Positions 1 to 64,000 of a stretch of DNA of 64,000 bases are shown here, in pieces. The stretch comes from Crossaster papposus (taxonomy: Eukaryota; Echinodermata; Asteroidea; Velatida; Solasteridae), in assembly GCA_037893245.1 (NCBI GenBank), contig JBAIAA010000531.1, positions 434,001-498,000 of the forward strand. Direction: 5' to 3'. Every line of letters begins with the position of its first letter. Position 1 is the first letter of the stretch. Both the position numbers and the translations under genes were made by a program. The notes below the pieces were generated by a model, which made no database searches, was not told the DNA's origin, and saw only the letters and a list, made by a program, of their open reading frames with translations.

Positions 1-1
1 C

Positions 2-1621
2 AACGTTCAGAGTTACGTAGATCAGAAAAATATGTGTGCTGTGTTCGTGTCGCTCGACCAGCAAAAAGCGTTTGATAGAGTTGACTGGGGGTATCTTCAG
101 CAGATCCTTGGGACCCTCGGCTTTGGTGAAAATTTTAGAAAATGGGTGGAAATTCTGTACACCGACATTGAAAGTAGTGTGATTTGTAATGGGCATATTT
201 CTCGGCCTTTCTCGCTATCCCGAGGGGTTCGACAAGGCTGTCCGCTTTCGTCGTTACTTTACATCCTTGCCCTCGAGCCACTCGGGTGTGCGATCAGGGC
301 CGATCCCAAAATAAAGGGAGTTAAATTACCAGGGGGCACCGAAGCTAGGGTCTCGATGTATGCTGATGATACCACCCTCATTCTAGCGGACGATAGGTCT
401 ATCGTCCGCAGCTTTGAGCTGGTCGAGAGATACGAGCGCGCATCGGGCGCTAAGCTCAACCAGCAGAAAACGAGTGGCGTGTTTCTTGGTCGATGGAAAA
501 ATCGACCAAATGGGCCGGTTGACATCTCTTGGGCGACTTCAGCTAAAATCATTGGGATTTCTTTTGGTTATGGGAACATCCTAAACGATATGTGGGAAGA
601 TAAATTGAGAGAGCTGGAAAACTGTATTGGGGAATGGGAAGACTGTGATTTTTCGATTAAGGGGAGGGTTTCAGTAATAAATACTTTTGTGATTTCCAAA
701 ATTTGGTTCTTAGCTGAGGTCGCCCCGCCCCCCAAAAAGAAACTTAAAAAGATCAACAAGTTGATTTTCGGTTTTGTTTGGGGGCACAAACCAGAGTATG
801 TTAGCCGGGACACTATGTACCTCCCTCCATCCCAGGGAGGGATGGGGATGGTGGACATAGACAGCAAGATTGCCGCCATGCAGGGTGTTCATGTCGCCAG
901 CATCTTATCAGGCAAACCCGGCAAGTGGCGGGTTCTCGCGCGCTACTGGTGCGGTCTGTCTCTACGTAGTGCAGACCCGTCATTGGCGCGTGAGAATCTG
1001 CCGCACTGCGACACACAGCCGGACTTTTATCGTTCCATTTTGTTTAATTTCCGTAAACATCAAAGTTTAGTTCAAGACTGGCGACATATAAAACTCAAAG
1101 AACACCTTGCAACCATACTTCAGACCAAAGGATTGGTGCCGCGGGTACAACGCTCCCGCCCTGGTAAGGACTGGACTACGGCATGGTCACGCACGCTGTG
1201 TAGTAGCAAATTGTCTAATACTCAAACTTCGTTTAATTTCACAGTCGTGCACAACGTGCTGCCCACCGGTGACAGACTTCGTAAACGGTTCGGGTCAAAT
1301 GACCCCGGTCTGTGTCCACATTGCGCTCGACTAGAGACGTTAGAACATGTTTTCGTCGAGTGTGGTGTGGTCAAGCCGGTGGGCAAATGGCTTGGTCACT
1401 ACTTGGGCGGTCTGAACAACACGCGCGCGTACCCACCCGACACGGATACGCTAATTTTGTCTTTGTTTCCCAAACCAAGAACAAAAGCACTGGAACTTAA
1501 GACGGCACACAAATTAAGTATTTTTAGACGAACGATTTGGCTTGCAAGGAATGAAGCAAAATTTGATAAGAAAAATATTAATAGTCATGATTTACTGTGC
1601 CGTCTAAAAAAGTACCTATAG
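2..1621 (+). CDS. LINE reverse transcriptase, C-terminal part (L1/Tx1-like ORF2)
   Basis: The reading frame is open from the first codon in the window, so the protein continues upstream and is 5'-truncated by the window edge. Reverse transcriptase landmarks appear in order: AFDRVDW, GVRQGCPLSSLLYILALEPL and the catalytic YADDTTLI near residue 120. The C-terminal third has a zinc-knuckle-like LCPHCARLETLEHVFVEC, as in L1/Tx1-type elements. It would copy element RNA into target DNA by target-primed reverse transcription. The frame is uninterrupted to the stop at 1619-1621. Clade assignment to Tx1/L1 rests on motif wording only; another L1-group clade is possible. Confidence 0.85.
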   Translation, partial: NVQSYVDQKNMCAVFVSLDQQKAFDRVDWGYLQQILGTLGFGENFRKWVEILYTDIESSVICNGHISRPFSLSRGVRQGCPLSSLLYILALEPLGCAIRADPKIKGVKLPGGTEARVSMYADDTTLILADDRSIVRSFELVERYERASGAKLNQQKTSGVFLGRWKNRPNGPVDISWATSAKIIGISFGYGNILNDMWEDKLRELENCIGEWEDCDFSIKGRVSVINTFVISKIWFLAEVAPPPKKKLKKINKLIFGFVWGHKPEYVSRDTMYLPPSQGGMGMVDIDSKIAAMQGVHVASILSGKPGKWRVLARYWCGLSLRSADPSLARENLPHCDTQPDFYRSILFNFRKHQSLVQDWRHIKLKEHLATILQTKGLVPRVQRSRPGKDWTTAWSRTLCSSKLSNTQTSFNFTVVHNVLPTGDRLRKRFGSNDPGLCPHCARLETLEHVFVECGVVKPVGKWLGHYLGGLNNTRAYPPDTDTLILSLFPKPRTKALELKTAHKLSIFRRTIWLARNEAKFDKKNINSHDLLCRLKKYL

Positions 1622-1929
1622 GTCCGTGTCGGGGCCTGTTTCCTCAGCCAAGGTTGTTTTGCAGTCCATCATTTATTTTCAACTAATTTGAACAAATGAA
1701 TACATATTGGTAGTCAACTTGTCAAACAAGCAAGTTATGGTGGTGGGTAATAACAGTTTTCCCATTATTTTGTTTTAATAGACAAATCGATTTTTCAAAT
1801 TTTCAAAAAAGTGAGGAGTTCATGATTTAAAAGTTAGTAAAACGTATTGAAAACTAAGGCATTGAAAAGAAGTGTAACTTTTTAATTGTAAACTTGTTAA
1901 TTGTATAATTGTATATTTTTCGATGTAGG
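1622..1929. other. LINE 3' flank, AT-rich, no gene seen
   Basis: Short AT-rich stretch after the LINE stop codon, probably the 3' untranslated region. No clear poly(A) tail or target duplication could be picked out before the tandem repeat begins near 1930. Confidence 0.4.
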
Positions 1930-2513
1930 TTTTTTTCGGAAGGAATAAACCATTTAAAGAAAGGAAGTATAAATCGGTGCACCAGCTCAAATAACACGTG
2001 ACGGGGCCGCCCAATGGCGAATAACAAACTCGGCACCAACTCGGCCACCGCGCGAGCAAGGCGGATACAATTAATTTACGAAGGCCTCGCGTAACGCATG
2101 TAGCCGCCGCTTAATCGCAAACAGCCAACAATTTGGTAACCGAGTTACGGTAGTACGATTTCGGGAAGGCTTCGGCCCGAACTCCAGGCAAGGACAATGC
2201 CAAAATAACGCAATAGTTCACGCAAAAAGGCCCACAGACATCGACAGGCAATCGAAAAGCGATTACGCGTTTATCGGTAACGTCCGTTTCTTTTAAATCT
2301 CACTTCGGACGAATACGATTTTTTTTTTAAATCTTATTCCCCGGGGGATTCCCCGTCGCGAACGATCCGGCACACCGACGCCGGCGGCACACACGCGCGG
2401 CGGCGAGTCGCCCGACCAAAAGCCAACATGGCGCCAACCATGCGCCAAGATGGCGCGGCCCTGTGTTCCAAGATGGCGGCGCCCAGGGACAATTTAACAT
2501 CTTTTATAGTATA
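1930..2513. repeat. Tandem ~1.45 kb unit, copy 1 (partial)
   Basis: The right-hand third of the same unit seen complete at 9612-11059. It matches from the GGAAGGAATAAACCATTT stretch, skips part of the unit, then follows it to the end (CACGTG, GGCCGCCCAATGGCG, CCCCGGGGGATTCCCCG, and AAGATGGCG motifs). It ends exactly where the hairpin that opens copy 2 begins. Confidence 0.8.
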
Positions 2514-2549
2514 CTAGCAGGATGCCGCGCTTCGCGCGGCACCTGCTAG
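2514..2549. repeat. Junction hairpin CTAGCAGG...CCTGCTAG (copy 1)
   Basis: Near-perfect palindrome: CTAGCAGG, then GCCGCGC, a CGCGGC arm and CCTGCTAG. The same 36-bp hairpin recurs at 9612-9647 and 11060-11095, each time at the junction between two copies of the ~1.45 kb unit. Confidence 0.85.
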
Positions 2550-3947
2550 CTGGGTGAAATCGTAACTTATAGATACACCTTGTTGACGTCTTAAAAACAC
2601 AATGGATTGTATGACAAACAAATCGCGAAAATTTGCGAGTAGAGTACCAGCTAGAAAGTATTTCGAGCGCACGAAATTATTTCGAGCTCACGAACAGATT
2701 TTTTCGAGCCCACGAAGTAATTTCGTGGCCACGAAAACATTTCGAGCTCACGAAATAAGTTATTTTGAGTGCACGAAGAAAACTCAAATTATTTCGTAAC
2801 GGTGATTTGTATTCGTTATATGTCCCTTTAGGGGCTCCGTAGAATACCATTGACTCTGAATAAAAACAATCTTTGTAAAAATACTCCCGAATTCCGAACT
2901 AATAATACTCAATAGGCAGTCCATCTTCGCTTGCAGCTGCCTGCGTCTCGTGATTTTTAACAGGAATCGTACGGAAAACAATACGAACCACCTCGGGATT
3001 TCTGATTTACATCATCACGATTAAAAAAAACAACAGACCGGCCGTCTGACAGTGCGCCCTCAACAGACGTAATGCAGTCACGTTTCTAAATTGCATATTC
3101 ATATCCACCATCGCCATACAATTTCGCGACATTTTTGCACGATCAAAGTTGAAATTGAGGCAATAGCGATATGTTTCGGAGTGTTTTGAGACAGATAATG
3201 TTGTAATATTTAAGTATCGACAATGTGAAGCAAAGAAATTTGCCCAAAAGGCAACACGAAAGGAATAAATCATTTTTTAACGTTCCAAGCCTGTGACTGC
3301 AATGTGGTCGACGCGCACAAAATTCGAAGCCGAAAACGAAGCTGGCGCTCAAACTCCGCAATAACCAAGGGAGTATAAAGCTCAAATAACACGTGAAGGG
3401 GCCGCCCAATGGCGAACAACAAACTCGGCACCAACTCGGCCACCGCGCAAGCAAGGCGGATACAATTAATTTGCGAAGGCTTCGTGTAACACATGTAGCC
3501 GCCGCTTAATCGCAAACAGCCAACAATTTGGCAACCGAGTTACGGTAGTACGATTTCGGGAAGGCTTCGGCCCGAACTCCGGACAAGGACAATGCAAAAA
3601 TAACGCAATAGTTCACGCAAAAAGGCCCACAGACATCGACAGGCAATCGAAAAGCGATTACGCGTTTATCGGTAACGTCCGTTTCTTTTAAATCTCACTT
3701 CGGACGAATACGATTTTTTTTAAAATCTTATTCCCCGGGGGATTCCCCGTCGCGAACGATCCGGCACCCCGCCGCACCGACGCCGGCGGCACACGCGCGC
3801 GGCGACGAGTCGCCCGACTAAAAGCCAACATGGCGCCAACCATGCGCCAAGATGGCGCGGCCCTGTGTTCCAAGATGGCGCGGCCCTGTGTTCCAAGATG
3901 GCGGCGCCCAGGGACAAGATGGCGCATTTGTCATCTTTTGTAGTATA
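2514..3947. repeat. Tandem ~1.45 kb unit, copy 2
   Basis: Starts with the hairpin, then GGGTGAAATCGTAACTTATA, a cluster of degenerate TTTCGAGCNCACGAAA motifs (2660-2770), a central region with small conserved but unconvincing minus-strand frames, and a GC-rich end with one AACATGGCG and several AAGATGGCG (YY1-like) motifs. It is closely similar to copy 3 over its whole length. It is cut from copy 3 by the ISL2EU transposon. Confidence 0.88.
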
Positions 3948-4013
3948 GATAGAAGATAGATAGATATAGATAGATAGATAGAAGATAGAAGATAGATAGA
4001 TAGAAGATAGATA
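3946..4013. repeat. GATA/GAAGATA microsatellite
   Basis: Irregular run of GATA and GAAGATA units. Other copies have only TAGTATAGAC here, so it is a local expansion at the junction, directly left of the transposon end. Confidence 0.9.
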
Positions 4014-4075
4014 TACACGAATCCAGCGATATTACTAAAACGCGTGAGGGCGCCATACTACAGGTCACTGCGGTG
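4014..4075 (+). repeat. ISL2EU left terminal inverted repeat
   Basis: Matches the reverse complement of 9545-9607 with scattered mismatches. Begins TACACGAATCC. Confidence 0.92.
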
Positions 4076-4215
4076 TTCCGCGCGCGTATCAATCAACAAT
4101 GGGTACACAATGTATGTGTACGCTAAAATGGAACTTTAACTTTTTGTTCGTTCAGCCTAATTCGTTACTCATATTTCTTGAATTATCCTGGCTGACTAGA
4201 TAAATTAAAATTGCC

Positions 4216-6456
4216 ATGGCAAGTAAGAAGGGACACTCAGGAAGAAACTGTGCTGTCTTCAACTGCTCGAATAGCAGTAAAAAGGTCCAAATTTGGAAGA
4301 AAACTCGGTGTGAAGTTCACCCGCCTTTGATACACAGCGAGTGTGCATGCACGAAGCCGTTTTCGTTGCACAGATTTCCAAACCGTGCAGATGAGGCAGA
4401 AATTCGTCGGCGGTGGATACAAAACATCTCTCGGAAGGACTTTGTTCCAAAGAAACACGGTGTGGTATGTGTTATTTTTAAATAATGTTCGTGTTATTAC
4501 ATTAAATTAATTATTTAATAATATAAATGTGCATACTATTATTACTAGTATTAAGTACATATGAAGCACGGAAAGGCATTTTATTAATGTTTTGGGAATT
4601 AGCTAAATAGTTTGCTAAGAATAGGTCTACATTAAAACAATGTAGCCTAAAATATTTCCTTATTACTAGGCTAATTTTGTGAAAAGAGGGCAGTGTTTTG
4701 ATTTATGCACGAAACTTCAACTTGTATTGTAAAACATTGGAGGTGTCCCAAATTACATGATTATCAAAGCGCCATGTGACTGAGTTGGCCCAGTACCCAA
4801 CATGTACATCTTTACTTCAGTTCAATTGGTTGAACATTTGGGTCCTGTCCCAATTGTATTTTCACAGTCTTCTATCTTTCATTTGTTCATTTTCTTCCAA
4901 GGTTTGTGGAATCCATTTTACAGATGGAAAGCCAACGAAAGAAAACCCGTACCCCATTTTGAACCTGGGATACACTCCTCATGTGAGTATGGCTCAGAAT
5001 GTACTATGAAGGTTAATGGTTTTTGTATAGTTTGTCTTTGAAAGAAAATGAAATTAATATCAGTACATTTTGCCAGCAGTAGTATTATAGTGGATGTAAG
5101 TAAGCATGGAAGAAAGACGAGTATAAATATTTAAGTTGCCCTCCTGAAATATTTAAGTTTCCCTTGCAGAAATCTATGCAACCTCTAACCTCTAACCATT
5201 TTCCCCCTTCACTTTTACTTTAATTAGAAATCTCTTTCGGCGGGTAGAGCTCCTTCAAAGAGGAGATGTTTTCAGCATAAAAAAACAGAGACAGAAAACC
5301 AAGCACACGACTTGAAAACAGCAAACCAAACTACAGCCGAAGATAATCCGCACATCGCACCTGAAGAGAAAAATCGTATGTCTCAAGTTATGCCACCTCA
5401 AAATGTTGATGTTGGCACCCAGTGCTCAGATATTACAGACCACACCTATGAGCGTAATACCAGAATGAAGACATATGCAACCCAGACGGATCCAGCATCA
5501 GCTATGCCTGCCCATGACATGGATGACAGGGACAGCAAGTTTTTCACAGGACTAAGTAAAGTGATATTTTGGGGGTTGGTTAGTGCTCTTGTGGCATTCA
5601 TTTCGCCACCTTTGACATTTAAGATGGCAGTACCTGACCAAATTCTGCTAGTGTTGATGAGATTGCGTCTTGGTTTAATGTTCACTGACTTAGGGAAACG
5701 CTTTGCTGCGAGTCAAACAACGGCATGTAACATTTTTGCTGCATGGATACCTTTGATGGCTAAGTTTATGAAGCTTAACATAATTTTATGGCTTCCACGG
5801 GACACACTTCAAAGGATTAGGCCTCAGAGTTTTGCAGAAAATTATCCAAGAGCAACGTGCATCATTGATTGCATGGAAGTATTTGTACAACGGCCCAAAA
5901 ACTTGAAAAAAGAGCACAAACATTTGTAATTATAAAAGCCACAATACATATAAGGCTTTATACTGCATTGCACCAAATGGATTTGTAATGTTTGTTTCCA
6001 AATTGTTTGGAGGAAGAGCCAGTGACGTATTTATCACAAAAAAACTCTGGCTTCATTGACCAGCTTCTACCGGGGGATGAGGTTTTAGCAGATCGTGGTT
6101 TTACAATTAATGATATTTTGCCTCATGGAGTAAAGCTGGCCATCCCAGCATTTACGAAAGGTCTTAAAGAATTACCTGAATTTGCTGTAACTGAGACGCG
6201 TCGCCTGGCTAATGTCCGAATACATATAGAGCGAGCAATTAGACGTTTAAAATGCTTCAAGATTTTGAGTACAGTTATTCCTGGTAGAGTTCAAAATGTG
6301 GATGACATTGTGACAGTCTGTGCAGGATTATGCAACTTACAGCCACACCTGATACAGGAGGACGATGAAGATGAAGAAGAACCAATAGAGACAGAGGTGC
6401 ACGAAGACAGAGAACAAGGAGATGTCCAATACATGTGGGACATTGTAGAAGAGTAA
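4216..6456 (+). pseudogene. THAP-DDE transposase of the ISL2EU element (three exons, frameshifted)
   Basis: Exon 1 (4216-4464) holds the first half of a THAP zinc finger (C-x4-C, FSLHRFP, RRRW) and ends at a GTATGT donor. Exon 2 (4902-4982), after a pyrimidine tract, supplies VCGIHF and LNLGYTP, completing THAP. Exon 3 (5228-6456) starts after TTTAATTAG and contains a short acidic/polar linker with GTQCSD, then the DDE_4 catalytic core: IIDCME, LADRGF and HIERAIRRLK give the D-D-E triad. Splice phases agree (0/0). Two frame breaks lie near 5925-5935 and in an A7 run near 6040. The protein would bind the terminal repeats and cut the element out. Confidence 0.88.
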
Positions 6457-6540
6457 TTCGAAAATCATACAATATGGCCATGACCTTCAACGCGCATGAG
6501 GAAAATTGTGCAGTGGCTTACATTTTCAGTGCAATTATAT

Positions 6541-6688
6541 AATGCAGGGCCCACCGAAGCTACATGTACATGGATTTATTTAGCCCAGGACATAGAATGG
6601 AGTGACCCTAACTCTGTATACCCTATAGGCCACTCCATTCTATGTCCTAGGTTAAATAAACGGTAGAGCAGTTGAGTGGCCCTGCATT
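6541..6688. repeat. Imperfect long hairpin between the two convergent ISL2EU genes
   Basis: Outer arms AATGCAGGGCC and GGCCCTGCATT; inner arms CAGGACATAGAATGGAGTG and CACTCCATTCTATGTCCT. It sits between the transposase stop and the nuclease stop. It could be a small hairpin MITE inserted in the element, or a structured 3' end shared by both transcripts. Confidence 0.8.
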
Positions 6689-8814
6689 CTATAGTTGTAC
6701 CGACTTGGCAAACAGCAAAAATAGCAGCCGACACGTGATGGACCAATGAGAATGTGGTTCTCGATCATGAATATGTACGAGTATAGTAATTATATGTAGC
6801 TTCTTTGCTTGTGGTGAATTTGCTTGTATTGCATACCATGTGCACTGCATCTACAAGTATATATGTACAACACGTCAAATAAAGAATTTTAAAAACCACA
6901 TCACAGTTCAGGAGCATCAAAAGGTGTTTTATTCTTGATGTTTTTTCTGTTTTGAAAAACAAATAACAGATGCAATGGTGCTTAAAATGTACACTTGCTG
7001 AATTATTCAGCTGAGAACCAGTCAGCGGCAAGATACTTTAGCTGGTAACCTGTTTTTCTAAAGCAAATTGTGCTCTGCATTTTTTGTGCCTGGTATAAAG
7101 CTCTGTGAAATTGTGTGAAAAAGCACTACATGTACATGTACACACACTTATACTGTATATCACTGAACTCGGTCCAGAGGGTATATTTATATTAAACCCT
7201 ACAAGTTAGTACTTCTGGTCAGAATCTTTGACAGTACTACATGTACTGTACTACTTCAGTTGCTCAATTTTTAAATGCCCATGTGCTACTCTTGTGGAGA
7301 CTGTAGGAAGCAAATGTTGGAAATAAATTAACTTGAAATGATCTAAGCACATTTCTACCCAGTCCTTGTCATAAAGAACATTTGCAATTACATGCTCATC
7401 AGCTGGCCAGACAAGAAATTTACAGCGTTCCTTGTTGGCACAATGCATAGCGATTTGAACTTGATAATAATAGCCTAACCCTGAAGCAGTCTGACGAAGA
7501 ACATACTTCCCATCTACCATTCGAACATCATACTTATTTGATTCAATCATTCTGATTAGGCTACCACCATAAGGTTGCAGTTTTTTTGGAAGTTGGACAC
7601 TTAATTTCCAAGATGGTGTTATCATCAATGATTCCATCAAGGCTGGCACCCAGCAACTGTTCTGCTGGGTGGACAACAAGTCCTGTGGTCTTCACTTTCT
7701 TGTGGTATGTTCGTTCATAGAAATTACGAGCCAAGGGTTCGCATTCTTGCCCATGTCTTGTGGCAGCGTTGCCTAAAAACCTGCTGTTAAGCTTACGGTC
7801 AATCCACTTTTTGGGGTCTGCCTTCTTTGGCACACCTGAAGCCTCGCTGCTTGTTATCCTGATTTTTCGCTGGGCTCGCCACAGTAAAGAGTTTTGGTCT
7901 TTGGTTGCTCTGGCAAGGTTGTCCCTGTGTTCACATTTCACGTATTTGTCAAATACAGCATTGCACAGGTGGCATTGATGTTCAACACAGTTGCCATGTA
8001 CTTTGGGCAAAAAGTCATTTTCATGTCTGATGATTTTACTTGGCTTAGCAGTCAATACATGATTCATGATTGTTCCCGGAATTGAAGCTAGACCTGCGAT
8101 TACTCCTGACTTGAAATGCTGAATCAGATCATCATCTGTCTCAATTGATGTTGTAACAACAAATGTGGATTTACTAGCTGTTTCGTTTGAAGCACGTATG
8201 TTCTCAACTGTATCAGGAAGAACATTCTGGGATGTCGAGTTGTTCCACACACATGCTGTATCTAGTACATGACACACCAGTGTAGCCTTTGATGGCAGCT
8301 TGGTTCGCTTTGTAGAGCACACCAGCTATATGACTACAACATTTGCCCTGGTTAGCCATGCAGTCGCACTTGACGTAAACATTTTCAGCACTCTGTCTGC
8401 GTAGCGTTAACTCCACAGAATGATAGGAGTCAATAGACTGTGAATGTCGTACGGGAGCTTTCATCATGATGTGTTCAGCATCAGGTAGCTGGTGGACTAT
8501 CTGACCTACCCATCCAGATCTCAAGTAATTCTCGCCCTATTATGAGAGACCGGTAGTAAGCATTTAGTTGGGCATCACATGCTGGATGGTTCAGGAAGTA
8601 GTCTTGGATAGCTATGGAAATATAATATGGTAGAACTCATTTAATTTCTTTTTGGGCAGTTTTGCTAGTTGATAATTGTACATGAATACTAGTTTCAATT
8701 ATTTGCCACGAACATAGTCATTTTGCACACCTAAAACTTGACTGAAATAAACAAATTCATTAAACGACAAAATAAAACAAAGCCGGCATTACCATAAACA
8801 CACCATTTTTTTGG

Positions 8815-8843
8815 GAGGGGGGGGGGGGGGGGGGGGGGGGGGG
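8815..8843. repeat. Poly-G run
   Basis: About 28 G in a row inside the nuclease gene intron. Confidence 0.95.
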
Positions 8844-8874
8844 TGCTTCATGTAGGGGATTATTGCCATAAATT

Positions 8875-9011
8875 ATAAGCGAGTTTGATCATTCTCAGGT
8901 CAAAAGTCAGCTGTACCAAATTCCGCCTCGTCGAATAAGCCCTGCACACTGTTTTGGTACAGCTGACCTACCCATATTGCATTGCAGGAGTCAATTATCA
9001 AACTCGCTTAT
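8875..9011. repeat. Hairpin MITE-like palindrome in the nuclease intron
   Basis: Arms ATAAGCGAGTTTGAT and ATCAAACTCGCTTAT enclose a second inverted pair, GTCAGCTGTACCAAA and TTTTGGTACAGCTGAC. Probably a small inverted-repeat element that inserted in the intron. Confidence 0.75.
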
Positions 9012-9544
9012 TGGATTGTTGTGATAGGAACTATACCTGCTTCAATGCAGTATTATTAATTTATTTTCAGGAACTTTAAACGGTACATATGAATAGGCTA
9101 GGGCCTACATGAACGTTGAACTAGTATGATATGACTAAATTACAATGGCACACCCTAAACGAATTGACATTAACGTCCAAGTATTTAAAAAGCAATAATT
9201 AAACTAGCATGCAAACTAACGGGAGTGTAATCTGTACTGTAGTGTAGGCCTAACGTTAACCAGGGTCCAACTCAATTTATACTCGGTCTCGGTGGTCGTG
9301 ACTCGTGGTCATCATATCGTGTCAAAATATCTCTTTGCAAGTCAAAACTTGAATCAAAGTACATACCTTCGTCAGTCAGGAAAGGCCACTGGCGTACATC
9401 GTCGACCCAAGTGTTCATTTTTAACAAGATGATAAGTTTGAAGAAATAATAGGGCTATAGTAATACAATAACAACTGTCAAAAATCCTAATTTTGTGTTT
9501 ACTTTTACACACGGTTACGAAATTGCCGGCCAGCTACCGTGCGT

Positions 9545-9607
9545 ACACCGCAGTGACCTGAAGTAGGGCGCCCTCAACCGTTTGAGTAATCTCGCCGGAT
9601 TCGTGTA
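9545..9607 (-). repeat. ISL2EU right terminal inverted repeat
   Basis: Reverse complement of the left end at 4014-4075; ends GGATTCGTGTA. Confidence 0.92.
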
Positions 9608-9611
9608 TAGA

Positions 9612-11059
9612 CTAGCAGGATGCCGCGCTTCGCGCGGCACCTGCTAGCTGGGTGAAATCGTAACTTATAGATACACCTTGTTGACGTCTTAAAAACATAA
9701 TGGATTGTATGACAAACAAATCGCGAAACTTGGCGAGTAGATAGTACCAGCTAGAAAGTATTTCGAGCGCACGAAATTATTTCGAGCTCACGAACAAATA
9801 TTCTTGGAGCGCAAGAAGTCATTTCGTGGCCACGACAACATTTCGAGCTCACGAAATAAGTTATTTTGAGTGCACGAAATAAAATACTCAAATTATTTCG
9901 TAACGGTGATTTTTATTCGTCATATGTCCCTTTAGGGGCTCCGTAGAATACCATCGACTCTGAATAACAAACAATCTTTGTAAAAAATACTTCCCGACTT
10001 CCGAACTAATAATACTCGATAGGCAGTCCATCTTCGCTTGCATGCTGCCTGCGTCTCGTGATTTTTTAACAGGAATCGTACGGGAAACAATACGAACCAC
10101 TTCGGGATTTCTGATTTACATCATCGTGAAAATCGTGATTAAAAAACTCAACAGGCCGGCCATCTGACAGTGCGCCCTCAACTGACGTAATGCAGGCACG
10201 TTTCTAAATTGCATATTCATATCCACCATCGCCATACAATTTCGCGACATTTTTGCACGATCAAAGTTGAAATTGAGGCAATAGCGATATGTTTCGGAGT
10301 GTTTTGAGACAGATAATGTTGTAATATTTAAGTATCGACAATGTGAAGCAAAGAAATTTGCCCAAAAGGCAACACGAAAGGAATAAATCATTTTTTAACG
10401 TTCCAAGCCTGTGACTGCAATGTGGTCGATGCGCACGAAATTCGAAGCCGAAAACGAAGCTGGCGCTCAAACTCCGCAACATAAACCAAGGGAGTATAAA
10501 GCTCAAATAACACGTGACGGGGCCGCCCAATGGCGAAAAACAAACTCGGCACCAACTCGGCCACCGCGCAAGCAAGGCGGATACAATTAATTTGCGAAGG
10601 CTTCGCGTAACGCATGTAGCCGCCGCTTAATCGCAAACAGCCAACAATTTGGTAACCGAGTTACGGTAGTACGATTTCGGGAAGGCTTCGGCCCGAACTC
10701 AGGGCAAGGACAATGCAAAAATAACGCAATAGTTCACGCAAAAAGGCCCACAGACATCGACAGGCAATCGAAAAGCGATTACGCGTTTATCGGTAACGTC
10801 CGTTTCTTTTAAATCTCACTTCGGACGAATACGATTTTTTTTTAAATCTTATTCCCCGGGGGATTCCCCGGGGGATTCCCCGTCGCGAACGATCCGGCAC
10901 CCCGCCGCACCGACGCCGGCGGCACACACGCGCGGCGACGAGTCGCCCGACCAAAAGCCAAGATGGCGCCAACCACGCGCCAAGATGGCGCGGCCCTGCG
11001 TTCCAAGATGGCGGCGCCCAGGGACAAGATGGCGAATTTAACATCTTTTATAGTATAGA
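9612..11059. repeat. Tandem ~1.45 kb unit, copy 3 (complete, 1,448 bp)
   Basis: The only uninterrupted unit: hairpin at 9612-9647, TTTCGAGCNCACGAAA motif cluster, middle region, and a GC-rich end with four AAGATGGCG motifs in ~80 bp (10960-11035). The next hairpin begins at 11060. Confidence 0.92.
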
Positions 11060-11740
11060 CTAGCAGGATGCCGCGCTTCGCGCGGCACCTGCTAGCTGGG
11101 TGAAATCGTAACTTATAGATACACCTGGGGTGCGTTCCACTCCAGCGAACGTTGCCAACGTTGGCCAACGTTAGCGTTGTTCGCGTGAGTGGAACGCAAT
11201 ATGCGCCAATTATGTTGGCCAACGTTAGCGAAAACGGCGAACGACATTCCGAGCTGTTCGCTGTTGGCCAGTGACGTATTTTAATGATGGCGAAGCGGTT
11301 AGCAGACGGCAGGGTTCTTTTCACGGTTTTTATTTACGTTTTATACTTTTCGTTATAAACGGTGGATTGTTTTGAGCAGTCACAGGGATCTTTTAAAGAA
11401 AAATAATGAGTTGGACAAAAAGCAGCGAACCAAACGATGTCACTTTCACCGGGCGCCGCCATTTTGAAAACGTAGTTTTTAAAATATCGTTCCACTCCCC
11501 CTAACGCCAACTCAAAACGTTGGCGAACGTTCGCGCAAACAGTTCGCGTAAGTGGAACGCACCCCTTGTTGACGTCTTAAAAACATAATGGATTGTATGA
11601 TAAACAAATCGCGAAACTTAGCGAGTAGAGTACCAGCTAGAAAGTATTTCGAGCGCACGAAATTATTTCGAGCTCACGAACAGATATTCTTGGAGCGCAC
11701 GAAGTCATTTCGTGGCCACGACAACATTTCGAGCTCACGA
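11060..11740. repeat. Tandem ~1.45 kb unit, copy 4 (truncated, MITE-bearing)
   Basis: Begins with the hairpin (11060-11095). The unit sequence resumes after the MITE at 11566 and breaks off near 11740 where a Tc1 fragment begins. Confidence 0.88.
11127..11565. mobile_element. 439-bp MITE
   Basis: Ends are inverted: GGGGTGCGTTCCACT at the left and AGTGGAACGCACCCC at the right, with more inverted matches (GCGAACGTT) inside. The uninterrupted sequence ACACCTTGTTGACG is present in copies 2 and 3 at the same place, so this is a precise insertion. It leaves at most one extra T. No coding sequence. The family is not identified. Confidence 0.9.
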
Positions 11741-12170
11741 TATGAGCCTGCATATTCACCGGACATGTCACCCATAGCACCTATGGGGTGTTCTCGATCG
11801 ACGTGTCCACGATCGTGTTCCAGATAACACCCCTCAGCTCCGTGTAGCCCTCGAGGAGTGGAATACCATTTCACAGGCCACAATCGTCCATCTTGATGCT
11901 TTCAACTCGATGCGAAGAAGATGTGTCGCTCTACGGGACGCAAATGGTGGACACACAAGATATTGAGTGGTGATTTGTTTCAACCTGACCCCCATCGTGT
12001 CCACATGCATGTCCATGATTACCAGTGTTCTAACGAACAGTAATCTGTAGCATATTGAACAACAACATGAATTTTGTATGATTTAATATATTTTCCCACC
12101 CCTTAAGGCTCATAAAGGTTTAAAAGTGTCGCATAGGGCGTTTATATTTTTGTTCAGTGTAAATATCGGA
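11741..12170 (+). pseudogene. Tc1/mariner transposase 3' fragment and element end
   Basis: Plus-strand translation gives PAYSPDMSPI, then in a shifted frame HLWGVLDRRVHDRVPDNTP and on to GGHTRY and a stop near 11969. This is the D34E end of a Tc1-like transposase. About two bases are missing where the catalytic E codon should stand (P-I-E-H-L-W), which causes the frame change. The element appears to end near 12165 with TTTTTGTTCAGTGTA. The 5' part is absent. Confidence 0.8.
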
Positions 12171-12990
12171 GGATTTGGATAGCCAAACTAAAGCTTACCA
12201 GAGCGAAATGGTCCAGGCGGGCCTATAGTGATTTTCGGCCCTCTGCAGCGACCATTTTGATAAGCGGTCGTGCTTCGACCTAGAGCGCCTAGAGGGACCC
12301 CATCATCTCTTTATCCTTGCTCGAGTCAGTGTCTGAATAAGAAATACATGTAGGCCTACATGTACTGTGATTCGAATCAGACGAATCAGTAGTTTTCGTC
12401 GGATTCACTAAAAACCAAAGAACTTTCACGATCGGCCATGTTAGATTTAATTACTATAATAATACGTACATGCACGTTGTACAGCATGCGTGGGATGTGC
12501 ATGATGGTGTAGCCTACGTGTGTGCACAAAGCGTACGCGATTCGTACACTGTGGGTACACGAAAACACACAACAATGTGTGCGACCTAATAAGTGAACCT
12601 GGCAAATTACCACACTAAACGTACACTAGAACCAGTTTTGCTTTTTAGTCACATTTAATACACTTAAATCTATTAATTTAAAACAAAAATTGCGTAATGA
12701 AGATGTTAGACTGCATGTCTCCTTTAAATGTATACTTCTGGGTAATGATCCAGATATTCCAGCCGATGTAACCCCTCCCCTTATCAATCAACAAAAATAC
12801 GACTTTAAAAGGATTTCTTTATTTTTTGTAAATCCACATCATAATCTCACAGTTTAATAATCTATAAATTTACTTCTTAGAGAATATTAAAAGTTATCTT
12901 TTCCCTCATATCACACATTCCACCGATGCAGTCGGAACTTTCTATAATATAGGTAACAGAGCAAAATCACACACAAAACAGTTTTAGCTT
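12171..12990. other. No gene seen
   Basis: AT-rich with scattered short ACATGTA and GTACGT palindromes. No domain was recognised on either strand. Possibly the non-coding part of the Gypsy fragment that follows. Confidence 0.4.
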
Positions 12991-12995
12991 CATGA

Positions 12996-13178
12996 ACACT
13001 TACAGTCCGCTACAACATTTCCTTTCCCCGGAATATGACGACAATCAAGATTATAACCTCGAAGAAACAAACTTCGCCTCGTGAGCCTCTGGCTCTTGTT
13101 CTTGAATTTATTGATGTAGATCAACGGATTGTGATCAGTATATACCTCGACGGCAAAAGGGCCGGTTATAGCACCCAC
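12996..13178 (-). pseudogene. Gypsy RNase H fragment
   Basis: VEVYTDHNPLIYINKF, then YNLDCRHIPGKGNVVADC: the RNase H/connection segment of a Ty3-Gypsy pol protein. Only about 60 residues remain. Confidence 0.8.
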
Positions 13179-13810
13179 TGGTCTCTGTCTAAGTGGTCAG
13201 AAGCACTATAACCGGACTTCTTTTACGTCAGCTTGGTAAAGCGGGTCCTCAGGCTAGTGTACTATATTTTCAGCTCATCAACGTTTACATCTATCACCTC
13301 TGCTTGCTGCTGCCACAGGAAGGCCTTTTTTGGTGTCCTTATAGCCCTTCAGCTTCTTTTTGTACAGGACTTTATAGGCCTTAGCAAGTCAACCATGTCT
13401 TCTTCTTGGTCTATTGTGAGATGGATGTGGGTCTTGGCTTTCTTCTTCTTGGCCTTCTGACTCTGTTTTCAATCTTCATAAGACCGATGGCCCTCTGAGG
13501 GTGTGGCAGAAGCTTGACGGGGTACAGGGGATGCAACTCTCTCCCTCTCTCTGTCCCTATCTGGAATTACACACTCGGGGGCAGGCTCAGGAGGCTCAGC
13601 AACTTTAGAGGGTTCTGCAGGAGTTTCATCGGGGCTCCGGGATCTTTGGGTAGTAGTACTGCCTGCTTTACCACAGCCCGTCTTTCTGTATCCACTTTTG
13701 TTTTGGAGGCATGATGCTCGTAAATGTTGAAGTCGGAAATCAAGTGTTGATCTGCACAGGTTGAAGCGGCAAACGTGAATGAGGACTGCGTTAGGATGTA
13801 TTAGGAACAA
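13170..13810 (-). pseudogene. MADF-domain protein, decayed
   Basis: Reading minus from 13810: a possible C2HC segment, a low-complexity PEPAPE/DRDRERER linker, then TIDQEEDMVDLL, VLYKKKLKGYKDTKK, AFLWQQQAEVIDVNVDELKI and YTSLRTRFTKLT, which together make a MADF (Myb/SANT-like DNA-binding) domain. At least two frameshifts (near 13370 and 13320) and a TAG in place of the expected Trp codon before YTSLRTR show it is dead. It continues as KKSGYSASDHLDRDQWVL and stops where the Gypsy RNase H fragment takes over near 13170. Confidence 0.7.
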
Positions 13811-14094
13811 GGTAGAACAAGTTCAAAACGGGTTTAAACTGACTACGGACGGGCTTGGACCGCTTGGAAACGTTGTCCGCGCGAGGTGAACGGGCAATTT
13901 TACCCGATCTGAACTGGATACCAACAAAATGCGAACGAGATAGACATATTGAGGATGTTTCTGAACGAAGTAGCCACGTATTTATGACATTATTTGGCCA
14001 AAGTTACACGTTCTACCCCCAGCAAAGCCCGTTTTACGAATTTTTAAGGACGGGTCAGGATATTTTGAAAACTAGTTTGGTGTGACGGAAACAT

Positions 14095-14275
14095 AAGCCA
14101 CACCACTCCTTTAAATCTGTCAAGTGCATGGGGCATGTGGTGTCCAGGAATGGAGTGGGTACCGATCCAGACAAGACCAATGCAGTCCGATCCTTGCCAA
14201 CTCCATCTAATGCCAGGGAGCTGGCCTTCCTTAGGTGTACTGGGTATATATTACCGGAGGTTTGTGAAAGATCAG
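14095..14275 (+). pseudogene. Gypsy reverse transcriptase C-terminal fragment
   Basis: GHVVSRNGVGTDPDKTNAVR and LPTPSNARELA, then (one frame over) YYRRFVKD: the end of the Gypsy RT thumb region. It ends abruptly near 14275 against the repeat-bearing minus-strand exon. Confidence 0.8.
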
Positions 14276-14277
14276 CC

Positions 14278-14969
14278 TCATCAGAGTCAGTGTCAAAACA
14301 ATCGCTATCGTTGCCAACATCAAAGCTATCATTCAAATCTGTTGCATTCAAATGCATAGATAAATCAACAGGATTATCAGATTGTGGTGGTCCTGATTCA
14401 AATTGGGAAATACAATATTTATGGTCAGCAAGCACTCTCTCCTTTGAAACAACCCTTGCAGTCTTTGGTGTTCGGTTGCTTCCTCTATGGCTATCGTTGC
14501 CAACATCAAAGCTATCATTCAAATCTGTTGCATTCAAATGCATAGATAAATCAACAGGATTATCAGATTGTGGTGGTCCTGATTCAAATTGGGAAATACA
14601 ATATTTATGGTCAGCAAGCACTCTCTCCTTTGAAACAACCCTTGCAGTCTTTGGTGTTCGGTTGCTTCCTCTATCGCTATCGTTGCCAACATCAAAGCTA
14701 TCATTCAAATCTGTTGCATTCAAATGCATAGATAAATCAACAGGATTATTAGATTGTGGTGGTCCTGATTTAAATTGGGAAATACAATATTTATGGTCAG
14801 CAAGCACTCTCTCCTTTGAAACAACCCTTGCAGTCTTTGGTATTCGGTTGCTCCCTCTATCGGCAACGGGTTCTGACAAAAATTCTGTCTGGATTTCTAT
14901 GCTGCAGACTGCAGTGAAACTGACGTCAGTCTGGACAGACACTTTCTGTGAATGCTTCAGTTTTGTATC
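14278..14969 (-). CDS. Exon with three 62-residue repeats (THAP-associated type?), 3' truncated
   Basis: Starts after a strong acceptor (TTTCTGTATTTTTCTGCAG) and is open in one frame. N-terminal DTKLKHSQKVSVQTDVSF and IEIQTEF are SxQTD-type motifs often found near THAP domains. Three near-identical 62-residue repeats follow (14305-14862), then an acidic DTDSDEAD. The reading then crosses into antisense Gypsy sequence near 14278, so the natural 3' end is lost. No catalytic domain is visible; function unknown. Confidence 0.55.
14305..14862 (-). repeat. Three direct 186-bp coding repeats
   Basis: Units begin at 14305, 14491 and 14677, exactly 186 bp apart, differing at only a few positions. The length is a multiple of three, so the frame is kept. 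Confidence 0.95.
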
Positions 14970-15522
14970 CTGCAGAAAAATACAGAAACGATACAAAACA
15001 TCTGAATCTATAGCCTGTCAATTTTGAAAACCAAGTTAACCAGTACGCGCGGGGATTATTCTAACATCACTGAGCCGAGGGGCGGGATTATTTTTCATGA
15101 AACTCGATCCGAAGCGGGTTCAGGCCGATAGTGCCAGGAAGCACACCCACGCATTTCCGGCCTTGCTCGCTGCTGATAGACATTTCAGAACTTGAACTTT
15201 GCGTGTTTATGCGTCATCTGTTTTGAATTTGGAAAAGTTTGCGTTTATATAAGTCATCCGGCGCGAATTAACTGGTTAAACCACACCTACATGTATACCC
15301 CCCAACAATATTGGTTAGGGATTGTTGTGAATAGTAAATCCTTTCCTAGGATACATGTAGAATCAATTACCTACTTCCATTTTGAAGAACGACAGTACAT
15401 GTACATGTACATTCATGTATCTCAATGACCATGTGCAATGATTAGAGCTAATGCCAGAAGCAACATCTCAGCACAAATGGAATAAGATGACAATACTTTC
15501 CTATGTTGCCACATTTATGTAC

Positions 15523-15606
15523 CTTTTTGTACTGTACTCTTCTTCTCTTCCGTCTGGATGGACGAGGCTTTTGTGCATGGGGAAGTGTACCATCCAAGTC
15601 CGACAA
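15523..15606 (-). CDS. Candidate basic exon (28 codons)
   Basis: Flanked by an AATACAG acceptor and a GTACAT donor; both ends are phase 0, matching the exon at 14278-14969. It encodes a basic, nuclear-localisation-like tract PRPSRRKRRRVQYKK. Likely the preceding exon of the same minus-strand gene. Confidence 0.45.
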
Positions 15607-17361
15607 CTGTATTAAAAAGGGAAGGACAAAAAATTAAAACCAGAGCTGCACTGGAAAGTGACATTTGATTATATTTTTACACTGTTTTTTATGATCAACT
15701 CATTTAACAAGCACAGTTTGTATGTTTTTATAAGATTTGTTTTGTTTGTTTTATTTTAAAAAACAACGCACATCCATCTCACTACGCGAGGTAAAGTTTT
15801 CTGGCTTGTTGCAATAAAAAAAGCATACAACTTTGTGGTTGCACATGCAGTTGGACATACTCAACGATTTTGTAAAGCCACTTTTTATTTTATTTTATTT
15901 ATTTTTCTGACGAAATTAAATAGTAGGCTGTATGGTGTGACTGAAAAGAAGCCTAGAAAATGAGTTTTGTTTCGACCCCCATGGGTCTACTCTTTGAAGG
16001 CATATATAGTTCCAATAGCTATTTAAAATACTGTGCTAAAAGTTCTCCAAAATATATCCAGTCGAACTTGAGTTATCACTTAAAAAATGTAATGGGGCGA
16101 AAATAGCATGGGGCGAGTTGGTTTTTCTCACCTAGTTTTCAATAAAATGTTATCCCAAAGCCACTTCGCCCCATACTTTTTTCACAACTTAATGTACATC
16201 GACTCAAACGATTCACCACTCAAACCAACTTGGCCCATATGTGACCCACTCCACAATAATGAGTATTATGCCACAAAACAGTGAAATTGAGTTATATACA
16301 CGGTTGGAAATCCCACAGTGTAAGCTTTCATTTGGTATACAATAGGGCTCCATAGCCCCTCCCGTTCTGGATATATGACATGTTTACATACTGATTACTT
16401 CCCTGGAGTTCAAATTACACAACTGAGAAAACAGGCTTTGAAAAGGCCGGCGCTATTGTAGTACAACAGAACGATGCACATACAATTGTATTTCTGTTCT
16501 ACTTTATTCCTCAAATCAACATTTCTGTGAATGAAACCTGGAACTGTAGGTATTAAAGATGTCATTCATGACAAAAAATGTAAATCTCATTTTGATGAAA
16601 TGTTTACCCTCTAAACTTTGAGTAGGCCATTACATGATAATGCACAGCGCGACTTAATACCCTTTATTGCAGAGCCGGTCACATATGTACATCACGGGAC
16701 AACATTTTTTGTACCAAATATAGTTTTTTACCCCTGTCTACATGTAATTGTAAATCACTCCCTTTGGCTTGTTGGGTGCCCAGATTGATCTATTTAATTG
16801 CATTTTTTGATATTTTTTTTATTATTAATATTATTTTTGGTGTTAGGGGGGGGGGGGGGGGGTAGCTGTTTTGTTAAAAGGGGTCAATTTAATAGGTTTC
16901 ATGTAAGGTGAGCTTGTAATGAAATACATAATAATGAAACAAATCAAAAATAAGATCCACACAAAATCTATTGTTTGTCATTATATTCTTGTCAGCACTA
17001 CACATTCTTCTGTGCTCACTTATGAAACATAACATTACAAAGTGACATTAAAATAAACAGAATCACATGACAATTAGGAAGATTAACAAATAAATGTTCA
17101 CAATTTGTGGCCCTGTACCCATGTGTTGGTTGTTGTGGTCCACGAGTGATAGTGGTTTTTGCTGGGACTCGTGTGGGCCGCGCTGTGACGACTGGACGTA
17201 TCAAAATCTGTCCGTGTTCCAAACGAATTTTTCGATAGTTATTTCATAGATACTATCACATCAGGCCTTGACGAATCAGGTACTACCGAACATCAATATA
17301 CGAAAAAGAAGGTAAGCAATACCGCTGGATCAGGTTATCGGCATAATTTACCGACTCAATT
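15607..17361. other. Non-coding stretch with a dispersed motif
   Basis: No convincing gene. 16085-16145 contains GGGGCGAAAATAGCATGGGG, which has a close copy at 50845-50905. A ~19-base poly-G lies at 16845-16862. The tail from about 17220 may be the 5' part of the LINE. Confidence 0.5.
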
Positions 17362-17383
17362 TTGCAGCTACTGCCATTCAAAA

Positions 17384-18912
17384 TGGCGGAGGAAAAGTCT
17401 GATGAAATGGATGATGACGGATTCCCGCCATCCCAACCCCATACTTTGACATCTCAAAATCTATTGAATGACAATGATCAACCTAAATCTACTCTTGACC
17501 GCTTATTTAGCCAAGCCCAAGATAATTCCCAAACCCCCAAAACAAGCAGAAAACGAAGCAAGCCCAGTATATCCTACAGTAAAGTGTACAGTGATTCCAA
17601 AGATGCCAATGTTGACCGTCAAAATAAACGACGTCACCTCCCTCAAAGCCAAAGCCAACCTACTCTCGTTATCATAACAGCACCTGACGTGAATTTAGCT
17701 AAAATCAGCCTGGTCAATATTGCAAAAGCTCCATAAGGTGGGCGGTAACCTGGTCAAGAATGTAACTAGAAACAATCAAGGCAGTATAATTGCTCATTGC
17801 TATAGGCCAGCACAAGCTGCAAAGCTGAAATGCATTACACAACTTGATAAATGGACCGTCACAACTGCCTACCCAAAATCCGAAACACAAAGCAAAGGCG
17901 TTATAACTGGTCTTCCTGTTGATCTATCGGATGATGATATACTCTCGGCATGTAAGAAATTTTGGGTCACTGAAGCGCACAGACTGATGCGCAGATTTGA
18001 AGGGACACTTGACAAAAGCTTGTTCGTCTGCCACACCTTCAATACACCCTCTTTACCAACTAAACTCCAATTAGGATACGAGTACTTCGATATCAAACCT
18101 TATGCCCCCCCCCCCCCCCCCCCCCTGTCACACGCTGCTTTAAATTGTCAACGTTTGGGGCACATCGCTAAGAACTGTCGGAGCCTTACACGTTGCGTCC
18201 GATGTGGTGGTTCACACTCAAATGATCAGTGTCTTCAGAAAGAAAATATCAAATGTTGTCGATGTGGGGGTAGTCATTCATCAGCATACGGTGGGTGCCC
18301 CACAATTAAAGAAGAAAGATTCAACACATACGGGTATCCTAAAATGTATCTTATGCAGACGCCGCAAAAGCACCTGAAATCACGATCCACCCTAGTACAC
18401 CGACCCAACCGACCCAACTGTCTCAATTCAACCGACCTGTACCAGATTACACCTATCATCCAATCCGCCCTCAACCATCTATTACAACTGTTGATCCACC
18501 TCCAAAAATATCAAATGCACCTCGAACCACCACAATGAACGCCTCTACTCAAACTGATCCTCAAACTGGCACGCAAACAGATAACACCTCAACCTGCCTC
18601 TGCACTGAACCCAATCTTATAGAGATAATCACAGGATCAATGCAGATCTGGGACTCCATGAAACAGAAAGATGAAAGGGCTGCGGCTATCAAATCTCTAT
18701 TAATTAACCACGTTCTGCATAATACTGAGACCAGAAGGAAAAAAGAAAAACCTGCAAAACAAACTGGTAGGACCCCATCTCAATCACCAGCCAGTACAAG
18801 GAGAGGTAAATCTACTCAAAGTAAAAGAAACAAGCCTAAGGATAAACCTAAGAACCCTCCCACCACATCCAGTACTAATCCCAAAGAGAAGCCAAATAAA
18901 ACATCATCATGA
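17384..18912 (+). pseudogene. LINE ORF1 (nucleic-acid-binding, CCHC knuckles)
   Basis: Starts ATGGCGGAGGAAAAGTCT. Frame breaks near 17735 and at the C-run at 18105-18124. Three zinc knuckles: CQRLGHIAKNC, CVRCGGSHSNDQC and CCRCGGSHSSAYGGC. After 18535 a lysine/proline-rich tail contains STQTD repeats. It would coat element RNA. Confidence 0.8.
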
Positions 18913-18929
18913 CTCTTTTCCTCATGGTC

Positions 18930-21800
18930 TTAATACTTCAATGGAACGCTCATAGTACAGTACAATTTAAAAACGCTATTAAATGTTATAACCCTAAACC
19001 AGAATTAATCTGCATTAAGAAACTTGGCTAAAGGATGATAACAAATATACCCTTCTAGGCTATGACATCTACAGAAATGATAGAAACCCCATCGGGCCAA
19101 ACAAATGTGGGGGAGGGTGTGCCTTTCTTGTCCGACGTAATCTCGCCTTTAAATACACAACCAGTTCTATTGATGACCCTATCGAATATCAGATTGGTGA
19201 AATATGACTTTCACAATTTAAAAATAGATATTGCAAATGTGTATAACCCATGTATTACTCTGGATGATAATTTCTTGGACACAGTCCTCAAGCAATTATC
19301 GAAAAACAAATCCTGTCATTTGTGCAGATTTCAATGGTCATAATCCCCTATGGGGAAGCTCCAAAACCGACCATAATGGCCAAATCATTGAAAATACCAT
19401 TACACAGCATAATTTAGTATGCCTTAACACTAGAGAGGGGACCAGGATCAACCCATCTAATGGAACACTAACTAGCCTCGACCTCACACTGGTATTGCAG
19501 CCAAATGCAACTGGATAGTTATGAACGAAACTTGGGGAAGCGATCACTGTCATATCCAGCTTGAACTGAAACATCCAATTCATCAACATCACAATGCCAA
19601 TTCCATTCCCAAGCGGTCGCTCAAGGATGCAGACTGGTTCAAATTTCAAGATGCCCGTGATACCCATATCAGTCAACCTGATGAATCTCTTACATCTGAT
19701 AAAATGTACTGTAAATTCATCTGTGAACTGGAAGAGGCTATGAACAAATCTATACCTAAAACTAAACCTAATCACAACAAAACCCCTACATCTTGGTGGA
19801 ATAATGACTGTAAACAAGCTATTATTAACAAAAAGGCTGCTCTTAAAACTTTACAAAAAACACGCCTTCAATCTGATTTTATTGCCTACAAAAAGACATG
19901 TGCCATCGCCAAGAAAACCATAAATCACGCTAAGCGAGAGGAGACTGGCACAAATTCTGTGACAGTTTGAACCCAAAAACCAACACACGCCTTATCTGGA
20001 ATAAAATTAAACGCATCGAGAATACTCCCCATACTTCAACACAATACTGATGCTGTGTCAAATAAAGAAAAGGCAGATACATTCGCTCAAAATTATGCGA
20101 AAATTAGCAGCACTAACAACTACTGCCCTTCCTTTACTACCAAAAAAATTAACACTGAAAATTTCTTCTCTATAATTGATAACAATGACAGCATCCTCAA
20201 TGAACCTTTCACGGCTCCTGGCAACGATGGCATCCGTAATGACGTCATAAAATACATGTACCTTCCTGAGTCTGCCTGTATTAAACTACTAGTCATTTTA
20301 AATAAGATCTGGTTCACTTCACGATGCCCTCAACAATAAAAAACAGCCATTCTTATTCCGCTGCCTAAACCTGGAAAAGATCCAACTAAACCCATCTTCT
20401 ATCTACCTATTGCAATCACTGCCACCTTTTGTAAACTAATGGAGCGGATGGTAAATTCTCGCTTGCTCTGGTATATCAAAAAACATAATCTCTTCACACC
20501 ATCAGAGCGGTTTCAGAAAAGGCCGTAGTGTTAAAGACCACTTCATCAATCTTGAATCCTGTATCAATAAAGCTCGAGCTAATAAAGAGAGCACTCTGGC
20601 CCTTTTTCTAGATATTGAAAAGGCGTATGACATGCTTTGGCGTAAGGGTGTTATTATTAAAATGCAGTCCATGGGCATTCAAGGAAGAATTCTCCGCTGG
20701 ATAGATGATTTCCTTACAGACAGAAAAATCCAAGTGAAAATTAATAATGTCCTCTCAGAAGAAAGAATCCTTGAAAATGGAGTCCCCCAGGGCAGTGTCA
20801 TTAGCCCTTTGCTTTTCAATATCGCAGTTAATGATCTTCCGCATAAATGAATGGGTGTCCACATTGCCCAGTATGCAGACGACATCGCCATTTGGAAATC
20901 AAACAGGAATATTGCTTTTCTACAAAAGAAGTCACAACAGAATTTGGATAATATTAATTCCTGGTGTAATGAGTGGGGTTTCAAGCTCTCTGGGCCCAAA
21001 ACAACGGCTGTTATTTTTACCAACAAAAAGCCTGTCAACATTACTCTCTCCCTTCAAAATCTTTCCATCAGTATCAACTCATCTGCCAAATTCCTTGGGG
21101 TAATATTTATTAGTAGACTTACATAGAAAGAACATTTTGACTATATCATTACCAGATGTCAGAAGAAACTTAAACTTTTTGCAATTCTAATTGCACTAGA
21201 ATATTTGAAGAAGTTAAACCGATGTACTCTTGCATCTTCAGTGATTGCCTTTAGTGCCATACAAGCTATCTCCCATCCCTTCCCCCAAAATAAAAGTGTG
21301 TGTGATATTAGATTTGTATTACTTAATATTCAACACCAAGGTACTGTAACATGGTTAACTTTGAGTGGATCCCCAGTCATTGTGGAATAGCTGGCAATGA
21401 AAGGGCAGATAAACTTGCCAAATCTGCAAATACAAAAACGGATATTGACTACAACATTCCTTTGACAGACACCGAAATTAAACTTTCTCTTAAACAACAT
21501 TTGAAAGACGCTTAGGCTGCATCCACTCGTCCTTCTAATCCCCCAAAATATACTAATATTACTCCCTCTTTGACTTTTACATCCTGGGGACTTAAACGCA
21601 ACCAAGAGGAAACTCTACATAGGATGCGTCTAGGAGTATGTAGACGCCTTAGTTTTCTTTTTAAAGTAGGCAAACACCCTGATGGATTGTGTGACATGTA
21701 CAATTCCTGATGACGTGGCACATTTTCTAATTGCGTGCCCAAAATACAATAGTTAGAGGAAACTACTCCAAGAAAATACTAATATAGCCCCCGAACAAAT
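18930..21800 (+). pseudogene. LINE ORF2 (endonuclease-RT-RNase H), decayed
   Basis: Endonuclease traces: LLGYDIYRNDR, VICADFNGHNPLWGS, SLDLTL, GSDHC. RT: ILIPLPKPGKDP, LFLDIEKAYDMLW, NGVPQGSVISPLLFNI, QYADDIAIW. RNase H: FEWIPSHCGIAGNERADKLA (21357-21420). A last finger, CTIPDDVAHFLIACPKYN, lies near 21690-21750. At least six stops or frameshifts. Confidence 0.85.
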
Positions 21801-21850
21801 GTCGCTTACTAATCTCCTGGGTAAAAAACATCATTGTCATTCCATTCTGA

Positions 21851-22489
21851 AATATGTTTGATTGTAAAGTTAATATTTAGTTTGAATTGCTCATAATAAT
21901 GCCTCCTGTTCCTGTTTTGTATTGCGCACGTAAGATAGAGGGAGCATAGATGAGCATAGATACACTGTATTGCTTTTCTCGTCACCCGGGAAGGTATGTG
22001 GTCCTGTGAAAATACCGGCGGGGCCTGGGCCCTTAAATTGCAGGGGAAATGGCCGGCCTGGCGGGAGCAATAATGTGTGCGGTGCCGCCATGTGTGTGGA
22101 GGATTCTCTATGCTCACTCCCTCCATAAAACCTTCCTGTATATATCGGTAGTACTTGATCCGCTTGAAATTTTGATACTAACAGTAACACATTATAGTAC
22201 ATGTATCACATTTCTCCATCCTTTTTGTTAACCCCTACTTTTGCATGATTTAACGACCTCTTCAGTACGGCGTGACCAGCTATTTAGATTAACGCATGTA
22301 TGATCAACGCCTAGTGACGATTTTGATGTAGACCTGGCACACAGGGCACAACGAATGCCAAAGGTGCCATCCAAACAACAACAACAACGAGTGCTAGTGC
22401 CTGACCCACCCTACAGTTTTATTTTACACTGGATCTGTAAACTTACTGGGCATACTTAATTGTCTCTAATCAATTGTTGCAATAACATT
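21851..22489. other. No gene seen
   Basis: Mixed composition; includes an (ACA)n run at 22375-22388. Nothing recognised on either strand. Confidence 0.4.
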
Positions 22490-23085
22490 TTAAATGACAA
22501 AAAGACTGAATTGTATGCAAAATTTGAATAAATTTGTGAATGCCTAGTTGATATTTTCTCAAAAAGGGATATATTCACACTCTATAATGGATGTTTCAGT
22601 GTGTAGTTCCAATAAGTTTAAACTGGGCTACACTTTTCAATTAGAAAGAGCGTTGAAAATAAATTCAGTTAACTAAATGAAAATAATTAAAAGTGTCAAA
22701 AAGAAATGGTCCTGACGTGTCTTAAATATCGTCAACAAGTTCAATCATAACCACTTCAAGCATAATTATCTCAACTTTTCCAATAAAATTGAATAAGAAT
22801 TAGAACAAATAAAAAAATCACTGAAGTTAGAATATTAATGTTACAATTTTAACAACCCATGTGATATTTGGCAGATGATGTACATGGCTGGTAGGACGTG
22901 CTTCGAACTTTGGGGCTTATAGATGGTAGGCTGGCACTGGATCTGAGTAAGCTTCTTTGCAGATCTGCCATCATCACTGCTTGTTCCTTGATTAGCAACT
23001 GCATATAGGTTGAATCTGGAGAGAAACAAGAGGGGAAAATATACAATCAATGATTGATTTTTGAAGGACTTGTTATGAGAAACAA
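22490..23085. repeat. Dispersed ~600-bp repeat, copy 1
   Basis: Aligns collinearly with 51300-51880 (for example GGATGTTTCAGTGTGTAG versus GGATGTTTCGGTATGTAG, and TAGCAACTGCATATA in both). It includes a splice acceptor and terminal-exon-like frame on the minus strand. It is probably a fragment of the same element family as the one at 50684-53672. Confidence 0.75.
22849..23015 (-). pseudogene. Terminal-exon-like frame inside the dispersed repeat
   Basis: Begins after CTTGTTTCTCTCCAG and ends at a TAA. One frame reads STYMQLLIKEQAVMMADLQR, a short helical segment as at the ends of MADF/Myb-type proteins. The other copy (51637-51812) keeps the acceptor but not this frame, so coding status is uncertain. 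Confidence 0.4.
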
Positions 23086-23189
23086 AAATGTAAATAAAGG
23101 TCAATATAGCCCCACTTGGGTCATCATTCGCGCAGTTTGGCAATGGTGATGAAGCTTGCCTGAAGCATACATAAGCAGGGGTTATTTTC

Positions 23190-23290
23190 CAACCCCCCAA
23201 CCCACCCCACAACCCACACCCCAACCCCAACCCCCCACCCAACCCCCCAACCAACCCCCCACCCATCCCCACCCCCACCCCCACCCCCTG
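23190..23290 (-). repeat. C-rich/G-rich tract
   Basis: Almost only C and A on the plus strand; the minus strand has many GGGG runs separated by 1-5 bases. Confidence 0.9.
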
Positions 23291-23552
23291 CCTGGGCTGT
23301 CAAAATCCGGGTAAATCTGGTAACCATAACTTTAGAAGGAGATTTTCCGGGGCCACGGTAAGAGAAATGAATTTTAATTTTAATTTGGCTATTAAACATA
23401 CAATTTTAAGATTCAACATACAATTTTAAGGTACAACATTCTCTTCAAATTCGATATAGACACATCCTGGGCAGCTGGCCGGGAGAAGCATATTAATTCG
23501 TTCATTTTGACCTTACTATATAGTATGGTGTACTATTAAGGCCACTAAAACG

Positions 23553-23957
23553 ACGCGGTGTGTCTTGGCTAGCGGCGCGGTGTGTCTTGGCTAGCGGCGC
23601 GGTGTGTCTTGGCTAGCGGCGCGGTGTGTCCTGTCTAGCGGCGCGGTGTGTCTTGTCTAGCGGCGCGGTGTGTCCTGTCTAGCGGCGCGGTGTGTCCTGT
23701 CTAGCGGCGCGGTGTCTTGGCTAGCGGCGCGGTGTGTCCTGTCTAGCGGCACGGTGTGTCTTGGCTAGCGGCACGGTGTGTCTTGGCTAGCGGCGCGGTG
23801 TGTCTTGGCTAGCGGCGCGGTGTGTCTTGGCTAGCGGCGCGGTGTGTCCTGTCTAGCGGCGCGGTGTGTCCTGTCTAGCGGCGCGGTGTGTCCTGTCTAG
23901 CGGCGCGGTGTGTCCTGTCTAGCGGCGCGGTGTGTCTTGGCTAGCGGCACGTTGTTT
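23553..23957 (+). repeat. 22-bp tandem array, left arm (18 units)
   Basis: Unit GGCGCGGTGTGTCTTGGCTAGC in two main variants (CTTGGCTAGC and CCTGTCTAGC) that alternate in blocks. Confidence 0.95.
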
Positions 23958-25214
23958 AGCGGTGCGAGTGGATGATGGAGGGGAAACTTAAAATGCCCTT
24001 AAAATTGTGACGTCTTGTCGACCTTGAGAATAAATATGTAGTGTTTTGGCCGTAGGAATATTTAAAGTGAAGGGACCTTTCTTTAATTCAACTATACCCG
24101 TACCCCCAACAGCTGTTGTTTAATACATTGCCTTTTTTATGTCTTTCCTCTGCTCTACTGTGTTACCCCTTTGAGTCAGTGGTAGGCTCCAAAATGCTCG
24201 CACTTTTGGGGGAATAATAACAAGAGGTCGCTCTTTTTGTGTGTGGAAGCGTACATTGCAGTAAACTTTGAAACCTGCATAACGAAAAATGTCTACTAGA
24301 TTAGTATAGCTGTATGTGCAAACACTAGTATTAAAAATATGGAAGAGTAGTCAAAATTAGTGCGGTTGTTGAGAAATCAATTATACAAAGAGAAAAACCC
24401 ATAAAAAAAAAGAATACTATAAATGTATAGCCTTGGCTAGGGCCCAGCCCTATACGTATACCACATTATTGCGTTAATACATTACATATTTTGTATACAT
24501 TTGTTTTGTTTTGTGGTGTTACCACATTTTCTCGTGTAATTAGTATTAGAACATGCATGTGCATCGTAAGGCCTTTTCCCTAAAGCTGTTTGGGAAATTC
24601 GAACGCTGTCTATAACTCTATATGAGAAGTCGACCATCTAGTTCCTCGACCTGGCAGTAAGCCTATCCAAAGTCAGGATCTGTGGCTCAGTCTTGCAACT
24701 AATTCAACCCAGTGGTTCTTCGTCCCTTCCTTGAAATGATATTTCATTAGCATTTGAAACGTAATCGGTATCGTTACCGCAGTCAACAGTGTGGTTCCCC
24801 GACTTGAAAATAATCATCAGGATCTTTGGCTCGTGGAACAAGACTATCAACCAACAGTTTGGTTGCACTGAACCAGATGGGAACCACATTGGAACCACAT
24901 GGTCGACTGCCGTAATAATACTCTCTGCGAAATTCAATACCCAAGAATAAATAAAAGAAATGAAACCTCAAAAAGCTCGAACATTTTGTAGGCTACCACT
25001 GGCTCAGAGGGGTACTGGGTAACGCAGTAGAGCAAAGGCAATGTATTAAACGACAGCTTTTTGGAGGTACGGGTATAGTTGAATTAAAGAAAAGTTCCTT
25101 CACTTTGAATATCCCTACGGCCAAAACACTACATAATTATTATCGAGGTCTACATGACGTCACAATTTTGGGGGCAAGCTCCTCGATACCAAAAGTTTCC
25201 CCTCCATCATCCAC

Positions 25215-25690
25215 TCGCGCCGCTAAACAACGCGCCGCTGGCCAAGACACACCGCGCCGCTAGCCAAGACACACCGCGCCGCTAGCCAAGACACACCGCG
25301 CCGCTAGCCAAGACACACCGCACCGCTAGCCAAGACACACCGCACCGCTAGCCAAGACACACCGCGCCGCTAGCCAAGACACACCGCGCCGCTAGCCAAG
25401 ACACACCGCGCCGCTAGCCAAGACACACCGCACCGCTAGCCAAGACACACCGCGCCGCTAGCCAAGACACACCGCGCCGCTAGCCAAGACACACCGCGCC
25501 GCTAGTCAAGACACACCGCGCCGCTAGCCAAGACACACCGCGTCGCTAAACAACACACACCGCGCCGCTTGACAACACCGCGCCGCTAGACAACACCGCG
25601 CCGCTAAACAAGACACACCGCACCGATAAACAAGAGACACCACGCCGCTAAACAACACACACCACGCCGCTAAACAACACACACAGCGCC
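25215..25690 (-). repeat. 22-bp tandem array, right arm (about 21 units)
   Basis: Same unit in inverse orientation (GCTAGCCAAGACACACCGCG). The outer units near 25545-25690 are more divergent and shorter. Confidence 0.95.
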
Positions 25691-25717
25691 GTTAAAGTGA
25701 CTTTTATAGTACACCAT

Positions 25718-26590
25718 CCTATCCCGTATATATGTGTACATGACCTACCTGCATCTTTACTGTTTCAGCCTGTCCGACATTATTGAGTAACTCAACCTCT
25801 TGGTTCCTTGCCAATAATACATCTACTGATCTAGGCGGCAATATACGGGACCCGATGATGACAGCGAACCCGACAAGGCTGACCTCGATCTAAGACTGAG
25901 TTTTTGGAGGCAAATGTGCTTTCTCCGACAATGTCTCTGCACGTTTACGCTTCTCCGCTGCCAGGCATATTGCAGATTGTCAGACGTTTGGGATCAATAA
26001 TTCAGCGGTAACACGCAACGTTTTATTAGCGTAAACCCGATGTAGTGTCATGACTGTTTGGCCAATTCTCGTATGACAGTTGTAGCACACAGTAGCAGGT
26101 CTAGGCTCACCAACTTCTCTGCCAATTCATTTTCACAAAGATTTTCTTGGCCGTAACATATTTTAAGTGAACAAAACAACTGGTTTTATCACGGAGTCTT
26201 CGACACACGACGATCGTGACATGGGCGGCGCCATGATTGTTTTGATTCGCAATGATACAATGGCCTATGACCTGAATTGTGATTGGATAATTTCGTACCA
26301 GAGCGCATGAATTGGTACCAGAGCGCATGAATTTCAACCTAATATGACGCGCTACCGTAATACGACCATAAACAAATGCTCCATCGCTGTTGCTAATTTA
26401 GTGCCGATTTCGGTCGATAATTACTCAAATTCGACAGGCGTTTTTGTGAAAAACTATGTCCAAAACCAAGGAGTTCTCTTAGACCCGGGGGGGGGGGTCG
26501 AAATGGAATGAAAAGCAAAACGTGGACACCGTACGGCCTATAGGAACCAGCACTGAGCTGATGATATGCAGCAGCAATCATTATACTTAC
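25718..26590. other. No gene seen
   Basis: Unique-looking sequence; a direct repeat GTACCAGAGCGCATGAATT occurs twice at 26294-26335, and there is a short G-run at 26487-26497. Confidence 0.4.
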
Positions 26591-26737
26591 GTTGATGTGT
26601 GAATTATCAGTGGAATTCGCGACAACAGAATATGAAGTACTTGGCTGTTCCTGCATATCTTGCACATATCTTGCATCAGCTTCCGAGACTGAAATAGATG
26701 GACCTGATTCTGAAGTAAACAGTAGTGCGTCAACAAT
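26591..26737 (-). CDS. Candidate internal exon (49 codons)
   Basis: Acceptor TTATTATTTTCAG and donor GTAAGT, both phase 0, open throughout. Encodes a polar Ser-rich stretch (ESGPSISVSEADARYVQDMQ). No domain recognised. It could belong to the THAP gene starting at 31028. Confidence 0.5.
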
Positions 26738-26983
26738 CTGAAAATAATAAAACGAAGCAACACTATAATAAATTACAATTCTGATATCTTCTCATGTTCA
26801 TCCCTCGTGTTTTTATTATTCATTTCACCTCGTACGACACCAAAAATAACCTGATAATTGGAAGATGTGATCTATTCTTGTTGGTTGAACTTGTTTACAT
26901 CAAGGAGAAAAATATTACATCATTCAGTGACACCACTGGTTGTTTTAATTGCATGAAGTTTCATCGATTGGATGAATACAGGT

Positions 26984-28405
26984 CAACTCGTACGCGAGAC
27001 AACTCGTACGCGAGACAACTCGTACGCGAGACAACTCGTACGCGAGACAACTCGTACGCGAGACAACTCGTACGCGAGACAACTCGTACGCGAGACAACT
27101 CGTACGCGAGACAACTCGTACGCGAGACAACTCGTACGCGAGACAACTCGTACGCGAGACAACTCGTACGCGAGACAACTCGTACGCGAACCAACTCGTA
27201 CGCGAACCAACTCGTACGCGAACCAACTCGTACGCGAACCAACTCGTACGCGAACCAACTCGTACGCGAACCAACTCGTACGCGAACCAACTCGTACGCG
27301 AACCAACTCGTACGCGAACCAACTCGTACGCGAACCAACTCGTACGCGAACCAACTCGTACGCGAACCAACTCGTACGCGAACCAACTCGTACGCGAACC
27401 AACTCGTACGCGAACCAACTCGTACGCGAACCAACTCGTACGCGAACCAACTCGTACGCGAACCAACTCGTACGCGAACCAACTCGTACGCGAACCAACT
27501 CGTACGCGAACCAACTCGTACGCGAACCAACTCGTACGCGAACCAACTCGTACGCGAACCAACTCGTACGCGAACCAACTCGTACGCGAACCAACTCGTA
27601 CGCGAACCAACTCGTACGCGAACCAACTCGTACGCGAACCAACTCGTACGCGAACCAACTCGTACGCGAACCAACTCGTACGCGAACCAACTCGTACGCG
27701 AACCAACTCGTACGCGAACCAACTCGTACGCGAACCAACTCGTACGCGAACCAACTCGTACGCGAACCAACTCGTACGCGAACCAACTCGTACGCGAACC
27801 AACTCGTACGCGAACCAACTCGTACGCGGACCAACTCGTACGCGGACCAACTCGTACGCGGACCAACTCGTACGCGGACCAACTCGTACGCGGACCAACT
27901 CGTACGCGGACCAACTCGTACGCGGACCAACTCGTACGCGGACCAACTCGTACGCGGACCAACTCGTACGCGGACCAACTCGTACGCGGACCAACTCGTA
28001 CGCGGACCAACTCGTACGCGGACCAACTCGTACGCGGACCAACTCGTACGCGGACCAACTCGTACGCGGACCAACTCGTACGCGGACCAACTCGTACGCG
28101 GACCAACTCGTACGCGGACCAACTCGTACGCGGACCAACTCGTACGCGGACCAACTCGTACGCGGACCAACTCGTACGCGGACCAACTCGTACGCGGACC
28201 AACTCGTACGCGGACCAACTCGTACGCGGACCAACTCGTACGCGGACCAACTCGTACGCGGACCAACTCGTACGCGGACCAACTCGTACGCGGACCAACT
28301 CGTACGCGGACCAACTCGTACGCGGACCAACTCGTACGCGGACCAACTCGTACGCGGACCAACTCGTACGCGGACCAACTCGTACGCGGACCAACTCGTA
28401 CGCGT
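26984..28405 (+). repeat. 16-bp tandem array, ~89 units in three homogeneous blocks
   Basis: Unit AACTCGTACGCGNNNC. Block 1 (~13 units) ends GAGAC, block 2 (40 units) GAACC, block 3 (~36 units) GGACC. Switch points are near 27188 and 27829. No stop codon occurs in the unit in any frame, so long open frames on both strands are artefacts. Confidence 0.97.
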
Positions 28406-28699
28406 GCAAAATATTTTGTTATCTTAAAAATACTAATCAAACGAAAACATTAGTCTAAAAATATCTATTATTAAAAGAAGTTATGTGAAACGATGATTAC
28501 GAAATTAAAACCAAGATGTATAATAAACAATAGTACAATTTTACAAAAAGAAAAGTCTTAAGCAATAATATTTTTTTAAACCAAAAGAGATGAGACTGAA
28601 CAGACTGAATCTCATGCAACTTGTACATTGTTACATTTAATGGAAATAAAATTGTTGACGAAAATGTATACAAGGCTAAAAGTTAATAATGCCAAAAAG

Positions 28700-28820
28700 G
28701 TAGTCCGAGTACTCTAGTTATCGCTTTTTTAACATTTGGACATCATCTGGCGCTACTAGTAGCGCCAGATGATGTCCAAATGTTAAAAAAGCGATAACTA
28801 GAGTCCAGTAACTCGGACTA
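28700..28820. repeat. Near-perfect 121-bp palindrome
   Basis: Arms of ~57 bases from TAGTCCGAGT to GGCGCTACT meet at a central ACTAGT; one arm has ~7 extra bases. It is flanked by CCAAAAAGG and CCAAAAGG, which could be a target duplication of a snapback MITE. Confidence 0.92.
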
Positions 28821-28998
28821 CCCAAAAGGTTAATAATGCCTAACATTGTGTATTCTTTGTAATTTTGGTCTGTGCATTTGTTTATGTTTCCCGAGAAATA
28901 AAATAGAGAATAGAGAATAGAATCACCTTGGATGCCCAAAGTATCTGCCTTTATAATTGATCAACACCACCCGTACCCGTGAACCACATTTTTAAACC

Positions 28999-29160
28999 GC
29001 GTACGAGTTGGACCGCGTACGAGTTGGCTGGCGTACGAGTTGGCTGGCGTACGAGTTGGTTGGCGTACGAGTTGGTTGGCGTACGAGTTGTCCCGCGTAC
29101 GAGTTGACCAATCTGCGTACGAGTTGTCCCGCGTACGAGTTGGTTCGCGCACGAGTTGAC
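28999..29160 (-). repeat. 16-bp tandem array, right arm of foldback element 2
   Basis: About ten units of GCGTACGAGTTGGNN, inverse to the left array and more varied. Confidence 0.92.
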
Positions 29161-29186
29161 CCGTTTCCAATTGGATTCTGTGATCG

Positions 29187-30374
29187 GTGTCAGGTCGACT
29201 CGCCCCTTACCTACTCGCCCCTTTCCAACTCGCCCCTGACCGACTCGCCCCCCTGACCGACTCGCCCCTTACTAACTCGCCCCCTGACCGACTCGCCCCC
29301 TGATCGACTCGCCTCCTGACCGACTCGCCCCCTGACCGACTCGCCCCCTGGTTTGATTTACAATTACATGTATTTTTAATTCTATAGTTTGTATCATTTG
29401 CCCTCGTAGAACTTAACAACTGAAAAGACGATGTGGGTAAACTTTTTCCTTGATTATTCTCTTGCATAGGCCCTAATCTCGATTATTTTTATCTAAGTTT
29501 TAGAAAATACCTTTTGATGTTCGTTTCGGTGGTGGAAATTAAAGACAAAGCAGTAGGCCTAGGCCTAAATCCTCGAAGCCCAAAAAGTTAAACTCATAAC
29601 AATTTATTTATACATTTTTATATATTTAAAGAAAATTGGGGGGGGGGGAGAAATAATCATGTTTGGTTCTTGTTTTTATCCATGAGTTTTTTTTCGGAGC
29701 TCGGGGGGACAAGTTGATCGCATAATTTGATGCCTATATTATACATGCTTTAGGGTGGGCTTTTGCAGGGCACGCGAACGATTTGCGAAGGATGCGAATG
29801 CCAAAAAAATGGCAAAGTCAACATTCGTATTTTTAAGTTTCCAAAAGTTTGCCAAACATGCGCGGGGGTTCGGAATCGTCGTCATTTATTGTTCGCGGGA
29901 GTCCAGTCTAGTCCATCACATTGAAGATTTCTCCTTAATTATAATATTTGAATCATTTCTTTGTATGCCTAATGTAAATAAATTGTACACAACTTGAGGA
30001 AGAATATTATTAGAAAGTTGTCCGTTTCCATTGATTTCTTGGAAGTCGCATTCTTGCAGCCTATTTTTTGCTTCCTCTGATCAGTCCGCAAAATGTCTAA
30101 GTTGAGAGTTCGTTTTTATTCCTCAAAATGACGAATTTTATGGTAACGAATATACATGATGTACATCGATCGTACAAGGTCCATAAATCAAACGAGGGGG
30201 CGAGTCGGTCAGGGGGCGAGTCGGTCAGGAGGCGAGTCGGCCAGGGGGCGAGTCGGTCAGGGGGCGAGTTAGTAAGGGGCGAGTCGGTCAGGGGGCGAGT
30301 CGGTCAGGGGGCGAGTTGGTAAGGGGCGAGTAGGTAAGGGGCGAGTCGGTCAGGGGGCGAGTTGACCTACAATC
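29187..30374. mobile_element. Foldback element 3
   Basis: Arms of 16-bp units (CGACTCGCCCCCTGAC type), left 29192-29352 and right 30195-30365 in opposite orientation. Outer ends AGGTCGACTCGCCCC and, inverted, AGGTCAACTCGCCCC. A perfect 9-bp duplication, CTGTGATCG, flanks it (29178-29186 and 30375-30383). The centre shows no gene. Confidence 0.92.
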
Positions 30375-30383
30375 CTGTGATCG

Positions 30384-30671
30384 TGAGACAGCACTACTGC
30401 AGCAAGATACTGTTCAAAATTGTATATCAATCATATCTAATATCGATAGAAAACACTAGATTTCAGCCTCCAGGCCTATTCTTTATTTGATGAAAACTAA
30501 AAAGAGGCGTTCAACATTTTAATAGTACATGTAGTAGTACACAATCGCTATTCTTTCACCATATTTGCCGAATTGTTCGGCACCATGACATTGACAATGA
30601 TCTATTATTAGTAGTATTAATTATTATGACACCCCCTTTTTTACTTCCGTATACAAAAAAAGCAATCTTAC
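30384..30671. other. Intronic-looking, no gene seen
   Basis: Sequence between foldback element 3 and the THAP exon donor. Confidence 0.4.
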
Positions 30672-31028
30672 ATCTCTCTTCTTGGCAACATCAAGTCTCC
30701 TCTCTGTGGACTCTCGACGCTTTGCCTTTAGCCGGAAAGAAAATAATGTAGGCACAGCATCCTCTCGAAGTTTCTTGGACCTTGGCTTATACCCAAGGAG
30801 AACTGCCTGCCGATTTTCTTCGAAGCAATCTGGTTCGAAGTGGTCTTCACAAACGACGAACACTTTATTTGGCACAAAGGTTTTTAAGTCGAATTTCGCG
30901 TTGTTGATATTGTGCAGCCATTTCCTACAAATATCCGGTCGTTTTTTGGGATCCGGAATTTGAAAGAAGCTTAGACCTTTTCGAGATTTCGGTTTATTTG
31001 AACAGCCAAAAGCTTGACAAATCGTCAT
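30672..31028 (-). CDS. THAP zinc-finger exon
   Basis: ATG at 31028. A complete C2CH THAP domain: CQAFGC, FFQIPDPKKR, RKWLHNI, VCEDHFEPDCF and the closing AVPTLF (about residues 1-95). The coding stretch ends KRRESTERRLDVAKKRD at a GTAAGA donor (phase 0). THAP is a DNA-binding domain found in host regulators and in transposases. Downstream exons are not certain; the phase-0 exons at 26591, 15523 and 14278 on the same strand are candidates. Confidence 0.85.
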
Positions 31029-31209
31029 GATTTTTTCGTGTAACGTTAAGGCCTACAACTTTGGCAATCACCACGCGTCACATGTATGCGGTGTACGCTG
31101 GTTCTACGAGTACGATCTTTGGTTTCGATACCCTGCACGATTTGGGGGGAAGAATTTTCCCATAATGTGTTGAGTAGACTACAAGCCCAACACCACTGTA
31201 CTATTTAAA

Positions 31210-31456
31210 TGGCTCGAACCAGGGGCCAATTTCATAGAGCTGCTAAGCACAAATTTGCTTAGCATGACAATTTGTCCTTGGCAAAAACAAGGTTACAGAC
31301 CAAAATTTTCCCTGATCTTTATTGTTCTGGATTGATAATCAGCTGTTTTTTTGCTTAGCATGAAAAAACACGTATAATTTTGGTTGGTAACCTGTTTTTA
31401 ATGATCAAGACTTTTTTGTGCTAAGCAATTTTTTTGCTTAGCAGCTCTATGAAATT
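31210..31456. mobile_element. MITE with TGCTTAGCA motifs, copy 1 (interrupted)
   Basis: Begins GGGGCCAATTTCATAGAGCTG and runs to GCAGCTCTATGAAATT, its inverse. The tail (TGGGCCC) is displaced to 32276-32281 by the element at 31457-32266. Confidence 0.82.
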
Positions 31457-32266
31457 TAGACTTGATCCAAGTCGGGATTCTGTGGTAACATTGCTCATGG
31501 TCATCCACACCGTGCGCCTCGCGTCACGTCCACGCTTATCAGTAGCGCGCCCTCATGTGCCGCACATGCTCATTTGTGTGGTTCAGAAACCCCGACTTGA
31601 CGAATCTGCCACACGTTTGTACACAACCTATGGGCTCATCTACCGAAAACGGTAGCGGCCAATCAAATTGCAGAATTGTATAAATTAGCATATATCTGTA
31701 ATAATATGAACTTTGACCCAGTTGTGTGACGGACGTACGTGGACATTGTGATGTACAATGTACAAAATTATGTACATACACACGTACATAGTGTACATTA
31801 TGTGTACATGTACAAACGGTTTAATAGTCTAGCTATCGTGTACATTTTCCGGCCGTTAAGTTTGCACTATACCGTACTCTAACTAAATAAACGAAGTATG
31901 GACACAGTTATTAAATTTGAAAAAGGCATCTAGTGACAGTACTGCCTACCATTCCTCCATAGTCCGTTAGCGGTCTAGCTAGTCCGTACTCCGATTGGCG
32001 GACTTATTTGACTTACATCCATGTGATGGTATGCAAATAATTTATGAATAACTACATATCACCGCGGGGGGTTTGATTGGCCGATCCGTCAAGTCGGATT
32101 TACTGCACTGACATAGTGACATCACGTTGATGCCGCCGATAGCGGAACGACAACCAGATGAGGGCGCCCTTTATCTAAGGACAACAAAGCATGCACATTC
32201 GGCCGGATTAACGAAAGCAAATTGGTAGTCTTAACTCCATGGTAAGTCCGACTTGGGTCAAGTCTA
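31457..32266. mobile_element. 810-bp inverted-repeat element nested in the MITE
   Basis: Ends TAGACTTGATCCAAGTCGG and CCGACTTGGGTCAAGTCTA; a second inverted pair (GACTTGACG/CGTCAAGTC) lies inside. TATGAAATT is present on both sides (31448-31456 and 32267-32275), a perfect 9-bp duplication. No coding sequence seen. Confidence 0.88.
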
Positions 32267-32281
32267 TATGAAATTGGGCCC

Positions 32282-32485
32282 AGAGCCAATTTCATGCACA
32301 AAAATGTGCTTAGCATGACAATTTTTCCTTGGCAAAAACAAGGTTACAGACCAAATTTTCGTCTGATCTTTTTTGTTCTGGATTGATAATCAGCTGTTCT
32401 TTTGCTTAGCATGAAAAACACGTATAATTTTGGCTGGTAACCTGTTATTAATGAGCAAATTGTTTTGTGCTAAGCAAATTTGTTG
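32282..32485. mobile_element. MITE with TGCTTAGCA motifs, copy 2
   Basis: Collinear with copy 1: TTGCTTAGCATGAAAAACACG, GGTTACAGACCAAATTTT, TCTGGATTGATAATCAGCTG. The last part is lost. Confidence 0.8.
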
Positions 32486-32891
32486 GGCGGAAGGGGCACA
32501 GACGCTAGACATAAGCAAAGACCCTAGAGCGCCGCGCAGCGGCGCAAGACAGTTTACTGTGTACTAAACGCCCATTGGCTGATGGTAGTACGTCATGGAG
32601 CAGATCGGCCGCCATTTTGGTAAGCAAACTTGTGTGTGACACACGTGTAGTTTGCGTATTTAGTAAACAACTTGACAACACGTAAAACTAAACAAATCAG
32701 ATAGCATTCTAAAAATGATCGGCAGTCATAATGACGTGAAGCATATTTAGTAAGTATATGCAGGTATGCATTTTGTTTAGGTGTATGAAAATGTGTTTCT
32801 TTAGGTAAAATATTTTGGGTGATTATAAACGGAATTATAAACCATAAATAAGCTGACGACGTCCTTTCACAGACTGTTAGCCTAATTATAG
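32486..32891. other. No gene seen
   Basis: Contains GCCGCCATTTTGG (a reverse YY1-like motif) near 32608 and a GC-rich CGCCGCGCAGCGGCGC palindrome near 32540. Otherwise unremarkable. Confidence 0.4.
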
Positions 32892-34174
32892 CCCTAACTC
32901 CCTACCCATTTTTACTTACACATAACCTGAATCCTGCAAAATCCTCCAATTCCAAAATTGTTAAAACTCCAAGTAACCTGAATCCTGCAAAATTCTCCAA
33001 TATATTGGTCACTGGTGACCATATACAGCCTGTATCCTGCAAAATTCTGCAGTCTTGCCCTGGCTGCAGTCAGCGGGCGAGGGCTGGTGAATGCTAGCCG
33101 TGGATGGACAGGGGGAAATCAGACACCCCTGAAAGCAAACCAGACATTGTGGTATCCCATGGGTATCCCAATGGGTCCTTTCTCTATAACACTAAAGCCA
33201 GGCCTTTGATAAAAGTGTGTGTACCGGTACATGTATACACATGTACACCCAATACAAAAAACAGCCAAAAATAGAAAAAACAGCAGTTAAGTGTAAGGGG
33301 ACCAACACAGGTACTTTGATATGCCCTTGGTATGCCAACTGTTATATCCGTGACACAAAACAGATGTACTAAACAAAACAGCCCTCGCCCGCTGACTCCC
33401 CCCGGGGCAAGCCGGGGCAAGACGGCCTCACACGGCCTCTTAAAAATTGGTTGGTGTTTTGTTTTTTTGAGGGGGGTGGGGGGGTTTAGGGGGGGGGGGA
33501 GGAGGGTCAATAAACTTGACATTGACAACTTCGGCTTGCTTGCTGGATAGCTATTTTTTACCTTATAAAAAATAGATATGGCCTAAAAAACAAAGTGTAC
33601 TCCTTACACCTGCTTACACCAGGCATTATGCTTGAGTACTCAGAAATCAGACACCCCCTAAATGTAAACCAGACATTGTGGTATTCACACTGGGTCCTTC
33701 ATCTATGCTGTTTTCACGGCCAGCATCAGCCGGGCAAGACAGCCTCACACGGCCTCTAAATTTTGTTTGGTTGCTGGATGTTATGTTCTTATCATTGGCC
33801 CCTCTTTCTTCCCTTTTTTGGTGTCTTTTTCATTTGTACTTTTATAATTATTTTCTCTGGTTTATCTTACTTCTTATTCTTCTTTGTTTTGAACTTATAA
33901 TTGAGAACTCTTTCTTTCGTATGATGACCAGCTTAACTTGTTGCTGCATACATCGGTTTGATGACATTAGTGGAAACAGGGTGGACCGCGTGAAGGTTGT
34001 CATCTCCCATCCCATTGAGAACTAAAAGGTTTCTTCTACTCTTTTTTTCTTCTACTTTTTTTTTTGCTCTTGCTTCTTTTCATTCTACATCGTATGCTAT
34101 AAATTTATGAATGAACTTCTTTGACTTTGACTTCTTTGACCTCTTTGACTTCTTTGTCTTCTTTGTCTTCTTTG

Positions 34175-35297
34175 TGTGGAGGGGGGGTTTTATTGTGGAG
34201 GCTACAGAATGACTGAAACCTCTAAATCAGTGGGTTCAGATTGACTCTTTTATTCGGTACTGTAATTGGAAGTCGGAAGGCAACCGACCAGCGACGGAGG
34301 CGGGAGAATGGCATCAAATTTGACAGTAAACAATTAACAAGTAGGAAGGAAAGAGAAAATAAATGAAATCATTAGTACAATAAATACATGTAGTGTGTGT
34401 TCACCAAAATCTATCCAATAAAGTGAATACTTCGGCTGAAATAATGCAACTCTTTCACAAAAGAATTAATTAGTACAAATACTTCCAACGTTTTGTTTTG
34501 AATCATACACCTGTATCTGTAAGACCTGTATTAAACAATAATCCAGCAGTACAGTGGGTTTTTACCAATCAAAACAGCATATGGGATTGATCATCTTGTC
34601 TTAAAATCCTTAAGAATTATCAGATCTATATTAAAGCTTATTCTAAAAGTCATTAGCTTAACAGACAACTTGCACCAAATAATAAACCTTGGCAAGTTAA
34701 TTAACACACTATGCCAATGCCAATATTTGACTAGTCTACCAATGACATAGAGGGCGCTGTTGTAGCATAAACTATAGACTATGGATTACCATTAGTTCGT
34801 CAAAATATGCCCACATTACTCAATCAACTTAGACTTAATACCGATGCCTGTACTGTAAAATACCTATTTCACAGATCGCATTAACTTACATGGATCAATT
34901 CTCCACGTACAATAGAGCTCAGACTCGTGTTCATAAATGCACATGTACATGTACTAGCAAAACGGCATGGTTCTTGGACGGCGCCATGACAGTTTCAACA
35001 ACTTTACAACTTTAACTGAACTGTAATTGCTGAAAAATACATATAATCCTGAGCTTTAATGGGCTGAAGAATAAATCTAAATGATACTTGTTATACCCGG
35101 TTTATTGTCCTTTACTTTATATATTTGAATCAAACTTGCAAAAAGAAGGAACTTTACCTGTAATTGGAAGTCGGAAGGCAACCGACCAGCGACGGAGGCG
35201 GGAGAATGGCATAACCAGACTCCGCCGCATGGTGGCGCCCTCCCAACTCACCGTTCTACTGTTACTGCATCAAAGATGACACATCGCTGCCTCCACA
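34175..35297 (-). repeat. Gypsy 1 3' LTR
   Basis: Same sequence as 41729-42851, offset 7,554 throughout. Confidence 0.97.
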
Positions 35298-35320
35298 CTT
35301 CTCCCACACAAAATTGTCGT
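35298..35320 (-). other. Gypsy 1 polypurine tract
   Basis: Minus strand reads TGTGTGGGAGAAG immediately before the 3' LTR TGTGGAGG; the purine run fits a plus-strand primer. Confidence 0.7.
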
Positions 35321-35704
35321 CGCCCCGACGACAAGTCAATGTCTAATCGCTAAACTTTAAAACACTTGAAACTTTTGTCAAACAAGTTAACGGGTAAATA
35401 CAACACCTTTATAAGAATAATAGGCAACTACTTTAAACTCCTCACTAAAAAGCTCCTACTTTAAACTTCTCAACTTAACTGTTCTGGCAAGACTTACAAG
35501 TAAGTAGATACATGTGCATACAACATTTCTATAACAATTTTGCAAGATTAAGCAAGGATGAAATGCCCATGGGTCCTTTGAGCTTTCTCACTTTAACTGT
35601 TCTTATTCCAATGATAAGTACGACAAAATCTTGTCACACAGTCCAATACAGTTCTGTTTCTGCTTGTGATCGGTGATTGGAGCAGCAATAATTCATACTG
35701 ATAA

Positions 35705-38700
35705 TTAGTCTGTATCTGAGCTACTCAAGTCCATCTCAGCAGTGGCTGCCATCATATTCTTGACTTGAGTTAATAAGCGCACAACGTTAGAAAACTGGTA
35801 CCTGCTTGGGGGTTTTCCTTTCGTCGTGCGATTGGAGCGTCTGGCTTTCCTGGACACTCCTGTGGCTGCCGTAGCCTCGGTGGTTGTCTCAGCACTCTCA
35901 GTTGTATCGGTTGGTGACATCTGTGCTTCTTCCACAGATGAGATGTCATGGGCAGTTCTCAGGATAATGTTCTCACCTGGAGCACAGAGGATCCGATCTG
36001 CTGCGAGGGGCTCATCTGAAGAAGAGAGGGCTGGAACTGCTACAAGGGGCTCGTCTGAAGGAGAGAGGGCTGGAACTGCTACAAGGGGCTCGTCTGAAGG
36101 AGAAAGGGCTGGAACTGCTACAAGGGGCTCGTCTGAAGGAGAGAGGGCTGGAACTGCTACAAGGGGCTCGTCTGAAGGAGAAAGGGCTGGAACTGCTACG
36201 AGGGGCTCGTCTGAAGGAGAAAGGGCTGGAACTGCTGCGAGGGGCTCGTCTGAAGGAGAGAGGGCTGGAACTGCTGCGAGGGGCTCATCCTCCATCCTTT
36301 GTTGTGTAACGATCGCGCAAGGGGGCTCGACTGCAACGCACTTCTTACCAGCAAGGTTACTCTTCACACCAGTGTCCTCGCTATCACTTGGCATGGCAAA
36401 CTCTGGGTTATGGGTTGCAGGGGCTGGTACGGGGGCGTAGGAGTGTGGCTGTTCTTTGGGAAGGGTTAGTGTCACTCCCCAGTTGTCATCACTTGTTGAT
36501 GATGAGGTTACACCGTCAGTAGTGTTCTCGTCTTCCGTGCTTGGGATGGTTGGGAGTCTGGCGTCCCAAGGGCAATGTTTCAGCTCACAGCGGTGTAGCA
36601 CTTTTTGTCGACCAGTAGAGTTTCGCACCACATAAACTGGTTGCCCTTTAAAAGGCTGGTTTACGACCATGTATGGGTCGGTTTCCCAATAGTCCTGAAT
36701 CTTTGCCCTTCCTCTGTGAGATCGGTCTCGAACCAATACAAATTCTCCTGTGCAAAGGGGCCTCTCGAACACATCTTTCTCAAATGCAGAATTTCTTAAT
36801 TCTACTTTCTTGTCTAAGTTGGTTATAGCAAGGGCCCGTGCCTTATCAAGATTCTCACAATGCTTCTTAGCGAAGGAGCCTGCACTGACGCCACTGAGTT
36901 GAGAACGATCCACTCCAAGAACAAGATGCTGGGGTAAGCGAGCATTCCTTCCAAACATAAGGTAGAAGGGTTCGTAACCTGTTGTAGAATGTTTTGTGTT
37001 ATTGTAGACTGTCACTAAATGAGGAATAGAGTCGGTCCATCTCGACTTCTTATGGGTTGGCAGGGCAACAAGCAGGTTATGGAGTGTTCTGTTGAAGCGT
37101 TCACATTGTCCGTTGCCCTGGGGGTGATATGGCGTGGTATGGGACTGTCCAATGCCATACAATGTGCAAAGTTCCTGCACTACTTGAGCGAGAAAACACT
37201 TTCCGTTGTCAGAATGCAGACGCAAAGGGGCACCAAATGGTATGATGAGATGTTTAACTAGCATTTTGGCGACAGTCTTCGCGCGTTGATCTTTTGTAGG
37301 GATTGCCCAAGTGTACTTTGTGAAGATGTCTGTGAGTACAAGTACATTTTCGTACCCATCACTTGACTGCTCAAGTACAGTAAAATCCATAGCCACTACC
37401 TCGAGGGGAGCTGTGGCACGTAGAGTCCCCAGTGGGGGCCGAGTGGCACGAGTAGGGCATCTGCTTACACTGCATCTTTCACACTGGTGACACCAAGTGT
37501 GGACGGAGACTTCCATTCTTTGCCAGTAGAAGAGGGGTTGTATCAGTTTCAGGGTTCTCTTTGCGCCAAAGTGTCCTGCATTATCATGGAAAAGAGTGAG
37601 GATCTCTTCATGAAGTCTGGCGGGGACCACCAAACGTTCGCACATACCATCTCCTTGCAATGTAGAACGCCGGTACAAAGCATCATTTTTGAAGAAGAGT
37701 TGGTTCATGTGTTTAAGAACTGAAACGACATCACCAGGTTCATTCTGTCTCTCTTGTCTCGATGGTCGTCTTTGTCTCTTTACGTAGGGGATAACCCGTT
37801 GGAGGATGAAATCTTCATCTTGTAAATCTCTCAGCATCTTTGCAGAATAGCCAGGTAAACTTTGGCTGCCCTCATCGGTAGTTACTTGGATTTGGTGGGC
37901 CAACACTGGGGGAAATTCTGTGGTTACATCAACTGGACCACACAAGGCACGGATGGTGCAAGATGATAGCTCAGCATCTGGGGTAGACTGGGAAATGAGT
38001 GCTGCATCAGCCGGTCGTGTGTGTAGTCGCGAAAGAGCATCTGGTGCTTGATTCGTTCGTCCAGGACGGTATTCTAATTTGAAGTCAAACGCTGACAACT
38101 GCTGTACCCATCGCATCTCAGCAGCACTCAGGTTTGCAGTATCCAAGTATTTGAGGGGATTGTGATCAGTGAGAATGATGCATTTGTTTCCAAACAAGTA
38201 ATCCCGGAATGCCTGACACACGGCCCAGCGTACGCCTAACAACTCCAACTTGAATGCCGAGTAGTTTTTGTCGTTTTTCTCTGCTGGTCGCAGTGATCGT
38301 GAAGCATAAGCTATCACTGATTTTGTGCCATCACGTTGTTTTTGTGAAAGCACGGCACCAAGCCCTTTACTGCTTGCGTCTGTTTCCACTGTAAATGGTA
38401 GCGAGAAGTCTGCAAACCTCAACACCGGGGCTTCAATCAACTTTGACTTCAGCGACTGTATCGCCAAATGTGCAGCCTCATCAAGCTCTATTCTCCTCTG
38501 TCCATCTTTGATCTTCCCTTTGCGTGATGTCCCCTTCAGATATTTGAGAAGTGGTGCAGTGATGCTGGAATATCGGTGAATGAACTTGCGAAAGAATCCC
38601 GTGAAGCCAAGGAATGATCGCAGATCTGTGACAGTTGTTGGCACCGGCCACTCTTTTACTACTGCTATCTTCTCAGGATCTGGCTCTACCCCTTCCTTTG

Positions 38701-40387
38701 CCACAATCAGGTGTCCCAGATATTTCACTTGAGTTTTGAAGAAGTGACACTTTGGAAGTTTCAGCTTTAACCCGTGTTTTTGTAACCGCTGAAATACCAT
38801 TTCAAGACGCTGTAGGTGTTCCTCATAACTAGTAGAATATACTATAATGTCATCAAGGTATATCAGAAGACTCTGCAAGGCTTCATCACCAAAACATCGC
38901 TGCATCAGCCTCTGGAACGTGGCTGGACTATTGCATAGGCCGAAAGGCATACGGGTGTACTCCCACAACCCGAAAGGTGTTGTGAATGCTGTTTTTTCGA
39001 TGTCAGTCTCTTCCATGGCAACTTGGTAGAATCCAGATGTCAGATCCATGGTGCTGAAATAGTTTGCATCCCCAAGGGCCTGAAGAGACTCATTGATACG
39101 TGGCAAGGGAAATGCGTTCTTTGTCGTCAAACTATTAAGTCTCCTATAATCCACACACAAGCGAATTGAGTGGTCTTTTTTCCGCACCACAACAATTGGG
39201 GATGCCCATGGGCTTGAGCTCTCTCGAATGATCCCTTTGTCAAGCAGTTCATGGATGTGTGCCCTGACTTCTTGGTATTGAGATGGTGGGAGTGAACGGT
39301 ATCGCTGACTAATGGGGGAGGCATCACCTGTATCAATGCGGTGCCTTATAGTGTCGGTGTGGCCTAAGTCACCATCGTTCTTCGAGAATACGCTCTCATA
39401 CTTCTGGAGCAGTTGTTCGAATTTTGAAACTTCTTCATGTGAAAATTGATCTCCCAACTTCAGAGGATGCAGCAATGAGGGCGTAGCATTCTTGTCGGAT
39501 GTAGACACAGAAGCACAATTAACTGGGTTGTGCTTCATGTTGTTGTCGTGGGTTTCACCCTCTTGTGTAATGAGTTCTCCATTATATAGAGTCCCGATGC
39601 AGGTATGACCTGGTAGGAGAACATCTCGCTCTGTGTCGTTTGCTACGATGAAAGAGAACTTTCCCCCATGAACACTGACTAATGACCTATTAAGTTGGAT
39701 ACCATTGGGGAGGTTAGATGCCTCACCAGATTCCAATACTGCGACATACGCTGTGTTATCTGGACCCGGACTGGTTGAGGCTTGTAAAATTATCATCTGT
39801 TTGGCAGGGATTAATACAGCCGGTCCTCGAAGGAGATATGCTCTGCTAATCTGTTCTTTGTTTGATGTAAATTCTTCACGTTTCTGCACTGTCTGCATGG
39901 CCGTCTCCCACACTTTGTGATTGTTATGTGACTCAATCTTCTTCAGATGGGTCTGTCCCTGAGATGTCATCAATTTGCCCCAACATTCCTTTAGGACATT
40001 CATTCCGAGAATACCTGGTGCCATGGTTGATACCCGGGAGTCCGCAATGACAAGTACCACCCTGGATGGAATGGTGATGTCAAAAACTGAGATATCAGTT
40101 TCAAAGACACCCGTGTATGGTATGGAAGTGCCATTTGCTGATACCAGCTGAAAATACTCTGGTACGCTCGTCAGTTGTATACCATGTGGCTTGAAGTGAG
40201 TGATAAAGTAGTTGTCGGTTATAGTGGTCACCATAGAACCAGTGTCCAAAAGACAAGGCACCTGTTGTTCACCAAATGATGCGTTGACAGTAAAACAGTC
40301 AGCAGTTGCCTTGGACATAAATTCTGTCGTATTACAGTTAAGCGAGCCGTTACTTTTCCCCCTGGCTGTCTGGCTCGAAACAGACAA
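35705..40387 (-). CDS. pol: Gypsy 1 Pol polyprotein (PR-RT-RNase H-IN)
   Basis: 1,560 residues without a stop. Protease active site LLDTGS near residue 46; RT with SPIVVVRKKD, FATMDL-type FSTMDLTSGFYQ and YLDDIIVYS near 509; RNase H ETDASSKGLGAVLS near 667; integrase HHCC (about 930-975) and D-D-E at AMDF, HSDNGK and GQCERFN (about 1000-1095). The C-terminal tail has about eight 13-residue repeats (near 1365-1462). Its first codons are in the -1 frame relative to gag. The first in-frame start is TTG, and the open frame begins just upstream inside gag, so translation is probably by frameshift, not by a separate start. Confidence 0.97.
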   Translation of the reverse strand: MSVSSQTARGKSNGSLNCNTTEFMSKATADCFTVNASFGEQQVPCLLDTGSMVTTITDNYFITHFKPHGIQLTSVPEYFQLVSANGTSIPYTGVFETDISVFDITIPSRVVLVIADSRVSTMAPGILGMNVLKECWGKLMTSQGQTHLKKIESHNNHKVWETAMQTVQKREEFTSNKEQISRAYLLRGPAVLIPAKQMIILQASTSPGPDNTAYVAVLESGEASNLPNGIQLNRSLVSVHGGKFSFIVANDTERDVLLPGHTCIGTLYNGELITQEGETHDNNMKHNPVNCASVSTSDKNATPSLLHPLKLGDQFSHEEVSKFEQLLQKYESVFSKNDGDLGHTDTIRHRIDTGDASPISQRYRSLPPSQYQEVRAHIHELLDKGIIRESSSPWASPIVVVRKKDHSIRLCVDYRRLNSLTTKNAFPLPRINESLQALGDANYFSTMDLTSGFYQVAMEETDIEKTAFTTPFGLWEYTRMPFGLCNSPATFQRLMQRCFGDEALQSLLIYLDDIIVYSTSYEEHLQRLEMVFQRLQKHGLKLKLPKCHFFKTQVKYLGHLIVAKEGVEPDPEKIAVVKEWPVPTTVTDLRSFLGFTGFFRKFIHRYSSITAPLLKYLKGTSRKGKIKDGQRRIELDEAAHLAIQSLKSKLIEAPVLRFADFSLPFTVETDASSKGLGAVLSQKQRDGTKSVIAYASRSLRPAEKNDKNYSAFKLELLGVRWAVCQAFRDYLFGNKCIILTDHNPLKYLDTANLSAAEMRWVQQLSAFDFKLEYRPGRTNQAPDALSRLHTRPADAALISQSTPDAELSSCTIRALCGPVDVTTEFPPVLAHQIQVTTDEGSQSLPGYSAKMLRDLQDEDFILQRVIPYVKRQRRPSRQERQNEPGDVVSVLKHMNQLFFKNDALYRRSTLQGDGMCERLVVPARLHEEILTLFHDNAGHFGAKRTLKLIQPLFYWQRMEVSVHTWCHQCERCSVSRCPTRATRPPLGTLRATAPLEVVAMDFTVLEQSSDGYENVLVLTDIFTKYTWAIPTKDQRAKTVAKMLVKHLIIPFGAPLRLHSDNGKCFLAQVVQELCTLYGIGQSHTTPYHPQGNGQCERFNRTLHNLLVALPTHKKSRWTDSIPHLVTVYNNTKHSTTGYEPFYLMFGRNARLPQHLVLGVDRSQLSGVSAGSFAKKHCENLDKARALAITNLDKKVELRNSAFEKDVFERPLCTGEFVLVRDRSHRGRAKIQDYWETDPYMVVNQPFKGQPVYVVRNSTGRQKVLHRCELKHCPWDARLPTIPSTEDENTTDGVTSSSTSDDNWGVTLTLPKEQPHSYAPVPAPATHNPEFAMPSDSEDTGVKSNLAGKKCVAVEPPCAIVTQQRMEDEPLAAVPALSPSDEPLAAVPALSPSDEPLVAVPALSPSDEPLVAVPALSPSDEPLVAVPALSPSDEPLVAVPALSPSDEPLVAVPALSSSDEPLAADRILCAPGENIILRTAHDISSVEEAQMSPTDTTESAETTTEATAATGVSRKARRSNRTTKGKPPSRYQFSNVVRLLTQVKNMMAATAEMDLSSSDTD
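35998..36295 (-). repeat. 39-bp coding minisatellite in the pol tail
   Basis: About eight units encoding SDEPLVAVPALSP with small variants (A/V at one site). Confidence 0.95.
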
Positions 40388-40402
40388 GGGAGCTAGTTTC
40401 CC
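40341..40402 (-). promoter_or_regulatory. Predicted -1 ribosomal frameshift signal (gag-pol)
   Basis: Slippery heptamer G GGA AAC at 40402-40396, in gag frame and directly before the gag stop TAG. Slippage by -1 joins exactly the open pol frame (CTA GCT CCC). After a 9-base spacer, TGTCTG pairs with CAGACA (6 bp), and CGAGC in its loop pairs with GCTCG downstream, forming an H-type pseudoknot. Confidence 0.85.
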
Positions 40403-41607
40403 ATCTCATTCTTACGACTCTGGGTGAATTGTTGGCCTGGGTATGACTGTTGGGGAGGTGTTGGGTATGTCGGGTGAACATTTCTGGGCTGGCGGCGAGG
40501 TGCCGGGCAATTGCGAGCAAAGTGCCCCAATTGGTCACAGTTATAACACCTGGGTGGGGATGGAGATTGGGGTCCGTTCTGCCAATGTTGGGGTCCATTC
40601 TGCCGATGTTGGGTTCCACTCATCAAGACCTCTTGTGCGAACTTGTTACTGGGATATGGGCTATTCTGATGACTGGTGATGGAATTTAGCTTCTCCATGA
40701 CTTGCTTCATCTGGTCCTCCAAACGAGTGACTGGGTTATCTTCTCGAATTTGTAGAGCAGATGCACTTCCACGGGGTGTCATCTGATGATGAGCTTGTTC
40801 GCGTTCATCTCTCTTCACTGCCCAGTTCTTCAGCTCGCAGAATGTAATCTCGGAAGTGCGGTCAAGGAGGTCCCTGCATGAGTGACGCAGTCCCTCTGTC
40901 TCGATCCCATCCACAAATTGTTCCTTGATAATTGTGTCTGGGGTCTTGTACAGGCCCGGATCCTTTTTCTGCAATCGATGAAAGAGTCTCTCCAAGTCAA
41001 TAGCATACTGGCGGATCGACTCACCTTGGCGTTGTCGGCGTTGCAAGAACTGGCGTTGTAACTCCCCACTCGTAAGTGGCTCTCCGTATGAGGACTGAAG
41101 ATACTCCAAACAATCCTGGGCGCTTTTCCCACCAGAGAGGAGGGACCTTACTTCGATCTTCGGGCCGCCACGCAGGTAATCTAGCAAAAACTGCCCCTTC
41201 TGGTCGAATGGCACGTTGTATCGCTGGAATGCGCTTGTTATTGACGATACAAATTCTTCCACTGTAACAGATTTTACAGAGGAATCATCCCTGCCTTCGA
41301 AAGTGTGAAGCTTCCGATCAGGTGCCATCACGACATGTGTGAGACTGGGGGCCGTTGAAGGAGATGTCTGTGGTTTTTGTTCCCTGACAACGACAGAGTA
41401 AACATGGTCCCCCCAGCCGTCCTCAGGGGATAGAATCATGTTGTCCACCCTGTGTAGCACCACTTCCTCCCCGTCCTCATCGATGTAAGTGATGCCTATG
41501 GCACCCTCGAAGTAGTCCTCGAGTGCCTGTAGCGGGAGCTTTCCTTTCCGGAGAGGAAACCGAAGAGACTTTCCACCATCCTTGCTGACTTTTACAGTAG
41601 TACTCAT
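40393..41607 (-). CDS. gag: Gypsy 1 Gag
   Basis: 404 residues, ATG at 41607. The N-terminal ~75 residues (LRFPLRKGKLPLQALEDYF) look like a small PB1/ubiquitin-like fold. The middle (about 120-290) is a capsid-type helical domain with FLLDYLRGG and RQGESIRQYAIDLERLFHRL. A CCHC knuckle, CYNCDQLGHFARNC, lies near residue 355, then a Gln/Pro tail. It would assemble particles around element RNA. Confidence 0.95.
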   Translation of the reverse strand: MSTTVKVSKDGGKSLRFPLRKGKLPLQALEDYFEGAIGITYIDEDGEEVVLHRVDNMILSPEDGWGDHVYSVVVREQKPQTSPSTAPSLTHVVMAPDRKLHTFEGRDDSSVKSVTVEEFVSSITSAFQRYNVPFDQKGQFLLDYLRGGPKIEVRSLLSGGKSAQDCLEYLQSSYGEPLTSGELQRQFLQRRQRQGESIRQYAIDLERLFHRLQKKDPGLYKTPDTIIKEQFVDGIETEGLRHSCRDLLDRTSEITFCELKNWAVKRDEREQAHHQMTPRGSASALQIREDNPVTRLEDQMKQVMEKLNSITSHQNSPYPSNKFAQEVLMSGTQHRQNGPQHWQNGPQSPSPPRCYNCDQLGHFARNCPAPRRQPRNVHPTYPTPPQQSYPGQQFTQSRKNEMGN

Positions 41608-41710
41608 TTCAACAGCTTATTTTCACAAGACCTGCAGCACACAGGACTAGACAAACTTTGATACCACTCAATGCTTACATCACTCTTGTTGTTTTGAAAT
41701 TACAGCAGTC

Positions 41711-41728
41711 AATCCCACTTCTGACACA
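41711..41728 (-). other. Gypsy 1 primer-binding site (tRNA-Leu)
   Basis: Minus strand immediately after the 5' LTR reads TGTGTCAGAAGTGGGATT, complementary to the 3' end of eukaryotic tRNA-Leu (AATCCCACTTCTGACA-CCA) with one base missing in the CCA part. Confidence 0.85.
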
Positions 41729-42851
41729 TGTGGAGGGGGGGTTTTATTGTGGAGGCTACAGAATGACTGAAACCTCTAAATCAGTGGGTTCAGATTGACT
41801 CTTTTATTCGGTACTGTAATTGGAAGTCGGAAGGCAACCGACCAGCGACGGAGGCGGGAGAATGGCATCAAATTTGACAGTAAACAATTAACAAGTAGGA
41901 AGGAAAGAGAAAATAAATGAAATCATTAGTACAATAAATACATGTAGTGTGTGTTCACCAAAATCTATCCAATAAAGTGAATACTTCGGCTGAAATAATG
42001 CAACTCTTTCACAAAAGAATTAATTAGTACAAATACTTCCAACGTTTTGTTTTGAATCATACACCTGTATCTGTAAGACCTGTATTAAACAATAATCCAG
42101 CAGTACAGTGGGTTTTTACCAATCAAAACAGCATATGGGATTGATCATCTTGTCTTAAAATCCTTAAGAATTATCAGATCTATATTAAAGCTTATTCTAA
42201 AAGTCATTAGCTTAACAGACAACTTGCACCAAATAATAAACCTTGGCAAGTTAATTAACACACTATGCCAATGCCAATATTTGACTAGTCTACCAATGAC
42301 ATAGAGGGCGCTGTTGTAGCATAAACTATAGACTATGGATTACCATTAGTTCGTCAAAATATGCCCACATTACTCAATCAACTTAGACTTAATACCGATG
42401 CCTGTACTGTAAAATACCTATTTCACAGATCGCATTAACTTACATGGATCAATTCTCCACGTACAATAGAGCTCAGACTCGTGTTCATAAATGCACATGT
42501 ACATGTACTAGCAAAACGGCATGGTTCTTGGACGGCGCCATGACAGTTTCAACAACTTTACAACTTTAACTGAACTGTAATTGCTGAAAAATACATATAA
42601 TCCTGAGCTTTAATGGGCTGAAGAATAAATCTAAATGATACTTGTTATACCCGGTTTATTGTCCTTTACTTTATATATTTGAATCAAACTTGCAAAAAGA
42701 AGGAACTTTACCTGTAATTGGAAGTCGGAAGGCAACCGACCAGCGACGGAGGCGGGAGAATGGCATAACCAGACTCCGCCGCATGGTGGCGCCCTCCCAA
42801 CTCACCGTTCTACTGTTACTGCATCAAAGATGACACATCGCTGCCTCCACA
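41729..42851 (-). repeat. Gypsy 1 5' LTR
   Basis: 1,123 bp; TG...CA ends. Partner of 34175-35297. Confidence 0.97.
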
Positions 42852-42907
42852 TTTGTCTTTGTCTTCTTTGACTTCTTTGACTTCTTTTTAGGAGGCTCAG
42901 GCTCTGA

Positions 42908-45210
42908 CTAATCCGTTGTGGTGTTTGTTGTGGTGGTTGTGGTAGTTGCAGAGCCCTGACGAGATGCTTTTTGGTGAAACTTCACGAAGCAGGGCCCGGG
43001 ACACAGGTTTACCATACATACTGCACAGCCACTTCTTGTTGTTTTAACTCGCCCCGATTTTGTCACCCCATCATTTTCTAAGCACCATCTGCATCGCTTT
43101 GGGTACAGGCCGGGCATCTTTGTGTTGTAGTGCCCCTTGATGTTGTGGCCTGGGACATTTGAAGCAGCTTTTAACACTGCGGGTTTGTGGATCCTCCTGC
43201 ATAGCCGTCAATCAGCTCGGTGCCTAGCTCCAAGATGAACATGCTGTGGCCAAGTGGCTTGGGGTTATTTCTAATACCTCCAGTGGCAACATCATTACTA
43301 GAGCCGCCCTCTGATACACTGACTTCTTGATTGCGGTGTTTCATGTAGCAGATGTAGGCATTTACTCTGCTTATATCTATCAAGAAGTACAGAACTTTCT
43401 TCCACCAGAATTGGGACTTTCTGGAGCAGGTGTAATATGACCGGAGTTGATCACTACGGTCAACTCCTCCCATGTTTGTCATGTAGTCGATGACTTGAGG
43501 CGGAGCTGGTACCACCTGGGTCTTTCTGCAACCGCTATCAACTGGTACCTTACGTTTAACTGTATGTTGATCTGGATCTCGCCATCCTTGATGAGCTGTT
43601 GAGAGAGCTATAGTCGCCATAGCCTTGCTATCTTTCCACATTGTGACAACCATTTGTCCATTCTGGCGGGAGTAAAATGTTCCTCTACAAACCTTCCTCA
43701 TGCCCCTCAACCTGCCCTATATCTTTGGGCAGACCTCGACTATTGGACTTGACAGCACCAGTGAGATAGGTATTGCGGGAGAGCAGTGTTCTAGCCAATG
43801 GGATAGATGTGTACAGGCGGTCGGTATAAACATGATGAAATCTACCCAGGTGGTGCTTTGCTACTTTAGTTGCGATAAATGTCATCTTGACATTTGGACG
43901 CAAGGGTTGTTCCATGAAATTTAAGATAGCTCCCGTAGCTGATTCTGCTATGACGTAGATTTTAAAGCCTACTCTGATGGGTTTAAGGGGCATGAATACT
44001 TTCCTAATGCTAGCTTTGTAGCCTCTGTATTTGATCATCGCTTCACTATTGCTAACTCTCGGAGGGCGTTGTAGCGGCGAATGCAGCGTCTTCGAACCTT
44101 GTCCCAGAGGGGCTGGAGGGGGTAAAGAGGATGTTTTCTTTTGAAGCAGTGCTGTCTTTCTTTGTCGGCGATGAGGGCTGGATCTCTGTCTGGATCATTG
44201 CATGCCAAGTATGTGTTGATGTCATCAAACCGATTGCGAGACATTGTCGACGCTATCAATGGATTTCTTAGGGCAAGATGTCTGGACCAATATCCACGGT
44301 AGTTAGCCAGCTTGCTAAGGCCCATGAGGATGTGAAGGCCGAACCAGGCTCGAATCTCTTGAATATTGGTTACTTTCTTTCCTGCCTCCCTTAGTTTCAA
44401 GTTGGTCCATTTGACAATAGACATCATCAAAGCTAGGGGAAAGAACTGAAAAAAATATTTGAGGGGTGACGTGTGTCTTCTGAATGTGGGCCCTGCTGGT
44501 TTTTTCCCTTTAAATGGTCGTATGAACACATCAGTTAGCGTTCGTGTCCATCCATGTTCATCAGGAGGGACATCTGGCTGGAGAACAGATGGCGGGTCTG
44601 GGTCATTATCAGAATCAAGATCCACATATTTCTTTTTTCTGCCAGTCTTCTTTGGTGATGATGGTCGCTGCTTTTTTCGTGTTGGTGTCGGCTCAGGAAT
44701 GTCACTCCCTGTCTCATCTTCATCCCCATCCTCCTCTTCATCCTGCTCCTCATCATCTCCCTGCTCGTCATATTCATCCTCCTCATAGCTGCTGTCTGCG
44801 CACTGGCCATCTTCTGATGACAAGGACGCACAGGCGTTGTCTAGAAACTCCTCCTCTGAGCTTTCAGAGGTCTCTGCCAATGCCCTCGTTCGTCCCATCC
44901 GCACTCCAGCTTCGATGGCACTCCTCCGCACAGCCTGGCGTAGCTCAGCTTTCTTTGCAGTCTTGTTTTTTGAATCTCTTTTCCCGACTTTACTTTTACT
45001 TTTTGAAGTTTTTCTTCCATGCTTCTTTCCCCTGCTACTACATGTACCTGCAACATCATCACTCCCTGCAAAATCTTTATCTCTCTTTTCACTTTTGGCT
45101 TTTTTTGGCTCCTTTTCTTCGACAGATTTGCCCATTATTGTTCTCAAGAACACTTCCGACTCCTGGGTCGATAGGGAATGCTGAAGATTTTTAGCCTCGC
45201 GTGTAGTCAT
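42908..45210 (-). pseudogene. piggyBac transposase, three frameshifts
   Basis: ATG at 45210 (MTTREAKNLQHS). Long acidic N-terminus (EEDGDEDETGSD), then the DDE_Tnp_1_7 core: PLKYFFQFFP, YRGYWSRHLALRNPLI, EAMIKYRGY, VYTDRLYTSIPLA, NMGGVDRSDQL, and a C-terminal cysteine-rich finger CRWCLENDGV...CPGPCF. Frame breaks lie near 44045, 43700 and 43175. The first hits the codon of the first catalytic Asp. The other two Asp residues (YTDRLY, GGVDRSD) remain. Confidence 0.92.
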
Positions 45211-45882
45211 GATGATTGACACATGGATAACCAAAAATAACCAGCTGACCTTACACTAGACCTTTGTAACAAGAGACAAGTGTATGCAATGCTTCTAATA
45301 TCCTGGACACACCAGGCATTGTACTGTGTATACACAAATAGGGCTTCTATATTGAACATGTGAATAAGATGTGTACATACCGGAACATATAGTCTGCATG
45401 ACCTCCATTGATAATATGCATAGTAAATCTTATTTTGTGTGATGATGAGCAGCTTAACGTGCTACTGCATACATCGGTTAGATGACATTAGTGGAAACAG
45501 GGTGGACCGCGTGAAGGTTGTCATCTCCCACCCCGTATAGTAAATTAACAGTACCATATACATGTATTAGCTATGAAACAATCTAAATCCTCCCAAATAA
45601 TATTCTAGTCTAAGTCCCCACTCCCCAGTTAACTCAACCCTCCTAAATCCCCATTTACTGTATCACGTCAGGCAAAAAAAAATAGTAACCTCAATCCTGC
45701 ATAATCCTGCGATGCATCAACTTCCAAGTGACCTCAATCCTGCAAAATCCTTGTGTCAGTCACATTCAGCCTGATAACCTGAATCCTCCATATTCCTGCA
45801 GGGGTAAAACCCCAAGTGACCTCAATCCTGCAAAATCCTGCATTTTGCCATGAGGAATTTGGAGGATTTGGGAGGGTTAGGG

Positions 45883-46029
45883 ATAGAAAACGTACAAAAT
45901 TGCACCTTTAAGGTGACGTCCTGTGATCACGAATGGCATAATCGTGACCAATTTCTTTTCGGACTATCTGTGGGTGTGTATAAAGAAAGAGCAATAGGCC
46001 TACATTAGTTTTAAAATTTGTTTAAACCC
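45883..46029. other. Short gap, no gene seen
   Basis: Between the candidate piggyBac end and the TIR element A target site. Confidence 0.4.
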
Positions 46030-46739
46030 TTTTAGTGAGGTGGATTAAGGAAAAAATCGTTACACGGTGGACAAAAGCACAATTTTTTCACCAAAGTATC
46101 AGTTTGACCCATATATTTCAAAAAGGTCATGCTCCAAAAAATCTGAGAATTGTTAACCTTGAATTACGTCATTATGACGTCATAACCTCTTGTTATGTAA
46201 TAAAGCAAACGCAAATGCCATGGTGGGATTTCTACATGCCAAAATTATGTTTCTGAGGTCAAGGAATTCAATGAGGGTGGTATTAGTTTGTAAAAGATTA
46301 ATATCCTTTATGGTGATTACATGTATATTGATGTAAATATGACGTCATCATCGTCAATACTACACAAATAACACAAAATTTGAAAAAAAACCAGATTTTA
46401 TTGCCGTTTTTTCACCAAAATGCTATTTTTTTTTTGTTCAAAATGGTAACAGTATAATTACCGTGGCACTGATCTACAAGATACCATGATGTCATTATGA
46501 TATAATAAACAATAACTATCAACCAAAACAATAACACATTAACACAATGAAACACAATGATTCTGACCGGATATAGGTTATGACAGGATATTTATTATAT
46601 TGAAAAGCGCATATAACAGTTGGTTTGTGTAGACGAGGGATTATAGTGTGTTACCATTTATTTAACTGCATCTTACAGTTACAGTTATTAGGTTTTTTTT
46701 TACAGTTTATTACTATTAACCACCTACTTAAAGGGGCAG

Positions 46740-46936
46740 GATCGTCGCTCAAAAAATTGGCGTTCAACAAAGCCAGCTACAACGTCAGACAAGCTAAACG
46801 AATCCTTAATAAATACACTGGTCTACTGGGCCCCAACTACGGCGTTAACATCTCTATCACCAACAACCCTAAGCTAAAACAGTTGTTTTGTACCAGCCGC
46901 ACACTGCACAGGAAGATTGCTAACTTCAAAGTATAA
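46740..46936 (+). CDS. Unknown small frame in TIR element A
   Basis: Basic C-terminal-like frame (ASYNVRQAKRILNKYTGLLG, RTLHRKIANFKV) ending TAA, directly before the tandem array. No family recognised; it may be chance. Confidence 0.25.
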
Positions 46937-46987
46937 TATTAATATAAAAACAAAAATATAATAAAACAAAACAAATCCTCCGACTAT

Positions 46988-47453
46988 CACAAGTTTGTGA
47001 CGCGTAATTCCTTCTCAAAAATATTCCCCGAGAGCCACTGGTATTGGACGCGTAATTTCTTCTTAATAATATCATCCAAAAGCCACTGGTTGGTAGATAC
47101 GTAATTCCTTCTTAAAAATACCCTCAGACAGCCACAGGTTTGTGGACGCGTAATTCCTTCTTAGAAATATCCTCCAAGAACCACAGGTTGGTGAACGCGT
47201 GGTTCCCTCTTTAAAATATCCTCAGACAGCCACAGGTTTGTGGACGCGTAATTCCTTCTTAGAAATATTATCCAAGAGCCACTGGTTAGTGGACGCGAAA
47301 TTCCTTCTTTAAAATATCCTTCAAGAACCACAGGTTTGTGGACACGTATACCTTCTTAAAAATATTCTTCAAGAGCCACAGGTTTGTGGACGCGTAATTC
47401 CCTTCTAAAAATATATTCAAAGAGCCACTGGTTAGTGGACGCGTAATTCCTTC
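46988..47453. repeat. 49-bp tandem array (about 10 units)
   Basis: Units start CCACAGGTTTGTGGACGCGT or CCACTGGTTAGTGGACGCG and run through AATTCCTTCTT. Starts at 47035, 47083, 47132, 47181, 47230, 47279, 47328, 47376 and 47425: period 48-49. Each start is a short palindrome (CCAC...GTGG). Confidence 0.95.
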
Positions 47454-47900
47454 AGACATCTAAGAAACCAACAAAGAACTTCCAGTAGTTAGAACTGAAC
47501 ACGAAGGTAGGAAACAGCTCAACCATGGTTAGGAGGTGGAAGGTTAGGCTAGGTTAGTTGTGGCACTAGGTAAATGCTGGCCCATGTAACAATGTCAAGA
47601 TATGAACCGCAAACCGATTGTGTAGAGGCACGCAAGCACTGATGCTTCCTCGGCCAATGAAAACAAAACATGACGGGATTCGAAACATGGAGAAAAAAGA
47701 GGTGAAAAAAACAAATGTTCACTTTGTAAAGTGATAATAATCCACCATTTTATTGTCTCAGTATTATACCAAATTAACTTGATGAATCTTTATCTGTGTC
47801 ATATTCATCGCAATTAATGTACAGCTTTTGTTCGTGCGTATAACATAGCCTAGATGCCTAGTTTTGAATTTCTGTGATAAGACTGCATAATTATTAGAAA

Positions 47901-48368
47901 TCAAGAGTAAATCATCTGAAAATAATTGCTTGACGATCTGCTTGACACACTCAGCATTGAATCCCTAAAAAAAATCACTTTATTTGGCAAACGAGCCCTA
48001 AGACTCTCCACTCCACGGGCACTAAATTCATTGCCATGAAGAATAAGCCTCCCAGCACCATCTAAAGTGAAGTAGCGCATCAAGTCAGGGATGTCATCAT
48101 CATTCAGTCCACATGTATTTAACTGCAACGACAACCGAGGTGGAGCAAAGAGAGGCGCAACATCGGCAAAGTGGCCATGAAGGTTGGTATCGGACAAAGT
48201 TATGCTTTTCAAGTTACAACCCGTCAGTGCATTCCCTAGTCTCATGATGTCTTCAAACTTAAGTTTATGCAGGCAGACGTCTTTAATTTGCTTGCATACA
48301 TGAGGCAGGGACAAGGAGCGTAACACACGCTCATCTTCGAGGTCAGACATCTCATTAATCTGCAGTGT
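47901..48368 (-). CDS. Leucine-rich repeat protein (terminal exon?)
   Basis: Intact 149-codon frame from ATG at 48350 (MSDLEDERVLRSLSLPHV); an acceptor TTATATCTTACACTGCAG lies just upstream at 48369, so it may be a terminal exon. Repeats follow the ribonuclease-inhibitor pattern: NLKSITLSDTNLHG, LSLQLNTCGLNDDDIPDLM, RLILHGNEFSARGVESLRAR. This LRR type is common in NACHT-LRR immune receptors. No NACHT or signal peptide is present. It lies wholly inside TIR element A. Confidence 0.65.
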   Translation of the reverse strand, partial: TLQINEMSDLEDERVLRSLSLPHVCKQIKDVCLHKLKFEDIMRLGNALTGCNLKSITLSDTNLHGHFADVAPLFAPPRLSLQLNTCGLNDDDIPDLMRYFTLDGAGRLILHGNEFSARGVESLRARLPNKVIFFRDSMLSVSSRSSSNYFQMIYS

Positions 48369-49656
48369 AAGATATAATTGATCACGAGTCTGTAGACGCG
48401 TGTTTCCTTATAACATCATTTCGCCGACAGCCATTGCTGTACGGGCATGTATGCCTATATTAAAAAGATCACTTTTTACTCAATTAAATAACAACTTTCA
48501 ACTATATAACGGGCAGCTCTTCACTATGTGAGACGTGATGTTTAAGCTCTACCCATTTTAAGTTAAGTTTTTAAGTTACGCATACATATCGGTTAATGTT
48601 TTCATAATTTTCCGATAATTTACCACACGCCCTTATACATAAAATAAAATAAAATTCTTTAGTATTAAGTCTAAATTACACGATAAGTTTCTTATACAAT
48701 TCATTATTAAAGATTGATTTATGTCAATTAAAATACACATTGGTTATACACTATACTGTATAATTTTAATTCATTTCTTCATTTTTGAAACTCATCTTTT
48801 GAGTTTTTAATGTAAAAAGTGTATTATTACAGGCTCGAGAAATATCTGAACCATATCTGCTAACTTCCAAATTGAACACAATTGTTTATATCCTTAAACT
48901 ATTTAATTCATATTTTCTAATTTATTAATTTATTAAATATAATATTTTTAAAGAAAATGCGAATTAATACCGTAGTTCTTTCTAGAGAAACATAATTCCT
49001 TCACCTAATTGATTTAAAATATAGTTGTATCGAAATGTAATAAATTATAACCATAGAACTGTCCGTACTTCGCGTGCATTTTGAGTTCTTACTGTTTCCT
49101 CTATGTGTGATCTCTGTGTCTTTTAACTACCTATCCCCTCGTGCCGGGTTTGACATTACTGGATCTTTTATAACCGGTCGTCAAGTCCACCAACAGGCAC
49201 ATTCCCGAACGGTTTTTAAATCCCACTTTCTTCCACGGCGACTGTCTGAACGTCTGGCGTATCATGAGGTACGTTAGGGACTGTAGTTGGACTTTAGGTT
49301 CACTATACAACAACACAACCATGAGCTGAAATTGAAACATGTTAAAATATTTAAATACAAACCACTGATTTTCCCACGGTGATGATGAGGTATTTTATAC
49401 CATCATATGCTAATATAGACAAATTTAATACAAAAATGATGAAACTGTTTGTTTCAGCGCAACACAAACGTTGCCATGCGATTCCTTGGCCTTTGATACA
49501 TATAATTCGTTACTAAAATCACTTGCCTCGGTATTATATAACTAAAAACATGCCGTTTTAAGGAAATGGCGGCCATTTTTAATATATTACGTCATAATTA
49601 GGTCAAGGTCATTGCAATTTTTTTGGAGCATGGGATTTTATTAATCTACATACCCA
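48369..49656. other. Interior of TIR element A, no clear gene
   Basis: AT-rich. A weak plus-strand frame at 49100-49277 (SFITGRQVHQQAHSRTVFKS) is not recognised. Confidence 0.4.
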
Positions 49657-49740
49657 TAGGAGTCTTTAAAAAAAAAATGGTGCTTTTGTCCACCGTGTCA
49701 CGATCTTCGTGTTTTTTTTCCTTAATCCACCTCACTATTT

Positions 49741-50611
49741 GGAGAAAGTGCAAGGTCTGTTGCTTGTACGATCTTTACAACGGTGGCAAAAATGTCGGCA
49801 GCAGTTGGGGTGGCAGGTGGTGTCGTTGGTGAGAGCCGGCATGACCTGCTTGGTACCGAATGAGTCCTTGTGGTATCATCACCTCACAAAAATGTTTATA
49901 GGTGCAGGTTGGAGGAAAATTAGACACATGTGCCTTCTGAAGGAGCTTCGAAAGACACAAACGAAAAAAAAAGAAGTAATTAATCACTTTTGGTGACAAG
50001 GTGCCTGAATTGTTCAACCTAGCTTTTGACTATTGCCAATGTCTATGTAAAAATCCAATTCAAGTAGCACACAGCACAAAAACATACAACCTTAACACAT
50101 ACAAGTCATTCCATGCATGTCGATTCAGCATGATTTTAAACCTGACCCTTATTTTTTTTTCACAAGGAAAGCCTTATATATACTGTATATGCACACATTT
50201 TTAACTAAAAATTACCAAAACACTTCGTTTGGGGGTTTCTCATATATGTGTGCAAATAAAATCATCTATTATCATTTCAATCTGTTAGGCTCAGATAAAA
50301 AAAATGTTGAATTGACACGGATTTACCCATGCTGGCTGAAGTTAGTGACATGCAGTAGGAAGTGAGGTCTTGATGATTAATACACACAATGTATAATTTG
50401 GTCTTATACCCGAAATCAAAGCCTACAATGTCTCAAAAAATATTTCAGTTACAAAAAATACCACGATGGTTTACCCATCCCCATTGGTTAAAGGCATGTA
50501 ATGTGGGTGCTCTAATTTTTTTAATTTTTTTTGTATGAAAAGGTTACTTAAATTTAGGATACGACCGGTAGTTTAAACCAAGCGCGATTGCACCCTGCCA
50601 TTCTGCACTTG
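49741..50611. other. 3' flank of the P-loop gene, exon-like patch
   Basis: On the minus strand a strong acceptor near 49950 (CTTTCGAAGCTCCTTCAG) precedes a 53-codon open stretch ending TAA near 49775 (KAHVSNFPPTCTYKHFCEVM). It may be an exon or chance. The rest shows nothing. Confidence 0.35.
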
Positions 50612-50683
50612 CTATAACGTTGTTTTTACTAAACACTTTGCAATCATATTTACATATTCAGTCACAAAGAGCAGCGTGGCATA
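50612..50683 (-). pseudogene. Displaced C-terminus of the P-loop gene
   Basis: Reading minus from the target site at 50683: TAT GCC ACG CTG CTC and on for 22 further codons to a TAG at 50612-50614, in exact frame with the last codons before TIR element B (53675). It encodes a hydrophobic helix-like tail (ATLLFVTEYVNMIAKCLV). Separated from its gene by 3 kb. Confidence 0.65.
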
Positions 50684-51299
50684 TAGACCATGGGACGTAG
50701 TCACAAAATCCTTTCAGAAAGACATTTTCGTGATCCCCAACTTGGTACATGATAACACTTTCACAAATTGATCTTTAGGGCATACCTAACAACATTTGGG
50801 GTGTTCATTTTTGCAAAAGTGGCACTTTGGAGAGTTATTTCACGTAAAAAAATTGATGGGGCGAAAATAACATGGGGCGAGTTGATTTTTCTCGCCTAGT
50901 TTTCATAACATGTACATACATGGTTTCTTAGGTCAAAATGTTTATTCCTTATGATAAAGTCTTTATTCTTGTGTTTATTATCCCAAATATTGTACACACT
51001 TTACATGACTTCATGTATTATTTAAATACTCATGGTAGTTTATTTGTATTTTTATTTCAGCAAAACCTTCTACTTCAAACTTCCGTACGTCTAGTACCCC
51101 AGTCTACTTCTATCCAACAGCTGAGCCATAATTTCTGCATGTACCAGTACCATTGTGAACCTTTCCATCAATAAATCTATAAATGTTGGAACAAACAAAT
51201 CAGACAGCATAAGAAGTGTGATTGTACTATGGGACCCATCAATTCAACCCAGCTGTAGCTGTAGTGGGCTACATGCACCATTTGCAAATAATAATTACA

Positions 51300-51880
51300 T
51301 TTAAATTTGTGTAAATGCCTATTTGAGTACCATATTTTCTCAGTAAGAGGGATATTCATACTCCATCATGGATGTTTCGGTATGTAGCTCTAATAAGTTT
51401 TAACTAGGTTACACTTTTCAATTAGAAAAGCCTTGAAAATAGTTGCCCTCATTGGAACAGGGATAGTGGAAGTTAACTGAATGAAAAATGTCAGAAAAAT
51501 GCTCCTGACTTGTCTTAAATATTTAGTAATTTAGTACACAAAAACCAGTTCCAGCATAATTCTCTCAGCTTTTTCCTCTAAAATTAAGAATTATAACAAT
51601 CACAAAATCACTGAAGTGAGCACATGAATGTTACAATTATTCACAACCCATGAGATTTTGGGCAGATAATGCACATAGCCGGTACGACATGCTTTTAATG
51701 TTGGGGCTTAGATAGTAGGCTGGCACTGGATCTGAGTAAACACAAGTCTTCTTTAGATGTCTGTCATTATCACTGCTCGTCTCCTGATTAGCAACTGCAT
51801 ATAAGGTTAAATCTAGAGAGAGAAAAAAAGGGAAAAATACAATCAATGATGGAATTTGGAAATGACTTGTTACAAGAAAA
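51300..51880. repeat. Dispersed ~600-bp repeat, copy 2
   Basis: Collinear with 22490-23085. It sits inside TIR element B, so the copy at 22.5 kb is probably a fragment of a related element. Confidence 0.75.
51637..51812 (-). pseudogene. Terminal-exon-like frame in TIR element B
   Basis: Acceptor CTTTTTTTCTCTCTCTAG, open to TAA at 51637-51639 (YAVANQETSSDNDRHLKK). One inserted base relative to the 22.8-kb copy changes the frame. Confidence 0.4.
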
Positions 51881-51962
51881 GAAATTTAGTTCGTCACTTG
51901 TCCCTATTTTCTTTTCTTTTTAAATGTTCTACACAAAAATATGAAGCCAAAGTTGCACACGC

Positions 51963-51988
51963 TCCCCCCCCCCCCCCCCCCCCCCCCA
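51963..51988. repeat. Poly-C run
   Basis: About 25 C; a second run of about 19 lies at 52146-52164. Confidence 0.95.
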
Positions 51989-52607
51989 CAAAAAAATTAA
52001 TTGAAATAAAATTTCTTTAGTTGAACGAAATTTTTACGATTTGAAATGCAAACTTGCCGTACAATGGATTTTCCTGAGATACCGGTATGGTCTTATTTGT
52101 AACCTTGTACAAACAAAACATTGCTCACACCTAATGTTTTCTCAACCCCCCCCCCCCCCCCCCCACCCTTATAAAAAGGGGATAAAAAATAGGTGTTTAC
52201 ATGTACTTAGCCAGAGCTGGCTAAATTTATTTGACATAAACGAGATTTGACGAGCTACATGTATGAGTAGCTAAGTTGTCGTGAATCCAACAATTTCATG
52301 TATTAAATTAGCACGCGGAGTTCCTGTAGGCTGTGTCCGGATTACTTGGCAGCGGCTTGAAATTATGCAGGAGTCTATGGTAGCAGCTACAACCACATTT
52401 TATAGACTCGTGCATAACGTCAAACTGCAGCCAGAAGGCAAAATAGCGGCCAACGTTCATGCTGGATATAGAAAAAAATTCGCGTGAAAAAAGATATCCA
52501 TTTTAAAAATGAATTGTAACCTCGAGTTGAATGACAATCTTTTGACTTTTTGTATTGTATTATTACAGTTCTCTTCCTCTTTGGTCAATATCAAATATGT
52601 TTTGTAT

Positions 52608-52678
52608 GTGCTGTCGGTGCTGTGCGTGTTGTCGGTTATTAGTATGACCCCCGACAACATGCACAGCACCGACAACAC
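52608..52678. repeat. 71-bp hairpin
   Basis: 28-base arms GTGCTGTCGGTGCTGTGCG... and ...GCACAGCACCGACAACAC with about two mismatches and a ~15-base loop. Inside TIR element B. Confidence 0.9.
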
Positions 52679-52936
52679 ATTCATTCCATAACATATTCTA
52701 CATTGACAAATGACAAAAGAAAGAGTTACAGAACTATAATAACATAAAGCGTGTTCGAATGTGTGGCCCCGTATATAAGGTCAATATCATAGTTAAGAGA
52801 TGGCCTGTTGGCGTAAATGTCATTTAACTAAGAGCATCAGAATCTTTTTCGGAACCACAAACAAACACTGAGGTGTTATAAGCTTCACCCTGAACGAAGT
52901 CTGAAGTCTAGGCCTGAACGTTACTGCAACACCTAC

Positions 52937-53257
52937 CGGTTCCAACGATTTTCCTTTGTCGTTTCTCTTGGACAACTGTGACTTGCTCTATCTTATTGAT
53001 GTCCGTAAACCGGGCGTAGCAAGATCGATAAAATCCAACATGTTTCGGTGGTCCGCCTGCCGATGCTAAACCCATCCGCTCTCTGCAATGCGGAGTCATG
53101 TTTGGCCAGTAATTCTCTCGCTATATCTGACTGTTTTCCCTTCAAACTCTTCCATTTGTCAGCAAACTCGAGGAAGCGAGACCCTGCCTTTGGCTCCAGA
53201 ATCACAGTGCAAAATGCACATAAATAAAGGCTCGGCGTCGTCTTTAGAAGCCGCCAT
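52937..53257 (-). pseudogene. First-exon-like zinc/cysteine protein in TIR element B, frameshifted
   Basis: ATG at 53257 (MAASKDD), with open pieces in three frames: CAFCTVILEPKAGSRFLEFA, DKWKSLKGKQSDIARELLAK, then GPPKHVGFYRSCYARFTDI to a GTAGGT donor. The C-x2-C start and H/Y-x3-CY-x2-F end resemble an uncharacterised zinc-binding first exon seen in many invertebrate proteins (from memory, low certainty). Confidence 0.5.
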
Positions 53258-54931
53258 GTTGGATTGCTGTACACCGCGGGCCAGAAACTGTGCGTAACGA
53301 GAGCGCTGATTGGATGCCGACGGAGATTCACAACACAGTATTTTCGATTGGTCACAATTTAGGTTTAGTCACGTGAGTGCCGTTTTGTTAAATGAAACTT
53401 TGTTTCAGTTTTGGCTTCAGTTATGCAGTTTGGCAATAACGCTGGAGCCACGTACGGGCCAAAGCCTAGGTTCATGTAACGGCAAGTTTTGTAAAAAAAA
53501 AAAATATCGGTCCATATTTTCGCCAAAAATACACTAAAAGTGCCACTTTTGCAAAAATGAACAGTCATTTTTGTATTTAGCAACAACAACTTGAATGAAC
53601 TTCGATGTTTTCATTTTGTACCAAAATGGGGATCACGAACGAACACAATAATCGCACTCGTCCCATGGTCTAATATGTCAGGAAGAGGCGGTCTTCTATC
53701 TCAACCGTCTGGCAGGCTTTCTGGATAATTGTTTTGTAGCGGGTCATTATCAGTGCCTTGTCCTTGATCTGTCTTCCAACAGACAGTAATACAGGCAGGG
53801 CATGGGTTGCTACCTCTTCAAGCTCTACACGGTGTAACTCGGCACGGGTCTCACCAGCACCTCTTCTCTCATATTTAAGAAAAGGGACAATGACAGCCCT
53901 AGACATGGCCCTTGCATAGAAACAAAACAAATGTGACAAAATTAAAACTTCATGACTGTAATGATCGAGGAACCAAACTTTGTATTCATGTATACTGAAT
54001 GATTCTCCTAGTAAGTAGGTCACCTTTAAAATCACCACTACATGCAAGTTTTCTCAATTAGTATGCAATGACTTAAGTTTGATTTAAATTGAAGTACAAG
54101 TTTATAAATGAGACTACATTTATAATTCCAACCTCTTGTATAACTCGACCTCAAATGAATTTTGACCTCAGTACTTGACCTTTGATATATATATTTGTTT
54201 CATTAACAAATAAATAGAAAACAAATTACCAACAATTAGAATAAAAGCAAAAATACCTTGAATTTCCTGCCACCCGGTCCAAATAAAACCAATTTGCCGT
54301 TATGATGGGGCAGGTCAGCGGCTCAGATTCAGCAGAGCAGGTTGCATCTGACCCTCCATTGAAATAGCGGGTCAAGAGGTTCTCTAAACCACCTGCATCG
54401 GCATCATCCAAAATTGGGGGAAACGACGTGTAAGCTGTGTGGCGATGAAGAAACCGGTCTCTGGCGAATCCTAGAAGCCGTTCACTCTGCCCCATTATTC
54501 TAGCCGCCATCCGAGATGCGGTTGTTTTGCCTGTGATAAATGATTAACGATAAATTTGATACAATGATTATTGTCTGCAAGGTAATTTTTTAGTAAATTT
54601 TAAATGTGTAGTATACGTAACCCCATTAAATTGCCATGTGATGTAAAGTTAACCCAACACCCCCTTTTGTATAAATTACCTTATTCCCAACGAACCGACG
54701 GAGTTAATATGCAACTACCGGTAGCTACCGAAAACAAAGGCATATGTATTCTGCTGTAATGCATTTTCAGATGACTATCTCAGTCTTTTTTAAAATTTTG
54801 TTTAACATGCCTACCAAAAAATACTGTTTGTACTTTCATACAAGTACCTGTGTTTACATCCCCGATGACGATTGGAACAGGGCAGCACTTGAAGACACTT
54901 AGCATCTCTTCATAGTGCATGGCTAAGCATG

Positions 54932-55711
54932 TGTAGCCCAGAAAATTGGTCCGCTTACAAAACTTAAAAGAAAAAGAATTTAGTCGTGGGGATACTCGCT
55001 AATTAAAAGTCTGTACCAGGTATCTTTAGTGAAAAGGCGCGAGGAGATAATATTTAGGAGATAAAGACAGTGATTTTAGTTCCGCACAAATTACAAAAAA
55101 AATATTTATTTGTCACTCTAAAACTTAACACTTAACATGCGGTCTATAGGACTACACTTAAAAATAAGCAAGAATAAATCAAAATGTCAGATAACCAGGT
55201 TCACAAAAAATAATAATTGAGATGATTTTTGTAATGGAACTGGAAAAAAAGGAATTTATTCGAAGAAGAAAAAAAAGCTTTTGGCTAAATATAAAAAAAT
55301 CAACTTAACGAAAGAATCAGAAACTAAATTTATGAAAACCAACACAGCATTAAAGCAGGTCACAAGAAAACAACAGCTTAAACAACCGAACCAAGCGACA
55401 GACCTAACTTTCAGGGCAGGAAATTAGTGAAAATGAAGTCAAACTGAGGTACATGTACGTGTGTCCTCTTCTCTGCCAGTCTGCAAACTGAAGCTGGGAC
55501 CACATGGTCTGACCACAAGATCCTAGACAGGGACTGTTTATCTAACACAGGGGGTCACACTACCTGTTACCCTGTCAATACCAGACTTAATGCATGGACC
55601 AGACACATGTCAACAGGTCAAATTAAACTTCTAGAAACAAATATACACGGGGGTGGAACTCCTATAACAAACAAAACCAAATTAATTCAAGTGATAAGTG
55701 CCCCTGTTACA
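54932..55711 (-). repeat. Gypsy 2 3' LTR
   Basis: 780 bp. The minus-strand purine stretch GAGGTGGCGAGAG at 55712-55724 directly precedes it (polypurine tract). Confidence 0.95.
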
Positions 55712-55822
55712 CTCTCGCCACCTCAAATTATTGCTATCCCTAGCAATGGGGTAAACATAATGCCAGATCTTCTAAACTAAATACGTGTTTAACTTATAGC
55801 TATACATTGTAGTCAGAAACCT

Positions 55823-57358
55823 TCACTGCCAGTCTCCAAATCGTCTTGGTGGGCGGACTTGTCTCCTTGGACGTTGGTGGACCACCACCGGTGAACTCCT
55901 TCCAGAGTTGGGCGAACTGTCGGTGAATGCTTGTGACTCGTCATCCGAGCTGTCGCTGGAAAACTCCGATATCCCAGAGGCCATGGGGCTGTCGCCCGAA
56001 AGCGCTGTCCAGGGCTCTGGATCACGAAATCCTTCAGGTGGTGGAGAATGAAGTTGAGGCACTTCACTGGCCTCTTGGAACTTCATCGGGGGTGAGGGAA
56101 AGTACGGCTGCAGGTCAACATCAGCCTCTTCAGACTGCGGTGCTGGCGGAAGTAGATCAGCTAGTGACATGTCGTCCACGTCAAATGGGCAGATAGTCAG
56201 TAGATTCCGATGCAAGGTCCTCGACTTTGCGGAGCCGTACTGCTGTACGACATACACAGGTAGGTCTCCCAGCTTCCGTAAGACAGTGTAGGGTATCTCT
56301 TCCCACTTGTTCCTGAGCTTGCCTTTACCTCATACTGACTTGTTGGCGACTAGGACCTGATCTCCAGGGTGTAGAGTGTCTTCCTGCACCTTCTGGTTGT
56401 ATGTGGAACTTTGTTTCTGCTGGGCCTTTTGTGTAGCATTCTGGACCTTCTCCCGTACAACTTGAAGGTGTTTCTCCAATTGTTGGATGTAGGAGGACTG
56501 GGGCCGGACTCCTTCCTTCTGTTGCCTGCGTGGGGTTATGACGTCCACTGGTAGCCTCGGCTCCCTCAGGAACATCAAATAGAAAGGGGGATAACCTGTC
56601 GTCTCATGTTGTGAGCTGTTGTATGCGTACGTCATCGTTTGCAGGTACATCGCCCAGTTGATCTTTTGATGAGGCTCGAGGGTCCCCAACATGGACAAAA
56701 GAGTACGGTTGAATCGCTCTGTTATCCCGTTCCCCTGCGGATGATAAGGTGACGTCCTGCTTTTCTGGATACCCAGGAGGCGGCACAGTTCTTGTATCAC
56801 GGCTGATTCAAAACACCTTCCCTGGTCCGAGTGGATGCGCTCTGGAATGCCGTAGTTTCTGCAGAACTTCTCCCACAGGACACGAGCTACGGTTGTTGCT
56901 GTTTCATCCCTTGTTGCATACGCTTGAGCATACCTGGTGTAATGGTCTGTTACTACCAGGACATGCTCAAACCCGCCTTTTGACCTCTCGAGTGACAGAA
57001 AATCCAAACATACCAGCTCCAACGGTCGGGTTGTCTGTATACTGTGGAGTTTGGCATGTCTTCGTGTGTCTGGAAGCTTTCTCAAAGCACATCTTTTACA
57101 CTTTCTGACGTACTCTTTTGTCTCGGAGTGAAGACCTGGCCAGAAGTATCGGTCCTGTACTAGATGTACCGTCTTCTCGAAACCCAGGTGACCCATTTCA
57201 TCATGAAGGTGTTTCAAGACTTCACGTCTCTGCGTTCTGGGCAAAACAGGGAGCAATTTTTCTCCTTGGTCTGTCTTCCAGCTGTATAGCAACAGTTGAT
57301 CGTTGGGTGCGGGCATAAAACTTGGCCTCGGGGGACAGGCCACACTTCTCCTCCCCAT
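55823..57358 (-). pseudogene. Gypsy 2 integrase and Pol tail, one in-frame TGA
   Basis: Integrase HHCC zinc segment (HLHDEMGHLGF, CKRCALRKL), D-D-E core at CLDFLSL, HSDQGRCF and NGITERFNRT, chromodomain-less tail rich in Ser/Pro/acidic residues ending RRQVRPPRRFGDWQ. One in-frame TGA at 56330-56332 follows VLVANKSV; the frame continues unchanged after it, consistent with a CGA to TGA change. Confidence 0.9.
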
Positions 57359-57851
57359 ACTCTTCTAATAGCTCCGTAAAGGCAGCTTCGGCATTCAGGC
57401 TGCCCGCTGCGCGGCTCTCTAGATTGAGCAGCAAATCTCGTGCCCTTCCACTGGTGTAGCGAACGACTTCATGGAATTGCAGAGGCTCTGGTGTCTCTTT
57501 TGCGTTCAGCAGGTAGCGCATGTCTCTAATCCAGTCCTGGATGCGTGGACCGTTGCGCTCCCTCCCTGTGAACATTGACACAGTCTTCGCTTGATGTGTG
57601 GCAAACATCCTGGGGTTGGTCGGTTGTTGTTGTGGTGGTGGTGGTGGTGGTGGGGGCTTGGAGGCATTGACTGGATCAAAACCCGCTAGGTTTAGAGGAG
57701 ACGACTCCATGGGCGGACAGGGTTGGACTGGATGATGTTGTGAGTGATGGAAATTGGGCGATTGACCGATTCCGTTGTATGTTTGGGGTGTCAGTTGCGG
57801 AGGGCCACCAGCCATAGAGGTGAATTGAAGCTGGTTCGGTGTCTGCGCCAT
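57350..57851 (-). pseudogene. Gypsy 2 Gag, truncated
   Basis: ATG at 57851 (MAQTPNQLQFTSMAGG), Pro-rich stretch, then capsid-like FTGRERNGPRIQDWIRDMRY and AFTELLEEYGEE. After this the frame enters integrase DNA in the wrong frame. The zinc-knuckle part is lost. Confidence 0.85.
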
Positions 57852-57974
57852 TGCAGTCAAAACGTTTCCCACTAATAACACTGTGTTGGTTTTCCTATTT
57901 AAATCCTATCCTTATTTCCCAAATAAAACTCCTAGCTAAGTTATTATATATTTTATAACAGACTCCACTGCCCG

Positions 57975-57999
57975 GATTCTCCACCAAAAAGAGTAAAAA
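57975..57999 (-). other. Gypsy 2 candidate primer-binding site
   Basis: Minus strand after the 5' LTR: 13 bases, then TGGTGGAGAATCCGGG, which has the TGG start expected for pairing with a tRNA CCA end. The tRNA was not identified and the spacing is long. Confidence 0.4.
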
Positions 58000-58779
58000 T
58001 GTAGCCCAGAAAATTGGTCCGCTTACAAAACTTAAAAGAAAAATAATTTAGTCGTGGGGATACTCACTAATTAAAAGTCTGTACCAGGTATCTTTAGTGA
58101 AAAGGCGCGAGGAGATAATATTTAGGAGATAAAGACAGTGATTTTAGTTCCGCACAAATTACAAAAAAAATATTTATTTGTCACTCTAAAACTTAACACT
58201 TAACATGCGGTCTATAGGACTACACTTAAAAATAAGCAAGAATAAATCAAAATGTCAGATAACCAGGTTCACAAAAAATAATAATTGAGATGATTTTTGT
58301 AATGGAACTGGAAAAAAAGGAATTTATTCGAAGAAGAGAAAAAAGCTTTTGGCTAAATATAAAAAAATCAACTTAACGAAAGAATCAGAAACTAAATTTA
58401 TGAAAACCAACACAGCATTAAAGCAGGTCACAAGAAAACAACAGCTAAAACAACCGAACCAAGCGACAGACCTAACTTTCAGGGCAGGAAATTAGTGAAA
58501 ATGAAGTCAAACTGAGGTACATGTACGTGTGTCCTCTTCTCTGCCAGTCTGCAAACTGAAGCTGGGACCACATGGTCTGACCACAAGATCCTAGACAGGG
58601 ACTGTTTATCTAACACAGGGGGTCACACTACCTGTTACCCTGTCAATACCAGACTTAATGCATGGACCAGACACATGTCAACAGGTCAAATTAAACTTCT
58701 AGAAACAAATATACACGGGGGTGGAACTCCTATAACAAACAAAACCAAATTAATTCAAGTGATAAGTGCCCCTGTTACA
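58000..58779 (-). repeat. Gypsy 2 5' LTR
   Basis: 780 bp, about four differences from 54932-55711. Confidence 0.95.
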
Positions 58780-58789
58780 CATGCACAGC

Positions 58790-59351
58790 CTGGATTATTA
58801 TCAAGAAAGGAATGAAGCAACGGTTAAATTGCGTCTACATGTACCGTACATAGATTCGGCAATTACTGTTACAAATATCATCCACTTGTTCAGGTCGCAG
58901 ACATGGTTTTAAAATATAAATTTTGACATCACTAGAACACAATTATAGTGCTTCAAATCAAGGAGATTAAAACTTAGTAGCACCAAGCCGAGCATGAACC
59001 TAATCACATAAAATCCTTCAAAATATATCCTCACATATTTTAATTTTTTTGCAGACTATGTCTAGATATGAGCTTGGATATAAGAAAACAGTCGATTATG
59101 AAGGACTTGGTTTAAAAGGCCTGAAGCAGTGCTGGAGTCAATGATGAATTTTGCCTAAGAACCATAACTGTTTATGCCATATAAGACAAGTACATCAACA
59201 TCAATTTGGTGGATCCATTAACCTATCTATTTAAAGAAAATAGACTAGTGGATTTTGGCAGATTTGGTCTAGTTTCTAGCCAGAAGAACTAGAGACTTTT
59301 TGTGTCAAGGGTTGATCATTAAATAATGTCTATACAACAAAACTGACATAC
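58790..59351. other. Intron between exons C and D of the P-loop gene
   Basis: GTATGT donor at its minus-strand start, AATAATCCAG acceptor at its end. Nothing else recognised. Confidence 0.6.
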
Positions 59352-60517
59352 CAATTACAAAGAATGCTGAAACTGCATTCTCATGAAGCGTGTCGGCCAG
59401 TGAAATGTAGATGTCATGCAACATTTGTTCGGGGTTGACAGTTCCAAAGTTATCTGGAATCTTTAGCTGCTTAGCTCCCTTTGGGCAAAATTTGGTCCAC
59501 CCAGACGAACTTATATGTTGGTTCTGCTGGATGATGGAACCTTCTCCGTCAAGTTGTACATTTGGCGCTACAACCCACGTGTCTGTCCCAGTTTGTTTGC
59601 CAACCGAGGTTGCCGCAAGAGATTGGGGCTGGAGTACCTTCCTCGGAGCATCGCCTGAAAAGCAACCATGGTTGTATTTGCTAAAGTTTTAATAATTGAA
59701 CACAGCTTATTCTGCCATATAAACAAATAGAAAATTGATCTGCAGCATAATAGAAAAGCGAAATACATCATGGGCCTGGACGCGTTGATGCATATGGTGC
59801 CTGGACTCGTTAATGCACAATGGTGCCTATCCGGCTAAATCGTTGGAATTACAAAATGTTTTGGTTCATGAGCCAGCACACAGCCTAGCAGTTTTAAATA
59901 TTTTGATCCCCATTCATAAATACTTATTGAAAAAAAAATCAAAACCACTGTCCGCCGATATCCCCAAAATAATACAATCAACATATTACAGGTAATTAAT
60001 ATTGTTGCTCCGATTGGCTGGTGCGCGGGTCGTACAGATTTTTCAAATGTCTGCGGTACGTACAGAAGTTGCGGCTCAGCATAATGTCCGACCATTTGAC
60101 TTAACATTTACAGACTTACCGTGAATAGTTTTCTATTTCCTGAAGGAAAAATGCATTCACTAGCTCTGAAGTGAGGGTATGGATCAATCCACCAGATCCA
60201 TGACTGGAGTCCAAAAGAGTGACGTAGCTCCTTGTTGAATCTATCCAGGGTGGAACTAATGGAATTCTGTGATAAGAAGCAGTTCCTAGATGTACACAAA
60301 TTACAAAAACAAATCTTTAACGAATGTCACAAATTTAATATAAAAAGTAAGAGAACCACACAACATAATTCGTTGCTGTACATACACCTTTAACACGACT
60401 GTACTGCGAATCGTTACCACAGCTATGCATGAACATCGTGCACGCCATGCCCCACCGCGCTCTACTGGTGTTTTGAGTTTGTACATTTGGTACGAGTTTG
60501 TCACTGCCAATGATCAT

Positions 60518-61784
60518 GGCGTCGCATGGTGAACATGGCGTTCCAATCGTTGCAGTACGTCCAGACACCAGCCATGAATTTAGGATTATATGTTTAAAAG
60601 AAACAATGCAAGTATGTGTACTTTGTTTTTGACATTTAATTTCCATCTTAATTTGTTTAACTTGCATTGATCATCGGCAACATGAATAACATTGCTAGTA
60701 GTACTCAGTGCAGCACACATGAACAATGTTATATAAAACATGCGCATCAACATTTAACAAAAAATGTTGACAAGTACTACTTTGGGGGGAGGGTCTTTAA
60801 AAGTAGTAGGCCTACTCTCTGTGCGACTTTAAAAATGTTGAAAACTTTGAACAGCCCCTTACAAAGCACCTATTGCGAACAATGGATTGAGAAGACATCA
60901 TACAACTACAATCATATAACATGCGTGTCATAACGGTTAACTGATTGCACGATTTTGATCAAATTAAAAAAAAATTGGCAACATTTGCAGTCCCACACCG
61001 TCTTTTTGTGGGACCAATACAATAGTGGAACATAAATACTGTAACGGGTGAGGGAGTGCCCGTTCAGAGAATGACGATGTACGGCCACCGTACAATACTT
61101 ACGGCTGGTCTGATCTGGCGGACGTCTGCAGGAACTTCACTAATCGTCAGAGGGCGCACTTCAAACGAGATCGGTCACAGCCAGAAGATCGGGGATGGGC
61201 GTGGTTTTGGAAAAGGGGAGGGGGTGAAAGTCTTGAACCAGTCTAACTAACTCTGTGGAAACTGGGGAAGGGGAGGGGTGTAGGTAGCCCAGGCTCACCA
61301 GGAAGATTCCACCGTCGTCAATCAAATGAGAAGAATTAATCCAGTCTACTAATTAATAGACCTAATGCGCAGGCGCGCGCATTAAAAACAGACTAAATAG
61401 AGTAATTCACTCGAGGAAACAGCTTTTATAATTCAAGAACTCGAACGCAACAAATAATTTATTAACAGTAGCGCTAAATGCAACTCTATTCACAGTAATT
61501 ATTATTTACACTAATTATTCGCTTACAGTGAGTAAATCATAGTTGGTTTCACTGTTCAGTACGTGTGACTCATAAAATATACGCCGCAGCTAACAGTCTT
61601 GTAATTCTGACTGCAAGCTACACAAAATATTAATTAATATGCGCACAATTAATAGCTCAAGCACAAAAGCTCGCCGATGGCTTCGCAGTTGCACGCAACG
61701 CTAGCATGCACTGAATAACTTCGCAGGAGTACCGATACGTTGCTTCAGCACTTGCTATAGCTGAAGTTCTACCGTTGACTTTTA
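60518..61784. other. Upstream region of the P-loop gene
   Basis: The open frame of exon A extends upstream of its ATG without an acceptor. A short hairpin GTCCCACA...TGTGGGAC lies at 60991-61014. No other gene seen. Confidence 0.4.
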
Positions 61785-62010
61785 TTCACGGCACTTCTTT
61801 GCCGACTATTCTTGCTGTACAGACTATTCTTCACGGCACTTCTTTGCCGACTATTCTTGCTGTACTATTCTTCACGGCACTTCTTTGCCGACTTTAAGCT
61901 GTAATCTTCACGGCACTTCTTTGCCGACTGTTCTTGTAGCGCGCGGACTCGATAGAACCGAGCCGACTGTTGTATGTAGCGCGCGGACTCGATAGAACCG
62001 AGCCGAACCA
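61785..62010. repeat. Hairpin-forming tandem repeats
   Basis: Four copies of TTCACGGCACTTCTTTGCCG followed by ACT (each can fold CGGCA-loop-TGCCG), then two copies of GTAGCGCGCGGACTCGATAG plus AACCGAGCCGA 40 bp apart. A TATATAG box-like sequence follows at 62031. Confidence 0.9.
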
Positions 62011-62039
62011 AATGCTGGAAATGCTCGACTTATATAGTT

Positions 62040-63180
62040 TTCTGGCAGTGCAGAACTAGGTCACCGACCATACGCGCACTACAATTGGCTGAACGCGCGC
62101 CGCGTATGCAAATGAGTCACTCACACTGATCAGCGATTGCCATTGAAATGTACAGTACTTGTTTTACGTACAAAGCCTATTACATGTAGTTGCTATACGT
62201 GTATGTACAGTTACAGTACACAAACGATAAGCAATGCCTACTTACACATTCTGCTATGAACCAGTTGTGCTATGTTAAACCACTGTCGCTAGAATCTGTA
62301 ATAAATAAACAACTCTAAGGAAGTTAGTCATCATTGTCAGATAATTAAATGCTTTCTAGAAGTTCTAAATTCATCAACGATGTGCCATACATTCCTATGA
62401 ACACTTGTAGTTGTAAGTACAATCGATGCTAGGAAAATTGTGTATTAAACAAAAGAGGGAACATTTGCTGTTGGCATTTCTACATTATATATGGTAGACT
62501 CGGACTGAATAAAACATTCAAGGAATTTTGTAGAGGCAGAGCGATTTTTGTCACAATACCTTGCCCATGCTAAGTGTTAAATTTCTATTTCAAATAGCGG
62601 TTTTAGTGATTGTGTGCATTTTCTATTATGGAAAAAGAAATTGGCCTGTAGTACAGTTGCGGTGGAAATCACAATTTTATGACACTGGCCATCAGGTCCT
62701 ACCTCGTGATGTTTGAGAGTGCGCAGGTAACTTCAATGATGAATCCAGTTCGAGTGCCAGCGTCAATTACTCTTTCGATGCTCATTGTAAATGCTGCTAC
62801 CTCACGTTTTGTGGTCTTGTTGCCACTTCAATTCGTTTCACAAGATATGTCCTGTTTTTCTCTGTTTCAAAGGTTCTTCCTGTGGGAGAAGCCAATCGAA
62901 CAAATATTTTAAAAGAGTACATTCGCAGTTTCGAGGGTTATTTTGATTAGCCTTAGTTATTCTTGGTTTTTTCTGATAGCTAATAAAATCGTTATACACC
63001 TGACCATTAAATTAAGAGGCTAGCGAAATCAATTCTCAGTTTATTTAATAACATTTGTTTCTGGTTGCTTTTTTTTTTAAAGGAACAAAAAGAAACAGAA
63101 CCTTAACACCTAATATTTAGAGCTCTAAACACTTTTTTTTGCAACAGATTTAAGGGGGAAATTTAATACGATCACAAGTT
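62040..63180. other. No gene seen
   Basis: AT-rich; no domain recognised on either strand. Confidence 0.4.
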
Positions 63181-64000
63181 TTGCAACAGAAACAGAATAG
63201 TTTTCAATTGAAGGAAAGTCCACCGGTTCTTCAAACTTTATCAAGTACAAGTAGCCATGTGACTAACATCTTAAGTAAACATGTATGTTGCTGTTACTCT
63301 CGCCTGGAACTACTTGCATTGCGTCCACACACATGTAGCTTGTTGGCTAAGAAAACCTGGATTCGGATAAATGAACTAGGAATTGGCAAACGGCAGAGAG
63401 GAAGCAGGGGAGGGCTTAATAAATGTTCGTCTCAACAAACACACTTGCAATATCAACAATCTACGTTTGCTGGAAAAGGATTTAAAATACCTGCTCTTGT
63501 ACCTAGTAATAGAGAGCGATTGCAATCTGTCAAGCTTTCTCCTCATGCAACAGTTCGTCGTGTTAATGCAAGTAATCTAATCCAGATTTCTACTTGTATA
63601 CCTCAGCAATACCGACGGAGTGAATCGTTGAAACAACTTACATTTTGTTTATGGAATGCCCAATCCATCCGTAATAAAACTGCTAGCTTCATCGATTACA
63701 TTTGCCATCATGAAATTGATGTGGTAGCTGTCACAGAAACGTGGCTAACGGAACATGATTCTTCTGTCAGACGAGAGTGTATACCTGACGGATATAAGAT
63801 TCTCGATCATCCAAGAACTCATCGGAGAGGAGAAGGAACAGCCTTGGTCTGTCGTAATACTCTCACTGTATACGGAAGATTCGGACACAAGATTGGACCT
63901 CTTTTGAGGTCTCGGAATGGATCCTTGAGAATAGCTGCTCATCACGTTTCCGTCTTTGTATCATATACAGACCGCCTTATTCTGCAAATCATCCTGTGAC
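63181..64000 (+). CDS. CR1/L2-like LINE ORF2, endonuclease start (cut by window end)
   Basis: Apurinic endonuclease motifs: FCLWNAQSIRNKTASFIDY, IDVVAVTETWLTEHD, RGEGTALVCRN. After about 63895 the homology moves to another frame (SFEVSEWILE, CIIYRPPYSANHP), so there is a one-base frame break. The true start is unclear: the frame opens with TTG and its first ~150 residues are unlike the domain. RT lies beyond the window. Confidence 0.8.

Follow-up and report, generated by a model that had tools for sequence, protein, structure and literature searches.

Viruses, phages and plasmids are the main known sources of superfamily 3 (SF3) helicases, enzymes characteristic of viruses and mobile elements; the Walker B motif of these enzymes is expected about 40 residues after Walker A. 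A cellular helicase of this superfamily in an animal would be unusual. The P4 alpha-type primase-helicases share with the gene family described here, co-linearly over 128 columns, Walker A, Walker B, a GG pair, the motif C Asn and R..IxPF, at an identity to the P4 alpha-type profile of only about 18%. Unlike P4 alpha, the family has neither a D5_N profile match (four members and the whole genome searched) nor a Pfam-recognised primase domain, and its gene is eukaryotic and intron-bearing, with N- and C-terminal exons that match nothing. The AAA+ clamp loader T4 gp44 has a P-loop and Walker B in common with the family, but its alignment stops near Walker B. The DUF927 ATPases (PF06048) likewise have a single P-loop with a region ahead of it, but differ in that their profile matches none of four family members scanned and nothing in this genome.

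The window, by which we mean the whole 64,000-nucleotide stretch of Crossaster papposus DNA that was analysed, contains one copy of this family. Our preferred reading, to which we assign a probability of roughly 0.7, is that this is a recently dead copy belonging to an old, multi-copy, intron-bearing family of P-loop ATPases with an SF3 helicase-like core.

The ATPase core and its relation to superfamily 3

The minus strand of the window encodes GDVNT-[intron]-GKTT, PPILDDAD, CPIITANW and SRAVIVPF, and the core motifs listed in the first-pass annotation are thus real. The same motif order is present in all four aligned paralogue rows, one of which (C217) is without exon 4 and hence without the first half of Walker A, and this recurrence is far beyond chance. 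Walker A (GxxxxGK[ST]) reads GDVNTGKTT in all three rows having exon 4, and GKTT in all four. The DD of Walker B is invariant (4/4 rows) and, in the first row, follows the Lys of the P-loop by 40 residues, and the Asn of motif C ([IV][TS]ANW) is also invariant in all four. At the B' position, the placement of which is uncertain, ESxP is followed by L, R, K or R before CP, and is basic in three of the four rows. The Arg of M[ST]RAxIxPF, a putative Arg finger, is invariant (4/4) and aligns near R..IxPF of the P4 profile. Judging by these motifs, intact members are probably ring-forming ATPases, most likely hexameric. Such a ring would bind ATP via Walker A, hydrolyse it via the DD of Walker B, sense it through the Asn of motif C together with the Arg in SRxxxxPF, and may draw on it to translocate along DNA or RNA or to remodel them. 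A single-sequence AlphaFold model of exon 5 alone was uninformative (pLDDT 49).

Using HHalign, the four-row family alignment was compared with a 13-row P4-alpha-type SF3 profile, giving a probability of 76.7 (P 2.1e-5) over 128 columns, along which the two Walker motifs, the GG that follows Walker B, the Asn and R..IxPF are all co-linear. Two reversed controls each gave a probability of 0.2, and a probability of 62.7 was obtained once P4 and three close relatives were left out of the SF3 profile. The SF3 profile scores above all six P-loop controls (76.7 versus 0.1–8.5), these being profiles of T4 gp41 (0.7) and T4 gp44 (8.4), both shallower than the SF3 profile (the gp44 rows are near-identical and the gp41 rows 59–100% identical), and single sequences of gp41 (8.3), gp44 (8.5), UvsX (0.3) and part of gp46 (0.1). 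Comparisons with 13 single SF3 sequences were weak (probability 0.1–23.2), and the SF3 assignment therefore rests on one profile comparison together with the motif order. The first-pass description of a multi-exon P-loop ATPase with the SF3 order of motifs is supported by the paralogue alignment and by HHalign.

No convincing profile match to any member was found in Pfam, NCBIfam or PHROGs at E values up to 10, nor a convincing relative in the PDB. The best profile matches, each in one member, are to AAA_22 (E 0.05–0.11) and to a nameless PHROG (E 0.041), and no curated SF3 family is among the Pfam matches of the four members scanned (E up to 10). A host AAA+ ATPase family unrelated to SF3, with a convergent motif order, would be consistent with this lack of curated SF3 matches and with the weak AAA_22 match, but we regard it as unlikely, in that HHalign favours the SF3 profile (76.7) over gp44 (8.4–8.5) and the RecA-type gp41 (0.7–8.3), and the SF3 alignment does not stop at Walker B but takes in the Asn motif and reaches R..IxPF. 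That the family consists of DUF927-type ATPases, as had been proposed, is very unlikely: the motif order fits, and the region ahead of the P-loop resembles the DUF927 layout, but with E values up to 10 allowed PF06048 matches none of the four members, and it is also without a match in the genome, in a search whose control run found DUF927 in 1 of 14 known genomes. The D5_N profile also matches nothing in this genome. Searches of viral, phage, prokaryotic and protein collections revealed no source outside this assembly, although distant relatives may be missed because the viral and genome scans relied on short peptide patterns, two to six per scan. Three query sequences gave no match in a protein database, which says little of animals, their inclusion being uncontrolled, and no description of such an ATPase family was found among the titles and abstract openings returned by literature searches.

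Gene structure, paralogues and selection

Comparison with 16 other loci in the same 1.02-Gb assembly shows a minus-strand gene of at least eight exons, spanning 62879 to about 49753 of the window. The limits first given for the gene, 53670..60517, are too narrow, as exon 1 lies at 62879-62703, exons 6 and 7 continue at 50683-50654 and 49945-49753, and what lies at position 53673 is an insert boundary, not the end of the gene. At the DNA level, exon 1, the N-terminal region (62703..62879), is 96% identical to its counterpart in the open paralogue C343, with exon 2 (60120..60285) at 98% and exon 3 (59352..59654) at 97%; these contain one, one and three gaps respectively, all small indels. The first 10 bases of exon 4 (58780..58789) are severed by an LTR element from the rest (54848..54927), which ends within Walker A (GDVNT-G). 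Intron 4 (54531..54847) divides Walker A, and is followed by exon 5 (54257..54530), which is open, contains GKTT, PPILDDAD, FNGG and CPIITANW, and is 98.5% identical to that of C343. The first part of exon 6 (53673..53910), with SRAVIVPF, is 95% identical with two in-frame gaps, and the rest (50654..50683) is 100% identical over 31 bases. Exon 7 (49753..49945; 96%) has a small indel and has its final bases cut off by an insert, and exon 8 was not found in the window copy by comparison with the paralogues.

The window copy is a pseudogene, on account of the LTR element in exon 4, a 2,989-bp inverted-repeat element in exon 6, the small indels in four further exons (1, 2, 3 and 7) and an exon 8 that was not found. 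Sequencing error is possible for some of the small indels and impossible for the two coding-exon inserts. Several parts of the first-pass gene model do not stand when compared with the paralogues. The Trp-rich WIWWIDPYPHF in exon 2 is preceded by an indel and is out of frame, the paralogues using a different frame that gives HT-x8-FFL-x-E-[IV]-E; in exon 3, ISSSGWTKFC likewise comes from a shifted frame. The segment 60517-60386, taken as an exon, is intronic, as in the three open paralogues exon 1 is joined in phase directly to exon 2, without this segment; it lies in a stretch that does not align to the C343 intron, and in C959 most of it falls within intron 1.

The family is multi-copy in this genome, with 27 exon-wise matches, a count that takes in the window's own. 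Three of the 16 other loci examined (C343, C182 and C58) are open over all eight exons, with 588–596 aa modelled, and AG/GT splice signals are present at all eight exons of C343. The exon order is common to the window copy and its paralogues, so homologues with the same order are present within this genome. No convincing exon was found upstream of exon 1 or downstream of exon 8, both of which were searched, and the gene model is therefore incomplete at both ends. Among the three open paralogues pS is 0.81–0.85, with synonymous sites saturated, while pN is 0.27–0.33 (421–586 codons), indicating that the protein is conserved and that the open paralogues are under purifying selection. The window copy and C343 are 88–97% identical by block across exons and introns (92–93% in the long blocks around exons 2–6), and a pN/pS of 0.23 over 476 comparable codons suggests that the window copy was under constraint for much of its history.

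Intronless processed copies are present at five loci (L012, L014, L016, L019 and L021). They span junctions 4, 5 and 6 in all five and junction 3 in two of the five, and show that at least one family member was once transcribed and spliced. The first-pass annotation had noted that an intron splits Walker A; this intron (54847-54531) has GT-AG ends and is in phase 1, within the Gly codon, and because exons 4 and 5 are joined in the processed copies of all five loci, it is really spliced.

Origin of the family and inserts in the window copy

Ancient descent from a viral or mobile-element replication helicase is possible, and we judge it the likeliest origin. A fuller version, which we offer tentatively, is that an animal lineage long ago acquired an SF3 replication helicase by capture from a DNA virus or mobile element, and that this became an intron-rich host family, still selected, duplicated and lost, and constitutes a new SF3 family outside the searched profile libraries with new N- and C-terminal domains. 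The ATPase might instead be the replication protein of a still-mobile, intron-carrying DNA element, virus-like or transposon, with the loci as its insertions. The 27 matches, the established association of SF3 helicases with viruses and mobile elements, and the presence of several young copies (a C217 pair 96–99% identical, and the window, C343 and C959 mostly 87–97% by block) are compatible with this, but we consider it rather improbable. The first-pass suggestion to look for copies and for repeats bounding them was half rewarded: copies are numerous, but no convincing terminal inverted repeats surround those at C17, C217, C343 and C136 (4/4 loci checked, up to 22 kb each), and no common terminal repeats or target-site duplications bound the copies at these four loci. 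The shared stretches also differ in extent between copies, and a large ORF next to C343, the only one tested for recurrence, has no counterpart at the other loci fetched, at most of which the flanks are short. Seven introns between eight exons, and subfamilies saturated at synonymous sites, similarly argue against a still-mobile element. Because the family is selected, bears introns and includes open members, whether animals have domesticated a viral-type replicative helicase becomes a directly testable question; the window copy is itself only a pseudogene, and intact relatives lie elsewhere in the genome.

The 3.85-kb LTR element within exon 4 (54932..58779, minus strand), missing from the first-pass description, has 780-bp LTRs (54932-55711 and 58000-58779) with four mismatches, and is flanked by a CATG duplication (54928-54931 and 58780-58783). 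An integrase was found, from which the element is judged to be Ty3/gypsy-like, and a reverse transcriptase was not found in the two ORFs scanned. The 2,989-bp insert in exon 6 (50684..53672) has terminal inverted repeats of 14 bp (TAGACCATGGGACG), with a duplicated ATA (3 bp), and is missing from C343 and C959; a further insert (46031..49752) cuts exon 7. We rejected a repeat-bounded element at the window copy, since the paired LTRs and inverted repeats seen there are those of inserts. Intron 1 also contains an insert (61040..62555) that is missing from C343, and its TGTAAC...GTCACA ends and ATAC duplication suggest that it is solo-LTR-like.

Gene structure and copy number of the ATPase family

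The ATPase motifs proposed in the first-pass annotation are present on the minus strand of the window. GDVNT-G closes exon 4 and GKTT opens exon 5, such that the intervening intron (54847-54531, minus strand) splits Walker A; exon 5 goes on to encode PPILDDAD and CPIITANW, with SRAVIVPF encoded by exon 6. Comparison with paralogues did not bear out the remainder of that gene model. Its Trp-rich WIWWIDPYPHF segment is a shifted-frame reading of exon 2, for which the other frame is conserved in five paralogues on other contigs of the assembly (C343, C182, C58, C217 and C136) as HT-x8-FFL-x-E-[IV]-E. ISSSGWTKFC, in exon 3, occupies a position that reads [KET][FY]xW[VI]D in the other members, and 60517-60386 is not an exon but part of intron 1.

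The 1.02 Gb assembly, which includes the window's contig (C531), contains at least 27 matches to a 118-aa core query (E up to 0.001, counting the window itself) and at least 76 exon matches to the 588-aa C182 protein (E up to 0.01), both counts being lower bounds. Sixteen further loci (L009-L024) were fetched as 10 kb segments for a survey of copy state, and the gene was modelled in the open ones; this census leaves out further partial members such as C648 (exons 7-8, C343 type). Three of the sixteen are open across all eight exons (C343, 593 aa; C182, 588 aa; C58, 596 aa with an approximate exon 7 end), and seven (L011, L015, L017, L018, L020, L023 and L024) have kept introns yet are disrupted or incomplete. 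The C343 paralogue (L009) has exons of 172, 168, 299, 90, 274, 271, 201 and 307 bases, each preceded by AG and followed by GT. Exon 1 starts in phase 1, so one exon is predicted ahead of it, and the GT after exon 8 suggests another downstream.

Five loci (L012, L014, L016, L019 and L021) hold processed copies, derived from a C58-like member, with exons joined at the predicted junctions, including, in all five, the exon 4/exon 5 junction inside Walker A; these are natural records of a spliced transcript. They have stop codons in common and flanks partly in common, and may therefore derive from a single retrotransposition event rather than five. L022 is probably also processed, as one match to the C182 protein continues through the Walker A junction, although no junction is spanned in the DNA comparison. 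Parts of exons 6-7 are present repeatedly in L019 and L021.

Decay and past constraint of the window copy

Relative to C343, the window copy aligns in blocks of 88-97% identity (92-93% for the long ones), with exons similar to introns in this respect. Small frame-breaking indels are present in exons 1, 2, 3 and 7, and exon 6 has two in-frame gaps. Two exon 3 indels, in single-base runs, could be sequencing errors, but the inserts in coding exons are not. An LTR element (54932-58779), with 780 bp LTRs differing at 4 positions and a duplicated CATG, splits exon 4. The element's 2.3 kb interior contains an integrase adjoining a gag-like ORF, so labelled by position and without a convincing Pfam match; no reverse transcriptase was found in the two ORFs scanned, and the element may thus depend on help to move. 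Exon 6 is broken by a 2,989-bp element (50684-53672), absent from C343 and C959 (a further copy), that has inverted repeats of 14 bp and a 3-bp duplication (ATA); its ORF at 52993-53358 has no Pfam match. A 3.7 kb insert with inverted-repeat-like ends (TAGTGAGGTGGATTAAGG) cuts exon 7 (46031-49752), and exon 8 was not found within the window.

Between the window copy and C343, pN/pS is 0.23 (476 comparable codons; 15 synonymous and 11 non-synonymous differences), which argues that the copy was constrained through much of its history. The C959 value against C343 is 0.35 (490 codons; 8 synonymous and 9 non-synonymous differences). For the C343/C182/C58 pairs synonymous differences are saturated (pS 0.851, 0.812 and 0.843), with pN of 0.270, 0.330 and 0.325 over 586, 422 and 421 codons, respectively, pairs with C58 covering exons 1-6 only. 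These comparisons point to an old family with a conserved protein.

Relationship to superfamily 3 helicases

Pfam had no match to C343 or C182; C58 matched AAA_22 (E 0.05) and one unrelated family (E 0.11) and nothing else. When C217 was included, these two families again appeared, each for one of four members. NCBIfam gave no match for the four members, and PHROGs returned two nameless families, each for one of four (E 0.041 and 0.38). The PDB had no match to the family profile and only chance-level matches to the window copy (E 0.98 to 1.9), and no relative was confirmed in protein, viral, phage or prokaryotic genome collections. Neither the DUF927 nor the D5_N profile matched anywhere in the assembly, and the suggestion of a DUF927-type ATPase is not sustained.

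The alternative suggestion, of a superfamily 3 (SF3)-like protein, holds in part. The family lies outside every SF3 family defined by the libraries, but HHalign of its four-row alignment against a 13-member profile of phage P4-alpha-type primase-helicases gave a probability of 76.7 (P 2.1e-5, 128 columns), with Walker A, the DD region and its following GG, then the Asn motif and R..IxPF, aligning in order. The probability was 62.7 without P4 and three close relatives, and 0.2 in both reversed controls. T4 control profiles gave 0.7 (gp41) and 8.4 (gp44), and single-sequence controls 8.3 (gp41), 8.5 (gp44), 0.3 (UvsX) and 0.1 (part of gp46); the 13 SF3 sequences taken singly gave 0.1-23.2. An SF3 relationship is supported by this one profile. 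Judging from the motifs, subunits would form a ring with ATP at each interface, bound and hydrolysed through the Walker A Lys and Walker B DD, with the motif C Asn as putative ATP sensor and the Arg of SRxxxxPF presumably contacting the neighbouring subunit's ATP. The ATP cycle would power movement along nucleic acid, with the target set by exons 1-3 and 7-8.

Genomic context and other elements

The first-pass annotation raised viral or mobile-element descent and proposed looking for repeats bounding the copies; no convincing inverted repeats were found around those on C17, C217, C343 and C136. Within one young group, homology between members stops at differing places. Upstream of the C343 copy lies a 1,189-aa ORF that, in a scan of 1,113 aa, resembles Endonuclease_7 along a short segment, with a match below the curated cut-off; it has no counterpart at the remaining fetched loci. 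Taken together, these observations give the appearance of a family of host genes that has spread through duplication, with turnover. From the kind of ATPase, we infer a possible earlier viral or mobile origin.

A stretch of C182 exon 8 (about 33-44 residues) recurs at 80-93% identity in nine contigs (C886, C927, C162, C1192, C1249, C1260, C87, C1167 and C53), as if captured by a repeat. An exon-8-like domain on C886 (L035, 7377-7815), 49% identical to C182 and 74% to C217, has a different ORF context and may represent either a separate branch of the family or an exon that was captured.

Elsewhere in the window, a long-open LTR-type element on the minus strand encodes Gag (40393-41616) and pol (35705-40405). 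In the Gag, a domain resembling the TDP-43 N-terminal one (PF18694, E 6e-8) precedes the zinc knuckle and PNMA-type capsid; no paper on it was named among 8 entries of a 5,716-entry literature listing. A YqaJ-type recombinase ORF (7561-8325, minus strand; PF09588, E 2e-17) is close to two ORFs (5228-6456) that make up a DDE transposase (HTH_Tnp_4 and DDE_Tnp_4). A long tandem array of RTRDNSYARQLV-like repeats (about 26950-28450) is open in several frames on both strands.
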